Origin: Amylostereum areolatum
Taxonomy: Eukaryota; Basidiomycota; Agaricomycetes; Russulales; Stereaceae
DNA length: 64,000 bases
Direction of reading: 5' to 3'
NCBI GenBank assembly: GCA_012932865.1
Contig: SAXG01000083.1
Span: 62,001 to 126,000 of the forward strand
The position numbers were made by a program, and so were the translations under genes. Below the pieces are notes generated by a model. The model was not told the DNA's origin. It did not search any database and saw nothing but the letters and a program-made list of their open reading frames with translations. Of this stretch, positions 1 through 64,000 are shown one piece after another (position 1 is the first letter of the stretch; every line of letters starts with the position of its first letter).

Positions 1-724
1 GCGAGATGTCTCCATCACCGGCGCTGTCTGTCGTCCGGGCCTCAAAGTGGACTCTCTACCTGCTATGGTCGCGGTGGTGTTCTCAACTTCATGACGGTAG
101 TCAATGGGGAGGGTCTGAGTAATAATGGAATTAAATTGGAGGTTGTAGCGTATGCGTGATTTTACTCGCCGTGTCGTTTGAAAACCCTTCCAATGAGTCT
201 CTTGTATCGCTGCCAGCTGGATAGGGTGTTTCGAACACGGAGACCCCGTGTCGTTTTTGGTGTCGTTTTTTCTGAGGATATGGATGAAAAACATTCTGGG
301 CTCTTGAGGAGCTCTACGAGTAGCAGGTTAATCCGGTTTCAATTCAAGGCAGGGGCAGCGAACTCACCATCTCAGAAAAGCGCGAGGGGGAAAGGACAAT
401 GGTCAAGGGACCACATTCTTATAGCCGTCGTGCATGAAGGGCCGTAAATCAACTTTCATAGTCGCCTTGAACACGAGATGCGCCTGGTACAAAGACGCAA
501 AGAGGAATGTGCCAAAGACCACGAAAAAAACACCTCCTGTGGTAAAGGACAGCGTCCACAATGGGAGACCAAAGAGTTGGTAGGGTTAGGGTTACGGCAA
601 TGGAGAATCGAAAATATGCCGGGATACAACAAATCATGGAAGGCAAAGCGATGGGCGTAGGATGGAAGCATTGGCAGTCGAAAAAATTCATGGTACGTAC
701 ATGTACTCTAGCGATAGTGTAGGA
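1..724. other. No supported gene
   Basis: Only short open frames without splice context are visible. A short TTAGGG-like doublet lies at 581-595. I see nothing else I can support here. Confidence 0.4.
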
Positions 725-1515
725 TTATTTCGGGAAGTCCAGCTCATACATGCGCGCCATATCTTGGGTGTAAAGCCTTACCGTCTCGAATGCATGATGA
801 TACTGCCTTTGCTTCGCAGTCAGTTGGGCTCGAAGCACCACTTTCTCCTCGTCATCGGGAGTTTGAGTGGCTGCGTCGGACTGATCAAAGGTTAGAGTGG
901 GGTCGGACGCGATCCTGCGCGAACGCACCTTTGCGCCAGCAGGGCTTAGGGAGACCTCGCCCTTCATACGCTTGTGGACCGTATCGGATTCGTCGACCAG
1001 CTTGCGTTTGGACCCGCCGACGGCGGACTGAAGCTGAGACGTCGGGAGAGTGACAGGGGCTGATATCCCCGAGCGCGTCGAAATGTGGGACTTCACAAGT
1101 ATTCAGATGATATACTCGCCATGAGGAAGTTGTCCACATACCTGAGTCGCAGATTCACCACTCGTCGGACCCGTTGAAAGAGAGGCGGCGCTGAGAATCT
1201 GAATGACCATTGTCAGGAAAGGCGAAGGGACGAGCGACTGCACTCACGGTTTCTTTGTCGTCGGCACCGGAGATGCGGGAAGCGACCTCGCCACTCGCGG
1301 TATCGTTGAGGACGGCGGGGGCATCAAGCTTCTGGATGACTACTGTCAGGAGAGGCGGAGGGAGGGGCGATGTGAACTGACAGTTTCTTTGTCGTCGGCG
1401 TTGGAGATGCGGGAAGCGACCTCGCCACTCGTCGTAACGTTGAGGACGGCGGAGGTCGGGTGGACCAGTCGGGATAGGTCGAGGGGTGAGCAACGCACAC
1501 TCGCACTGTCTTTGT
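725..1515 (-). pseudogene. 3' exons of an unrecognised host gene, cut off by the copia insertion
   Basis: Reading on the minus strand, exons 1382 and upward, 1248-1331, 1142-1198 and 725-1090 are separated by introns 1332-1381 (50 nt), 1199-1247 (49 nt) and 1091-1141 (51 nt), all with GT-AG ends, and the frame stays open to a TAA at 725. The last exon is polar, rich in Lys/Arg and Ser, and contains KRKLVDE and KRMKGE, which could act as nuclear targeting sequence; no domain is recognised. The gene continued upstream beyond 1515, where the copia element now interrupts an exon within TNDK/D. The remaining upstream part probably lies at 7455-7833. The splice pattern is seen in the sequence; the function is unknown. 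Confidence 0.5.
1248..1515 (-). repeat. Tandem exon-intron duplication
   Basis: Two clear units and a diverged third repeat the series GEVASRIS-x-ADDKET, followed by an intron ending in CATTCAG or CATCCAG. The units start near 1248, 1382 and 1505 and are about 120-135 bp long. Donor and acceptor sites are kept in the first two. The third unit was split by the copia insertion. Confidence 0.55.
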
Positions 1516-1966
1516 TGTTGAAGATATTCGTTTATGTCTGATTTCTACGCCTTTATTCTGTTCTATCTCCCTTCTATTCGCGTCTATTCCGCTCCATTCA
1601 CCCTATTATCATCTAATTCCGCGTCTATACCCTCACATGCCCTCTCCACTTCACCCACTGTTCGCTATTGTACTGTACTTACTGTAGTTCAGCCTGAGCT
1701 AGCTTCCCTAGCTTCAGTTTCGAGTTAGTTACCGCTTTAGGTCGATTCTCGGCTTATTCCGAGTTTCCTCCCACGCTCCATGGCCTCTACCTGCAGCCAC
1801 ACGCGTCTGCTCCTCCTCAGTCGCTCATTCTGTGCTGCAGGTATGCCCTTTGCTCGTTTCTGTCTTGTTTCTCAGTCGCTCATTCTGTGCTGCAGCAATC
1901 CACTGTTTGTGTCAGTTCTGAGCGTCCCTAGCTAGTTGGCTAGCCCCTTCAACTGCGACTTCAACA
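1516..1966 (+). repeat. 5' LTR of copia element
   Basis: This 451-bp LTR begins TGTTGAAG and ends CTTCAACA. A 25-bp direct repeat occurs inside it at 1816-1840 and 1871-1895, each ending in TGTGCTGCAG. The LTR should supply the promoter and RNA start; no TATA box is clear to me. Confidence 0.93.
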
Positions 1967-1985
1967 GGTTATGGGCCCTGCGCTC
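1967..1985 (+). other. Primer-binding site matching half tRNA-iMet
   Basis: GGTTATGGGCCCTGCGCTC starts at the first base after the LTR. Its reverse complement matches the anticodon-stem region of fungal initiator tRNA-Met, ending in the anticodon loop (GCAGGGCxCATAACC), rather than the tRNA 3' end. Drosophila copia is known to prime from such a 5' half of initiator tRNA. The match is about 17 of 19 positions against the yeast iMet sequence as I recall it. Confidence 0.75.
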
Positions 1986-2673
1986 TAGCCAACATCCATC
2001 GCTTTTATCTCGCCTCACAGCACCCCCCTCGCCTCGTCCTTCTACACACCTCTCCTACCATCCCTAGAGGCCCCAGCCCTCGAGTTTCAAGTCGAACGAC
2101 CCATCCGTCGCCTCCCAACGCCATCCCCATCCTCCAGGGCGCGCATTTCGCAACATCAAGCGCGCACGCAACGCCCCTTCATCCGTTCGCCTCGCCCTTG
2201 CATATTCCGCATCTACTACTCCCTATCCAACTTCGTGCCAAGCCCCAAGGCCGTCGCTTTTGTCGCTGCGCGTCCACAGCCTGTGACGCTTCCTCCTCCT
2301 CCTCCCACAAACATCAAAGGCGCCCTCAGCGCCCCTTCAACCGTTTGCTACCTCGCTTCGCGTCAGCCCTCCCTACCACCCTACCTACCCCCTCGCCAAA
2401 CGCGGTAGCCGTCGCTGAAGCCGTTCGCCCTCAGGAGCTCGTTGTTTGCAGGAGGCTGTTTCGAGAAATTTTCACCTTGGGATCGGACGAGTGTAGCTTC
2501 CCATCGCGTTGTGCTATCGGTACGCGCTCTTCAGGCCTCCATCTAGACCATCCACCCTCCCCATCGCCGTCGTACCCGCCCCCATCGCCCTATCCCATCG
2601 CCCTCGGCGCCCCCTCGAACCTCTGCTCGTCCAAATCGTCGCTTTTTGCGTATATCCTCTCCAATTCCTCATT

Positions 2674-5600
2674 ATGTCCGACTCTATCCCCAAAATCGAC
2701 GCTCTCACCGGCCAAAACTACAAGGACTGGTCGAACGAGGTTCTGGCCTGGCTCCAGACCAAGGGCTGGGACGCTGTAGTGCTGGGGGAGACGTCCAAGC
2801 CGGCGGATACTGCTGCTGCCGCCCTCAAGGAGTACACCTCGATCTGCTCCAAGGCTGGGGGTGCCATCTACCTCCTCATCTCCAAGGACCAGCGAGGTCC
2901 TGTGGACGACCTTAGGCGCGACGCCCCTGCTATGTGGACGAAGCTCGAGGCGCTGCACGTCAAGAAGGCGCCTGGCGCGCGCTTCAACGCGTATGACGAC
3001 CTCTTCAATGTCCGCAAGAAGGAGGACGAGTCCCTGCTCGCTATGGCGACGCGAGTCGACGATGCTATGCGTCGCATTCGTTCCCTTCGCCCTGCGTCTC
3101 TCACCCTCGAGGAGCTCGACAAGGAGCTCACCACCATGGCGTACATCCGCGCCCTCCCCTCGGAGTACTCCTCCTTCGTCTCCTCCCTCCTCCTGCTCGA
3201 GAAGCTCGACCCCGACAGCGTCAAGGACGCGTTTGTGCGCGAGGAGACCAACAGGGAGCGCAACCCCGAGTTCTTCAAGCCGGACGCTTCGTCTGCGCTC
3301 AGTGCGTCGTCGTCTGGCGCATCTGGCAAGGCCAAGGGGCAGTCCTCGCGTCCACGTCTCACTTGCGCGTTCTGCAAGAAGAGCGGGCACGAGGAGAAGA
3401 CCTGCTATCAGAAGCAGATCAAGGACCTGCGTTCTCGCCTTGGGGACAAGGCCAACGCCGCTTCGTCGTCGTCTGACGGCTTCAATCCTGCTGGCGAACA
3501 CGCTGGCAGCGCTGCATCCGCAAGTGTCGCTCCTTCCGACCCCCTCTCGCCGCTGCAGCTCGATGCTGACGTCGATTGGAATGCAGACACCGGCGCCACG
3601 TCTCATATGACCCCGCATCGCCACTTCTTCGCCTCCTACCGTCCCCTTCGCACGCCCATTCGCCTCGCAGACGGAAAGACGGTGTACAGTGCAGGAGTCG
3701 GTTCAGTGGTGTTCAATCCGGTTGTAGCAGGAAAGGCGCAGGGTGCCGTCGAGTTTACTAGAGTCCTCCATGTTCCCCATCTTCGCAATAATCTCCTCTC
3801 TGTCCTCTACCTTGCGAAGCATAAGGCGTTCGTCGTCACCATCAAGGGGAGCCGCGTCTCCTTCGCTAAGGACGGCGCTGTGTGGTTCACTGCAACGATC
3901 AACGATGCGAACACCGCCTATCTCGATGGTTCCACCTCTACAGCGTCGCACTACGCCCTATCCGCCGCGCTCGCCGCCTCTACGCCGCTCGACGCGTCCC
4001 TATGGCACCGCCGCCTGGCTCACTTCAACCACGCTGGTCTCCAGCGCATAGTGCGCGAGAATCTCGTCACCGGTCTCGTCTTCAACTCGTTAGAGAAGCC
4101 CGACCCTATCTGCGAGCCCTGCCTCGCTGGCAAGATGCATGCCGACCCGTTCCCCTCCTCTACCACCGTCTACACAAAGCGCCTCGCCCTCGTCCACTCT
4201 GACCTGCACGGTCCGCTTCCAGTCCGCACCGCCTCTGGCTATCGCTACTGGGTCCTCTACATCGACGCCGCCTCGCGTTTCTACGCCGTCTACCTGCTTC
4301 GCAAGAAGTCGGACCAGTACGAGGCGTTCAAGGACTTCAAAGCGTGGGCCGAGAAGCAGACAGGCGAGAAGCTGCTCGCGCTGCAGGACGACAAGGGGGG
4401 CGAGTACATGGGGCGCAACATGGACGAGTTCTGTTCGCTGCACGGGATCGAGCGCCGTCATACGACGCGCAATCGCCCTCAGCAGAACGGCGTGGCGGAG
4501 CGTGCAAATCGCACCATTGAGGAGGGTGTCACCGCGATGCTTGCGGAGTCCGGCCTGCCTGCGTCTTTCTGGGGAGAAGCGCTCAGTGCCTACATCCACG
4601 TCCGCAACCGCCTGCCCACCGCCGCCATCAAGGCGCACACCACGCCCTTCGAGCTCTGGCACGGGTCCAAGCCGGATGTGAGTCGTCTGCGCGTGTGGGG
4701 ATGCACCGCATACGTCCATATCCAGCGCGACAAGCGCAAGGGCCTGCAGCCGCACATGGTGAAGGCCGCCTTCATCGGGTATCCGGAGGGGTACAAAGGC
4801 TGGAAGTTCTGGGACCCTATAGCGAAGAAGGTCATCATTTGCGAGCGCGCCGACTTTGATGAGCGCGATTTCCCTCGCTCCAGGCTCAACAAGCCGCTCC
4901 TGCCCTCGCCTTCCGCTCCCCTCTTCCCTCCTCCGCCTCCATCGGAGCCTGCTCCCTCTCAGCCGGTGCTGGATGCCGGGGGAGACGACGACTCGTCCTC
5001 TGCTGAGCAAGACGAGCCTGTTCTGCCTCCAGCTCCGCCTGCTGATGAGCATGATCAGGATGCGGCCGATCCCGCTCCTGCGCCGCCTGCAGCCGATCCT
5101 GCACCTCCCTCTCCACATGCGGGTCCTTCGCGGCCTGCTCCTCGAGGGAGGAAGCGCGCCGCCTCGCCCACCGGTCCTCTGCGCCGTAGCACGCGCGACG
5201 CCGTGGTCAAGGCGCGATCGAACAGCTGGCAGCCTCAACCAGTGCCCTCCAAGGCGAAAGTGCGCGAGCCGCTTCCTGCAGTCGAATCCGACGAGGAGGA
5301 CGATGCTCACAGCGACTCTCCTGAGCCGTGGGCGAATGACGACGTCTACTCTGCGCAGGAGACGCCTGAGGCCGCCTTTGCCATCCACACCGCGTTGGAG
5401 ACTGCCCTTCTATCCGCAGACGGCGAGCCGCTCTCCTACAGGCAGGCTATGCAGCGTCCAGACGCGGAGATGTGGCTTGCAGCGTGCAGAGAGGAGCTCG
5501 ACGCGCATGCAGCCAATGGCACCTGGTCTATCGCTTCCCTTCCCCCTGGCGCGCACGCCGTCGCATCGCGCTGGGTCTTCAAGGTCAAGCGCAAGGAGGA

Positions 5601-6984
5601 CGGCTCCATCGAGCGCTACAAGGCGCGCGTCGTCGCGAAGGGCTTTGCCCAGCGTCCTGGCTTCGACTACTTCGAGACCTTCGCTCCCACTGCCAAGTTC
5701 CAGGCCATCCGCACTGTCCTCGCCCTCGCCGCCGTCGAGGATCTCCACCTGCGCTCCATCGACATCTCCCATGCCTTCATCAATGGCGACCTCGATGCGG
5801 AGGTCTACATGAAGCAGCCTGAAGGCTTCGAGGAGGGTCCTCCTGGCGCGGTCTGCAAGCTGCAGAAGTCGATCTACGGCCTCAAGCAGGCCGCTCGCCT
5901 GTGGAAGATCAAGCTGATGGAGGTCCTGTGCGACAAGATGGGATTCCGCTGCATCTACAGCGACGCGTCAATCTACGTGCTCCAGCGCGACGCTGTGCGC
6001 GTTCTCCTCCCTGTCTTCGTCGACGACGGCACCCTGGCGTCGAATTCGGAGCCTGTTCTCGACGAGATCATCGCCACTCTTCGCACGCACTTCAAGCTGC
6101 GAGACCTCGGCCCCACCTCCTTCCTCCTTGGCATCCACATCACTCGAGACCGCTCCCTTCGCACCCTCTTCCTCTCCCAGCGCCAGTACATCATCGACAC
6201 GCTTGCGCGCTACAATCACGCCGACTGCCACCCTGTCACCACGCCTATGCTTCCTGGCTCGCGTCTGACGAAGGCCATGTCGCCCCAGAACGCTTCTGAG
6301 CGCGAATTCATGCAAAAGGTGCCCTATGGCAGCGCCGTCGGCTCCCTGCTCTACATCGCGACTGCGACCCGTCCAGACATCGCCTACACTGTCTCCAATC
6401 TCTGCCGCTTCATTTCGGACCCAGGTCCTCAGCATTGGCGCGCCGTCCAGCATCTGTTCAAGTACCTCCAGGGCACGAAGGACTTGAAGCTCGTGTACAG
6501 GCCGACCGACGACTCCGAGCTGTTCACCACCTTCACAGACTCGGACCACGGCGGAAACGTCGACAATGGCCGCTCCACAGGCGGGTATCTCGTCCGCATT
6601 GGTTCTGGCGCTGTCAGCTGGAGCTCTCGCCTCCAATCGCTCGTCGCACAGTCGACGACCGAGGCGGAGTACATTGCTGCCGTCGAGGCTGGCAAGGAGA
6701 TCGTCTGGATGCGCAACCTGCTCTCTGAGTTTGGCTACACAGTCGAGGGCGCTTCGCTCCTGTACTCGGACAATCAGTCGTCTATCAATGTCTCAAAGAA
6801 TCCCGAGCATCATGGACGCATGAAGCACCTCGACCTGCGCTTCTACTGGCTGCGAGACGAAGTGGAGGCCGGCCGGATTGTTCTCAAGTTTGTGGGGACA
6901 AACGAGATGCCGGCCGACATCCTGACGAAGGCGCTGCCTCGTGAGCGCGTTGTGCGCTGCAGGGAGATGATGGGACTCGAGTAG
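2674..6984 (+). CDS. Copia Gag-Pol polyprotein
   Basis: A single open frame of 1436 aa, counted from the ATG at 2674. An in-frame ATG at 2509 would add 55 aa of low-complexity leader, so 2674 is preferred. Domains in order: a UBN2/copia-type Gag; zinc knuckle CAFCKKSGHEEKTC near residue 231; aspartic protease DTGATS at about 305; integrase with an HHCC-type finger (HRRLAH...CEPC) and catalytic D510, D573, E609 (35 residues between D and E); a Pro-rich linker; reverse transcriptase with IDISHAF and FVDD at about 1115-1118; and RNase H (TDSDHGG at about 1287) ending ADILTK. Order protease-integrase-RT-RNase H is diagnostic of Ty1/copia. The usual YVDD is FVDD here. No frameshift or internal stop is seen. 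The product makes virus-like particles, copies the RNA and inserts the cDNA. Confidence 0.95.
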   Translation: MSDSIPKIDALTGQNYKDWSNEVLAWLQTKGWDAVVLGETSKPADTAAAALKEYTSICSKAGGAIYLLISKDQRGPVDDLRRDAPAMWTKLEALHVKKAPGARFNAYDDLFNVRKKEDESLLAMATRVDDAMRRIRSLRPASLTLEELDKELTTMAYIRALPSEYSSFVSSLLLLEKLDPDSVKDAFVREETNRERNPEFFKPDASSALSASSSGASGKAKGQSSRPRLTCAFCKKSGHEEKTCYQKQIKDLRSRLGDKANAASSSSDGFNPAGEHAGSAASASVAPSDPLSPLQLDADVDWNADTGATSHMTPHRHFFASYRPLRTPIRLADGKTVYSAGVGSVVFNPVVAGKAQGAVEFTRVLHVPHLRNNLLSVLYLAKHKAFVVTIKGSRVSFAKDGAVWFTATINDANTAYLDGSTSTASHYALSAALAASTPLDASLWHRRLAHFNHAGLQRIVRENLVTGLVFNSLEKPDPICEPCLAGKMHADPFPSSTTVYTKRLALVHSDLHGPLPVRTASGYRYWVLYIDAASRFYAVYLLRKKSDQYEAFKDFKAWAEKQTGEKLLALQDDKGGEYMGRNMDEFCSLHGIERRHTTRNRPQQNGVAERANRTIEEGVTAMLAESGLPASFWGEALSAYIHVRNRLPTAAIKAHTTPFELWHGSKPDVSRLRVWGCTAYVHIQRDKRKGLQPHMVKAAFIGYPEGYKGWKFWDPIAKKVIICERADFDERDFPRSRLNKPLLPSPSAPLFPPPPPSEPAPSQPVLDAGGDDDSSSAEQDEPVLPPAPPADEHDQDAADPAPAPPAADPAPPSPHAGPSRPAPRGRKRAASPTGPLRRSTRDAVVKARSNSWQPQPVPSKAKVREPLPAVESDEEDDAHSDSPEPWANDDVYSAQETPEAAFAIHTALETALLSADGEPLSYRQAMQRPDAEMWLAACREELDAHAANGTWSIASLPPGAHAVASRWVFKVKRKEDGSIERYKARVVAKGFAQRPGFDYFETFAPTAKFQAIRTVLALAAVEDLHLRSIDISHAFINGDLDAEVYMKQPEGFEEGPPGAVCKLQKSIYGLKQAARLWKIKLMEVLCDKMGFRCIYSDASIYVLQRDAVRVLLPVFVDDGTLASNSEPVLDEIIATLRTHFKLRDLGPTSFLLGIHITRDRSLRTLFLSQRQYIIDTLARYNHADCHPVTTPMLPGSRLTKAMSPQNASEREFMQKVPYGSAVGSLLYIATATRPDIAYTVSNLCRFISDPGPQHWRAVQHLFKYLQGTKDLKLVYRPTDDSELFTTFTDSDHGGNVDNGRSTGGYLVRIGSGAVSWSSRLQSLVAQSTTEAEYIAAVEAGKEIVWMRNLLSEFGYTVEGASLLYSDNQSSINVSKNPEHHGRMKHLDLRFYWLRDEVEAGRIVLKFVGTNEMPADILTKALPRERVVRCREMMGLE

Positions 6985-6993
6985 GCGTCTCAT

Positions 6994-7003
6994 CACGGGG
7001 GAG
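6994..7003 (+). other. Polypurine tract of copia element
   Basis: CACGGGGGAG directly precedes the 3' LTR. It is the expected plus-strand primer. A closely related tract occurs in the miniature LTR element at about 8376-8384 (minus strand). Confidence 0.75.
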
Positions 7004-7454
7004 TGTTGAAGATATTCGTTTATGTCTGATTTCTACGCCTTTATTCTGTTCTATCTCCCTTCTATTCGCGTCTATTCCGCTCCATTCACCCTATTATCAT
7101 CTAATTCCGCGTCTATACCCTCACATGCCCTCTCCACTTCACCCACTGTTCGCTATTGTACTGTACTTACTGTAGTTCAGCCTGAGCTAGCTTCCCTAGC
7201 TTCAGTTTCGAGTTAGTTACCGCTTTAGGTCGATTCTCGGCTTATTCCGAGTTTCCTCCCACGCTCCATGGCCTCTACCTGCAGCCACACGCGTCTGCTC
7301 CTCCTCAGTCGCTCATTCTGTGCTGCAGGTATGCCCTTTGCTCGTTTCTGTCTTGTTTCTCAGTCGCTCATTCTGTGCTGCAGCAATCCACTGTTTGTGT
7401 CAGTTCTGAGCGTCCCTAGCTAGTTGGCTAGCCCCTTCAACTGCGACTTCAACA
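7004..7454 (+). repeat. 3' LTR of copia element
   Basis: Same length and sequence as the 5' LTR, including the internal 25-bp direct repeat. It is followed directly by the target duplication TTTGT. Confidence 0.93.
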
Positions 7455-7833
7455 TTTGTCGTTGGTGGAAACGGGAGGGTTCAGGCGTTGAGGTTGAGAC
7501 ATCCTTGCGTCGAGATGGAGGAGTGGAAGGTGGAAAGAAAGTTGAGCGCTTGTATTAGATCTTCGATGAACGGCCCTCCCGAACCTGAACCTCATGGCAG
7601 CCACGCGACCTGTGCGGGGCGCAAGACTGGCCGCGGTTATGCAACGCGACGAGGGGGATATGAGTACGATGGCGGCCATTGATCCAGCTGGTTTGCTGGT
7701 TGAAGGTCGCGTTGACTGCACCATGACCGTCCATTCTGAGAATCTGGATGAGTGTATGGTTTAGGTGCAGCCGGAGACAGTCAGCCTGCAACGCACCAAG
7801 ACGAATGAGGGTGCCGTTGGGGACGCTCTGCAC
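7455..7833 (-). pseudogene. Upstream exons of the host gene split by copia
   Basis: The minus-strand frame here runs into the copia target site as ...PPVSTNDK. It would rejoin the 725-1515 exons if the element and one TTTGT copy were removed. Further upstream, an open stretch beginning GVQSVPNGTLIRLGALQ follows a plausible acceptor (TTTTACAG). The start codon and exact exon limits are not resolved. No domain is recognised. The link between the two halves is inferred from the target duplication and the shared repeat unit. Confidence 0.35.
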
Positions 7834-8166
7834 GCCTGTTAGCTGTAAAAGTTATCATGGCAAACGTATAGATCATTGCGACAAAGTGGAAGGGGGGGAC
7901 CAGGCGAGAAAGTTCGATGGTGGAAGGGGGAGACGAGCCTCAGCCTGACGAGGCGAAAAAGTGCGATGGTGGAGGCGGAGTGCAATTGATTCCGAACGGA
8001 GGCTCGCGTTGATCACATGACTATTGCGCTTTACCCCTACAAGTGCCCCGACGGTCTGCTCATACCTGCTCATACTCGACAGCATTCTCTTTCCCCATCC
8101 TTCCCCCCCCCTCTTTTCTCCAGTCGAAGTTCGAAAACCTCGCGTGGGTCACTTCCGGCCATCGCT

Positions 8167-8375
8167 TGTTGAAAACACAGAGGGACCTTCAGTCATAAAG
8201 TGAAACACAAAGTGGACTGGCCGGGGATTGAACCCAGGACCTCCCATATTCTAGAAGGGTGCTCTAACCAACTGAGCTACCTGTCCAATAGTGGGAACAG
8301 GTTGGTAGTTGATATAGAGAATATCACCGAGCTCTGATTGTGTGCAACAGGCCAGGGCTTAGCCTTATTTCAACA
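8167..8375 (-). repeat. TRIM 3' LTR (sense = minus)
   Basis: A 209-bp LTR identical to the copy at 8461-8669. It contains a tRNA-like sequence at 8214-8286. Confidence 0.9.
8214..8286 (-). tRNA. tRNA-like pseudogene inside TRIM LTR
   Basis: Read on the minus strand, this 73-nt stretch folds as a tRNA. It has a 7-bp acceptor stem with one A-A mismatch, a perfect D stem GCTC/GAGC, a 5-bp anticodon stem with one T-T mismatch, a 5-nt variable loop and a 5-bp T stem with loop TTCAATC. The A box (TAGCTCAGTTGG) and B box (GGTTCAATCCC) are intact. The anticodon would read AGA, but the short variable arm does not fit tRNA-Ser, so it is probably not a working tRNA. Its likely role is as an internal RNA polymerase III promoter. 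Confidence 0.65.
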
Positions 8376-8460
8376 CACCCCCGTAAGACCAGGCCTGATG
8401 TGATCTTAGGCACTCGCCACTTGTGCCCAACAGTAATCATGAAGGCGGGTGCTGCTACCA

Positions 8461-8669
8461 TGTTGAAAACACAGAGGGACCTTCAGTCATAAAGTGAAAC
8501 ACAAAGTGGACTGGCCGGGGATTGAACCCAGGACCTCCCATATTCTAGAAGGGTGCTCTAACCAACTGAGCTACCTGTCCAATAGTGGGAACAGGTTGGT
8601 AGTTGATATAGAGAATATCACCGAGCTCTGATTGTGTGCAACAGGCCAGGGCTTAGCCTTATTTCAACA
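8461..8669 (-). repeat. TRIM 5' LTR (sense = minus)
   Basis: A 209-bp LTR identical to 8167-8375. Next to it on the minus strand is the putative primer site TGGTAGCAGC. Confidence 0.9.
8507..8580 (-). tRNA. tRNA-like pseudogene inside TRIM LTR (second copy)
   Basis: Identical to 8214-8286 plus the discriminator base. It carries the same A and B boxes. In this 5' LTR position a pol III start could produce RNA running into the core of the element. Confidence 0.65.
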
Positions 8670-8927
8670 TCGCTCTCTTGTGTCCTCCTCGCGGGCATGA
8701 TCGGGTTCCAGGTTTGTTATATCGAAAGGTGCCCTCGGTGCCCTCCTACCGGTGTGTACCGTTGTGCGGAAGGCATCAACTTCTACTGACCACTCTGTCG
8801 GAGGTAAAATATCAGGTGGTGGAGATTGGAAGTCGACCGTGTTATCGTTTACCCTTGGACCCTGCAAGTTGTGTGCTGGTCGTTCGCCGATCCGTATTAC
8901 CACGAATAACCCAATGATGGTGAGCAT
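8670..8927 (-). pseudogene. Possible coding frame interrupted by the TRIM
   Basis: A minus-strand frame opens with a hydrophobic stretch (LTIIGLFVVI) and continues as polar sequence to the TRIM border. If the TRIM and one TCGCT copy are removed, the frame stays open for about another 25 codons. The frame has no recognised domain or clear splice sites, so this may be chance. Confidence 0.2.
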
Positions 8928-8929
8928 CC

Positions 8930-9678
8930 ATTCTTACCATCCTGCGCGTGCCCTCATAAGCGCAGAAAAAGATGCTTGGTTATTCGTGATTCGGAGGCAA
9001 ACAAGATGCTGCGGTCAAGAGCAACCCCGACACGCAAGCTCAAGTATCGGTACGTACGTGCTTTTCCTCATCTATGGAGGCTCCACTTACACCACACTTT
9101 TCAAGGGTACAGTGCTTCCTTACCTGTCGGATCCCTTCGCTTTTTGCGCAAGCACTAAGGGGGAACTTCCCACCTCCTAAACGCGGCAGGGGGCACTCGT
9201 CGGCGTTCCCGTCTTTCGACCGACCAAAACCAGTCCACCCGCGCAGGACTGTCGTCAGCATGAGGTACGGACTCGTCCGACATCCCAGTCTCAGTGCTGC
9301 ATCAAATCAACAGAACAGGCTCTCACAAGACGACGGTGCACGATGGGCGAACATTGTTTCGCCGTCCTCTCAAACAGGGGCGAAGACTGAACCGATACGT
9401 TCAGTGCTGGACAGCCACCGACTTCGACTTCGTTTAGGACGCACGGACGGAAGGAAATCAAGCAACGCTCGCGACAGTTCCACTTCATCGAGCAGGGAGT
9501 ATGGAAGGTTCATCGTCGTCGTGACGTATTGGCTTTGCTTTGGCAAAAGGTACGCCTCGAGGCCAACCTCGTGCCGCGCCTCTTGACCTCTTCATATTTA
9601 ATTCCTTTCACGCGTCCTCTCTCTCTCTCCAGAAACTATCTCTTCCACCCCACCATCCATTTCAATTCCGTCCTTCCC
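8930..9678. other. No supported gene; promoter region of the next gene
   Basis: A 170-codon plus-strand frame at 9074-9586 has no domain or coding-like composition that I trust. A CT-rich tract (CTCTCTCTCTCC) at about 9616, near the start of the gene at 9679, is typical of fungal promoters. Confidence 0.35.
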
Positions 9679-10442
9679 ATGTCGAACCCCAACAAAGACT
9701 CCCAGCACTCTTCTGACCACTCGCGCGCCACAGGGAGCCGTCAAGAAGTACACCCTTCGCTCCTTCCAGGTTACAATGCCGTCTGACGACTCTCCCTTTG
9801 TTAGGCGAACTCGCGATCTGCCACTGGAGGCGACCACGAACAAGCATCATCCGGACCCAGTGTGTCTACTGAGCTTAACATGATCAATCCTCGTTCCCTG
9901 ACTAGCTTCCGTCTCCTCAGGCAGAGGCAATGGCTTTGGCGTGGTCTTTGAGGTAGGCCTCCTGAAGAAGAGTACGCGTGTACTGACTGCAAAGCCCAGA
10001 CGGCTGGCATGAGTCTCCCAGAGGCTTGGATGAAGATATTCTTCCTGGAGCGAGAGTTACGGCTATACCAAGGTGTGTTCTTCGTCGTCCCTTCAGGATG
10101 TATCATATTAACAAATATCCAGAAACCACCGCCCCCGCAGTTGCAGAGGTGCAACAGGCTAACCTCGAGCTACGTCGTGCAAACGACATATTCAGCAAGA
10201 CTCTTCAAAAGGTCATGGACCGCCGTCGTCATGATATTGAAGTTGCAGACCGGAATGGAGTAACCAAGCTCTTGTTCTGTTTGGTGGTGGGGTATGTGGT
10301 GAAGTTGTGGTTATCAGAGTGGGATGGTTCATTCGACGCCATCGTGCATGGCTTGGAACACCTCGGAGAGACTGTGCTTTACTGCTTGATACGTCTCGGA
10401 GAGGCTGTATATCGAGTACTTGCGTGGTGTGGCAGGTGGTAG
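9679..10442 (+). CDS. Unknown coiled-coil protein with C-terminal membrane segment
   Basis: Five exons can be joined in frame: 9679-9747, 9805-9859, 9921-9952, 10000-10072 and 10123-10442. The introns are 57, 61, 47 and 50 nt, all GT-AG with CTGAC/TTAAC-like branch sites, giving 182 aa. The N-terminus is Ser/Gln-rich and disordered. It is followed by MKIFFLERELRLYQ, a heptad-like region (about 80-120), a hydrophobic segment LLFCLVVGYVVKLWL and an amphipathic tail ending CGRW. No family is recognised; it may be a tail-anchored membrane protein. The last 48 nt (10395-10442) are also the outer end of the inverted duplication, so the other arm has only this fragment. Confidence 0.65.
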
Positions 10443-10614
10443 GGATACGCAATGCAATAGAATAGAATTGTTCAGTGGTACATGTTAAATGTGCTCCTCT
10501 TGTCACAGAAAGGCTATTCCCATGCAGACACCGTGGTGACGAACGATCCAATGGAGGAATGGAAACCCGCCGCTGTTGAACCCGGGAAAGCGTAAGCATG
10601 TGAGGATATCCTCT

Positions 10615-10908
10615 TCAGATCACCAGCACACAAGACTGTATATAAGGCGACGAAGCGCACAGCACGATACAACTAGAAGAAGGGGTCAGCTTTTTGGGCG
10701 TCGGCAACGGATTGACGGAGTGGAGAGCTGTCATGTTCAGCGACGATGGCGTGGTATTCGTAGTGAACGCGCCCGCACTGCATCCGCGGGGGAGGGGGTC
10801 TCCAAGAGAGGATTCCTGAGGCGGCTTTTGTTCAGCAATTCGCCTGCGTGCGGCGTAAATATGAGGAAATGATGAAAGACAGAGGACGCACCGTCGGTTC
10901 TGTCGCAC
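10615..10908 (-). CDS. Possible small exon of unknown gene (left arm)
   Basis: A minus-strand frame runs on from a possible acceptor (CACGCAG) into a Pro/Thr/Ser-rich stretch; an upstream frame contains a hydrophobic run (VFVITFFSLI). The counterpart lies at 63331-63624, where one residue differs (Arg to Cys). No domain is recognised and there is no firm start. Confidence 0.25.
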   Translation of the reverse strand: MRQNRRCVLCLSSFPHIYAARRRIAEQKPPQESSLGDPLPRGCSAGAFTTNTTPSSLNMTALHSVNPLPTPKKLTPSSSCIVLCASSPYIQSCVLVI

Positions 10909-11013
10909 AGCTCGCGGCGCAATGAGCGAAAAGAATGTGATTACGAAGACTCGTGGTGGGGAGGCAACTGTGTACGTGAAGGGGTAGATAGGACGGGTCT
11001 AGCTTGGTCGAAA

Positions 11014-11880
11014 TCAGTACACTACTGCGATCTTGAGAGCTTGTCGCACATCTGACCTTGTGTAACGTTCTGAGAGACCGTGAAAGTGTGCTGAAGGTTC
11101 CAAGTTGATAGTATAAGTCGACGTCGCATTAGAATGTTTGTGAACACACGCATCAGGTAGTTCCATAGCCTTCCGATGACGACAATGGCGTTCCCAGATG
11201 AGTTCTGCCCAAACCACTCGGTGACGGACTCGCACTCGTATAGAAACGTGAGCCGGAGCGCATGCCGAAGCCGGTCGGTGGTTGTAGGGCGGATACCTGG
11301 ACGAAGCGCGGTGTCAGCGATCGTATCGGTGAGGGAGTCCAAGGACAAATGGGTGGGGACGATGAACAAGAGAACGGACACACCTCGTTTGCGTTTTCAT
11401 TTTCTCTCCCGTTCCGGTTGTCCCTCGCCGATGGGATGGAGTCGTAGGTTCGTTGTGGTCAGAGACGAGATGTGCACAGATGCGGATTGGGATAGTCAGC
11501 AAAGCACACAGTTTGGCAAGACAAGGCACGTAAGGGCACGTACTGTCCAGAACACGGTAATATCAGGTAAAACCCAAGTCTGGTTCCTAGGCAAGGCGAA
11601 TGCCAATGGCGTGGATCACAGCGCGTTCTGCGTTGGTCATGCAACACGGTTAGGGTACGGTAGCTGTGGGTTGAGAGATGATAGAGCGGGCGGAAACGCC
11701 ATTTACAAGGTGTGCAACAGATGGGTCAATGGCAGTCTTGGCCTTGGGAGTCAGATCTTCAGACGCACCGGTACCCTCGTGGTTTGAAAGGTGCGAGTGA
11801 GAGAAAAGAGGAGGCCAAATCGCGTGCTTACTTTCCATCACACGCCGGTGACACCCATCTCGAAATTTCCGAAGCTGCAT
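11014..11880 (-). CDS. Unknown multi-exon gene (left arm)
   Basis: The best supported part is the 3' end. The frame ...TDRLRHALRLTFLYECESV runs to LWNYLM, is joined across a GTGTGT...TTCAG intron (about 58 nt), and then reads HFHGLSERYTRSDVRQALKI to a stop at 11014. A preceding intron with a GCTGAC branch ends just before GIRPTTTD. The 5' exons lie toward 11880 but are not resolved. No domain is recognised. An almost identical copy lies at 62359-63225. Confidence 0.4.
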
Positions 11881-12065
11881 GCTTGCACTCGCCCACAGAT
11901 ACAGTAGTCAGAATTATTCAAATGACATTGTCGATATCGTCTACGGCCTGGTAAATACATGATCTCATACACCCGAAACAGCGCACTGGAACAGATTCTC
12001 TGTAGCACACTGTCAACTTGGGGCACGTAGAAGGATAGACAGCACACGTACCTCGTTTGCTGGCC

Positions 12066-13620
12066 TCAAGCCGTGGCATGCTTGTCTCTGGACCTGTACG
12101 TCGCGATCATCTTCTTCGTGACCCAACTCGGCACGCCGTTGGACAGGAGGTGGAATCGATACTGTGTAAAACGCGGGTGAGGTCCTCCGGCCTCGATAGG
12201 CGACCAGCCACCGGCGGCGGCTCGAACCCAGGTTTGCGGTCGAGAGTCTCTCCTGTGCTTGTACAGGAATACATCGCCCACACGAGCCGAGAAGGAAGGG
12301 GCAGAAGTGAGCGGGTCGATGCCGGTTGCCTCGAACCAGGTAAAGCTCTCTTTCAGGTTCTTGATTTTCCCGGGAAACTTGCGGATGTTCAGCGAAGGTT
12401 CTTCATCATTTGACCCAAGAGACAAGTCTGCAACACGATCGGGGACATCGAAAGTGAGCGTGACGGTTGTGGCCTCGGCGGGAGCGGCTTCAAGGGGAGT
12501 GGCTTCAATAGAGGCGGGCTCGGCGGGAGCGGGCTGGGCGGGAGCGGGCTGGGCGGGAGCGGGTTGGGCGGGAGCGGGAGCGGGCTGGACGGGAGCGGGC
12601 TGCGCTGGAGTAGCTTCAAGGGGAGCGGCTTCAAGGGGAGCGGCTTCAAGGGGAGCGGCTTCAAGGGGAGCGGCTTCAAGGGGAGCGGCTTCAGGGGGAG
12701 CGGCTTCAAGGAGAGTGGCTTTGGAGGGAGTAGATGCGGAATCAAGCGCATTGGTGAGCCTGCTGGAGGTAGATGGAGGGGACGAAGGAGGGGACGAAAG
12801 GGGGGAGATTTCTGGTAGGGTGAAGGCTGATGCGCGTTCGTTGGGAGAGGAGGAAGGAGCGTAGGAGGTGGTTGTGTAGTTTGGCACGACCGGGACGGAA
12901 CCTCGCCTGAGGCGTTTGCTTACAGGGGACACTTGCTCCTGAGATACGACGGTGAACTTGAGACGGCATTTGAGTCCGGAACGGGAAGAAGGAGAATGAG
13001 AGGAAGTAGGAGACATCAAATCCAAATGCGATGGGGGAGACCGTGGACTGCAAGATGTTTTGATCGCGGAGCCATCCGACGAGGACAAAGCCGTCCACGA
13101 TGAATCGACGCGCTCTGAAGGCGAAGTGGGTGCTTGTGGTCCTTGTCGGCAGTCATCCTCGTGGGGCGTTGCAAGAGGGAGGAGAAGGCGCGTGGAGGTC
13201 GAAGACAATCGGGTCGTGGTGTTTCTATGATTGAGCAAGAGTTCGTCAACCTGAGAAGACAGTGATACGGCGAGAAAACACACTTCGAGAGTCCATCGTG
13301 TCCTTGGCCGAGGGATGATGATATACGTTGCCGAGCGAGTATGCGCAAGCCGGATATCGGCGCCTGGGGTGACATTAGAGAAGGAGAGCGTGTCAAATTA
13401 TGCTGCAGGATGATGGTAAGAAAGGGGGAGCATCTAGATGTATGGAAGGGTACGGGTTGCTTACATGCGATATAGTAGAGCACGTACAGCCCGGTACGAC
13501 GCAAGTCCCAGTATGGACCCGTGGCGGGGAAGGGCTGCAGGCCGGGAAAAGATGTTTGTAGAACGGGATGAAGCGAGATGGTTTGGAGGCGTCCAAGGGC
13601 GGCGAACGGTCGCGTGGCAT
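12066..13620 (-). CDS. 476-aa protein with LEAAP/QPAPA repeats (left arm)
   Basis: Exon 1 (13620-13488) starts MPRDRSPPLD and joins across a 124-nt GTACGT...CCCAG intron (13364-13487) to exon 2 (13363-12066). Features in order: a Cys-containing N-terminus; a hydrophobic patch (CFLAVSLSS); a long Ser/Pro-rich region with the basic patch SKRLRRGSV; an Ala-Pro-Glu/Gln tandem repeat at about residues 275-350; and a conserved-looking C-terminal domain of about 110 residues (FPGKIKNLKE, VGDVFLYKHRR, PRFTQYRFHL). No family is recognised. The repeat makes the protein likely to vary in length between strains. The same gene lies on the plus strand at 60619-62173. Confidence 0.55.
12480..12725 (-). repeat. 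Coding minisatellite of 15-bp units
   Basis: On the plus strand, about seven near-perfect units of GGGGAGCGGCTTCAA are followed toward lower coordinates by units of GGAGCGGGCTGGGCG. On the coding strand these encode LEAAP and QPAPA. Unit length is a multiple of three, so gains and losses keep the frame. Confidence 0.8.
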
Positions 13621-14069
13621 TTGAGGGATGTGGATGAGGTTGGTGGAATCAGGTTGATGATCTATATGGTCGTGACGCTGGCCCTTTAAATATAAGTGAA
13701 GGAGAAACCCGTGTCGGGAACTACTGACTTACAGCACAACCGAATGAGTCGAAGCGGCATTGTCCACATGTCAAAGAGCGCGCAGATGAAAGGCGTTTGC
13801 CAAAGCTCTGAGCACGAGTATGGCGTCCATTCAGAAAGGTGAAAGGTCCACTCGGAAACAACGCTGGAGAGAGAATCCGGTCGACTGTGAGTAGAGCGGA
13901 TATTACGAGTCGAATTGAAGTGGGAGTGGAAAAGTGCCAGTGACCATCCGATCGGAGATTCGGAAGTACCAACCGCTTGAACGCAGCCGTGACCTTCACC
14001 GCAGTGTCACGTGACATAGCCTCGACGCGCCGCATTGCACGCGTGTCTGAGTCGTCCTATCCACAGTCC

Positions 14070-16040
14070 ATGCCGTTGTCGCATCGCACGCAATCCCATA
14101 CCCCCACTAGTAACCTCCTCTCTCGACATTATCAGAGCCCTTCCGCGCCCGGACTGACTGTGGTTTGTATCGACGCAGCGTCATGGTCCTCAACTGCACA
14201 CAAAGTCAAACGTCGTCTCGACCGAGTGCCCTCTGCTCCTCGTGTTCTTCGTGTAATCTGCCCCGTAAGCGTCCCTTTCATCTAATATAACTGTGATATC
14301 TCACCTCAACTGTGATCTTACGCAGGCCACGGTCCCCGTCGATAACATAATCAACCTCTGCTGCCTCGAGGGTCAACGCGTCATCTACCCGCCACTCGGT
14401 AGTCGCCGTCCTTTGTTGCACGGCTCAAGGGACTTGTGGATAAAAAGATGTACGTCCTTCTCTCTTCTCCCCCAACCACCTTCCTTTGCGGATCTTGCGC
14501 ATAAACAACGTGTCCTGCTATGCTTACCCAAACTTTCAAAGCGAAGAAAAGTTCGACCAAGGTGCGCGCAGAGAGCTCTGGCACCGTCAAATGACGCTAA
14601 CAGCTGTCCAGAACACCACAAAGGCGCGTCGGTCGCCATCCGTTGCACGGTCCATCAGCGGCGCCGGCTTTCGCAAGACCCCTAAGACTGTAGGTGGAAT
14701 GTTACTTCCCTGGAGCGCGAGAGCTTACGACCCTCGTAGTCCAACCGCAAGACCTTCCGGGAGGCCAATCCCGTGAAGTCGAATACATGCAACAAGCCCC
14801 GAGCGACGTCGTCTTCGGGCCCATGTGTTCGTGTTTAAACTTCGTCCTTTGTCACGGCATGCTGATACTGACTTACAGGGCTCGCTGAGCATGAAGACGC
14901 GTAGCGCCGTCAAGGCCCAGGCGATAGAGGTGCGTGGTTTGACTTGTTAACGGACGATAAACTGACCGACGACCGCAGGAGGCTGGTCGTATCTTGGTCA
15001 AGGTACGTGAGCTCCGTGTTTACAGGCAACGCCTCTTCCTGACTCTCTTGCTTAGAGCATCGTCACGCTGTCGTCGTCTCGGCAGATCGACAATTTTGTT
15101 TTGCACAGCGGGTACAACGAGGCCCTCGCCACGGCAGTCGAAACCCTGATCATTCAAACCCCGTCCTGCACACTGGCGTCCATCCGTGCTATTCTCGAAC
15201 GTACACCGTCCGTCGAGGAGCTGGTCCTGGATCTCCCGACCAAGTCGCATTCTTTCTTGGCTCTTCCCAATCCGTTCTCTCGTTTGGTCGCATTTTCCAC
15301 CACTTTACCCCACGCAACACTCTTTCCGTTCCTACAGATGCACAACAAGCTGGAGGCGTTGACCATAGGTCCATGCGGCGGGTCGGCGACATGCCCTCTG
15401 GCAGGCGTATCGCTCACCTCTCTCTCTGAGCTGTCCTGCCCTCCCAAATGTATTACGGCCATCTCGCCGGTCACCCGCATCAGGAACTTGACCGCCATTG
15501 TTCACGATCGACGCGACGCAGAATTTGACCTCTCCTTGTTGCTCAATTTCACACCCATTCCGACATTGTCGACACTGACCATCCTTCACATCAACTTCAA
15601 ACCCTCGGACGTCTGGGTCATGGCTCGCATCGCCGCGGCGGCACCTCAACTCATCCACCTCAAATTGGTGGAAACCCCCTTCTGCAAAAAGGTGAGTTCG
15701 TATCAGGAGTGTGCTCGGCAGCATGCTGATTTCTGACTCAAGGACACCGAGGGACTTTTCTATCCTCCCACCTGGAGACTCCATGGTTGGGTATCGGGTC
15801 TCACAGCACTCGACCGTCTGCGTTGCCTCGTCTTGAAAATATCAACCTCGCTATCGTCCCTGGGCGAATCCGATGATCTCATCATCAAAAGCTAGGTGCA
15901 GGACGTGCAAGTTTTGAACCGTCTCGAGGTTTGGTCGAGTACGCAAGGAGGGCTCGGTTTTTTGCAGCGCTGGATTCGCGTGGCAGACGGGACGGTCTGG
16001 AAGAAAGAGCACGATGATGTGGTTGAGGCGACTGAGACGG
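14070..16040 (+). pseudogene. F-box/LRR-like gene, disrupted copy (left arm)
   Basis: Multi-exon plus-strand gene. The main exon (about 15056-15691) encodes leucine-rich sequence (SVEELVLDLPTKS, LSTLTILHINFKPSD, PQLIHLKLVETPF) like the LRR-type F-box relatives common in basidiomycetes; no F-box itself is evident. A 24-nt micro-exon (EAGRILVK) lies at about 14979-15002. In this copy TGG has become TAG at 15893-15895, and the gypsy element is inserted at 16040 in the codons just before the stop. The right-arm copy (58182-60169) has neither lesion, so this copy is probably a pseudogene. The start at 14070 is a guess. Confidence 0.6.
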
Positions 16041-16577
16041 TGTTAAGGACGGTCCTTATCACGTGACAAGCGGCTCAGGCTACAGTACTCTTATGCGTGA
16101 GAGGTGGGATCAGGTGATCCAGACGTCTCGGTTTATACGAAGGTAAAGGTCAATAAGCGAAGCAGTAAGTCTTCACGGAAGACTTAGGCGAGCTTATTAA
16201 CTTAGTTTGGATTCTCTTTAGTATGCTTAAGAGGAGGTTCTTATTAGAACAGTCCTGTATTTACAAAGAGAACGAGCTGAGGAATGGCTCGTTCGATGAG
16301 CCTCCTTTTATAAGAAAGGAGGTCGAGTAAATATATGTACATTGAGCGACGGTCGCATCAAGTATCTACGGGAATAAGACTGTGGCACCGTCGTGGCTAT
16401 GCCGTTGAGACGGTGACGATCTGTGGCACTGTCGTCGGGATGGTGACGATCTGTGGCACTGTCGTCGTCGCGTCGTTGAGACGGTTACGAACTGGGGCAT
16501 AGTCGTAATCCGTCGTTTAGCGACGTCCTTCCTAGTAATGGCAATGGAAAATGAAGTACCTTGGACAAGTTGTAACA
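16041..16577 (-). repeat. gypsy 3' LTR (sense = minus)
   Basis: 537 bp. On the minus strand it begins TGTTACAAC and ends CCTTAACA. It contains internal near-repeats of GATCTGTGGCACTGTCGTCG at about 16427-16470. Confidence 0.93.
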
Positions 16578-16810
16578 CTATCCCCCTCTCTAGAATCTAC
16601 GTCTCGTAGATTCCTGAATCGAAGCGGTTCTAGAGGGATGTCTTGAACATGCTGTCGATCGCTCGCTCTTCGCCATTGGAGAAGGAATATTGTTGATGCG
16701 ATGAAGGTGAGGATCGTAAGTCCTACGATGATGCTGATGACGGCGATGAGCCAGCGTGGAGTGGGCGTATTGAAAATCGCGAGATCGGGTGATTGGGTTG
16801 ATTGCATCAT
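16532..16810 (-). CDS. 92-aa single-pass membrane ORF of gypsy element
   Basis: MMQSTQSPDL is followed by a strong hydrophobic segment (WLIAVISIIVGLTILTF, about residues 20-46) and a basic, polar tail (QWRRASDRQHV). The last 15 codons lie inside the 3' LTR and the frame also covers the purine tract. The position between pol and the 3' LTR is that of an env gene, but the protein is far too small for a class I envelope. There is no signal peptidase or furin site that I can defend. It could be part of a spliced product with the upstream accessory frames. Confidence 0.4.
   Translation of the reverse strand: MMQSTQSPDLAIFNTPTPRWLIAVISIIVGLTILTFIASTIFLLQWRRASDRQHVQDIPLEPLRFRNLRDVDSREGDSVTTCPRYFIFHCHY
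16578..16591 (-). other. Polypurine tract of gypsy element
   Basis: On the minus strand AGAGAGGGGGATAG directly precedes the 3' LTR (TGTTACAAC). This is the expected plus-strand primer. Confidence 0.75.
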
Positions 16811-16883
16811 GCTTCTGGGTTTGTCACTTTCTGATGTTCACTCTTTTATGTCTTTGCCCGGACCTCAGCGATAGAATTCTATT

Positions 16884-17267
16884 CTATCGCTTTAACAACG
16901 CCTCTACTACTTTCAGGTCCTCCTCGTCTATCGTAGTAGCCCCTAACCGATGTCCTATCCTCGCCGTCGTCGCGTGATCCGGGCTCTTGAACCGAGGCCC
17001 GCATTTTCGGAAGAGTCCCTTGATGCCGCATCTTCCCTTCGACTCCTGCATGGCTTCTTCGTCTAGGCTTCTCGGCCTCTTCATGGCGCGAGCGACGTCC
17101 GGACGGCTTAGGAGTTCCGTGACTCGTTTGAGATGACGAAGGAGTTCTTCGTCTAGTGGGTCGGGTGTGGGAGTGCGCGAGAGGACGGGCGAAGGAGGAG
17201 GAGTGGTAGGAGGGGTGCAGTCGGTGGTGGAGAGGTTGCGCGAAGAGGGGGCGAGAGTAGACGACAT
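16884..17267 (-). CDS. 127-aa accessory ORF of gypsy element
   Basis: Starts MSSTLAPSSR. It has a Thr/Pro-rich N-terminus, a helical acidic-basic stretch (DEELLRHLKRVTELLSRPD), a Cys-containing middle (GRCGIKGLFRKCG) and the C-terminus DEEDLKVVEALLKR. Composition and the ordered charge pattern suggest real coding. No family is recognised. Confidence 0.4.
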   Translation of the reverse strand: MSSTLAPSSRNLSTTDCTPPTTPPPSPVLSRTPTPDPLDEELLRHLKRVTELLSRPDVARAMKRPRSLDEEAMQESKGRCGIKGLFRKCGPRFKSPDHATTARIGHRLGATTIDEEDLKVVEALLKR

Positions 17268-17385
17268 ATTTGGTTGGTTTGGGTGGTGCGAGTGGATTTG
17301 TTAGACGATGTCTGAGCATGTTATCGTCTTTGTGGCTTTCCTTTTATGCTTGCGATGTGGAGGGGCAATGATGTAATCATTGCCG

Positions 17386-17628
17386 TTAATCGTAAGTGAA
17401 AATTCGTACATAATCAGACATGAGTCGTAAGTAAGCGATGCGTCCAGCGCGTCGCGGGGAGACTATCAAGCGTTCGCCTTCCTCATAGCGATAGAAACTG
17501 GTATAGTAGAGAAGTCCGAGGAGAATATGCGTACGAACGAGGGTGCAGTCCGTGATCAGTCCAAGAAGTGTCGTAAGCGATAGATGCGAGGGCGTAATGA
17601 TGGGGGAAGAGGGAAAGTCCGAGTGCAT
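17386..17628 (-). CDS. 80-aa hydrophobic ORF of gypsy element
   Basis: MHSDFPSSPI is followed by a Leu/Thr-rich hydrophobic stretch (LTTLLGLITDCTLVRTHILL) and a basic tail. It may be a separate small protein or an exon, because a donor-like GTAAGC lies upstream at about 17655-17660. Weak evidence. Confidence 0.25.
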   Translation of the reverse strand: MHSDFPSSPIITPSHLSLTTLLGLITDCTLVRTHILLGLLYYTSFYRYEEGERLIVSPRRAGRIAYLRLMSDYVRIFTYD

Positions 17629-17655
17629 GATGATGGGTAAAGTCTGTCTGCGCGC

Positions 17656-17931
17656 TTACCAGGGCTCCGGCCAGTGAACCTTCGACTCCTCCGCTTCCTG
17701 CAAGTCCCAATCTTCCTTTTTCCAGAAGAGATCGTCGACGCGCCAGGAGTGATTGAAGCGCGAGGGGGTTTCTTGCTGAGTGCGGAGCATGGCGTCCTCC
17801 CAGTACAACCACTGTTCAGTGGCGTGCTGGGCGGCTTCGTGCGTCAGGCTCTCGCGTCGCGTGAGGAATCCCAGGAGCTGTCGGTGGGCGCGGGGCGGTA
17901 GCGTCGGTACGTCGGAGGCGGGGGTGGGACA
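17656..17931 (-). pseudogene. Acidic Trp-rich C-terminal frame of the accessory protein
   Basis: A third reading frame carries RRESLTHEAAQHATEQWLYW, then WRVDDLFWKKEDWDLQEAEE and WPEPW before a TAA. Its composition is clearly protein-like, while the overlapping end of the 17816-19688 frame is low-complexity. This suggests the true accessory protein changes frame here, through old indels or unresolved splicing. Confidence 0.4.
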
Positions 17932-19688
17932 TCAGTGTTCCTGGACCGTAACTGATATCCGGACGGTCCGGGCGAGGGTGAGGGGGAAGAGTCTGTGGTC
18001 GAAGGGGATGGTAGGACCGAGATTGGGGGAAGTGAGGGGGAGCGTTCTTGCGACGGGGGCAGTCTCGGCGGAGATGGCCTCGCTTGCCGCATTTCCAGCA
18101 GCGTTTCCGCGGCTTCGAGGGAATCGCGTCCCACTCTTCCTGCGTCCACGTGGTCGGCTCGTTGCTCCATGGGTCCGAGGGATTCTCGGCTGCTTCCTTA
18201 GTCTCGTCGTCCTTCTCCGATCTGTCCGTCGAGCTGTCCGATTCGTCCGCTGAACTGTCCGACTCGTCCGTTAGGTTGAGTTCCTGTCTCCTGCGAGCGC
18301 GCTCCTCCATCATCCGATCGACTATCCTCTTGAGTTCTCTGAAGTTCTTCCTCACCCGATGTATCGGGGAGTCTGAACTCTCTGATCCGCTTGACTGGTC
18401 TTCCGTTGGGCTCGGTAGAATCATGTTTACGTCGCTGTGCGGTGACTCGGGGATCCTGGGCGACGGGATTTCGAGCGTAGTCGGGGTGCGGACGTGGGAA
18501 TGAGGGATAAGGGGCGTGGTTTCCGTGCCAAGGCATGGGAGTGTCGCTAGCAGATAGTGGGAATGGAGTTGGCGTTCTATGCACGGCGGGCAGCTGAGGA
18601 GGTGTCCTAGGTACCGGTCGCGGACTGCTGGCCGGTCGTCCGGTTGATTGTCCGGGCTCTGGAAGGACCAGGGACTGTCCCGATAGCTCTCTTGGCAGGG
18701 GCTGTCTGAACTGCTCTCCGGGTAATCCGTTTCTAACGATGGGAGGCTGGACGGGGTTAAGCTGGGTGATGTCGGGGATGGGTAAGGATCCTGGTGGCGT
18801 AGGGGCGGTGACGGGTCGTGGAGGGGCGTTAGGAAGGAACGGGGGTCTGGTGAGGGCGGATGCGATGGGATCGGGTCGAACAGTGTAGCCCGGGGAGATG
18901 TGATGTCCATGGAAGATAAGGTCGATGTCGGGGCCTTCCTTTGAAGACATATGGGGAACTCCAGTAGTTTCCATTCGTCTTCGGAGGATTTCTCCTTCGT
19001 AGGCGGCGCGGAAGGTGTGTCTTTCCCAGTTAAGCCAGTTAACTCTGAGTCCGACTTCAGTGAGGAACCTTCGGAGTTCTGCGACGTTGAGTATAGCCGC
19101 TGCGCTAGCTTCCTGAATCGTCGAAGGAGCTTGACCTCTCGTTCCTCCATTTCGGTCGAGAGCGTCAGGTACCTCAAGTCCAGCTGGTGGAGTTCTTCGT
19201 CGAGCATCTTGTTGTGGTCTTCCAGGATGCCCTGGACGTCGGCCGACTCCCTCCTGAGGTCGTCGATCCGCTGCCTGGCCTGTTCGATCGCTACTCCGGC
19301 TATCATGTGGGCTATCTGGTTCTCTAGGATCGGGGAATCGGGCGTTGGGACTTCCGTAGCTCCGGGCCACGGGGATTGCATTAGCACCTGTGAGGAATCC
19401 GGGTGCTTCAGTTAGGGTTCTTCTGTGTGCTTCTAAGCGGCTTACCCCTTGCTCTTCCGTCTGTTCTTCCGTCTGGTCCTGACCTAGACGGAGAAGGTAC
19501 TGACTTAATTGCAAGGATTGCTGCCGATCGAGCGATGAAGCAGTCTCCGCAGAGGGCGCGTTCCTGTTGAGAGTGGTGAACTCGGTTGCAGACGAGGCGG
19601 AGGTGGTCTTTCGTAAGCTTCGCCGTATTGTTCTGTTTCTTTGAATGGAATCAACAATGCTGCGTGGAATACTGGATGTATTTTCCAC
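17816..19688 (-). CDS. Accessory zinc-knuckle/coiled-coil protein 3' of gypsy pol
   Basis: Exon 1 (19688-19446, 81 codons) starts MENTSSIPRS within the end of pol in another frame. A clean 58-nt intron (19388-19445, GTAAGC...CTAAC...TCACAG) joins it in phase to exon 2 (19387-17816, 523 codons). Exon 2 has a coiled coil (IEQARQRIDDLRRES, EMEEREVKLLRRFRKL), a Pro/Ser-rich middle, an acidic stretch and a CX2CX4HX4C zinc knuckle (CWKCGKRGHLRRDC). It thus resembles a second Gag-like nucleic-acid-binding protein in the env position. A second long open frame overlaps it at 18198-19387 and also looks coding in its middle, so the real product may combine frames. The function is unknown. Confidence 0.5.
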
Positions 19689-22600
19689 TTCGTCGGTAGT
19701 TCTAGGCGGTAGGTTACCGGTCCTATAACCTTTTCGATTTTGAATGGGCCGAATCGTTTCGGTGCTAGCTTGGTTTTCGGGTATACCGTGTTAAGGTTTT
19801 TTCCGTCTAACCATACTTGGTCGCCTTGTTTGAGTTGATCTCTTAGCGTGAACGTTTGATCATGCTGCATTTTCATCAATTTAGCAGCTATTTCCAGACT
19901 TGCTTCCGCGTTGTCCCATGCGTCCTTAAAGTTTTTTATTCTTTCTTCGGCCGTCGGTATTCGCGGATCGGTTGGTATTGCCGGATTGAAAACCGGTTGA
20001 TACCCGTGTAGGAGTTCGAATGGGGAAGCTTTCGTAGCTGAATGTTGCCTTATGTTGTGTGCAAATTCTGCTTTTGGTAGGAGTTTCGCCCAATTCGTTT
20101 GATCTCCGTTGCAGAATGCTCGAAGATATTGTTCTAACTCTTGATTCACTCTTTCTGTTTCGCCATCTGTTTGGGGATGATACGCTGTACTGAGCGATGA
20201 AATAACTCCGAGGCTTTCGCAGATGGATTGGAATACTTTGGATGCGAATTGAGGACCTCGGTCCGATATCATTCTTTTCCATAGTCCAAATCGTCTGTAA
20301 ACGTTGTCGATCAGAAGGTCGGCTGTTTCTTCTGCATTGATCGTCTTTAGGCACGGTGTGAATACTGCGGTTTTGGTGAACCTATCGACGACTACGTTGA
20401 TCGAATCGAATCCGTTGGAGATCGGAAGATCTGTAATGAAATCTGATGTGATTGTTTCCCATGGTCGTTCTGGTATTTCCGTAGGTTGTAATGGGTGTTT
20501 CGCCGGATGCGTGACATTCTTCGTTGACTGGCATACGGGACATCCTTGAACATAATCTTTTACGAAGGAAATCATCTTTGGCCACCAAAAGTTTCTTTGT
20601 ACTAGTTCTAGAGTTTTCATTTCGCCTGGATGTCCAATTGTTTCTAGATCATGATGCGATTTTAGGATCATGCGCCTGAGTTCGAGATTCTGTGGTACAT
20701 AGATTTTTCCTTTTCTGATGATCAGATCGTTCTCGAAGTTCCAGTCTTCGATTCCTTTTGCGAGGGTGCGTGGTCCCGATCTTTTGATCGTATCTAACGC
20801 CGTCCAAACTTCATCATCTAGGTGAGAGAAGTTTCTTAGTTCTTTGAGAAGTTCTTTGTCTCCGACTGCTTCGACTGTTCCTCTTCCGGTGGCTCTAGCC
20901 CTGAAAACCGAAGGGTGAAGTAGGATGCGGTCGTCGTTGTCTGGAATATCTTCCTTATGATCTGGTCTTCTAGAGAGTCCATCTGCTTTGTTTGTACTTC
21001 CTGGTTTGTGTACCAGGGTGTAGTCGAAACGGGACAGATACAAGCTCCATCGTGCTTGTCGTCGATTGAGTTTCTGAGCTGTTGTGAAATATTCTAGATT
21101 TTTGTGATCTGTCCAGATTTCGACTTTGTGGTTCGCTCCTTCTAGATAGTGTCGCCAGTGTTCTAAGGCTTTCACTACTCCTAAGAGTTCTTTGTCGTAT
21201 ATCTCGTAATTCTGTTCCGCGGGAGATAGTGATTTGGATAGGTACGCGACCGGATGCCATCTTTCGATCTCGTCTGGCTGCGATAGGATGGCTCCGTACG
21301 CAAAGTCGGAGGCGTCACTTTCTATGCGGAATGGTTTGTTTTCATCGGGCATGATCAAGATCGGGGACGATGTGAATTCTTGTTTCAGTCTTTCGAAAGT
21401 ACGTTCACATTCGGCCGTCCAGTTCCATTCGTGGTCTTTCTTTGTGAGCTGGAATAGGGGTCTGGCGATCTTGGAATAGTCTTTGATGAAGTGTCGATAG
21501 AAATTTCCAAATCCGAGGAATGATTGGACTTCTTTTACTTTCCTCGGTGTGGGCCATTCGGCTAGCCCTTGGACTTTGACCGGATCCATCTGTACCTTGT
21601 TGTGCGTGATTATCACGCCTAGGTACTCGATCGATGGTTGTTCGAAGAAGCACTTCTCCGGTTTGAGGAATAGATCGTTCCGTTCTAGAAGTTGGAGGGC
21701 TTCTTTCATAAGTCTTCTATGTTCGTCGAGTGTTTCTGTAAATATCAGTATGTCATCCATATAGACCACTACTTTTCCGGTGTCTATTAATTCTTTGAAT
21801 AGTGCGTTCATCATTGCTTGGAATGTTGCGGGTGAGTTGGTTAGTCCGAAGAACATCACCATTGGTTCGAAAAGGCCTCTGTTTGTTTTGAATGCTGCTT
21901 TCCATTGATCTCCTTCCTTGATCCGAACATTGTTGTATCCCCATCGGAGATCGAGCTTTGAGAAGATTTTAGCGCCTTTTAATTTGTCGATGAGATCTGA
22001 AATGAGCGGTATCGGGTATTCGTTTTTGACCGTTATCGAGTTAAGATAGCGATAGTCCTGTACTGGTCGGAGAGATCCATCTTTCTTCTTGATAAAGAAG
22101 AAGGGTGACGATATCTCTGATTTTGATTCTCGGATGTACCCTTTTCGTAAATGTTCGTCTATGAATGTGTCCAGTTCCTTTCGTTCTGGTATCGTCATTG
22201 GGTATACTTTGCAATTTCGAGGTTTCCATCCTTCAGTCAGGTCTATCGCGTGATCCCAAGGTCTGCTGATTGGGAAGCGTTCTGACGCTTTCTTTTCGAA
22301 TACCTTCTGATACTGTTTGTAACTAGATGGAATCATCTCATCGAGTGTCTTCTTCTTCTCTCCTATGGCCGCTCTTTCTGCGAGTTCTTGTGCCTTGGTT
22401 GCTCTTGCTGTTATCCAGATACCGGGTTCGTTTGCTTCTTTTGCAATCGGCATTGTTTCTACGTCCGTTTTTCCATGGAACGTTCTGACTATCCTGATAT
22501 CGGCGAGATCGGAGTTGGATTCGGGATCTTCTTGTTCTTCTACCGTTGCGTGATGGTTGATCTTCTGTTCTTCGAATGATTGTAGAGAGTGTTCGTCTTT

Positions 22601-23158
22601 TCCTTGGACGATCATTGTTCTGCTGGTAGTGACGCACGTACCTGGACATGTCTGTAGTGTAATCTGTCTCTTTCTCCAATCAATATGAGGATTGTGTTTC
22701 TTGAGCCAAGGGGTTCCTAAGATTACTTCGTCTCCTCCCAGGGCTGTGACGAACAATCCTAAGTTTTCGCGGTGAATTTCTCCGTTGGTTCCTTCCATCG
22801 TCATTGGAAGGTACACTTTCTGTTTGATCTCTCCTAGAGTGTTCCTAGATCCATCAACGTTGTATATCGGTATTGGCTTCTTTAATTGGATCAGATTCAT
22901 CTTGTGTTTTCGTACGAAATCTGGATGGATCAGGGTGCTGCTTGCTCCGCTATCTAGCAGTGCCTTTGCGGCGGCTTTACGGAACTTTCCATGAAACGTA
23001 ACAGGTATATGAATTGATGGAGCGTGCGTTGCTCCATCTTGGTATGACCTTATATACACTGTTCTATTTACGTCATCTCTTGTGTCCTGCACAGGAGATC
23101 GATTTGAAAAGTTCATTGTCTGTGTCCTTTCAACAGCCGCGGTTGAAGGACGATTCAA
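19505..23158 (-). CDS. gypsy Pol polyprotein
   Basis: A 1217-codon frame in -1 relative to gag; there is no ATG near the start and it opens at the frameshift site. Domains in order: aspartic protease ALLDSGASSTL (about residue 69); reverse transcriptase (LDLRWGYNNV, FGLTNSPATF, YMDD at about 466-469); RNase H (ESDASDFAYGAIL); integrase with H-H-C-C finger (HPGEMKTLELV...CPVC); core D...D...E (TSDFITDLP, ISDRGPQFASK, ETERVNQELEQYL); and a GPY/F-like tail (RFGPFKIEKVIGPVTYRLEL). Integrase after RNase H marks Ty3/gypsy. No chromodomain follows; the C-terminus ends in a short basic tail. No internal stop or frameshift is seen. Confidence 0.93.
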   Translation of the reverse strand: MNRPSTAAVERTQTMNFSNRSPVQDTRDDVNRTVYIRSYQDGATHAPSIHIPVTFHGKFRKAAAKALLDSGASSTLIHPDFVRKHKMNLIQLKKPIPIYNVDGSRNTLGEIKQKVYLPMTMEGTNGEIHRENLGLFVTALGGDEVILGTPWLKKHNPHIDWRKRQITLQTCPGTCVTTSRTMIVQGKDEHSLQSFEEQKINHHATVEEQEDPESNSDLADIRIVRTFHGKTDVETMPIAKEANEPGIWITARATKAQELAERAAIGEKKKTLDEMIPSSYKQYQKVFEKKASERFPISRPWDHAIDLTEGWKPRNCKVYPMTIPERKELDTFIDEHLRKGYIRESKSEISSPFFFIKKKDGSLRPVQDYRYLNSITVKNEYPIPLISDLIDKLKGAKIFSKLDLRWGYNNVRIKEGDQWKAAFKTNRGLFEPMVMFFGLTNSPATFQAMMNALFKELIDTGKVVVYMDDILIFTETLDEHRRLMKEALQLLERNDLFLKPEKCFFEQPSIEYLGVIITHNKVQMDPVKVQGLAEWPTPRKVKEVQSFLGFGNFYRHFIKDYSKIARPLFQLTKKDHEWNWTAECERTFERLKQEFTSSPILIMPDENKPFRIESDASDFAYGAILSQPDEIERWHPVAYLSKSLSPAEQNYEIYDKELLGVVKALEHWRHYLEGANHKVEIWTDHKNLEYFTTAQKLNRRQARWSLYLSRFDYTLVHKPGSTNKADGLSRRPDHKEDIPDNDDRILLHPSVFRARATGRGTVEAVGDKELLKELRNFSHLDDEVWTALDTIKRSGPRTLAKGIEDWNFENDLIIRKGKIYVPQNLELRRMILKSHHDLETIGHPGEMKTLELVQRNFWWPKMISFVKDYVQGCPVCQSTKNVTHPAKHPLQPTEIPERPWETITSDFITDLPISNGFDSINVVVDRFTKTAVFTPCLKTINAEETADLLIDNVYRRFGLWKRMISDRGPQFASKVFQSICESLGVISSLSTAYHPQTDGETERVNQELEQYLRAFCNGDQTNWAKLLPKAEFAHNIRQHSATKASPFELLHGYQPVFNPAIPTDPRIPTAEERIKNFKDAWDNAEASLEIAAKLMKMQHDQTFTLRDQLKQGDQVWLDGKNLNTVYPKTKLAPKRFGPFKIEKVIGPVTYRLELPTKWKIHPVFHAALLIPFKETEQYGEAYERPPPPRLQPSSPLSTGTRPLRRLLHRSIGSNPCN
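23124..23151 (-). other. Stem-loop downstream of gag-pol shift site
   Basis: On the minus strand GTCCTTCAAC pairs with GTTGAAAGGAC (one bulged A) around a 7-nt loop. It begins 6 nt after the slippery heptamer, the spacing expected of a -1 frameshift stimulator. Confidence 0.7.
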
Positions 23159-23164
23159 AAACCC
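23155..23164 (-). other. -1 ribosomal frameshift site GGGTTTT plus gag stop
   Basis: In the gag frame the sequence reads CAG GGT TTT TGA. The heptamer G GGT TTT fits X XXY YYZ. Slipping back one base gives TTG AAT CGT, the first codons of the pol frame. The gag stop TGA is at 23155-23157. Confidence 0.75.
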
Positions 23165-25128
23165 TGATTGTCTTTGAACATGTTGGCAGTGCGTGCGAAC
23201 GTTTCACTGTCCATCTTATTCACAAGCTTGGTGATCTGATCAATCGGGGATTCTTCTTCTGTTAGATTCGCCGTTCGTGCATTGATCGTTGTTTGGGTAC
23301 GTTTCTCTGGGCAGTTCCTGGAGATATGTCCTAGCTTCCGGCGATAGAAGCATGATCCTGACTTCTGGAGCTCGGTACGTTCTTGCGGGGTAAGGCGTCT
23401 GAAGTTTCGGCCGTTGTTCCCTGTTTGTGCCGCTCTGGCGGTGGTCGCGTTTCCTTTATTCCCATTTCCTTTTCTGAATGGAATATATGTCTGTGGTTTC
23501 TTGTATAGGAGTGTGAGATCACTCGTTGGGTTCATTGGTCTCGTGTAATGTCGTTGGAACGCTTGCGCTTCTCTCCAGTTATTGTCAATGCGTAATGCGA
23601 GTTCGTACCATTCATCAATATCGTTCGAGATGTGGTCTCTTTTGAGGATCTCAACCACGATATCATTGCGCAGTCCTCTCTTGAATTGGTCGATCAGTGC
23701 CTTATGATCGTAGCCTGCTTCCATGGCGTAGTCCCTGAAGATTGTAATATAATCTTTGGTTTCCATAGTCCCTTGTTCTAGGCGCTGTATATTGAATCTA
23801 GCGTCTCTTCCTGGGTCTATTTCTCCGAAGGTTTCTAAGAAGGCGTCGCGGAATGCCGTCCATGGGAGGTATACTTCTGGATCTAGACCACGATCTCGTA
23901 TTTTATCGATCTTACTTATTAAGAGGGACGCCCAGTGGAGGGCTGGTCCATCGGTGAGATGCGAGAGTACAAAGGTTATCTTACGCATGTTGGCTGCATA
24001 CGCGTTGGGAAAGGCTATGAAGCGAAGTACGCATTGTTCTATGAACTTTGCTGCTTTCGCTCGATCTCTTCCGTCGTATACTCCCAGTGCGTTTAGTTTG
24101 AATCCTTTGTCCTTATCATCGGGTTTTGATCCGATTGTGCCTGTTCCTCCTGGTGGGGAATTCCCTGGTGGGTGTTTCGATTCTTTCGGAAGATCCGTGG
24201 TTGCTCCTCTTCCGAAGACGTAGTCTCTGACTTCTTTTCCCTTTTTGTTATCTTTTGATTGGTTGGAGAGTGATGGTGATGGTGGCGTTAGCGTTCTCCA
24301 TCCTATTGGGTCGGTCGTACCAAGTCCTAGGGGGAATCAAGTCTCATGTCTCGGTTTCGCGGGATCGGCTGGCGTTGGAGTTGCAGGCGTCTGGCGCGGT
24401 ACATTAGTCTCTCCAGGGGGGACATTGCTAAGTGTGGTGGCGGGGTTGGGTATCAAGGCGGCGGCGTCTCCCATTGTTGTGACGTTCTCGGGTTTTCCAA
24501 ATAGATTTCCTTGTCTTCCTCTTGTGGTTCCGAAAATGTCGTCAGGTGATTGGGATCTTGTTGGGTTCTCTGTATGTTCTTCCGTTTCTGCTGCGCTCGA
24601 TGGGCGGCTTTCTCGACTTCCTCCGGGATCGGACTTAATTTGGGGGTTTGATATAGTTCTCTTAGGTTCTGGCGCGGTTTCCTCTGGAGGTGGTGCGGCT
24701 GTTGCGGGTTCTTGAGGATGCTGGAGTTCGGTTCGAGGGTTCTGTGGTTCGGTTGTCGTATCGGCTGTGTCGGTATCGGGATTAAATTCCCAGTAGTCCT
24801 TAATATTCCCGGTGTAAGGCTTCTCTTCGACCTTTTGTGCATCCGGGATGAGGTCTTGAATAATCTGGGCGCTTCCAATGTGAATTGTCGTAGCTTCCGT
24901 CTTCCTTTTCTCTTTTGGATCTATCTTTGAAGTATTCTGCAGCTGGGGGAAGGTTGTATCTGTATATGGGTGGGTTCCACTGGTATGCGTATGTCCCTTT
25001 GCTTTCTTTCGCGACAAGGGCTCCGTCGTAGTAAAAAAGGAGATGATAGGGGTCGAATGTCCAGCGATGATCTTCGTTTCCGTTAGGGAATTCTCGACTG
25101 CAGTTTGATTGGAGTTGAGGGATCTCAA
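23155..25128 (-). pseudogene. gypsy gag, with in-frame stop
   Basis: One frame runs from about 25200 to 23155 with a single TGA at 24337-24339. The second half contains the Gag core (ALGVYDGRDRAKAAKF, KITFVLSHLTDGPALHWASL) and a zinc knuckle in which the second Cys is Arg (CFYRRKLGHISRNC). Near 24910-25100 a different frame carries convincing coding sequence (RWTFDPYHLLFYYDG, TYAYQWNPPIYRY), so the N-terminal part seems shifted by an indel or an unseen intron. No ATG is near the open 5' end. gag therefore appears broken in at least one place despite young LTRs. Confidence 0.65.
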
Positions 25129-25229
25129 AATCTGATGGTCTTTTTTCAGCGGGTTGTTCCGCTGACTCCGTGGTGGGTGTTTCGTTTGACGCTCTGCGCC
25201 AAACTGTAGGGTGAGCTAGTGTAGAGGAG

Positions 25230-25241
25230 AGCTCGTTCTAG
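25230..25241 (-). other. Putative self-primer binding site of gypsy element
   Basis: Next to the 5' LTR, on the minus strand, is CTAGAACGAGCT. Ten bases (AGAACGAGCT) are the exact complement of AGCTCGTTCT in the LTR at 25470-25479 (minus), about 34 nt after a TATA box. I do not recognise any match to a tRNA 3' end. Confidence 0.6.
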
Positions 25242-25778
25242 TGTTAAGGACGGTCCTTATCACATGACAAGCGGCTCAGGCTACAGTACTCTTATGCGTG
25301 AGAGGTGGGATCAGGTGATCCAGACGTCTCGGTTTATACGAAGGTAAAGGTCAATAAGCGAAGCAGTAAGTCTTCACGGAAGACTTAGGCGAGCTTATTA
25401 ACTTAGTTTGGATTCTCTTTAGTATGCTTAAGAGGAGGTTCTTATTAGAACAGTCCTGTATTTACAAAGAGAACGAGCTGAGGAATGGCTCGTTCGATGA
25501 GCCTCCTTTTATAAGAAAGGAGGTCGAGTAAATATATGTACATTGAGCGACGGTCGCATCAAGTATCTACGGGAATAAGACTGTGGCACCGTCGTGGCTA
25601 TGCCGTTGAGATGGTGACGATCTGTGGCACTGTCGTCGGGATGGTGACGATCTGTGGCACTGTCGTCGTCGCGTCGTTGAGACGGTTACGAACTGGGGCA
25701 TAGTCGTAATCCGTCGTTTAGCGACGTCCTTCCTAGTAATGGCAATGGAAAATGAAGTACCTTGGACAAGTTGTAACA
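25242..25778 (-). repeat. gypsy 5' LTR (sense = minus)
   Basis: 537 bp, about 99.6% identical to the 3' LTR. It contains the promoter elements described at 25505-25513. Confidence 0.93.
25505..25513 (-). promoter_or_regulatory. TATA box in gypsy LTR
   Basis: On the minus strand TATAAAAGG lies about 34 nt upstream of AGCTCGTTCT (25479-25470), the predicted 5' end of the RNA. A palindrome-like GGCTCATCGAACGAGCC lies between them. Confidence 0.6.
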
Positions 25779-25783
25779 GACGG

Positions 25784-25924
25784 AGCTCATCGACGATTGA
25801 AAGTTTTGTTAGTTGGTGTAGATCAATATGTATTTGTCTCCGGTGCTATGACTATCGTCAAACGAACGACTCCAGCTTGAAACGGGCGAGAAAAGGTCTG
25901 GTATTGTGCAAGGAAGTACGTACA
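25784..25924 (+). repeat. Left arm of inverted duplication (inner part)
   Basis: Continues the left arm beyond the gypsy insertion. It matches the reverse complement of 58058-58198, including the last codons and 3' flank of the F-box-like gene. Identity ends at GTACGTACA, inside a short dispersed repeat. Confidence 0.9.
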
Positions 25925-26262
25925 ATGAGACGTGAGCTCGAGCATAGTGTTCGGTTCTCGTTAGCCAGAGTTGCAGTGCCTCTCGCTTTCTCGAGGACAC
26001 GTTAGGGATGTGGTTTGTATGTTTCTCAAGAACGGAGACAAGATGAAGCTAAACTGCATCGCGAACGTCCATGACGACGGGAGTGAAGAACAAGATACGA
26101 TAAGACATGCCGATAAGAGTATCCCACAACATTTCCAAGGCTGCCGCAGCGTCCTCCTGCCCGTCGCCGAAGGCGATGTACGTCCAAGGTACCGAGTACG
26201 GCTGGCGGATGCAATGACTCGTTAGGTGGATGCTTTCATATATAAGTACGTGCTGTGGGATA

Positions 26263-26567
26263 CTACGTCCTGTAGTACATGTCTGATCGTAACACTCTCT
26301 GGGGGGCGTCCGAGATTCCTGGGTCTTCTACTGTCTTGTAGGACGTGAACACCTTTGAAGAATGTATCGATCATTATAGTCAGAAGAGAAGGACGAAGAC
26401 ACGGGACGCACGTCGATGTCTCGTGCCGACGCGCGGAAGGCCACACGCATGTCCACGTTCTCAGAGCCTTGGATGTCTCGATCCTCGATCGCTAGGAAAT
26501 TCCTGAGACTGCGCCAACGGACGGTGGTCGGCCGAAATCCAGGTGGATACACGCCTGCCTCTACCAT
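26263..26567 (-). CDS. 3' end of an unrecognised gene
   Basis: Two exons (26567-26412 and 26352-26263) join in phase across a 59-nt GTGCGT...TCAAAG intron with a TCTGAC branch. They encode ...VRWRSLRNFLAIEDRDIQGS and then VFTSYKTVEDPGISDAPQRV before a stop. An upstream acceptor (ATGGTAG) suggests more exons toward 27050, where another open frame (FDFPPRMLPALTNS) lies. No domain is recognised. Confidence 0.35.
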
Positions 26568-26569
26568 GG

Positions 26570-27712
26570 ACAGTCAGCAGTCAGCGTCTTGATAGGAGCA
26601 ACAAGAGGCAGATTCGACACGATTCCAACTACAGGAAGAGATTGATTAGGGGGGGGGGGTGTACGTGAGGGAAAAGAATGTACTCGCGCAAGGACTAAAA
26701 GATCGTTACGTTACCAGTCCGGGTTCTGGTACTCCATTCCACATCACTTTGATCAGATACACTAGAGCGCAGATAGGTCAAGGGGATTGAATGGTACTGT
26801 TGGTGAGAGCGGGCAGCATTCGTGGTGGAAAGTCAAAAGCCTGATAGAAGAGTATCCATGAATTGACCTCTAGACTCGGGTCACTGATCATAGCATGAGT
26901 GGATGTAGGCGCCAAGTTCGACCCAAAATGTACCTTGTCATGCTTCACCCAAAACAAAACTCTCGGAAGGGACTGGACGTAAGTGGGACTTGATTTGAAG
27001 ATCAACAGGATACGATTCCATGGAACCGGATATGTACACAGGACCTCCAAGTCTAAAAGCCCACTTGATCAGGTTGTTTGGCTGGAGTTGAATTCGAGAA
27101 AATACGCACAAGCAACATCAAGTGTATCTTCCGTGGTATGAAGCCCGCCTACGACTGGCCTTCTGCTTGCTGTTGCGTACCATATGGAGATCCTTGTCGA
27201 CCATCAGGCGGGTTGGAGCATGAAATGACAGGGAGGATGGTTCGTCTTGCGTGAGCGATTGAAATGACGAAGACGAGAGTTGGAGAAAAGCAAGTCGATG
27301 AGTGCCGTTGATGTCGGCAGTTGTCGTTGTCAAAATGAGAGTCGTGTCGGCAAAGGCCGGATGATCTGAAGACGAAACAGATAGCAGGCGATGGCGCGGC
27401 CAACGACCAGGTCTAAACTTGTTTCTATCTCTTGCCCAATCCCATGATCTTCCTTCCTAGCGTTGAACCCTCCTTCTTGGGCGACATCCTCGAGGTAAAT
27501 TTCCTCCTCGTCCTTCGCACGCCTTACCATTACGAAATTCCAGAATACCTCGCTGTCGCCGTCGTAAGGTTGCGAATCCGTCTAAGGATACTTACGATGG
27601 ACCAAACGAACGCCCACAAGCTTGGTGAAAACCCATGTGGGCGAGCAAGGACACGGGTGAGACGGAAGACGACCGGAAGAGTGGAGTTAGGGCATAGGGC
27701 GTGATGTTGCAT
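26570..27712 (-). other. Probable upstream exons, unresolved
   Basis: Several minus-strand frames look weakly coding (around 26778-27050, 27118-27333, 27330-27530 and 27530-27712), but I could not join them with confidence. A run of ten G lies at about 26649-26659. Confidence 0.2.
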
Positions 27713-28146
27713 CTGAAGTGCGGGGTGCGGTCATGGTTGGCGAAGATGTCAAGGGCCGCGTACGGGCGTACCGTAGGTGGCTGGGAAATCCTGGAAGGTG
27801 CATGGCTATGTCTGGATATCGAGTCGTTGAATTGGTCCCCTTTTGACAGTCGCGCTCTATGGTGGAGGTCCGAGAATGGCTGAGAAATCTCAGGTCAGGC
27901 CACTACAGATAATGTTCACATCTTTCAAATTTCGAGGCGCATGAATGAGGGCTCGGAAATAGTAATGCATCCTGCGTTCGTCATGGGCATCAGCCCCAAA
28001 GCCTCCACCGTCGCCACTCATGGGTTATCGCCTACAATGTGCTTCACGACTACGTACCCTGAATATGAGATGAACTGCCTTCCATCGCAACTTACCCAAG
28101 CTAGTCCCAGCTCTTACTGCATACCATACGCAAGCCGCCCGTCCTG

Positions 28147-31100
28147 TCATGCCGCAAATTTAGCTTCGCCGGGATTGTGGAACAGTCGACGTACTCTATC
28201 CAAAGACATGACGATCGTATAGGCGACGTCACTGTGCGTGTTGTCTTCCAGCGGGCACGTCGCAGTGTGACAGATTATCTGAGACGCCCTCACAACTTGG
28301 AGGGTATCAACATATTGACTACGATAAACCCGGGCGTCAAGGCCTTTGTATCGCCGGTACATGTCCACTCTGCGGGCCTCTTCTTCCTCAAGTTCCTGAA
28401 ATAGCCTGATTACAGCGAAGGTCTCTGTAGTCAGGGAACCGTCGTGGATGGGATGTGTGTGGCTGAAAACAGAGACCACCTGCGCTGCTTGTAGATCATG
28501 GCCATGTCGCGGTTCACATAGCACCATGGAATCGCCCACGGAGTGTTCGTGTGAAGCAAACTTCACACCGCGAGTTTCCAGAAATGATCCGACCAGCGCC
28601 CGTGGACTGAGTTGATAGATATCGAAGTCGGAGGGTTCTGTGTACATGCAGTACCGCAACGAGCCGGCTTCTTGATTCAAGAGTTGGACCAGACCGCGGT
28701 ATACTTCAGCTGGGAGATCTGACGACGATACAGCTCCCCCGAGCCGTACGGGTGATTGGGTTTCGGGTTCGGTAAGGTCAAGGGCCCGTAGATCGTTCAT
28801 GAATGTTCCCCGAAATGTGTTACCGAGATATTTTTCGAGTGCTGCGCGCAATCCTCCTAGGAGTTGGTTAAATCTACTACTCCAGAGGAGTCCCCGGAGG
28901 TTTGCCATTTCACAGAACATATAGAAGAAAGTTGTCTCCAGCTCTCCTGCGAACACATTAATCAGAGAACGCAAGGACGGACATATATGATATAACGTAC
29001 CCAATTTGCCATTCGTCTTGATTTTTTGTATCACGCCATTATACCTTTCAAAAGGGAAGGCCCACCACGCGTGAACAGGTCCGAAGCGACGCAGGAATTC
29101 CACGAGATGAAGGCAGAGGTGATGGTTGGGAACTAGTACATCCTTGCCGAAATGGTCGACAAGGCTCGTGAGATAGTACACGAAGTAGGTCTGGATGAAC
29201 TCCCGACTTTGGGCGGAGGTGGAGCGCATAGTAGCCCAGCGGATAGCCATGACGAGTGCAACGAAATTCTGCAAGACCCACCATCGAGGTGGGCCTTTAT
29301 CTTCGTCGCTTGTTCGAGAAGCATCCGGGTTCCCCCACAATCTGATCAATGTAATCGGCATGTGAACGCCGCAGGCAAGGCGCCATTGGTCCGCCTTGAC
29401 TTTCCCTTGACCTGGCGAACCAAACGTCATTGGTATTCTACCAATCCAAGATGGAAGGGTGGTTTTTGCTACGTCGGACCGGATCTCTTCCAATACTTTC
29501 TTGGTAAGTATAGCGGTCCCTGGTTTCTTTCCAGTGGCAAAATCAACAACGGGGAACTCATGAGGAGCGGGGCACACGATCTGGACTGCGGGATTTTTTG
29601 TGCGCTGTCATCTGGTAAGAAAACGTTTTAGAGCAACGACGTGATGTGAACTCACCCATTTTACCAGTGCACCGGCCAACTTGTCTTTAGTGACTTTCTC
29701 TGGGATGGGGACTCCGTTCGCTTTGGCAAAGGCCAGGATATACCCATGTCGGATATCCTTCGAGTTGATCAATTTGGTGGAACACATTTCGACACCTAAC
29801 TTGACCTGTGCGAGGAAGGCGGCCTGCTCTTTGGGATTGTGTGGGGTATTCTGCTTGGATCGTCCAGCAATAAGGCCCCATATTTCCGTGCAATGACGTT
29901 TAAACTCGCCGAGAAAGAGGTTGTGCATAGCATCGAGAACGGAATAGCGAGTGATGTCCCAATAATCCAGGTTAAGGAGTTCAGACCAACGGATGCCGGA
30001 TTCTTCGAATAATGCCTCCTGAGCCTTCTCATCCTTCGCATCTCTCCACTGGCGAGCGAGGCGTATGTGTTCTTCTAAGGAGCGTCGAGGAAACTTCTTG
30101 TACGTGAAGTCCGATATATCGGATTTAGGCTTGAGGCAGAATGAACAGAAGTGTTTCAGGCTGCTAAAACTGGCCTGTCCGGCCACCTTGCGCAACGCAG
30201 GAAGGTCACATATGAGGGGTATGAGTGCACATCGGATAAGGCTTGCGAACGGCTCCTTAGCCGTACGGGTTAGGATAACGCCACGATGCCAGAGACGACT
30301 CAAGTCCGAAACGAGCGGCCGGAGGAGATGGTTGATGTCTGAGAGCGTAGGCTCAGAAGGTCCTGGAATGATACCCGCAAGGTACACGTTTTCGAGGCGG
30401 TAGCGAATCATCGGCGGTAGGTTCAGGCAGACCATGTAGATGGCCCCAACCGATGCGCTCCTGCTGGAGGTTCGAGATCCGTACGGATTGAACCAGTCGA
30501 TAAATAGACTGAAGGCAAGACGGTACTCGTGGGTGGGGGCGTCCCAATAAGATTTCCCGTCAGGTCCAATGAACGTCCTAAATGCTTCTGCGTCCCATAT
30601 ATCTGTCTCGATGCCTCCAGGCGGCAAACGGGGCTGAGTAATCAGCGACTCTTCTAGACCTGCTCTTGAGAAAAGGCGGGCCAACCATGTGTCGAGGGGC
30701 TGATAGACATATTTCCGAAGGGGCACCTGTTTACCATCCTTCATGCGCGTGAGTTTCGTTCCACATTCTGGACCGTCCATTCCTTTGCGGGATGTGCAGA
30801 TGTCAGGGTAGGGGTGAGGATTAGGGGGGTCGGAAGGGGCGTATGTAGCAAAGCAGCGCTTGCAACAGGCGTACTCGACTGAGGATGGGCGAAGCCGGAA
30901 GAGGTCGGGGATGGATCGCACATCCACTGGCAGCTGTGAAAGTAGACGCTCAGCCGTCGAGGCCGTCGCAGGCATGCCCAAAGCGCCGAGAAACATGCAT
31001 GTCGATCCAATGACCATCTGGAAAGATTCTAAGAGGAATCCTGCGGTGGAGCGAGACATGCCATAGATCAAGTACACGACCATGACGACGAAAAGTGACA

Positions 31101-32314
31101 GCACGATCGGTATAGGGATTCCGCCAAGTATTGGTAGATAATGTTGAGCTGTATAATTGACAGTGAGCACAGGGGGATGAAATTGGGGTGAAAGTACGCA
31201 CATGTATCCAGAATAATCGGTGCGAGCCCATCCGTCGACGCGATAAGGTTGGAATCAACCTTGCAAATGTGCCATTGTGCCTCCACATTTCGGTCCAAAG
31301 AACCCTCGTAGTACTCCAGTTCAAGAAGAAGGTTGTTGCGTGACCGGATAGCCTCTGTGTCTGTTCTTGGATCCATGTGAATCTTTTGCATGTCCTGTCG
31401 CATCCGATGAACAGATCGTTTGTGTGCAAGGAAGTCACCGTTGTTGCGGCGCAGAGTAGTATTCGCTACAAGGTTGGGTACAATGTCGAAGCGAGACTGA
31501 GGTTTGATTCCGAACTTTATGATGGGCATCTTGAATGCCGCCTTCTCGGAATGAAAGTGTTTTTTCCACCTCTCGACGTCCAAGAGAAGTTGGGAGGGGG
31601 ATTCGTTCGAGCTCCTGGATTGATCTGCCTCGTTCATATCTGTGGGTTGGCCCATAGGTCATTCAATCAACCACGCAATGCGAAGGGAGCACACTGAAAT
31701 CGGATTCTAGGGGATTGGAGGGCTCTTCAGGAGCGAGCGAGCTGACATCTAGGATGGGCTGAGCACAATCGGTGTTCGTGGTATCGCGAATTACTCACTT
31801 TCTGACATTGTATCATTTACATGAGTCTCCAGATCTATAGCCATCAAACGTCACCCTCATTGAAATGGGTTATGGCTAGAATCACGTACGATGCTCGTCC
31901 TCTGACTCGCGGGAGGCAACAGAAACCTGCTCCCCATCCTCCTCGTCGGAATCCTTCCCTTCTCCCTCGCTGTCCTCCTCACTGTCCTCATAGTATTCGT
32001 CTTCCGAGTCATTATCTTCCTCTATACAGTGATAACGGTGAGTTTCATGCGAATACGCATACGCGGCCACGCGTACCTTCCGGTCGATCATTGGAGCACA
32101 GAGTTCGAGCCAACATCGCTTGACGAAAATCATCCTCCACTCGCGTCACATGCCAGCTACGCTCAAGATATTGATGGTCTTCGTGTTGTTTTATGTCCAA
32201 GTACGTCCCGACAACATATTGTCCTGTTGTTGGATCGCACGATACTTCCAAGTAGCAACCCCGTGCATGACATTGACACAGCTTTCTGAGCCGTGCGCGA
32301 GCGCCGTGTGGCAT
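28147..32314 (-). CDS. Tnp2-family (CACTA/EnSpm) transposase
   Basis: Multi-exon minus-strand gene. Exon 1 starts MPHGARARLRKLCQC with a short Cys/His region, then joins by a GTACGC...TATAG intron to a very acidic exon (EEDNDSEDEYYEDSEEDSEG). Exons at about 31640-31200 and 31150-29656 carry the Tnp2 core (FSLFIDWFNPYG, LPPMIRYRLENVYLAGIIPG, DAMHNLFLGEFKRHC). After a 51-nt intron (29605-29655) comes the C-terminal exon (LVPNHHLCLHLVEFLRRFGP, WAFPFERYNG). These motifs are standard in basidiomycete Tnp2 proteins. No stop or frameshift is seen in the long exons. CACTA ends are not established; CACTACAG at 27901 is a candidate. It would cut and paste its own element. Confidence 0.85.
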
Positions 32315-32504
32315 TATCGCGGTTCGACTGGTGTATTTGAGTGAGACCTATGAAAGATCGGGTGACAAGAGACAAAGTTCGGGAAAGGAATGAGTGGCTC
32401 GCGGCCTCGCGCTGATGAGTTTCGTTGACGTCGTGCCTCGTGACCGTGTAAATCAGATGAAGGGCCTCGACGCTCAAGCTCAAGCTTCAAGCTTCATTAA
32501 GATC

Positions 32505-32612
32505 GAGCTCACGTCTTACTGTACATACTGCCTTGCGCAATACCAGACCCTTTCTCGCCCGTTTAAAGCTGGAGTCGTTCGTTTGATGATAGATAGCACC
32601 GGAGACACTTGT
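32505..32612 (+). repeat. Copy of a short dispersed repeat
   Basis: About 108 bp related to the sequence at both inner ends of the inverted duplication (about 25805-25940 minus and 58045-58146 plus). Shared landmarks are CAATACCAGACC, CTGGAGTCGTTCGTTTGA and TAGCACCGGAGACA. It is diverged from the other two by several percent. Confidence 0.6.
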
Positions 32613-32864
32613 CGGTGAGTGGTTGCGTACGGGGCTCGTCCGTTCATTTGCGATGGGGGACCAACGGTGGCGACCGACTAGTACACGGCAGGTACGATCT
32701 CGGATTCCCTCGCATCCTGTATTGAGAGGCCCCCGTCTCGTACAGCATAACCTTGCGTACAAATTCAAGGCAAAGTCGAGGTATGTGTTCTAACCACCAA
32801 TCTGGTTCTTTTATGACACAATATAAAGCTTTATAATGTCAGATTAGTTGGTCGGAATTGTAGG

Positions 32865-34452
32865 CTAAGTGGCGGCATTCATACACATCCATGGCATGAG
32901 ATCAAAGCGCATCACAAGAATCGCAAGCGTGGCGAAGAACAGGCTGCTAACAACGGCTATTTTGAACCCAAACCCGCATATCCTGGACGGGGACACGCAC
33001 GAAGGCCACCGGCAAGATACCGTACATTTGCGCCAGAATCCCTATCGCGTGTATGAGATGGAGGAGGTCATTCACGGGTGTACAGGCTCCCTCACCTTTG
33101 GACGCGTCGACCATATCCTGATCGTTGGACTCTCGTCATTGGGTGTCGACGACCCACTTGCTATCATGTGGAAGTCTTCGCGTGGGGAGATACACTTTTG
33201 AAAGTAAAGTATGACCGAGAAGGTTATGGGTGTAAGGTCACTTTGAGACTCACCGTCACGCATTGCACGACTAGGGATGCTGTACAAAGTTCATGTGGTC
33301 GTTTCGAAAGCATGACCGATGCACGTACCATGGCCGTGATCAAGTATTTTCACCCGTTTCTGAGATTGAATAGACCAGACATAGACTTGCCCGCTCTCGC
33401 CTCCATGTACAATCAACTTCCCGTCTTGCGCGAATGCCACCCAGACGATATAATTTCTTCTGGCACTGACTTCTTTCACCGCAAGCGTGTTCGTAAAAAC
33501 AGGTGTACCGTTGCCATCGCAGCTGTATACGTCAACACCGGTGCTCACATTCCATGAGGCAAGCGACCGAGTATTGGGGTCCCATGCGGAGTCTCCGCTA
33601 AGTGAGACAGTGAGCTACATGGCACGGCAAGAAGAGTTGTGCTTACTGCCTACACCTAGATCTGACTTTGCTCACGATTTCCCAAGAAGATAGCGACCAG
33701 GAGATTCTGCTCGATCAGTGGCTCGAAGCCGGAAGAGATAGGGAACAGGGCTGACTTACAATTCTTTCGAGTCGAAAAACGACACGAGGATCGATTTATC
33801 GCCGTTGTAGAAGTGAGCCCTGCGCGGTATTCTGCCGTCCGGGGACATGAGTGTTTGTTCAACAACAAAAGCCGCTGATGGGTCGCGTTAAGCAATTCCT
33901 AATTCGAGCGGGTTCACATACCTGTCCGCTCCGAGTTGGTACCAACTCCAAGAACAACCACCTTTCTACCCCCAACAACAGCCAGTAGATTCTGGGCGAC
34001 GCTCAAAGTCATAATGTTGATGGGCCCTTCAAAAACACTGTGCAATGCTACCTGTATGAAGCTTCCCTGACAACTCGTCAGAAAGCTGCCTCCAGATGAA
34101 ATATGATGAGCCACTACCGCCTCATTCCTCCTCCAAAGCTGTACACATCCATCCGCTCCAGCCAACAAGAGGAAGACGTCCTTGGAGCCTTGCGAGCGGT
34201 CCATCCACGCGATGTTGTAGATCGGGCCTTGTTGTGGTCTAATCACCTCCAAGCATCTATATGTCTCCATCGACCACACCCTCACCCGTCTATCATCCCC
34301 TAGTGTTCGGATAGATAAGGATGACAAGCGTTGATGGAAGAAAACACACCTCCACTAGCCAGCAAGCATCCATCTCGAGTGAAGGCCATGCAATTAATTG
34401 GACCCGTATGCCCTTTGAGCTCCTTCGACGACGCATATTGGAGAGCATTCAT
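32865..34452 (-). CDS. WD40-repeat protein with C-terminal membrane anchor (copy 1)
   Basis: Exon 1 (34452 down) starts MNALQYASSKELKGHTGPIN and joins by a GTGTGT...ACTAG intron to DDRRVRVWSMETYRCLEVI. Later exons carry further WD40 blades (LLAGADGCVQLWRRNEAV, KLIVHGGESGQVYVWSIQS, HMIASGSSTPNDESPTIRIW). The last exon encodes a hydrophobic helix (AVVSSLFFATLAILVMRF) and ends at the TAG at 32865. The layout, a beta-propeller followed by a tail anchor, matches the genes at 37076 and 53024. Sec12-type Sar1 exchange factors share this topology, but I see no sequence reason to assign that role. Internal exon limits are approximate. Confidence 0.65.
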
Positions 34453-35000
34453 GTGTCGAGCGAAGGCTGAGAGGTAAAGAGAAAGAAGGTCGACTGGGTG
34501 GCCTGATGACGAGTGCCGCGATCTTGGGCGGTTTGGAACGAGCGGCTAAAGTAGTTTATTTGGACGGGTCCGAGCCTACGCCGAGATCTGTCAATCACGG
34601 GTCGAGCCGTGCGCGCCTCCAATCGCCTATCACTGTCAGGTTAGACGTCTAGACGCGTAAGTAAAGTGTGCGTCGCACGGAGTCCCAAGGATGCTTGAAA
34701 ACGCAGGTTCAGCGTGCAAGTTCGGCTTTTGGCCCAGTTTCGAGACTATCAGTACTATCAGTGCTCAAGCGCTCACACATCAAACACCAATGATCAGTCG
34801 ATCAAGCCTGGGTCAACGACCGGCAGGTATGTACATATAGATAAGCCTTGTGCGCGGATCGGGGTAATTAACTGTAATCTAATCTAATGCGATCCTCCTT
34901 CGGCTTCTCGAGGCTCGAGACTAAATTTGGAGGTAAGATGTGATCACAGATTGTCAGGGAGCCGCCAGTGCTCGTCACGGGCAGTGCCACCTTGCTCTCC
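34453..35000. other. Intergenic
   Basis: AT/GC-mixed sequence between the 5' end of the WD40 gene and the 3' end of the Ulp1-like gene. I see no coding frame or repeat. Confidence 0.4.
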
Positions 35001-36871
35001 CTAACAGACCTTCGTCAGCTCGTGTGCGGATGGTTATCTGCTAGTGTTGTACCTGGATAATGTCGATCGACTTGAGAGGATCGAACATGAAGATCCTAGC
35101 AAAATGTAGCAGGTACGCCCCACAGTCGACAAAGTTGTTTTGTCGCGGAACCTACAGTGTGTTAGAACCTAAGTAAGATTTGAGCAATCAGAGCAACACT
35201 CTGCATACGGGTACATTTGTCTCCCGGGCCATTGCTTCTAGATCTTGAGGCGTAAGACGAACCGTAGGGGCAAATTTATTTCTATCATTGGCCTCGGCAA
35301 TAAGAAATTTGCGGAGTTTGACCGCGGCCTCACGGTGTCGCCACCCAAGAGAGTCTAATAGGAAGATATCACACCTGTAACGTCATCGTTAGCCAGGGGG
35401 GTTGGACCAGTTTGTTCAACCGACGGTTTTTTATCTGTAGTTTGGCCTTCCTGGATGATACGGGCCGGCCTGTGGATCACTGCAAGATACCAATGTGACC
35501 TTGAGGCCGTGAGACGGCTGAGGTCAGGATTTTGAAAGTGGGAGGAGGTTGATCGTCAACTCACTTGACTGGATCATGGATCGGAACAAAAATGTATCTC
35601 TTTTCGAACAGGTCAATTTTTTTCGTCCACCTTTTCGCATGTTGGTAGGCATTTTCCCAACTGGGAGATTGCTCATCAAGTTAAGAAATCGAGCGCAGAT
35701 AGCATGCTTACGGAGTTATCGATGATAGTTTCGTGAAGAAGGAAGTGTGGAATATGTGAATATCTTCTATGAGCTCGGGTTTGACCTTACGCAGATCAGA
35801 AGCCCAGAGCCTGTGGTGCAATGTGGTCAAAAAGTTAGACAGATACGGATGGTGTTTCGTACAATAAGCCAAAATTGATGAGTTCATCGTTGAGACGAAT
35901 GCCAGGCTTGAGACGCAATAAATCCTTCTCAAGAATTGTGTATCGCGAATGAGCGCCGCTGCTATGTGTACTTAGAGCATCAAGTCTAGTTGCGACTCGG
36001 AGCCCAGAGTCAAGCAAAGTTGAAGATACGCACGCGATATGATCGTCTTTCGCCTCGCCTTCCGATCGTTCGATCGTTCCTCCTATGGTGGCGGTGTTCG
36101 AGGAACCGGGTTCACTACGCAGTATGAAAGACTCGACCCAGGTTCGTGCAGTACATGCAACTTACTGAACTTTGGGGGATGGAAGCAAAGGATTCGCATC
36201 GTTGCGTCGCATGCGCTTTCGAGTGTGGCCTGTTACATAAATGGGAGGCTGACTTCCGAAGACTTTTTCATATAATGTTGACGCGGTCGTCTTCCTGATA
36301 TCTTTGTCTCTTCATTATTCAGTTGATGATATATAAGTTCTCACCCGAGGATCACTGAAAACTGGCTGGAGTTAAACAGTCGGTACACGAGCTTGCAGTA
36401 CAGGGTTTCGTCCCAGAGATCTTGGGATGTGTCAAAGACCATTATAAGCACGTTTCCTGGAAGCAAGGTCTGAACTAGGTCAATGCGTAAAATTTGTATG
36501 CTCAACATGTGGTCACGTTGCCTCACCGGTCGTGTTGCCACTCACGGCTACATTGTTTGGGATATATCGTGCCTCCGTGAGCTGAACGCGAATAAGTGGC
36601 ACTCCCGACGGGGTCACCTGAGGTCAAATGTTATAATTCCTTGGGGTACTAGCTCTGATATTACGCATACCTTGAAATCTAAAGCCTCGACACACTCAAT
36701 TAGCGGTAAGCAGGTGTTGACACAGAACACGGAGCCTTCGGTCATCACTCGTAATAATTTCGATACGCCCCAAACGAGCGTGCCGTTCGCAATGGTCGTG
36801 ATGGATGATGCGTCGCCGATAGATGAGCAGAGGAGGGGGAGCGTATCTTCTTCCAGGGTGGCACTTTGCAT
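35001..36871 (-). CDS. Ulp1-type SUMO protease (peptidase family C48)
   Basis: At least eight exons with 45-65 nt introns. The catalytic part reads EKDLLRLKPGIRLNDELINF, WASDLRKVKPELIEDIHIFH, KKIDLFEKRYIFVPIHDPVK, then SHWYLAVIHRP (catalytic His), CDIFLLDSLGW (catalytic Asp) and VPRQNNFVDCGAYLLHFARI (oxyanion Gln region and catalytic Cys in DCG). All three catalytic residues are present. The N-terminal part (TLEEDTLPLLCSSIGDASS, LLPGNVLIMVFDTSQDLWDE) is not recognised. The family cuts SUMO precursors and removes SUMO from proteins. Many basidiomycete Ulp1-like genes are linked to DNA transposons, and this one lies 2.7 kb from a Tnp2 gene. The start codon is tentative. Confidence 0.8.
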
Positions 36872-37075
36872 GACGGCGCTGGAGATCTAGTAAACACAGT
36901 CAGTACCTTTTCAAGTTGATATTGAACCAAACTTGACAGATTAAGTCATTACGTCACAGCACAGATAAGGATAGTCCTTCCCGCGGCTACTATTCCTTTG
37001 TACAAGACGGCGACACCTCCGAGTCTGCACTTCGACGCCTCTCGACAACTCACTCATCCCCTCTCACATCCCAAC

Positions 37076-38669
37076 ATGTCCGAGCTTGACCATGGACCCT
37101 ATCAACGCCTCCACTCTCTTGAGAATGGCCACAGCGACTCTATTTCTTGTCTGTCTTTCTCACCTAAAACAGACCTCTTGGCGAGCGGCAGCGAGGACGG
37201 TACTATCGTGCTATGGAACACCCTGAAGGGAACTCGTCAGCGGAATATTCAAATCGGAAGTCCCGTTACTGCTTTACTCTGGCATCCTTCTCGTCCGCGT
37301 TTCCTGGTGTGCGGTTCTGAGACAGGCGTTACCTTGTATGACACTCTTGTACGCGATATAAATATCTTCGATGATTTGAGTACTGACGCCTCTCGTTCAA
37401 GACGGATCAATGTGTACCTGCTATGCTGGGATCTCAAGGATATGCACACTGCATTGATATTGATAAGGAGACGGGGCTTTTAGCCGTCGGTGTTGACTGC
37501 GACGTCCATATCGCCAAAGAGGTGGTCGATAGTAAGCATTGAGCCTTTCGAGTTTCCATCAACAAACCTTTGTTTCTAGAACGATTTGCTACGTTCTCGC
37601 ATGTTCCGCGCCCCGGTTCTCCGACGGACTCCGCCATTCTTCCCCGATCTCTACATTTTCTTAGCGGTGGAGCTAAACTGATTACCGCATACATATATCA
37701 CGGCATAACGTGAGTCCTCCCCTCTCCCCTCAGGCGGTTTCCATATTGGACACTTGTACTTCCGTTGTCAGATGCTGGGATGTCGAATCCAACATGTCTC
37801 TGTGGCACATGAATCCTGAGAGCGTGTCCCCGATGTATGGAGTTTCTTATTTTGAAACTCACATCCCGTTGACCATTCCATCTTCTACAGAGGTTCGACC
37901 GCGCTCTCTCCTGACTGCAAGACTATTGCCATTGCAAAGGTTCAAGGCACTATTCAACAATTTCGTCTATCCCAATCGGACGCGATCCAGAGCTACTTTT
38001 ACGAAGCCGACAAGCAGAACAACTACCCTGTTTTGGTCACGTTTCTGAATGGTAATAAAGGCATCATCTCCGGGTCGCTGACGGGGGGTGTATTCATCTG
38101 GGCCACTGGCTCTGGTTTGCACCAGCAAACTCTAAGCCACGAAGGTATGTTTGTCCGCGCTCCATTGCCCCTCCTGTCTCACAAAAGTATAGACAAGTTG
38201 ATTCAGGTCATCGCGGCAAGTCGGTTTCACCTCCTTCAAACTCGTGTCTAAGTGAATTCCAGACAAAAGAGACGAGTAAATACAGCCTCATCGCTACAGG
38301 AAACTCTAAAGACGGTAAGGATACTCGTGTTGTACTCTGGCGCGCTATGTCGAGTGAGTTTGATCAACTCGATCATTTCGTACTTTTCATGAGACATCTC
38401 ATCAGGGACGAAACGTACGGAAAGCAAGATCAGCAAAGTATTGGGGCGCTTGGTATTTTACTCCCCCGCCCTGCGTCCTTCGTTTTCTAAATACGTCCTA
38501 GGTCTGGTTTATCGAGGATACGATAGCAAGTATGGAGCACGACAAGGAAAAAGGCCGACCGGTTGTCATCTTCTTCCTCCTAGCAAGCTTTTTTACGCTA
38601 TACATCTTTCGAAAGTCACTGTGGGTAGCTATACCCGCATCGCTATTGGTGGGTTGCACTATCTTCTAG
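37076..38669 (+). CDS. WD40-repeat protein with C-terminal membrane anchor (copy 2)
   Basis: Starts MSELDHGPYQRLHSLENGHS. Blades include LSFSPKTDLLASGSEDGTIV, LWHPSRPRFLVCGSETGV, CIDIDKETGLLAVGVDCDVH, ITAYIYHGIT/CWDVESNMSL, LVTFLNGNKGIISGSLTGGV and YSLIATGNSKDGKDTRVVLW. About eight introns of 48-66 nt keep the frame; one, after QVIA at about 38218, begins GCAAGT and would be a GC-AG intron. The last exon encodes RPVVIFFLLASFFTLYIF and ends at TAG 38667-38669. This is a propeller with a tail anchor, likely facing the cytosol from an internal membrane. It is one of three such paralogues in 22 kb. Confidence 0.8.
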
Positions 38670-40099
38670 TGAACCCTTGTTCCTAACCTCGTTCGGCTAG
38701 GGCGCTATTTGGAACAGGATTCTTACTGGTTTAAGATCGGTATGGGACGCTCTTCTGGACTTTGGAATAACGCAGATGAGTGTGGCTAAGGTGTGGGCCC
38801 GAAAGACGATGTTGGAGTTCCTGGAGATCGAGCAGCATGATTAGACGGCTTCTGTCATTTTTTAACGTTTTTGAGCAAAGGATCACAAAATTTCTGAGTC
38901 ATTGGTCAAATGCAGGACTCTCACTCATCCCAATTTCCGATAAAATGCAAATCCAGAAACTCCGCTATACAATACATGGACGAGGTGACTTGGCGAACGC
39001 GCCGAGCGCGTCGACGTCATGTGATCACATATCCCGCGATGTCGTAAGAATCAAACCAACCATGAACTCAGGACTGCTGTACGCATCTGCCATCTCCCTA
39101 TCCTCTGCCATACTCTTCCCCGTACCCTTTTGACCGCCCCAGATTTCTTGCATATCCCACATTACGTTTCCAGTGGACGCCGTCGGTCCTGCTCTTCCGG
39201 ATGCCAACGTGTCGACACCTGCAAGTGCATGGGGTGTATCGTGCTCATAGTTATCCCAGACTCTCCCCTTCCCGTCCGCCTCGCCCGGGCAATGACCTGG
39301 ACGACGTTCCGCCACCCCTGCCCCAATCACAGCGAGGCACGGTGCTATTGGAGGGCACAAATTAGAAACTCGATCGTGGTCGAAGGGGCATGCCGTCCTG
39401 TACGTCGGCCGTGTCTCATATAGATGTATACTGACCCTCTGTTCCCTTCACGTTCTCCTGCGACGCGTCGGCCCGCGGAGATGCAGTCTTGCACGACCTT
39501 CACAACATGGATACACTTCCGTCTTCCTCCGGCCAGCTCCAAACATGTCCCTTGTTCTCGTCTTCGTATCAATTGGGCTGATCCTGCTCCGGGCTGGGCA
39601 CGTTGTCAGCGGTGGAGAGCGGGAACCCTGCGCCGTCTTGGCTACGGGAGATACATGGGTTGGTATACTTTTCCAATATTTTCCGCAGTCTAGCTCACGG
39701 CATCGTGTTACAGGATATCTATATCTCATGCAATCGAGTGAGATGTTTCCTGGGGTACGCGTTCGTCCTCTTGTCCTTCTCTACCTGCTCAACTCGTTCG
39801 CTAGTAACTGCTCACTGACATGGGGTTCGACCCCGGCACTACGCCCAGTTCACTCTTTCGGCAGCAGCTGGTGGTGGAGATACCTGTTCTCCCGGTCCAT
39901 GTCGTAGATTTACATTCCAATACGTATCATATCTTGTGTCTTACATCTATCGTCTTACATCTGTTCGCTGTTCATTCCATTTCGTCTCTTGTGCATCGCA
40001 ACATCGCCATCTATTTTTTTTTGAGCATCAGAAATCTGTCGCCACTTGTAAGGAGAAATGAGATTACCTTGCAGCTTGGAAGTCACCCATGGGTACACC
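38670..40099. other. Unresolved region
   Basis: Open frames exist on both strands (for example a signal-like MNSGLLYASAISLSSAILF at 39061 plus), and hydrophobic stretches occur near 39540-39910. I could not build a consistent gene. Confidence 0.2.
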
Positions 40100-41359
40100 T
40101 CACTCGATATACATCTCCTTGTCGTTGCCGCCGTCGTCCCACATGCTGGTACTACCATTGTTGCCCATGTCTTCAACACCAAACGAATCGAAAGGACCAG
40201 GACTAAAGATATCGTGGGGGAAATGGTCTACATCGGAGGTGAAGTCGGTGGGAATAAGCGTGCGAAGAGCTCGCGGCGCCTCGGTGGTTGAGATGATGGC
40301 CGGAGACGGTACCTGTGAAACAGTAAAGACATGTATACGGACTGGACTTTGGCAAGAATTGCTCACCGACTGGATTGCAGACTCTACATTGGCTAGCAAC
40401 GTCCTCCAAATTTGCATCACGTCAGCGAGAACTTTGTCGCGACAATGTTCGCAACGAACGCCCGCCTTCTCCTTGGGGAACTCAAAGCGATCGATGGAAG
40501 GATGCATCTGCAAGGATTTCGCCAGCGCTTCCATGATTGCCCATAGCTGCACTCTACCCCACCATTTCGGGGTGTCAGGATTGCTCTGGAGCCAGTCGGG
40601 ATGAGGGGCGATGCAAAAGATGCAATAGCCGCCACGCGGCGGATCTGTGAAAACAAGACCGCGGACGGTGTGCAACGAGTCCGGGGACAACACTGCGCGT
40701 CGAGCAAGCTCTCCACACTTGACGTGATACCGGACAAGGGCCTGATGGTTTGGGCGTGATAGCAGGAAGGGGTGCGAATGAAGTCGGTATAGAGGGAGTT
40801 GTAGCACGCGCTGCGACGCCAGATGAGCAAGGTTACCCACACCGAAATCCATGGCGATATGGAAGGCGAGGACAGCATCACAAGCGATGAACGCCTCGAG
40901 CGCGCGCAGCCCGGCATCCTCCAGTTTGGACACTCTGTACTCCCGATGAAACTGCAGGGCGGAGATGATGTCTTTTGGTGGGGATAGGATGGGGATGGGG
41001 GTTTTGGGATGGATATACTGAAGAGCGAGTCTGACGACCTCCGCATCTTCGGGGATGGGGATGACGGGTAGTCCGTCGATGAATTCGAGTCCTCCCGCAG
41101 TGGAAGGCCTGAGCGCGAGACAGAGGTCTCCGAGGCGATCACTGGCGAGCTTGATGACGTCTCTGTGACAGTAGAAGAGTACGTTATCCCCCGTTTTGAT
41201 GATCGTGTCGGTAGGGAAGGAGGTAGACCGTGAGGAAGAGTCGAATGGAGCCGATGCGACTTGCATATTTTCGAGCCCGGAGTGAGACATGATCGAAAGA
41301 CGTTGGGGAGTACGTGTAGAGATGGATATGGGAGGTGTGAGAGTGGTTGAAAGAGCCAT
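40100..41359 (-). CDS. BTB/POZ-domain protein
   Basis: A 419-codon frame that still includes a 54-nt in-frame intron at 40313-40366 (GTGAGC...TTTCACAG), leaving 401 aa. The BTB fold is at about residues 47-160 (IIKTGDNVLFYCHRDVIKLA, EVVRLALQYIHP, LQFHREYRVSKLEDAGLRAL). The C-terminal half has paired cysteines (YCIFCIAPHPDW, CEHCRDKV). Such BTB proteins form a large family in mushrooms and may act as Cullin-3 adaptors; that is family knowledge, not shown here. ATGs lie at 41359 and 24 codons downstream; the first is used. Confidence 0.8.
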   Translation of the reverse strand: MALSTTLTPPISISTRTPQRLSIMSHSGLENMQVASAPFDSSSRSTSFPTDTIIKTGDNVLFYCHRDVIKLASDRLGDLCLALRPSTAGGLEFIDGLPVIPIPEDAEVVRLALQYIHPKTPIPILSPPKDIISALQFHREYRVSKLEDAGLRALEAFIACDAVLAFHIAMDFGVGNLAHLASQRVLQLPLYRLHSHPFLLSRPNHQALVRYHVKCGELARRAVLSPDSLHTVRGLVFTDPPRGGYCIFCIAPHPDWLQSNPDTPKWWGRVQLWAIMEALAKSLQMHPSIDRFEFPKEKAGVRCEHCRDKVLADVMQIWRTLLANVESAIQSVSNSCQSPVRIHVFTVSQVPSPAIISTTEAPRALRTLIPTDFTSDVDHFPHDIFSPGPFDSFGVEDMGNNGSTSMWDDGGNDKEMYIE

Positions 41360-42044
41360 CGATGGCCCTTTGTAGCCTAGATAATATCGGCCCTTGAGCT
41401 TGCGCAGGCGAGGTGTGACTCCTAAGGCCTAAGGCCTAAGTGCCTAAGCGCTCAAGCTATCGCTACTTTCAGCTGATAGTTCGGTCAGTTATAGTTCGGT
41501 CAGTTCCTTGGGGGTTCAACGTTCATGCATCATGCATGGAAAGTCAGTGACGAGCCCAGGCCCCAAAGAACACCGAGGTCCGCGACTTGGGGCGTCGACA
41601 GGAGCAAAGTTCACATTAGCTCTTGTCGCTCAACAACTGACCTGGGATATCTGCAATGAGATACCTGGGGATCGCCGTTGGTAAAAATAAGTAGGTTTTA
41701 GGTCAAGCGGCCGCGAAGAGGAGGAATGACCTGGGAATGACGATTCGAGCGCGATCTGTGGTCGCAGGCACGTGTGGCTAGTCTACTCCCACTGATGCGC
41801 TTGTCGAGAGGTCGGGGGAGTTCAGTATGTTCCGAACGAAGGGCCTTGTCAGTGTCGTGCCGAGGAGCGCCGAGCATGCAAGTAAATGTGAATAATCTAA
41901 ATTAGTACTTACAATAACTGTCGTCTCTCCCTCGTTGTTCCCTCGCATCCTCCTTCATCGTGCCCCTTCTCATTTTCGTCACCTTTCTGGAAGGCTTCGG
42001 TTGATTTTGATAGCCGAAAAACACGCACAGAACGGGACTAGAGG

Positions 42045-42212
42045 ATGGACGCATTTCTCCAGTTCATTCAGAAGAAAGAACGGTCTGTTTCCAATTCCTC
42101 GAAAAGCTCTCCCTTCTATGCGAACCGGGCGAACTACGCAACTCCTAAGCTTCTCATCTACTACCCACGTTTGGTGGACCAGGGAACCTGGGGGAGGGAC
42201 GGGCGATCGTGA
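42045..42212 (+). CDS. Possible 55-aa ORF
   Basis: MDAFLQFIQKKERSVSNSSK followed by a Tyr/Pro-containing tail ending GRDGRS. Composition is protein-like but there is no conserved motif or splice support. Confidence 0.2.
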   Translation: MDAFLQFIQKKERSVSNSSKSSPFYANRANYATPKLLIYYPRLVDQGTWGRDGRS

Positions 42213-43060
42213 CGAGGAACGGCCGGAAATGGAATCGGGTTTGCGATGATGCCCCAGTTACTGTAACATACTCTGTTTTTCTCTCGGTTTCTTCCACGCT
42301 AATTTCAACAACGGGTGCGGGCTTCCCTTCGCACATCGTCGATAGATATCAAAGCAATGCACGAGACTCGCAACTGCACCCGGTCCTGTCCTAAGTGCTC
42401 AATATTCAAGAGGCGCTAATGCATCAGTATACATCACCGCTACTGCCTCGAAACCTTTCCCCCGCCCTCCGATCTCTCCCCCCTTAGCCCTATACATGTA
42501 CGGTTAGATTCGGCCTCCAGGTGTGACACCGAGGCATACTGACCTCTATGCATCCTTCTCAGGCACCTCGTCCTCACCCACAAGCCCCTTTACTCCGCCT
42601 TCCAGCTCTTGAATGCGTGCGTTCTCTTTTTTCTTTATGGAGAAATACCGCCATCCGGAGCGCCCTGCTTCACCCGCGATCGGTGATCACCGGTCACCCC
42701 ATGGACCGCTTCGGATACCAGGCGCACCTGTGTCTCCCCGACGATACTTCGTGCGTAGTCGCGTTCGTGTGTGACCACTAGAAATCGCACTAGCTCCTGT
42801 TTTTGAGAGATTGAATCGATCGCGGCAGGGGCGGCTACATAACGGATAGACCGGCATTCGTCAAAATCAGGTATTGATCAGGTACCGCGGTGAGTCGCAC
42901 CTAGTCGCACGCATAAAGGAGACGCTTACAAAGCCACGCTTGCTTTGTCCCAGACGCCACTGAGCAGGACCTAGTGGCTTCATGCTTGGGTTTTTAAGGC
43001 AAAAGCGCCGCCAGAAATCTCCACCGCAATCCCCAGCATACGCAAATCATCAGCACATTC

Positions 43061-43453
43061 ATGACGCAGTCAGTCAGCCAACCCATCACGTACGCCCTTC
43101 CTAAGCCCTCAGGGCCCCAACCCTAGCGTACAACCGAGGCTCACATTCACCACAGGACCTCGTATCTGTCCGCCATCGAGGAAGTCACCGATCATCTCTC
43201 AAACCTCGTCATCGATGTGAGCCTTCGCGTTCGCCGAAGCGATATACAGCAGCTTCGCCTCTACCAGCAAGCGCTCGCCCACGTCGCCGTACTCCTTGTC
43301 CTGCTCCTCGCCATCTTGTTCGTCATGGGAAACATCTATATCACCTACCGAGTTATCTTGGGTGGATGTAGCATTATAGAGGCAGCCATCCTACTCGTGC
43401 TCTCCTACCTTGAACCGAATGATGACGTGAAGGAAAGGGAGACTCGAGGATGA
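43061..43453 (+). CDS. Small two-helix membrane protein, unknown
   Basis: Exon 1 (43061-43089, MTQSVSQPIT) joins across a 66-nt GTACGC...CCACAG intron to exon 2 (43156-43453), giving 108 aa. After an amphipathic stretch (TSYLSAIEEVTDHLSNLVID) come two hydrophobic helices (LALAHVAVLLVLL-type region and IIEAAILLVLSYL) and an acidic end (NDDVKERETRG). No family is recognised. Confidence 0.5.
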
Positions 43454-44012
43454 AGCGACTGCTTCCGATCGGGAGTCAAGACCAACTCGGCGATGCAGGC
43501 GGCGGGCGGACCGACGAGTAGAGATTCGAAACGGGTTACTACATAGTAACAGAGTACACGTGAATTTCAGCCCTTTCCTGTATTCCTTCTCCTTCATCTT
43601 GGAGTGTTGACAGCTTCAGCACCTCCTATCTGAGCACGTGCGCAGAGCTTCGGGGTACGGTTCATGGCCATGGCCGCCTCGTGCGAGCCGTAATTCCTCA
43701 TGATTAAGTCTAATTTTTCGTCAACCCGACCAGGTCCTCGGGTTGGAAAGGAGGAGACATACTCTCATATGGGATGTTGGGTGAGACGAGAGACCGTGCG
43801 CGCATCATCATGTAAGAGCAAAAAACGATGGTGAGAGGCAGAGCCCACTGCCCAGTGAGTGACGCAGATCGTCGTCGTCATCAGTATGACTCATTACCGG
43901 TCGACGCCGGACGCCTTACTTACATCAATTGCGACGCGTATGGATGAGTGACGCGCAAACCACGTGATCGCGCACCTCTGGAGCCGAGCTTGAAGCGGCG
44001 GCGAGGACGACG

Positions 44013-46821
44013 ATGTCACGACCATCTCCCGTCGCGGTTGAAAGCACACTCTTCCTTCTTAAGCTCCCCGCCTCGCTCTCCAAATCTGCTATCATCACTG
44101 GCGTCCTCATGGCCGATGCAGTGGCCAGGTCCGTTCAAGACCAGCTTGCCAACGCCAAGTACGAGATCTGTAAACTCGCTGGCGACAAGCAGAGCCTCGA
44201 GGCAGCCCTCAAAGCACGCGAGGTGGCGCACCAAGAATCCATCGATTATCTGGTCGAACGGCGCGAGGAAGCTATCTCTGAACTCTCATCCCGTGTTGAA
44301 GACAGGGAGGCAAAGTTGAAGGAGGCGGTCGACGAGTTGGGCAAGCTGCAGGGACCGCTACTGGAGGAGACGCAGCTGTTGGAAGCAAGAAGGTCTGGGC
44401 TAGAGGAGGAGCGGCGGCAGCTTATGGAGCAGAAGAAAAAGCTGGAGGAGGATGCATTGGTTCTAGACGGGAGGAGGAAAGCTTTGGACGAGGAAAGGGC
44501 GGCCTTGGATGAGCGACGGCGCCAACTCGAGGAAACATGGTCAAAGGAGACAACTGTGCCGCGACAGGACAGTGCAGACATGGAGGTGGACTTCACTTCG
44601 AATAGGCACGGGAAATCGAAAGCGCTGGAAAAGAACCAAGAAAGCGAACAGGCGATCAAAACCGAGCCCTCCGCGTCCACGTCTTTTGGATCGGCAATGT
44701 CAAGATTGGTCAAGTCGAAGATCTCAGCACCTCCGGGAGGACCAAGTACTGCTCGTGGATCGTCCATACCCTCGGTATTCATTCCTGATTTACCTTCTAG
44801 CCACTCATATTGACATTCCAGTCCAGTCCGTCGAAGGAACGCTCAAGGTCGAGAACCGGTCCGCGGTTCGTCTGCCATGACCCACTCGATACTCTCCCTT
44901 CCATCTAGAACAATTCACAACATAGGTACCTCCCATTTACGAAGCTAAAGTGTGCCGAACTCCAAACGTCCTTCCCTGTACGAATGTCAACGTCGATCAT
45001 GTAAGTAGGTGATCTGGTCTTACACCGCTATCCTAGCTCATTACAACAGGATGAAGTTATAGAAATCAGCAGCGACGAGGAAGAACCATCGAATGTCATC
45101 ATCATCGGTTCGTCACCAAGCCCCCCGGACCTACGGCGATTTCACAGTCCTCCACCTAACCTCATGAACCTGGATAACAAAACCCATCCCAGGCCAGAAT
45201 CCCCTTACCTACCTCAAGGTACGCGACATAGCAGACAATCCGTGCCGTTGGACGTGTCCTACCTTGGTCGAGTGCGTAAATCTCACTTGGAACCAAGATA
45301 ACACCTTCGCTAATTTACGAAATAGCGACAGTACCCTTCTCTGCATGCGGATGCCAATAATAAGGTCTGTGGTTTATAATCACTGGTTATTATCTCGACA
45401 TCCTGATGCCAATGAATCGACCAGCGGAAAACCATGTCCATGCATCGCTCTTCTCCGGATGCCTTGACGAAACGCCGAAAGCTCGACCCAATTCATTCTC
45501 CGAGCTCGCAGCGGATTCATTCCCCTCAGTCTAAACCTTTCATAGCCAAGGCAGAAAGCAGCGACCGTGCGACCTCGCCAGCGTCATGGAGGTCCTCGGT
45601 CAAACCCGTGTTCGCTTCTTCTTTTCCGCCGATCCCTTCCATCACCGCTCAGATACCCACAAGTCTCAAAGACCGTGTGGCATCATTCGAGTGCATAAAA
45701 GTCCCCGCATCTCCGTATATCCCTTCCCCAACGTCTCCCGACGTCGGCTGCTTCTCGTGTACGTACATTGGCGAAATAATCGGCGGGAGTCACCAAACGC
45801 TTGTGGCTAACATCAAACTGTGTCATCGAGCTTCGAAGCCAAGGCATCGTGGCATCTTCCCTCAGCGCTTCCAAAACCCGGGGCTTCCTTACGTGCAGGG
45901 CACGCCAGGAACAATTCTCGCGAGTCGGTTCGACGTCCTCGGGTTTACCAGTCTCTTCATCCGCGCGGAGCATCTTAGTAAAGCGGTCTGGCTTTATTTC
46001 GGGGAGTATGAGCTAGAGAAGAGCAAGACGGACCTCAGCGGGGATGAATTTCAACGCCTTCCGGTGAAGGTGCGTTTCAGCTTTCGTCTACCTGAACACA
46101 ACGTACTAAATTCTCTGCAGACGCGCAACCAATGGGCAAAAGCCATTCAGGGCGGCTCGCAGAGAGAGGGTCGCTGTTATACTGAAATGTGTGCGCGGAT
46201 TGCGCTCCGAAAACACAAGAAGGATACATCGGAAGCCGCGGTGAAGGCGGCTGCCGACACCCTGATTCTGACGAAGAAACGCTTGGTGAAGCGCCCATCC
46301 TACTTAATCGTCAGCACAGAAGATGTTTTAAAGGCAATGGATTGTTGAGACGAGGTACCAATCCTTCTGCCACTTGACACTAACCAGCCGTATACTCACT
46401 TCGCACACCACAGAAATTGAGCGTGATCATGCTGCGCCCCGTGTCTTTCGACGTTGACCTCCACGAACATTTGTGCTCACGAACCTCCGCCTCAAGCCCC
46501 TCTCAAACCCCCAAATCTACTCCCGAGCCCAAATCTAAGCATAAAGAGCGGGTGGCCGCCCGACGCGAGTCCGATGGTGCGTTGCGGATAGCTCTGAGTC
46601 AATTTGCCCAGTCTACTCCAATTCTCCACTAACTGGTTGCCTATGTGTCTACAGTCTATGCCTGTAACCCTTCCATGCCCGAGTCTACGCCCGAGATCAG
46701 ACGCAGTGCACGCCACCCAGTCGGCGTTCGGAAATCATACACGATTGAGGGCCCTGATATCGACGAAGACAATGATTCGACCTTCGAGGAATCCGATGAG
46801 CTAATCGACTACGAAGAGTAG
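44013..46821 (+). pseudogene. Coiled-coil/SIM/DUF6697 protein with in-frame stop
   Basis: Exon 1 (44013 on) encodes a long coiled coil (QSLEAALKAREVAHQESIDY, RRKALDEERAALDERRRQLE). A later exon (from about 45051) opens with DEVIEISSDEEEPSNVIIIG, which contains two SUMO-interacting-type hydrophobic cores beside acids. The exon at 45434 carries the DUF6697 domain (PTSLKDRVASFECIKVP, GGSHQTLVANIKL, AVWLYFGEYELEK, ARIALRKHKKD); a 51-nt intron lies at about 46070-46120 (GTGCGT...CTGCAG). The expected C-terminal part continues in the same frame as KLSVIMLRPVSFDVDLHEHL after an intron, but a TGA at 46346-46348 precedes it. A final exon ends at 46821. The TGA would remove the last part of the domain. 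Confidence 0.55.
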
Positions 46822-48572
46822 CTGAGGATGATATCCGTGTTTTCCACCGCACACACTCATACATACAGCATGTACAGTACTGCTTAATTTTTACGCCGCC
46901 CCGCCTTTCCTTCGCCCTACAAATGTCATTCCACGGCCCACCGCATAAGAGATAGAGATGGACTTACGACAGTACAACACTGCGGACAGCGGTGGTAAGA
47001 TGATAGGCCACACCTCTACTTCCGTGAGGCCGAATATTGCGAAAATGACGAGGGAAAGGATGGGATAGAGCCATTGTGAGAGATAAACGTCAAAGGGGAT
47101 CCAGCTCAACAGCAGACAAGGATACTGACGGTGCGTGTATGGGCGGTGACCAGCTCGTTGGAGGAGACAGCGGGTTGTATACACTTGCTACATTGTAACT
47201 ACAGACACTTGCACGTATGTAAACATTGTTTGTACAAGACCAATGGGCGTCGAGCTGGGGGTACACATTAGGGTAAGTACCTGGGGATAACGGAGGAGAG
47301 ATCATTGTACATACTTGGACGAGGACGTAACCTTCAATAAGCTGAGCCACGGGGGACGTGCGGTTACTCCGCTTCCAAGCTTCGCACAGCGTGCAGGTAG
47401 ATATGTCAAAAGTGTCAGTGATGATGATATCGTTGTACGTGTGGGCTTAGATGAACTGGGCCGTCAGATTTGCGGCGGTGGAGTACGTCGAGTTGGATGT
47501 GGGTTCGTAAAGGTAAGCAGAAAGACTGTCGTCGGTTTAGTACGGAAGGTGAGAGCCAGTCGAAGAAACGCGCGTCAAGAAGGGGCTATCGAAGGAAGAT
47601 GAGCGTGCTAGGAAAAGACAAGAAAAGAGATTGTACCCGATGCAACTTGAGCGGCACTCTGCGGGTGGTCTCTCTACTCTATGAGGGCCGTTTTCACGAA
47701 ATAATATTTCGTGCAGTTGTCACTTGCAAGATCACATAAAAAGAAGCATTTTCACTTGTCACTCGCCAGTTGCCAGTCTGCACTTTACACTCGTGCCTGA
47801 CTCGTGCCGGCGGCTGCGGCCGCTCGGAAGACCTCCGGAAAATCACGCCGCGATTCCGAGGTCATGTGACCACAACGCGTCTGACGCGTCTCAGTCGAAT
47901 ATACGCTCACTCAGAGCGATAGCAAGCTGATCTATACCCTTGCCTCGTGCATGGGTATATTTTTCCTTATTCTACACGAAACAACGTTGTAATGCACGGG
48001 AAAAACCCCAATTTTGCGATGTTAGACTCCTTTTTGACTATATGTGTAGCTTTTGAGATATGTTGGGAGTGATTTGGGCATTGTATGCAAGCAAATCATG
48101 AGGGATAGTATATTGGAGCATTTATGAGTAATATTGTATGAGTTTTGTGCCACTGATCATCCTGAGAGGACCGTATAACTTGAGTTTTATCAGAAGCGGA
48201 CTTAGTGGAGACGTATAAGGAAGGCCACGTGATCCCGGGAGTCGGGCACCGGCTAGTTCCGAGGCTGCGCCGCTGCTGCGGAAAGTGGAGTGTGAGGTGC
48301 GGCGACTGGAAAGTGACAACGGAATATACGTAATAGAAGTGCAACCTACCAAGTGATATCTGATGAGCGGGAATATTTAGCGATAAATAATGTCATACTA
48401 CTCTCTCTACGAACTTGAAGTCGGTACTCGGGAGTCGGTATGCCGCAGATTTCCATCCTTACCTCATCAACGTCAACATGCGAGACCCTATACTTACCTG
48501 TGATCAAGAACATAATTATCAGCGAGCATTCTATACATCCAGTCCTCCCGCCGACTTATAACGCACTTCCCA
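46822..48572. other. Unresolved region
   Basis: Minus-strand frames at 46891-47350 include a hydrophobic run (LYPILSLVIFAIFGLTE) and one plausible intron, but no family. 47500-48560 shows no supported gene. Confidence 0.25.
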
Positions 48573-49948
48573 ATGCCCACCGACGGCCGTAGATCCTCAT
48601 TCAGCTCGCGCAAACCCAGAGGGCATACTATCTCTCCCCGCGCGGATGACTACAGTTACAGCAAGACAAATGGTTCCCGCATCGGTCATGTCGACCACAG
48701 GCTAGACAAGCTGGGGCTCGACGACGACGTCTTTGGCCGTGCCAATGTGCGCACACGTCCTCGTACGCTGGAGACGCATGTGAAAGCAAATGGGAGGCAT
48801 AAAAACGTCATGGAAATGCCCGATCTCTGTCCGGATGAGTTGGACGACGGTGCGTGATATCGCCATACGGGGATGATCACGACAATGACCTAGTATCGTA
48901 AAGGAGAGTTCGAAAAGGACCTGGTTCCGCATACGACTCGACGGGTAACCTTTGCACATCTTTCTCACAGCGAGGAAAGCGCGGAAAGCGAGCAATCGCC
49001 AGAACCTCCCCGCAAAAAACAACGGAAGACAGACAAAGAACAAGTCCGTTGTGAGAAGGATCAGCATCTGCCCACAATCTTACGTGCGCCTCTTTTTCAT
49101 TCCCGGTTACATTCTCATGCCTCGCACTCACGCACGCGCTGCTCAGCGTCGTTACAACACCCCGACGGCCTCCGAAGAGGCGCCCGAATGCGTTTCAAGC
49201 CGCTAGCATGGTGGCGTAACGAGAAGGTTGTCTACGGGCGCTGCAACACTGGCACATCCTTTGTGCCCGTTATAAAGGAGATCGTGCGCGTACAAGAGGG
49301 GCCTCATTTACCTCTGGGCAAGGTGGGCAACTGCAAACGGAGCAAGGCTCACGAAGATCCTTTGGGTGCTTATAAGCCGGAGGAAAGATGGGACGAATGG
49401 ACGCCCCTAAGGGGTGTTGTGTTCGACTGGTATACGGGCAAGGAAGTGCAACGACGTGAGCAGAACAACGGTGTTTGGAAGGAGACAATGTCAGATCTTA
49501 CATTGCAGGCCTCACCTTCCCTTCTTCGCATACCCGTGTGCAACCTCGAGCCTCGGCGAACAACGAGTATCATTTCCAAGAACTATTTGGCGACGACGGG
49601 TTCATCGCGGCGGGACAACTTATAATCTCACCCAATGGCAAGAAACCCACCAAGACAACGAAGGACAACACATACGTGTGTTCGTATTTTCACGTATTTT
49701 TTAAATCTCATCTCCCGTAGGTTTTCTTTGTCGCCGAGGGCGCCGTTTCCTTTAAAGTTCATGAATCTTCGTACACTCTCTGCACCGGGGCATCGATCCT
49801 TGTTCCACGAGGAAACAGCTATTGCGTTGAGAACATTGCGGACCGCGACGCCTATAGTCGTTCATGTTGGCGGCGGAATGGGGAAGGACGACGGAGATGG
49901 AAGACGAAAGCAGGAGGCGACAAAGGGTCAAACGCGCTTTTATGGTGA
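48573..49948 (+). CDS. CENP-C/Mif2-type centromere protein
   Basis: Starts MPTDGRRSSFSSRKPRGHTI. After a 44-nt intron the second exon ends in a basic acidic-mixed region (SPEPPRKKQRKTDKEQV). Across the next intron lies the CENP-C motif (LRRGARMRFKPLAWWRNEKV). Two more introns lead into the Mif2 cupin domain (EYHFQELFGDDGFIAAGQLI, KTTKDNTY/VFFVAEGAVSFK, GASILVPRGNSYCVENIADR). CENP-C binds CENP-A nucleosomes through the motif, dimerises through the cupin and links to the kinetochore. The predicted protein is short for the family, and its end (SRSCWRRNGEG...) does not look like the usual final cupin strand, so the last exon may be mis-joined or altered. Confidence 0.85.
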
Positions 49949-52125
49949 CCGGAGGCGTGTTTGACACGAGGCACGCTGATTAAGCCGTGGGTCCTTGTAT
50001 GCTCCATGAACGAAGGGAGACCGGGATATAGGCGGGCTGGGTAGGGATGCAGTCGTGCCGTTCCGAAATTACGATGGAGCATGTACATGGGTGCAAGAAG
50101 ATTGGGTGGGAGCGCGAAAGCTGGCTGGTCTAGTTGCACCAATGAGTGAGGACCCCCCTGGAGGTACAGTTACGTATCGCGCAACGACCGACGAAGGAGA
50201 AAGAAAGTGGGAATTTGCACGCGTCGCTCGGCGGACTTGACTGTGAGGAGGGGCTGCAACTTGTGGGGTAGATCCGGGTATTGTAAGAACGTTGGAAGGA
50301 AGAGGACTGCCTCGCGGCCACTACTGACTGGGTGTGAATTGTGAGCACTTTCCATGACAGAAATGATAAGAACATACCAGTCCCGTCAGGAGCCCACTGC
50401 ATGGGATAAGGGATGGCAGCGAGAGGCCAGTCGAATGTGAAGTCGGAGGATGCATTAGGATAGAAGTGGGTCGACGGGGATGCTCATGTCGGCAAGAATC
50501 GCGAGGCAGGCAAGTGGGTAGAAAGACGTAGCAGGTTGTGGGTCTGGTCCTGGTTGTCCCGACTCTCGATAGGAATCGTCGCGACCTTCTTGAGGAGGAT
50601 GCGTGAGCATAGCGACCGCTGGAGCAAATTATGATGGTGTATGGCTGCTAAGTCGGGTGTTCACCTTTTCCTCCGCCCTCTCGATGTTGAGGGTGCCTTT
50701 AAAGTTTTCATGAACGTACGGCAAACGCATGATAATATCTTGTGTCCGTCTGCTTCGTCTCATGATAGAATACACACTCGGCAATCTCTGTGTCGACGCA
50801 CCGTCGATACGAACGTCAAATTCGCCCTTCGTGAGCAGCGTGAGTCGCTGGAATCGGATCGTATTGCTGAGTAGTTCTCTGGGAAGTTGGCGGATATATT
50901 GATCCATGTGCACATGATTGCGAACACGATAAAGAGTGGGAGGCGAGGAAACATGAGGCTGTCATCATGGAGGTCAATGTGAGTGTCGGTCGTGACCTGT
51001 CGGGAGGCCCCGACGGGAATGAGATGGCGGGTCGGGAGGTCCCGATGCGTCATGGCACGTCATGTTGATTCGAGAAAAATCGAACGGAAGAACTCTACGT
51101 GGATCGAGATGAGTGGAGCTTAAGAATATCTCGTGACGACCATCATCGGGCCGACTGCCGCCGGCACCGGCAGTGAGCGTCGAAATTTGAACGCTGAACG
51201 ATGTTACTTACTTATGAACCTCACGCTTTCGCCTTGCCCAAGCCTTGCCACCCCTACCACAGGTTTCTTGCTCCACGCTGGATGTAAAAAAGAACAGGGG
51301 CGCGTTTCCAACCCGGACGACTGGCTTTTCTCGGACTCGCTGCGAACTCACGGACTCTAGCAATGAGTCAACCCATTCACGACCGGTTCCAATATACAGG
51401 GTTGAGGTGTGTTTCACTCGCAGGATTCGGGTGTACCTGTTTCCGGAATTCGACGCTATCATTGTGCGACCTTCACCACCGTTGGCGTAAAAACACTTTG
51501 CGGCAAGCACCAATATATGGGACCATTGCAACGCGCTCGTTTGCTCGTGTATCGGCCAGTTTTTCTATGATGCAGTGATATCACGGAGGACTCACCCTGT
51601 CTGCTCTTATAGGTCGCCCCGTGGTGGGTTCACCATTCACGAGCAGTGAGCATGCAACAAGCACCGTCGCACCGTACGACGCACAATCGGATGGCCATGT
51701 CGCGTATAGCGCATGGATGCATTCTTGCGCCTAAGAGAGTGTCGAAGATGGAGTTTGGGGCTGCCACAGATATGTGGCTGTCATTAGGTAAGTATTGTTT
51801 GGTCTTTCTTTCTTATCTTTGAGTATCGGACTATAGGCTCTTCCTCCCCGGTCCACCTCAAGATCCTTTACGCTGGCAGCGTTACAACCAATGCTTCTTA
51901 CAAGTATGTCGCTCTCAATGCCCCTCAGCCAACGCCTGAAGAATTGTCGCGGTGAATGCTTGGTTGCCATCCTCAAAACCGGACCTACCAACCTCCTCGA
52001 AGCTTCGGTCGGTACCATATCTCTATCGATATTTACAACACTTATCGACCTCCCTCCCGGTAATCTGGTCGTCACACTACGAGGGATATCAAGGGATATA
52101 CCTGCAGAGCGGCAGTATAGGGAAG
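49949..52125. other. Unresolved region with weak minus-strand frames
   Basis: A minus-strand series around 50460-50100 (NASSDFTFDWPLAAIPYPMQ then SPLPSNVLTIPGSTPQVAAP across an intron) is protein-like, and open frames continue toward 49852. Another frame lies at 51208-51531. Both strands are open at 51731-52125, next to the solo LTR. No domain is recognised. Confidence 0.25.
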
Positions 52126-52663
52126 TGTTACAACTTGTCCAAGGTACTTCATTTTCCATTGCCTTATTAGGAAGGACGTCGCTAAACGACGGATTACGAC
52201 TGTGCCCCAGTTCGTAACCGTCTCAACGACGCGACAACGACAGTGCCACAGATCGTCACCGTCCCGACGACAGTGCCACAGATCGTCACCGTCTCAACGG
52301 CACAGCCGCGATGGTGCCACAGTCTCATCCCCGTAGATACTTGATGCGACCGTCGCTCAATGTACATATATTTACTCGACCTCCTTTCTTATAAAAGGAG
52401 GCTCATCGAACGAGCCATTCCTCAGCTCGTTCTCTTTGTAAATACAGGACTGTTCTAACTAAAGAACCTCCTCTTAAAGTCTACTAAAGAGAATCCAAAC
52501 TAAAGTCGAAAGCTCACCTAAGTATTCCGTGAATACTTACTGCTTCGCTTATCGACTCTAACCTTCGCGCAACCGAGACGTCTGGATCACCTGATCTCAC
52601 CTCTCACACGTAAGAGTACTGTAGCCTGAGCCGCTTGTCACGTGATAAGGACCGTCCTTAACA
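52126..52663 (+). mobile_element. Solo LTR of the gypsy family
   Basis: 538 bp starting TGTTACAAC and ending CCTTAACA, in opposite orientation to the full element. TSD GGAAG lies at 52121-52125 and 52664-52668. It is related along its whole length to the gypsy LTRs but visibly diverged in the middle (about 52455-52580), so it is older than the full element. It was left by recombination between the LTRs of a lost copy. Confidence 0.9.
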
Positions 52664-53023
52664 GGAAGGTGATGGAGGTATCAATGGCGAGAACGGTGGC
52701 GTAGAGGTTCTCCGCTGCTATAATGACAATCACGGTGACATAGGGAGGGATAGTATCGGACGACATCCAAGGTGAATCATCCGTGTTTTATCACCCCTCT
52801 TACCTCTTACGTTGTCTCACAAGCTTATTGTAATTTGCATAAGGAGCCGCAATCCACCTGGCTACCGCGAGGTTAAACATGGGTTTAGTGGGTATGTTGG
52901 CATCGGAATGGGGACGCCTACAAGGACCCACATCTGAGTCAGCATCCTCATGACCGGCACTTTCCTTAGAGGCGCCATCTGTTCAAACTATACTGCCGTC
53001 CCTTATCCCTTACCTTTGTGTAC

Positions 53024-54567
53024 ATGATGTCCTTCCACCTCGTCAATACTATCGCGGTCGAGCAGGATTCTTCCATTGTCGCGCTGGCGATTTCACCCGA
53101 TGAACAACTGATAGCCAGTGGCAACACCGATGGGAAAGTACGCATCTATGCAAGATCCCTCCGGCCGGCATGTGAGGACTACTCTACAGGAGATTCTGGT
53201 GCATCGGCTCTCGCCTGGAGTCAGGTCGTTCCAGCCACGCTCATCGTCGGCGACACTCTTTCACGGGTCCACGTTCTGGTCTTGGAAAATGAACAGGTAC
53301 TTCCGAATCCTCTATGGATGTCAATCTCTTTCATGCTTATCTGTCATAGGATCCCGAACGCGAGGGGCTTGCTCGCTACGGTGTAGTGCAAATCATGGAA
53401 GCTAGAGTTGGCCCCATCTGGTGCATCGATGTGTACAAGTACCTCGTTGCTATTGGAGGGAATGATGGTATCAAAATCATGGAACATAAGCCCGGGGGTG
53501 AGTCACATGTCGGGTTTTATCAATCAGAATCCATACTCACAGGGTTGTCGTAGCATTGTTGTCTTTGATTGTGCGTCTCCCCTCCGCGAAAATGTCACCT
53601 GAGGCTCCAAAAAACCTGCCCACACACCGTGCCGCTTCTATCCATATAAGCAACTCGGACGTCCTTGTCGCCACGTATAACGAAGGTTATATCATGTGAG
53701 AATAGAACGTCTTTGCTACCTTCTTCTCTGAAACTGATAGAGTCCATCCGCAAAGCGCTTGGAATGTGAAGAACGGGGAACAAGTATGGGAAGCAATGCT
53801 GGACGATGATGTCAATCGCGATGGCATGTATGTCAGGCGTTCATATTTGTGAATGGTGATAGCTAATCAAGGCCTCATAGATACTGTTCCTCGCTGTCTA
53901 GAGGCAGCTTGGCTATGATATCTTCGAAAATGTCAGGCGATGGCATCGCCTGGTTCGATTTTCCAACTCCGCCCAGAAACCCCTCAGCCAATGTCGTCTA
54001 TCGTGGTACCACTGAGGTGAATGCCACTGTCGCAACCTTTGTGAGCAACAAAATGGTCGTGGCTTTTGGGACCGGCAGCGTATACTTTCTCGATGTGGGC
54101 ACAATGCTACCTCTTACATCCGTGAAGAATCCCCCCGACGAAAGTGAGTGTTTTCTGGTCATTCTCAACATATGGCTTACAGCGACTTACAGACTGGAAG
54201 TATTTTACTGTTCTGGTGAGTACATTCCACTGCGAGGATCGTGATATCTTGGCTAAAGGTCGCCTTTAGGCCGCGATGCCAGAGTCTGCGCGACGTGCAA
54301 GTTCAAGCATCGTAGCCGTCGCATTTGAATCCATGACGAACCGTCAAAATAAGGGATACAGTGGCATCAGCCTGTACGCAATCGGTGGAGGGGAAAAGGC
54401 TCATCCTCTCGTTCTGCTCGCCTATGTACGCTCACATTCATGTTGATATTTACGTGGCTCACTTGACCCTTCAACAGGCCTGCGCTGGCTTCGCTATTAG
54501 CTTCACCCTTATAGTCCTGAGCCTGATTGTAGTCCTGAGCCTGATTGTTGTGCAAACCCGTGAGTAG
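53024..54567 (+). CDS. WD40-repeat protein with C-terminal membrane anchor (copy 3)
   Basis: Starts at MMSFHLVNT (53024 or 53027). Blades: LAISPDEQLIASGNTDGKVR, CIDVYKYLVAIGGNDGIKIM, VLVATYNEGYIM, GDGIAWFDFPTPPRNPSANV, TFVSNKMVVAFGTGSVYFLD and GYSGISLYAIGGGEKAHPLV. The last intron (GTACGC...CAACAG) joins in phase to a hydrophobic tail (FAISFTLIVLSLIVVLSLIV) ending at TAG 54565-54567. The tail contains a short duplication of LSLIVV coded by a direct DNA repeat. Same overall plan as the genes at 32865 and 37076 but diverged from them. Confidence 0.7.
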
Positions 54568-55333
54568 AAGGTTGTAACGGGGTTCAAAAGGTCGTCGAAA
54601 GCATGTCAAAATTCACTGAAATTATGTACACTGTATCTATGTACTACTATGCTGTCCGACAGGAGGAAATAATCCAAACTTACGACGCGTGGACTGAACA
54701 CCCTCTCCGCGCGGCGCGCGATGTCGACGAGGAATTTTCAGCGAACGCACTAAGCTGCTATGTGACCGTAGAATTGCACACCTCTGGTCCTGTACTTACT
54801 GAAGGATTTCGATCCGGAAGTTCGGGAATCAACGCCGTCACTCCGTGCCAGTGAGAAGCCTGTGTACGATGACCTCGCACTCGGCTCTCAAATTTCGAAG
54901 CTCAAAAGCGTCACGCACCAGTGACCAGACCGCCACGCTGTCAGTTCCAACTTCGATGTCGCGCCTTCTTTGCTTTTCAATCTACTCCTCCATATGTTGC
55001 TTGCGCTGCATCGCTGCCGGCTCCCTAGTCTCACCACTCTCAAGACGCAACACGAAAGACTGCGTACGCCGTAGGTTGATGTAGGCATGTCGGAAATCCA
55101 GTGCGCCATGTATCGCAGTTGCGTTGTTATTCTCTGCTATCCTTATCTCCTTTGTCTAATTCAGCGTAGCTTCACGACGGTGTAGCGTATCCGCTCTAGA
55201 TACCACTCAGACACCACCCATCCAAGCTTTTGCGCCAGAATCACAGCCGCACAATCCCTTCTTTCGGGCCCCCTTCAAGTCGGGAGATCCCAAACCGGAC
55301 CCTGCCTTATACGCCACTCAAGAACCCCAAGCC
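54568..55333. other. No supported gene
   Basis: Only short frames on both strands without splice continuity. Probably intergenic. Confidence 0.35.
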
Positions 55334-56535
55334 ATGGACAAAGGACATGAATTCAGTTCAAAAGGCGGTAGTCGACTACTGACCCAATCCCTCACCCATC
55401 CTCCATCCGAAATCGGTAGGTATGTCCATCGCCTACCGTTAGAATACCGACGTCTCATTGCTCCGGTTTCAGATCGACGGTATGTCTGTCCTAGTCGATA
55501 CCCTCGCCGAATGTATGGTGCCCCTCGACTCCACCGACGTCGTTTATGAGCTTGGACTCATCTCTCACCAAGAACGCCGGGAACGACGCAAAGGAGAACC
55601 ACTGGAGTGCTCGCATTGCGGTGCGTGCAAACGAATGGAGTACCTTAAGTCCTGCTCGGGATGTAAATCCATCAAAGTGCGCTATCATATCCTCTCTTCC
55701 TCTATTTTTTCTCATCTTCCTTTCAATCAGGCGAGGTACTGTGACAAATTTTGCCAGAAAGCCCATTGGTGAAGGGTTTCTTCCGGGAGATATGCATAGC
55801 GCTGATCTCAGTGTATAGGCGGTTGCACAAGTCTACCTGTATATCGATCCGCACTGCCAGCCCTGAAGCCCGGATGACTATCGACCTCGTTGAACGCGCC
55901 CTCGTCTTTCCTCTGATCCTCCTTGGCCTGGAGAACATCATCATCAGCAAACTTGGGTTGGTTTCTGACCCCTCTGCTGGCTGTACCAACTGTCTCAAGG
56001 TCGTCTGCGGATTGGCTTCCACCCGGTGGGAGAAGAACATCGAACATCATCTCCTTGGTGCAGATACCGTTTCGGGGGAGGACTGCTGCCTAGCTTTTCT
56101 CTCTTTCTCCCGTGTCCGCCGGGATCAACTTCCAGGGATGTCTCGTATTGAGCCCTTTGCAAGCCGAGGCGAAACTCTCGTGACGGTATGGTTTGCCGTC
56201 GAAGAGACTGGCCGCGAACGATCCCCGGAGCAGTCTCTCCTCGACCTCTCGTTCGCCGCCACCTGGGCCATCTCTTCTAAGTCGATGACTGAGGCCGCGA
56301 AGAGACCTCCGGTCTCCCGCGATAGTCCAACGGCTTGGATCACTCATCGCATGTATGTAGGCTTTTGTATATTCGCTCAGCATGTGCTGATTAAGCTGGT
56401 TTAGTGTAATGAATCAATTCATCCAAGCTGACGTGGACAACGACCTCCGCCTACGTGTGGTGAGCAAAATACGAGCGTATAAACATGCCATATTGCACTA
56501 ACGCTTGTCACCAGAAACGCCCAGTCAGTACATGA
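55334..56535 (+). CDS. MYND zinc-finger protein
   Basis: The core exon (from about 55482) reads LVDTLAECMVPLDSTDVVYE and then the zinc finger CSHCGACKRMEYLKSCSGC. A 54-nt intron follows, then ARYCDKFCQKAHW, the complete MYND pattern ending C-x3-C-Q-x2-H-W. A GTGAAG...GTATAG intron joins in phase to RLHKSTCISIRTASPEARMT, then a long C-terminal part (IDLVERALVFPLILLGLENI, LGADTVSGEDCCLAFLSFSR). Two further introns lead to a stop at 56533-56535. MYND fingers bind Pro-rich partners. The first exon (MDKGHEFSSK at 55334) does not join in phase with certainty, so the start is tentative. Confidence 0.7.
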
Positions 56536-58057
56536 TCGGTATTTACACATGTATTGTCAGAATTATCCATGAACTTGTGTGCCGTGTTGCTCTACGTTGA
56601 TTTCACTTCCCCTTCTCTTGCGAGGTAGAAAGTAAGACATGTCGGTGTCGTTACATAGATGAGCGGCGCTTATCATTTCATAGTAGCATTAATGAGGACT
56701 TTTCAAACTCCGATGGTCAGGCAGCCCCGTCACAACACCAGGGCCAAATGCCTTCGAACCTCATCGGAACCGTTCATTCTCCTACCAGTCGGCGATATCG
56801 TCCACATTTTCCCTCAAGCCTTGCAGTTTTCACCCGTGGGGCTCAATCGAATCACTGGACCTGCACGACCCGCGCACCATGCACGAGTGTGACCTCGCAA
56901 TCGTCTACCCATGACCCCCCAAAGCAGGTCCGTTGTCGGATAGCACCCGTGCTATACAAGCTGAACCTTTCTTTCTAGCCGTACTCATGATCTCCAATGG
57001 TATCTGACCGTGTTCTCGTGACGTTCTCGCGACGTGAACAACCCGAAAAATCTCCCCGGCGCCAACCAACGACCCCCGTCTTCCGTCCGTTTTCCTCTGC
57101 CGCGTTTACCCGCCCAAGCCCGGACAACATCCGCAGGCCTCAAACATTCGCCACCCTGCAGTCGTTGTCAGCCTCTTGACATCGGGCACGGGGTACCTAA
57201 AATGTACGCACAAGCCTTAAAGTTCGCCGACACGGACCAAGGTGCCCTCTCTTTCCAAGATTATCCGTGCCCGGCGCGTCGTCTCCAGTACACGGCGATC
57301 TCGATCTCTACCTGGTCGTAATCCTCTATCGCTCGTCCTCCAACGGCGAGGGCAATCACGCGTCATGTTTGCTACGTTGGTCACGTCCGATATCCACCTC
57401 TCTTTCTTCTTCGCATACGAGTCTGAAAATAATACCCGCCGCTTACTTGTGATGCGGTTTCAAGACTCGGGTGTTCCGATATGTCGCTTTGCAATGGGTG
57501 CATGGGGGGTTCAATCCCCCCCAGGAGCGAATGCTGTTTGTGACGCACGATACACGAGGGAAAGGTTGGGGTACGTTTTTGCCTTTCTCTTTGATCAGCT
57601 GGATACTTACTCGGCCGTCCAGGTTCGGGAGGTAACAACATAGAAACTAAGACGGACAAGACGGGTGGCGGAGGAGTAGCGCAAGGCGGAAGGCTGATTC
57701 TGAGGCCACTGAGGCGGAAAGCACCGCTCAGGAAGAGGCTCGTCGCGTGTGGGAGGAGCCAGCCTGCGGTGCTTAGGAGGACTATCGCCAGTGGGAGTAT
57801 CGTCGCCAACAGGGGGAGTACGCCCGCAACACTGCCACCTCCCGGTCTCGGCGACGAGATCTCTGACCCTGCCCGATGGTAACTTCTCTCTTTGCGGCGA
57901 GTCCTCATCGTGCTGAAGCTTGAGACCGTGCTGACATCCGTCTGTGGTCCGCTCGTCGCGATACCGGTTGGGTAGAGTCAAACGGGCACTTCGTGAACCT
58001 TCAAATTTGACGACAATGGGGACGCTGTGGTTGGGACGTGAGCACCGGCGTACTTAC
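56536..58057 (+). other. Unresolved region; possible plus-strand gene near 57370-57890
   Basis: One join is good: VALQWVHGGFNPPQERMLFV continues, across a GTACGT...GTCCAG intron (about 57570-57622), into SGGNNIETKTDKTGGGG and a basic/Pro-rich tail with a stop near 57883. Upstream exons are unclear. A perfect GGGGGG-TTCAAT-CCCCCC hairpin lies at about 57506-57523 inside this frame. Confidence 0.3.
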
Positions 58058-58181
58058 TGTACGTACTTCCTTGCACAATACCAGACCTTTTCTCGCCCAT
58101 TTCAAGCTGGAGTCGTTCGTTTGACGATAGTCATAGCACCGGAGACAAATACATATTGATCTACACCAACTAACAAAACTT

Positions 58182-60169
58182 TCAATCGTCGATGAGCTCC
58201 GTCTCAGTCGCCTCAACCACATCATCGTGCTCTTTCTTCCAGACCGTCCCGTCTGCCACGCGAATCCAGCGCTGCAAAAAACCGAGCCCTCCTTGCGTAC
58301 TCGACCAAACCTCGAGACGGTTCAAAACTTGCACGTCCTGCACCCAGCTTTTGATGATGAGATCATCGGATTCGCCCAGGGACGATAGCGAGGTTGATAT
58401 TTTCAAGACGAGGCAACGCAGACGGTCGAGTGCTGTGAGACCCGATACCCAACCATGGAGTCTCCAGGTGGGAGGATAGAAAAGTCCCTCGGTGTCCTTG
58501 AGTCAGAAATCAGCATGCTGCCGAGCACACTCCTGATACGAACTCACCTTTTTGCAGAAGGGGGTTTCCACCAATTTGAGGTGGATGAGTTGAGGTGCCG
58601 CCGCGGCGATGCGAGCCATGACCCAGACGTCCGAGGGTTTGAAGTTGATGTGAAGGATGGTCAGTGTCGACAATGTCGGAATGGGTGTGAAATTGAGCAA
58701 CAAGGAGAGGTCAAATTCTGCGTCGCGTCGATCGTGAACAATGGCGGTCAAGTTCCTGATGCGGGTGACCGGCGAGATGGCCGTAATACATTTGGGAGGG
58801 CAGGACAGCTCAGAGAGAGAGGTGAGCGATACGCCTGCCAGAGGGCATGTCGCCGACCCGCCGCATGGACCTATGGTCAACGCCTCCAGCTTGTTGTGCA
58901 TCTGTAGGAACGGAAAGAGTGTTGCGTGGGGTAAAGTGGTGGAAAATGCGACCAAACGAGAGAACGGATTGGGAAGAGCCAAGAAAGAATGCGACTTGGT
59001 CGGGAGATCCAGGACCAGCTCCTCGACGGACGGTGTACGTTCGAGAATAGCACGGATGGACGCCAGTGTGCAGGACGGGGTTTGAATGATCAGGGTTTCG
59101 ACTGCCGTGGCGAGGGCCTCGTTGTACCCGCTGTGCAAAACAAAATTGTCGATCTGCCGAGACGACGACAGCGTGACGATGCTCTAAGCAAGAGAGTCAG
59201 GAAGAGGCGTTGCCTGTAAACACGGAGCTCACGTACCTTGACCAAGATACGACCAGCCTCCTGCGGTCGTCGGTCAGTTTATCGTCCGTTAACAAGTCAA
59301 ACCACGCACCTCTATCGCCTGGGCCTTGACGGCGCTACGCGTCTTCATGCTCAGCGAGCCCTGTAAGTCAGTATCAGCATGCCGTGACAAAGGACGAAGT
59401 TTAAACACGAACACATGGGCCCGAAGACGACGTCGCTCGGGGCTTGTTGCATGTATTCGACTTCACGGGATTGGCCTCCCGGAAGGTCTTGCGGTTGGAC
59501 TACGAGGGTCGTAAGCTCTCGCGCTCCAGGGAAGTAACATTCCACCTACAGTCTTAGGGGTCTTGCGAAAGCCGGCGCCGCTGATGGACCGTGCAACGGA
59601 TGGCGACCGACGCGCCTTTGTGGTGTTCTGGACAGCTGTTAGCGTCATTTGACGGTGCCAGAGCTCTCTGCGCGCACCTTGGTCGAACTTTTCTTCGCTT
59701 TGAAAGTTTGGGTAAGCATAGCAGGACACGTTGTTTATGCGCAAGATCCGCAAAGGAAGGTGGTTGGGGGAGAAGAGAGAAGGACGTACATCTTTTTATC
59801 CACAAGTCCCTTGAGCCGTGCAACAAAGGACGGCGACTACCGAGTGGCGGGTAGATGACGCGTTGACCCTCGAGGCAGCAGAGGTTGATTATGTTATCGA
59901 CGGGGACCGTGGCCTGCGTAAGATCACAGTTGAGGTGAGATATCACAGTTATATTAGATGAAAGGGACGCTTACGGGGCAGATTACACGAAGAACACGAG
60001 GAGCAGAGGGCACTCGGTCGAGACGACGTTTGACTTTGTGTGCAGTTGAGGACCATGACGCTGCGTCGATACAAACCACAGTCAGTCCGGGCGCGGAAGG
60101 GCTCTGATAATGTCGAGAGAGGAGGTTACTAGTGGGGGTATGGGATTGCGTGCGATGCGACAACGGCAT
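58182..60169 (-). CDS. F-box/LRR-like protein, intact copy (right arm)
   Basis: Same exon plan as the left copy: MPLSHRTQSHTPTSN, a second exon starting ATVPVDNIINLCCLEG, a 24-nt micro-exon EAGRILVK, and the large leucine-rich exon (58548-59183). The C-terminal exon reads RLHGWVSGLTALDRLRCLVL, then DDLIIKSWVQDVQVLNRLEV and ends EATETELIDD at 58182. TGG at 58344-58346 is a stop in the left copy. Leucine-rich repeats suggest substrate recognition as in F-box proteins, but no N-terminal F-box is evident. The first exons are tentative and could belong to a second gene. Confidence 0.55.
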
Positions 60170-60618
60170 GGACTGTGGATAGGACGACTCAGACACGCGT
60201 GCAATGCGGCGCGTCGAGGCTATGTCACGTGACACTGCGGTGAAGGTCACGGCTGCGTTCAAGCGGTTGGTACTTCCGAATCTCCGATCGGATGGTCACT
60301 GGCACTTTTCCACTCCCACTTCAATTCGACTCGTAATATCCGCTCTACTCACAGTCGACCGGATTCTCTCTCCAGCGTTGTTTCCGAGTGGACCTTTCAC
60401 CTTTCTGAATGGACGCCATACTCGTGCTCAGAGCTTTGGCAAACGCCTTTCATCTGCGCGCTCTTTGACATGTGGACAATGCCGCTTCGACTCATTCGGT
60501 TGTGCTGTAAGTCAGTAGTTCCCGACACGGGTTTCTCCTTCACTTATATTTAAAGGGCCAGCGTCACGACCATATAGATCATCAACCTGATTCCACCAAC
60601 CTCATCCACATCCCTCAA

Positions 60619-62173
60619 ATGCCACGCGACCGTTCGCCGCCCTTGGACGCCTCCAAACCATCTCGCTTCATCCCGTTCTACAAACACCTTTTCCCGGCCT
60701 GCAGCCCTTCCCCGCCACGGGTCCATACCGGGACTTGCGTCGTACCGGGCTGTACGTGCTCTACTATATCACATGTAAGCAACCCGTACCCTTCCATACA
60801 TCTAGATGCTCCCCCTTTCTTACCGTCATCCTGCAGCATAATTTGACACGCTCTCCTTCTCTAATGTCACCCCAGGCGCCGATATCCGGCTTGCGCATAC
60901 TCGCTCGGCAACGTATATCATCATCCCTCGGCCAAGGACACGATGGACTCTCGAAGTGTGTTTTCTCGCCGTATCACTGTCTTCTCAGGTTGACGAACTC
61001 TTGCTCAATCATAGAAACACCACGACCCGATTGTCTTCGACCTCCACGCGCCTTCTCCTCCCTCTTGCAACGCCCCACGAGGATGACTGCCGACAAGGAC
61101 CACAAGCACCCACTTCGCCTTCAGAGCGCGTCGATTCATCGTGGACGGCTTTGTCCTCGTCGGATGGCTCCGCGATCAAAACATCTTGCAGTCCACGGTC
61201 TCCCCCATCGCATTTGGATTTGATGTCTCCTACTTCCTCTCATTCTCCTTCTTCCCGTTCCGGACTCAAATGCCGTCTCAAGTTCACCGTCGTATCTCAG
61301 GAGCAAGTGTCCCCTGTAAGCAAACGCCTCAGGCGAGGTTCCGTCCCGGTCGTGCCAAACTACACAACCACCTCCTACGCTCCTTCCTCCTCTCCCAACG
61401 AACGCGCATCAGCCTTCACCCTACCAGAAATCTCCCCCCTTTCGTCCCCTCCTTCGTCCCCTCCATCTACCTCCAGCAGGCTCACCAATGCGCTTGATTC
61501 CGCATCTACTCCCTCCAAAGCCACTCTCCTTGAAGCCGCTCCCCCTGAAGCCGCTCCCCTTGAAGCCGCTCCCCTTGAAGCCGCTCCCCTTGAAGCCGCT
61601 CCCCTTGAAGCCGCTCCCCTTGAAGCTACTCCAGCGCAGCCCGCTCCCGTCCAGCCCGCTCCCGCTCCCGCCCAACCCGCTCCCGCCCAGCCCGCTCCCG
61701 CCCAGCCCGCTCCCGCCGAGCCCGCCTCTATTGAAGCCACTCCCCTTGAAGCCGCTCCCGCCGAGGCCACAACCGTCACGCTCACTTTCGATGTCCCCGA
61801 TCGTGTTGCAGACTTGTCTCTTGGGTCAAATGATGAAGAACCTTCGCTGAACATCCGCAAGTTTCCCGGGAAAATCAAGAACCTGAAAGAGAGCTTTACC
61901 TGGTTCGAGGCAACCGGCATCGACCCGCTCACTTCTGCCCCTTCCTTCTCGGCTCGTGTGGGCGATGTATTCCTGTACAAGCACAGGAGAGACTCTCGAC
62001 CGCAAACCTGGGTTCGAGCCGCCGCCGGTGGCTGGTCGCCTATCGAGGCCGGAGGACCTCACCCGCGTTTTACACAGTATCGATTCCACCTCCTGTCCAA
62101 CGGCGTGCCGAGTTGGGTCACGAAGAAGATGATCGCGACGTACAGGTCCAGAGACAAGCATGCCACGGCTTGA
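60619..62173 (+). CDS. 476-aa protein with LEAAP/QPAPA repeats (right arm)
   Basis: Exons 60619-60751 and 60876-62173, joined in phase across a 124-nt intron. The sequence appears the same as the left copy except for intron substitutions near 60769 and 60843; the minisatellite has the same unit count. Equal repeat number in both arms argues for a very recent duplication or ongoing gene conversion. The function is unknown. Confidence 0.55.
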
Positions 62174-62358
62174 GGCCAGCAAACGAGGTACGTGTGCTGT
62201 CTATCCTTCTACGTGCCCCAAGTTGACAGTGTGCTACAGAGAATCTGTTCCAGTGCGCTGTTTCGGGTGTATGAGATCATGTATTTACCAGGCCGTAGAC
62301 GATATCGACAATGTCATTTGAATAATTCTGACTACTGTATCTGTGGGCGAGTGCAAGC

Positions 62359-63225
62359 ATGCAGCTTCGGAAATTTCGAGATGGGTGTCACCGGCGTGTG
62401 ATGGAAAGTAAGCACGCGATTTGGCCTCCTCTTTTCTCTCACTCGCACCTTTCAAACCACGAGGGTACCGGTGCGTCTGAAGATCTGACTCCCAAGGCCA
62501 AGACTGCCATTGACCCATCTGTTGCACACCTTGTAAATGGCGTTTCCGCCCGCTCTATCATCTCTCAACCCACAGCTACCGTACCCTAACCGTGTTGCAT
62601 GACCAACGCAGAACGCGCTGTGATCCACGCCATTGGCATTCGCCTTGCCTAGGAACCAGACTTGGGTTTTACCTGATATTACCGTGTTCTGGACAGTACG
62701 TGCCCTTACGTGCCTTGTCTTGCCAAACTGTGTGCTTTGCTGACTATCCCAATCCGCATCTGTGCACATCTCGTCTCTGACCACAACGAACCTACGACTC
62801 CATCCCATCGGCGAGGGACAACCGGAACGGGAGAGAAAATGAAAACGCAAACGAGGTGTGTCCGTTCTCTTGTTCATCGTCCCCACCCATTTGTCCTTGG
62901 ACTCCCTCACCGATACGATCGCTGACACCGCGCTTCGTCCAGGTATCCGCCCTACAACCACCGACCGGCTTCGGCATGCGCTCCGGCTCACGTTTCTATA
63001 CGAGTGCGAGTCCGTCACCGAGTGGTTTGGGCAGAACTCATCTGGGAACGCCATTGTCGTCATCGGAAGGCTATGGAACTACCTGATGCGTGTGTTCACA
63101 AACATTCTAATGCGACGTCGACTTATACTATCAACTTGGAACCTTCAGCACACTTTCACGGTCTCTCAGAACGTTACACAAGGTCAGATGTGCGACAAGC
63201 TCTCAAGATCGCAGTAGTGTACTGA
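62359..63225 (+). CDS. Unknown multi-exon gene (right arm)
   Basis: Counterpart of 11014-11880. The last two exons (GIRPTTTDRLRHALRL...LWNYLM and HFHGLSERYTRSDVRQALKI...VVY) join across a GTGTGT...TTCAG intron and end at TGA 63223-63225. The 5' part contains a possible N-terminal exon (SEDLTPKAKTAIDPSVAHL). Confidence 0.4.
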
Positions 63226-63330
63226 TTTCGACCAAGCTAGACCCGTCCTATCTACCCCTTCACGTACACAGTTGCCTCCCCACCACGAGTCTTCGTAATC
63301 ACATTCTTTTCGCTCATTGCGCCGCGAGCT

Positions 63331-63624
63331 GTGCGACAGAACCGACGGTGCGTCCTCTGTCTTTCATCATTTCCTCATATTTACGCCGCACGCAGGCGAA
63401 TTGCTGAACAAAAGCCGCCTCAGGAATCCTCTCTTGGAGACCCCCTCCCCTGCGGATGCAGTGCGGGCGCGTTCACTACGAATACCACGCCATCGTCGCT
63501 GAACATGACAGCTCTCCACTCCGTCAATCCGTTGCCGACGCCCAAAAAGCTGACCCCTTCTTCTAGTTGTATCGTGCTGTGCGCTTCGTCGCCTTATATA
63601 CAGTCTTGTGTGCTGGTGATCTGA
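63331..63624 (+). CDS. Possible small exon of unknown gene (right arm)
   Basis: Counterpart of 10615-10908 with one amino-acid difference (Cys where the left has Arg). Same uncertainty. Confidence 0.25.
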   Translation: MRQNRRCVLCLSSFPHIYAARRRIAEQKPPQESSLGDPLPCGCSAGAFTTNTTPSSLNMTALHSVNPLPTPKKLTPSSSCIVLCASSPYIQSCVLVI

Positions 63625-63844
63625 AGGGGATATCCTCACATGCTTACGCTTTCCCGGGTTCAACAGCGGCGGGTTTCCATTCCTCCATTGGATCGTTCGT
63701 CACCGCGGTGTCTGCATGGGAATAGCCTTTCTGTGACGAGAGGAGCACATTTAACATGTACCACTGAACAATTCTATTCTATTGCATTGCGTATCCCTAC
63801 CACCTGCCACACTACGCAAGTACTCGATATACAGCCTCTCTGAG

Positions 63845-64000
63845 GGGCGCTGTGTGCAGCGACTCGGCATGGTCTGGTTTGCTTCGTATTGCGGCATTCC
63901 GATCCTGCTCCCGTTCCTCCCGTTCCTTCTCCCTCTCCCTTTCCCGCCATCTTCCAACTAGCCATCCCCTCTCCCCCAATATCCGTAGCGCTTCTTTCTA
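63845..64000. other. Unique sequence beyond the duplication
   Basis: CT-rich sequence (runs of CCTCCC and CTCCCTC) with no coding support, perhaps a promoter region. Confidence 0.35.

Follow-up and report, generated by a model that had tools for sequence, protein, structure and literature searches.

Pol III promoters within the LTRs of a TRIM are known from Cassandra, a plant element whose LTRs carry 5S rRNA promoters and which, according to PMC10886601, is the sole validated pol III TRIM lineage. The closest described system is Helenus (TRIMp3), defined by Kojima (2024; PMC10886601) and detected, by name, in Amylostereum areolatum. In the passages of that paper cited here, Helenus is a TRIM with a tRNA-derived sequence containing A and B boxes in both LTRs, with a primer-binding site (PBS) and a polypurine tract (PPT); in fungi it is flanked by 5-bp target site duplications (TSDs), its dependence on Copia elements has been inferred, and its LTRs give rise to tRNA calls such as Ser-AGA, with disagreement over isotype and inflated tRNA gene counts. 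The same passages report that the 3'-iMet type of primer arose more than once among fungal Helenus and that the PBS of fungal Copia elements corresponds to the anticodon region of the initiator tRNA; they name no partner element for Amylostereum, and the string 'centromer' is absent from the paper's main text. Among the papers listed by our literature searches, it was the only one seen to describe Helenus.

The window, by which is meant the whole stretch of 64,000 nucleotides of A. areolatum DNA that was analysed, contains a TRIM of this type (Table 1). The element consists of two LTRs and a core, measures 503 bp (less than 1 kb) and is without coding capacity. The first bases of its core, TGGTAGCAGC, begin with TGG, lie in the correct position for a PBS and appear to resemble the 3' end of an initiator tRNA; at the other end of the core, ACGGGGGTG immediately precedes the TGTTGAA of the 3' LTR. 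Genome searches for a host tRNA ending in GCTGCTA gave one match (one in the control) with one pattern, 12 (20 in controls) with another, and none with two further patterns, and so demonstrated no such gene. The LTR pair, 85-bp core, PBS-like site, purine tract and TCGCT duplication that had been described on a sequence-only reading of the window are all present. The observation of a TRIM with a tRNA-like sequence in each LTR is real, and it is far beyond chance because the full-length element occupies at least 42 places in its own genome.

Table 1. Positions in the 64,000-nucleotide window of the TRIM and of the neighbouring Copia-A element.
Feature	Position	Strand	Remarks
Whole TRIM, Helenus type	8167..8669	-	503 bp
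5' LTR	8461..8669	-	209 bp, TGTTGAA...TTCAACA; 100% identity with 3' LTR; orientation by PBS and PPT
3' LTR	8167..8375	-	209 bp
Core, non-coding	8376..8460	-	85 bp; starts TGGTAGCAGC, ends ACGGGGGTG
PBS-like TGGTAGCAGC	8451..8460	-	directly 3' of 5' LTR
Polypurine tract GGGGGTG	8376..8382	-	directly 5' of 3' LTR
Left target site duplication TCGCT	8162..8166	.	
Right target site duplication TCGCT	8670..8674	.	
tRNA-like sequence, 5' LTR	8507..8580	-	Rfam tRNA; ARAGORN 8506-8580
tRNA-like sequence, 3' LTR	8213..8286	-	Rfam tRNA; ARAGORN 8212-8286
A box TAGCTCAGTTGG, 5' LTR copy	8562..8573	-	pattern match
B box GGTTCAATCCC, 5' LTR copy	8518..8528	-	pattern match
TTTT, 5' LTR	8466..8469	-	weak terminator-like; sole four-T run of LTR
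TTTT, 3' LTR	8172..8175	-	possible pol III end point
Copia-A, candidate mobilising element	1516..7454	+	LTR pair, TSD, ORF
Copia-A LTRs	1516-1966, 7004-7454	+	451 bp each, identical
Copia-A ORF	2509-6984	+	1491 aa; gag, integrase and RVT_2 domain matches
Copia-A PBS-like GGTTATGGGCCC	1967..1978	+	differs from TGGTAGCAGC of the TRIM
Copia-A polypurine tract CACGGGGGAG	6994..7003	+	similar to ACGGGGGTG of the TRIM

The tRNA-like sequence occupies positions 90-163 of each LTR, and is therefore 74 nt long rather than the 73 nt first given. The fold itself stood up to the proposed check with a tRNA covariance model: the Rfam tRNA model matches both LTRs at 56.1 bits, against a gathering cut-off of 29, and ARAGORN reports a minus-strand tRNA in each LTR, with anticodon AGA, which it names tRNA-Ser(AGA). 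The description of the fold as lying in sense holds for both LTRs relative to the element, and fails relative to the window, the element being on the minus strand. The A and B boxes, said to be intact, are so by pattern match, TAGCTCAGTTGG and GGTTCAATCCC fitting the consensus patterns. In tRNA-derived sequence, PBS-like site, PPT, tRNA calls and TSDs, there is no categorical difference between this element and Helenus as it appears in the cited passages of PMC10886601. A tRNA version in a fungus had been put forward as a new parallel to Cassandra, which likewise has a pol III promoter within the LTRs of a TRIM, though from 5S rRNA instead of tRNA and in plants; this novelty fails, because Helenus has already been described in fungi, A. 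areolatum included (PMC10886601, in the passages cited). A TRIM with a tRNA-derived LTR promoter is an already known kind, and the present family has probably been catalogued.

The genome to which the window belongs measures 57.13 Mb in 182 contigs and encodes an ATP synthase subunit that shows 99% identity to that of Amylostereum chailletii. It contains at least 42 full-length, 503-base places at 100% (rounded) identity, window copy included, a lower bound, since scoring took in 40 of the 105 candidates from the first look. The junction between LTR and PBS occurs 54 times, on 19 contigs (at most two mismatches of 19; control 0). Matches to the 28-nt 3' half of the tRNA-like sequence number 165 (at most three mismatches; control 0), and locations were listed for 100 of them. 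As 54 junctions correspond to 108 LTRs, some 57 further LTRs or fragments are left over, presumably including solo LTRs. The genome search that the sequence-only reading called for has thus uncovered a family. That reading had held that a repeat found only here, or one whose tRNA-like part differed between LTRs, would mean chance capture; neither was found, and chance capture in a single copy is rejected by the full-length places, the copies inspected closely and the tRNA 3' halves alike.

Closer inspection covered the best-scoring 30 of the 54 junctions, a set biased toward young copies. Among these, 27 are flanked by 5-bp TSDs, as in fungal Helenus, and all 30 have LTRs that differ from each other at no position, so that the recent movement proposed for the window copy is borne out. 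The 30 copies fall into two types, 25 against five, distinguished by a single site, element position 89 (T or C), the window copy belonging to the rarer; the variant is always present in both LTRs of a copy, which fits the prediction of LTR replication. Both boxes are intact in all 30, the differences falling outside them. A few copies that share flanks (the pairs L026/L028, L027/L029 and L008/L014, together with 11.3-kb repeats on contig C1) look like products of segmental duplication. Substitutions at positions 48 and 56, common to diverged LTRs with the same tRNA-like part, appear to point to an older subfamily of the TRIM that already carried it. When the genome was searched for an allele of this site that lacks the window copy, only the two flanks of that copy itself came up.

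At a distance of 0.7 kb from the window TRIM lies an intact-looking Copia element, here termed Copia-A, with TTTGT as its TSD and an integrase core match that falls under the curated cut-off. The two elements have in common seven bases at each LTR end (TGTTGAA/TTCAACA), an ACGGGGG purine tract and TSDs of 5 bp; beyond the ends and the PPT there are only short, chance-like matches between them. The PBS of Copia-A, GGTTATGGGCCC, presumably resembles the anticodon region of the initiator tRNA. The LTR/PBS junction of Copia-A occurs 57 times in the genome (at most one mismatch of 22), and a further 28 junctions, at exactly three mismatches of 22, are provisionally taken as other Copia families. 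When distances were measured to these 57 junctions and to five RVT_2 matches assigned to Copia-A (contigs C1, C85 and C117), 50 of the 54 TRIM junctions proved to lie within 50 kb of a Copia-A, a zone that makes up at most 4.6% of the genome, and 43 within 10 kb; of the junctions outside the 50-kb zone, C72 has two, and C76 and C165 have one each. Five of the 54 are near any of the 28 less similar Copia junctions. In the other direction, 42 of the 57 Copia-A junctions are within 50 kb of a TRIM. Copia-A is present on 18 of the 19 TRIM contigs (contig-level hypergeometric p ~2e-19, for copies that are non-independent through nesting and duplication), and on most of these there is one cluster, mostly of less than 65 kb, with distant members on C2, C76 and C148.

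Several loci within these searches have their own interpretation. At L035, L036 and L037, TRIM LTRs are broken by or joined to Copia-A sequence, and Copia-A copies have therefore landed in TRIMs. Ten extra junction matches that had been candidates for autonomous partners are further TRIM copies, some of them likewise broken by Copia-A sequence, and L071, a candidate second Copia family, has neither an LTR pair nor a PBS of the kind sought within 7.4 kb. Copia reverse transcriptase matches are evenly spaced on C1 (11.3 kb, at 1627942-1651333) and on C41, C85 and C148 (about 3.7-4.3 kb), suggesting tandem duplication or an assembly artefact. Contigs C77, C85, C87, C140, C150 and C151, some of them nuclear-sized, contain AT-rich stretches (GC 0.22-0.27) with repeated organelle-like sets of tRNAs (L043-L045, L048, L049 and L059-L070); this is mitochondrial DNA, inserted or misjoined. 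The window itself also contains a 5.6-kb inverted repeat (10395-16040 and 58199-63844, 99.8% identity, about 42 kb apart), each arm of which has the same 405-aa frame, without a Pfam match in the one frame tested. Adjoining one arm is a Gypsy-type element (16041-25778, minus strand) with LTRs of about 537 bp that show two differences, start with TGTTACAA and end with CTTAACA. At 28147-31203 there are two neighbouring minus-strand frames, of which one, of 531 aa, matches Transposase_21 (tnp2) of a DNA transposon.

The explanation that we favour, with a probability of roughly 85%, is that the element is a Helenus-type TRIM, probably transcribed by pol III from the boxes of its 5' LTR and probably mobilised in trans by Copia machinery, with Copia-A as the likeliest source. 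In this scheme TFIIIC and TFIIIB would occupy the A and B boxes of that LTR, and pol III, whose use is inferred, would start close to the tRNA-like part, pass the single TTTT at LTR positions 201-204 into the core and finish at or beyond the corresponding TTTT of the 3' LTR. The predicted RNA would measure about 415 nt and include a repeated R (about 120 nt) and a 5-nt U5. A Copia, most likely the neighbouring Copia-A, would provide in trans the machinery to package this RNA and reverse-transcribe it by way of the PBS and PPT, and its integrase would then insert the resulting DNA, creating 5-bp duplications, for the most part within the clusters of Copia-A. Read-through of a single TTTT is plausible in that it may be leaky, because tRNA loci of the host mostly have longer T runs: in a set of 12 nuclear tRNA loci that includes duplicates, the first run of at least four T after the gene has six to eight T in nine cases and four T in three, and in those three further T runs follow. 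An LTR without T5 runs is not unusual in itself, 72% of shuffled LTRs also having none. Against the favoured explanation stand the TTTT of the 5' LTR, at which pol III could terminate before it reaches the core, the different PBSs of the TRIM and of Copia-A with their chance-like similarity beyond ends and PPT, the searches that showed no host tRNA gene ending in GCTGCTA, and the spread of variant events over the LTR described below.

The name given by ARAGORN and the 56.1-bit match to the tRNA model are what genuine tRNA-Ser(AGA) genes, lying in a repeat by chance, would have to recommend them. However, the tRNA-like body, though bearing a Ser anticodon, is of class I with 74 nt, whereas the host's own tRNA-Ser(AGA) is of class II with 81-82 nt; one pair in the acceptor stem and one in the anticodon stem are non-standard; and in a comparison with four host tRNAs, tRNA-Ile(AAT) came nearest, with 55 identical positions. 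Having neither the class II body nor the fully paired stems of a functional tRNA-Ser gene, the sequence is rejected as a working tRNA gene, and this reading, refuted in its simple form, deserves next to no credence. Alternatively, the tRNA-like part might be a passive remnant of an old tRNA or SINE insertion in a TRIM transcribed by pol II from U3. This we regard as unlikely, in view of the boxes intact in all 30 inspected copies, the presence of the tRNA-like part in older LTRs also, and the retention of both boxes in the Helenus families treated in the cited passages of PMC10886601; yet a TATA-like TATAT is found 30 bp upstream of the tRNA-like part, the TTTT ahead of the core could halt pol III, and the tRNA-like part is not conserved to excess among variant LTRs. 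Counted as distinct variant events, 10 fall in its 74 positions and 18 in the remaining 135 positions of the LTR (p = 1.0); since events are not rarer there than elsewhere, they give no sign of constraint. A base-by-base count that seemed favourable in three of four diverged LTRs was rejected, an 18-bp deletion having been counted per base in it.

With respect to the partner, it is conceivable, if doubtful, that some other LTR element with a TGGTAGC-type primer site mobilises the TRIM, and that Copia-A merely occupies the same heterochromatic sink. Such an element would account for the mismatch between the two primer sites, and from a rust, a Copia whose PBS is of the 3'-iMet type has been reported (PMC10886601, in the passages cited); moreover, the partner search covered families that match the RVT_2 profile and, of the Gypsy elements, the one in the window. 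Within that scope no Copia with the PBS of the TRIM was found: a pattern combining LTR end and PBS gave 19 non-TRIM matches against 63 in the control, and none of the 19 is less than 28 kb from any of the 130 RVT_2 matches. The LTR ends and PPT, too, are those of Copia-A, and the Gypsy element in the window differs in its LTR ends (TGTTACAA...CTTAACA) and has no TGGTAGC after its 5' LTR. To judge from the shared ends and the co-clustering, Copia-A would be the likeliest mobiliser of the TRIM. This pairing and co-clustering, together with the primer-site mismatch, may be new relative to the passages of PMC10886601 considered here.

The clusters raise a further possibility. GlCEN427, a Copia element of the Agaricomycete Ganoderma leucocontextum, is confined to predicted centromeres according to the cited part of PMC10817607, and the same might be true of Copia-A; the terms 'non-autonomous' and 'TRIM element' are absent from the main text of that paper. 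Because of this precedent in another Agaricomycete, it is a fair guess that the TRIM/Copia-A clusters are putative centromeres. AT-richness as a sign of this was not seen, the GC content being 0.538 at L001-L040 versus 0.548 at 12 nuclear tRNA loci. It would go considerably further, and we think it improbable, to suppose that the TRIM is a pol III element restricted to centromeres, with the Copia-A integrase seeding TFIIIC/pol III sites (165 B-box regions) that contribute to shaping the chromatin of centromeres or boundaries. If that were true, well over 100 TFIIIC/pol III binding sites in total would have been placed in the retrotransposon clusters of the individual chromosomes.

What the locus offers is a young Helenus family documented by TSDs, copy number and LTR identity, accompanied in its genome by a candidate partner that looks intact. 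It poses the question of whether, and how, a TRIM can rely on a partner whose primer site differs from its own, and that of the centromere targeting of both TRIM and Copia-A. There is also a consequence for annotation. The published A. areolatum assembly (57.57 Mb in Table 1 of PMC7227769, 53.48 Mb in its text; 248 scaffolds) is given there as having 457 predicted tRNA genes, to be set against the 165 tRNA-like matches found here, and tRNA gene predictions for genomes of this sort may in large part be transposon LTRs.
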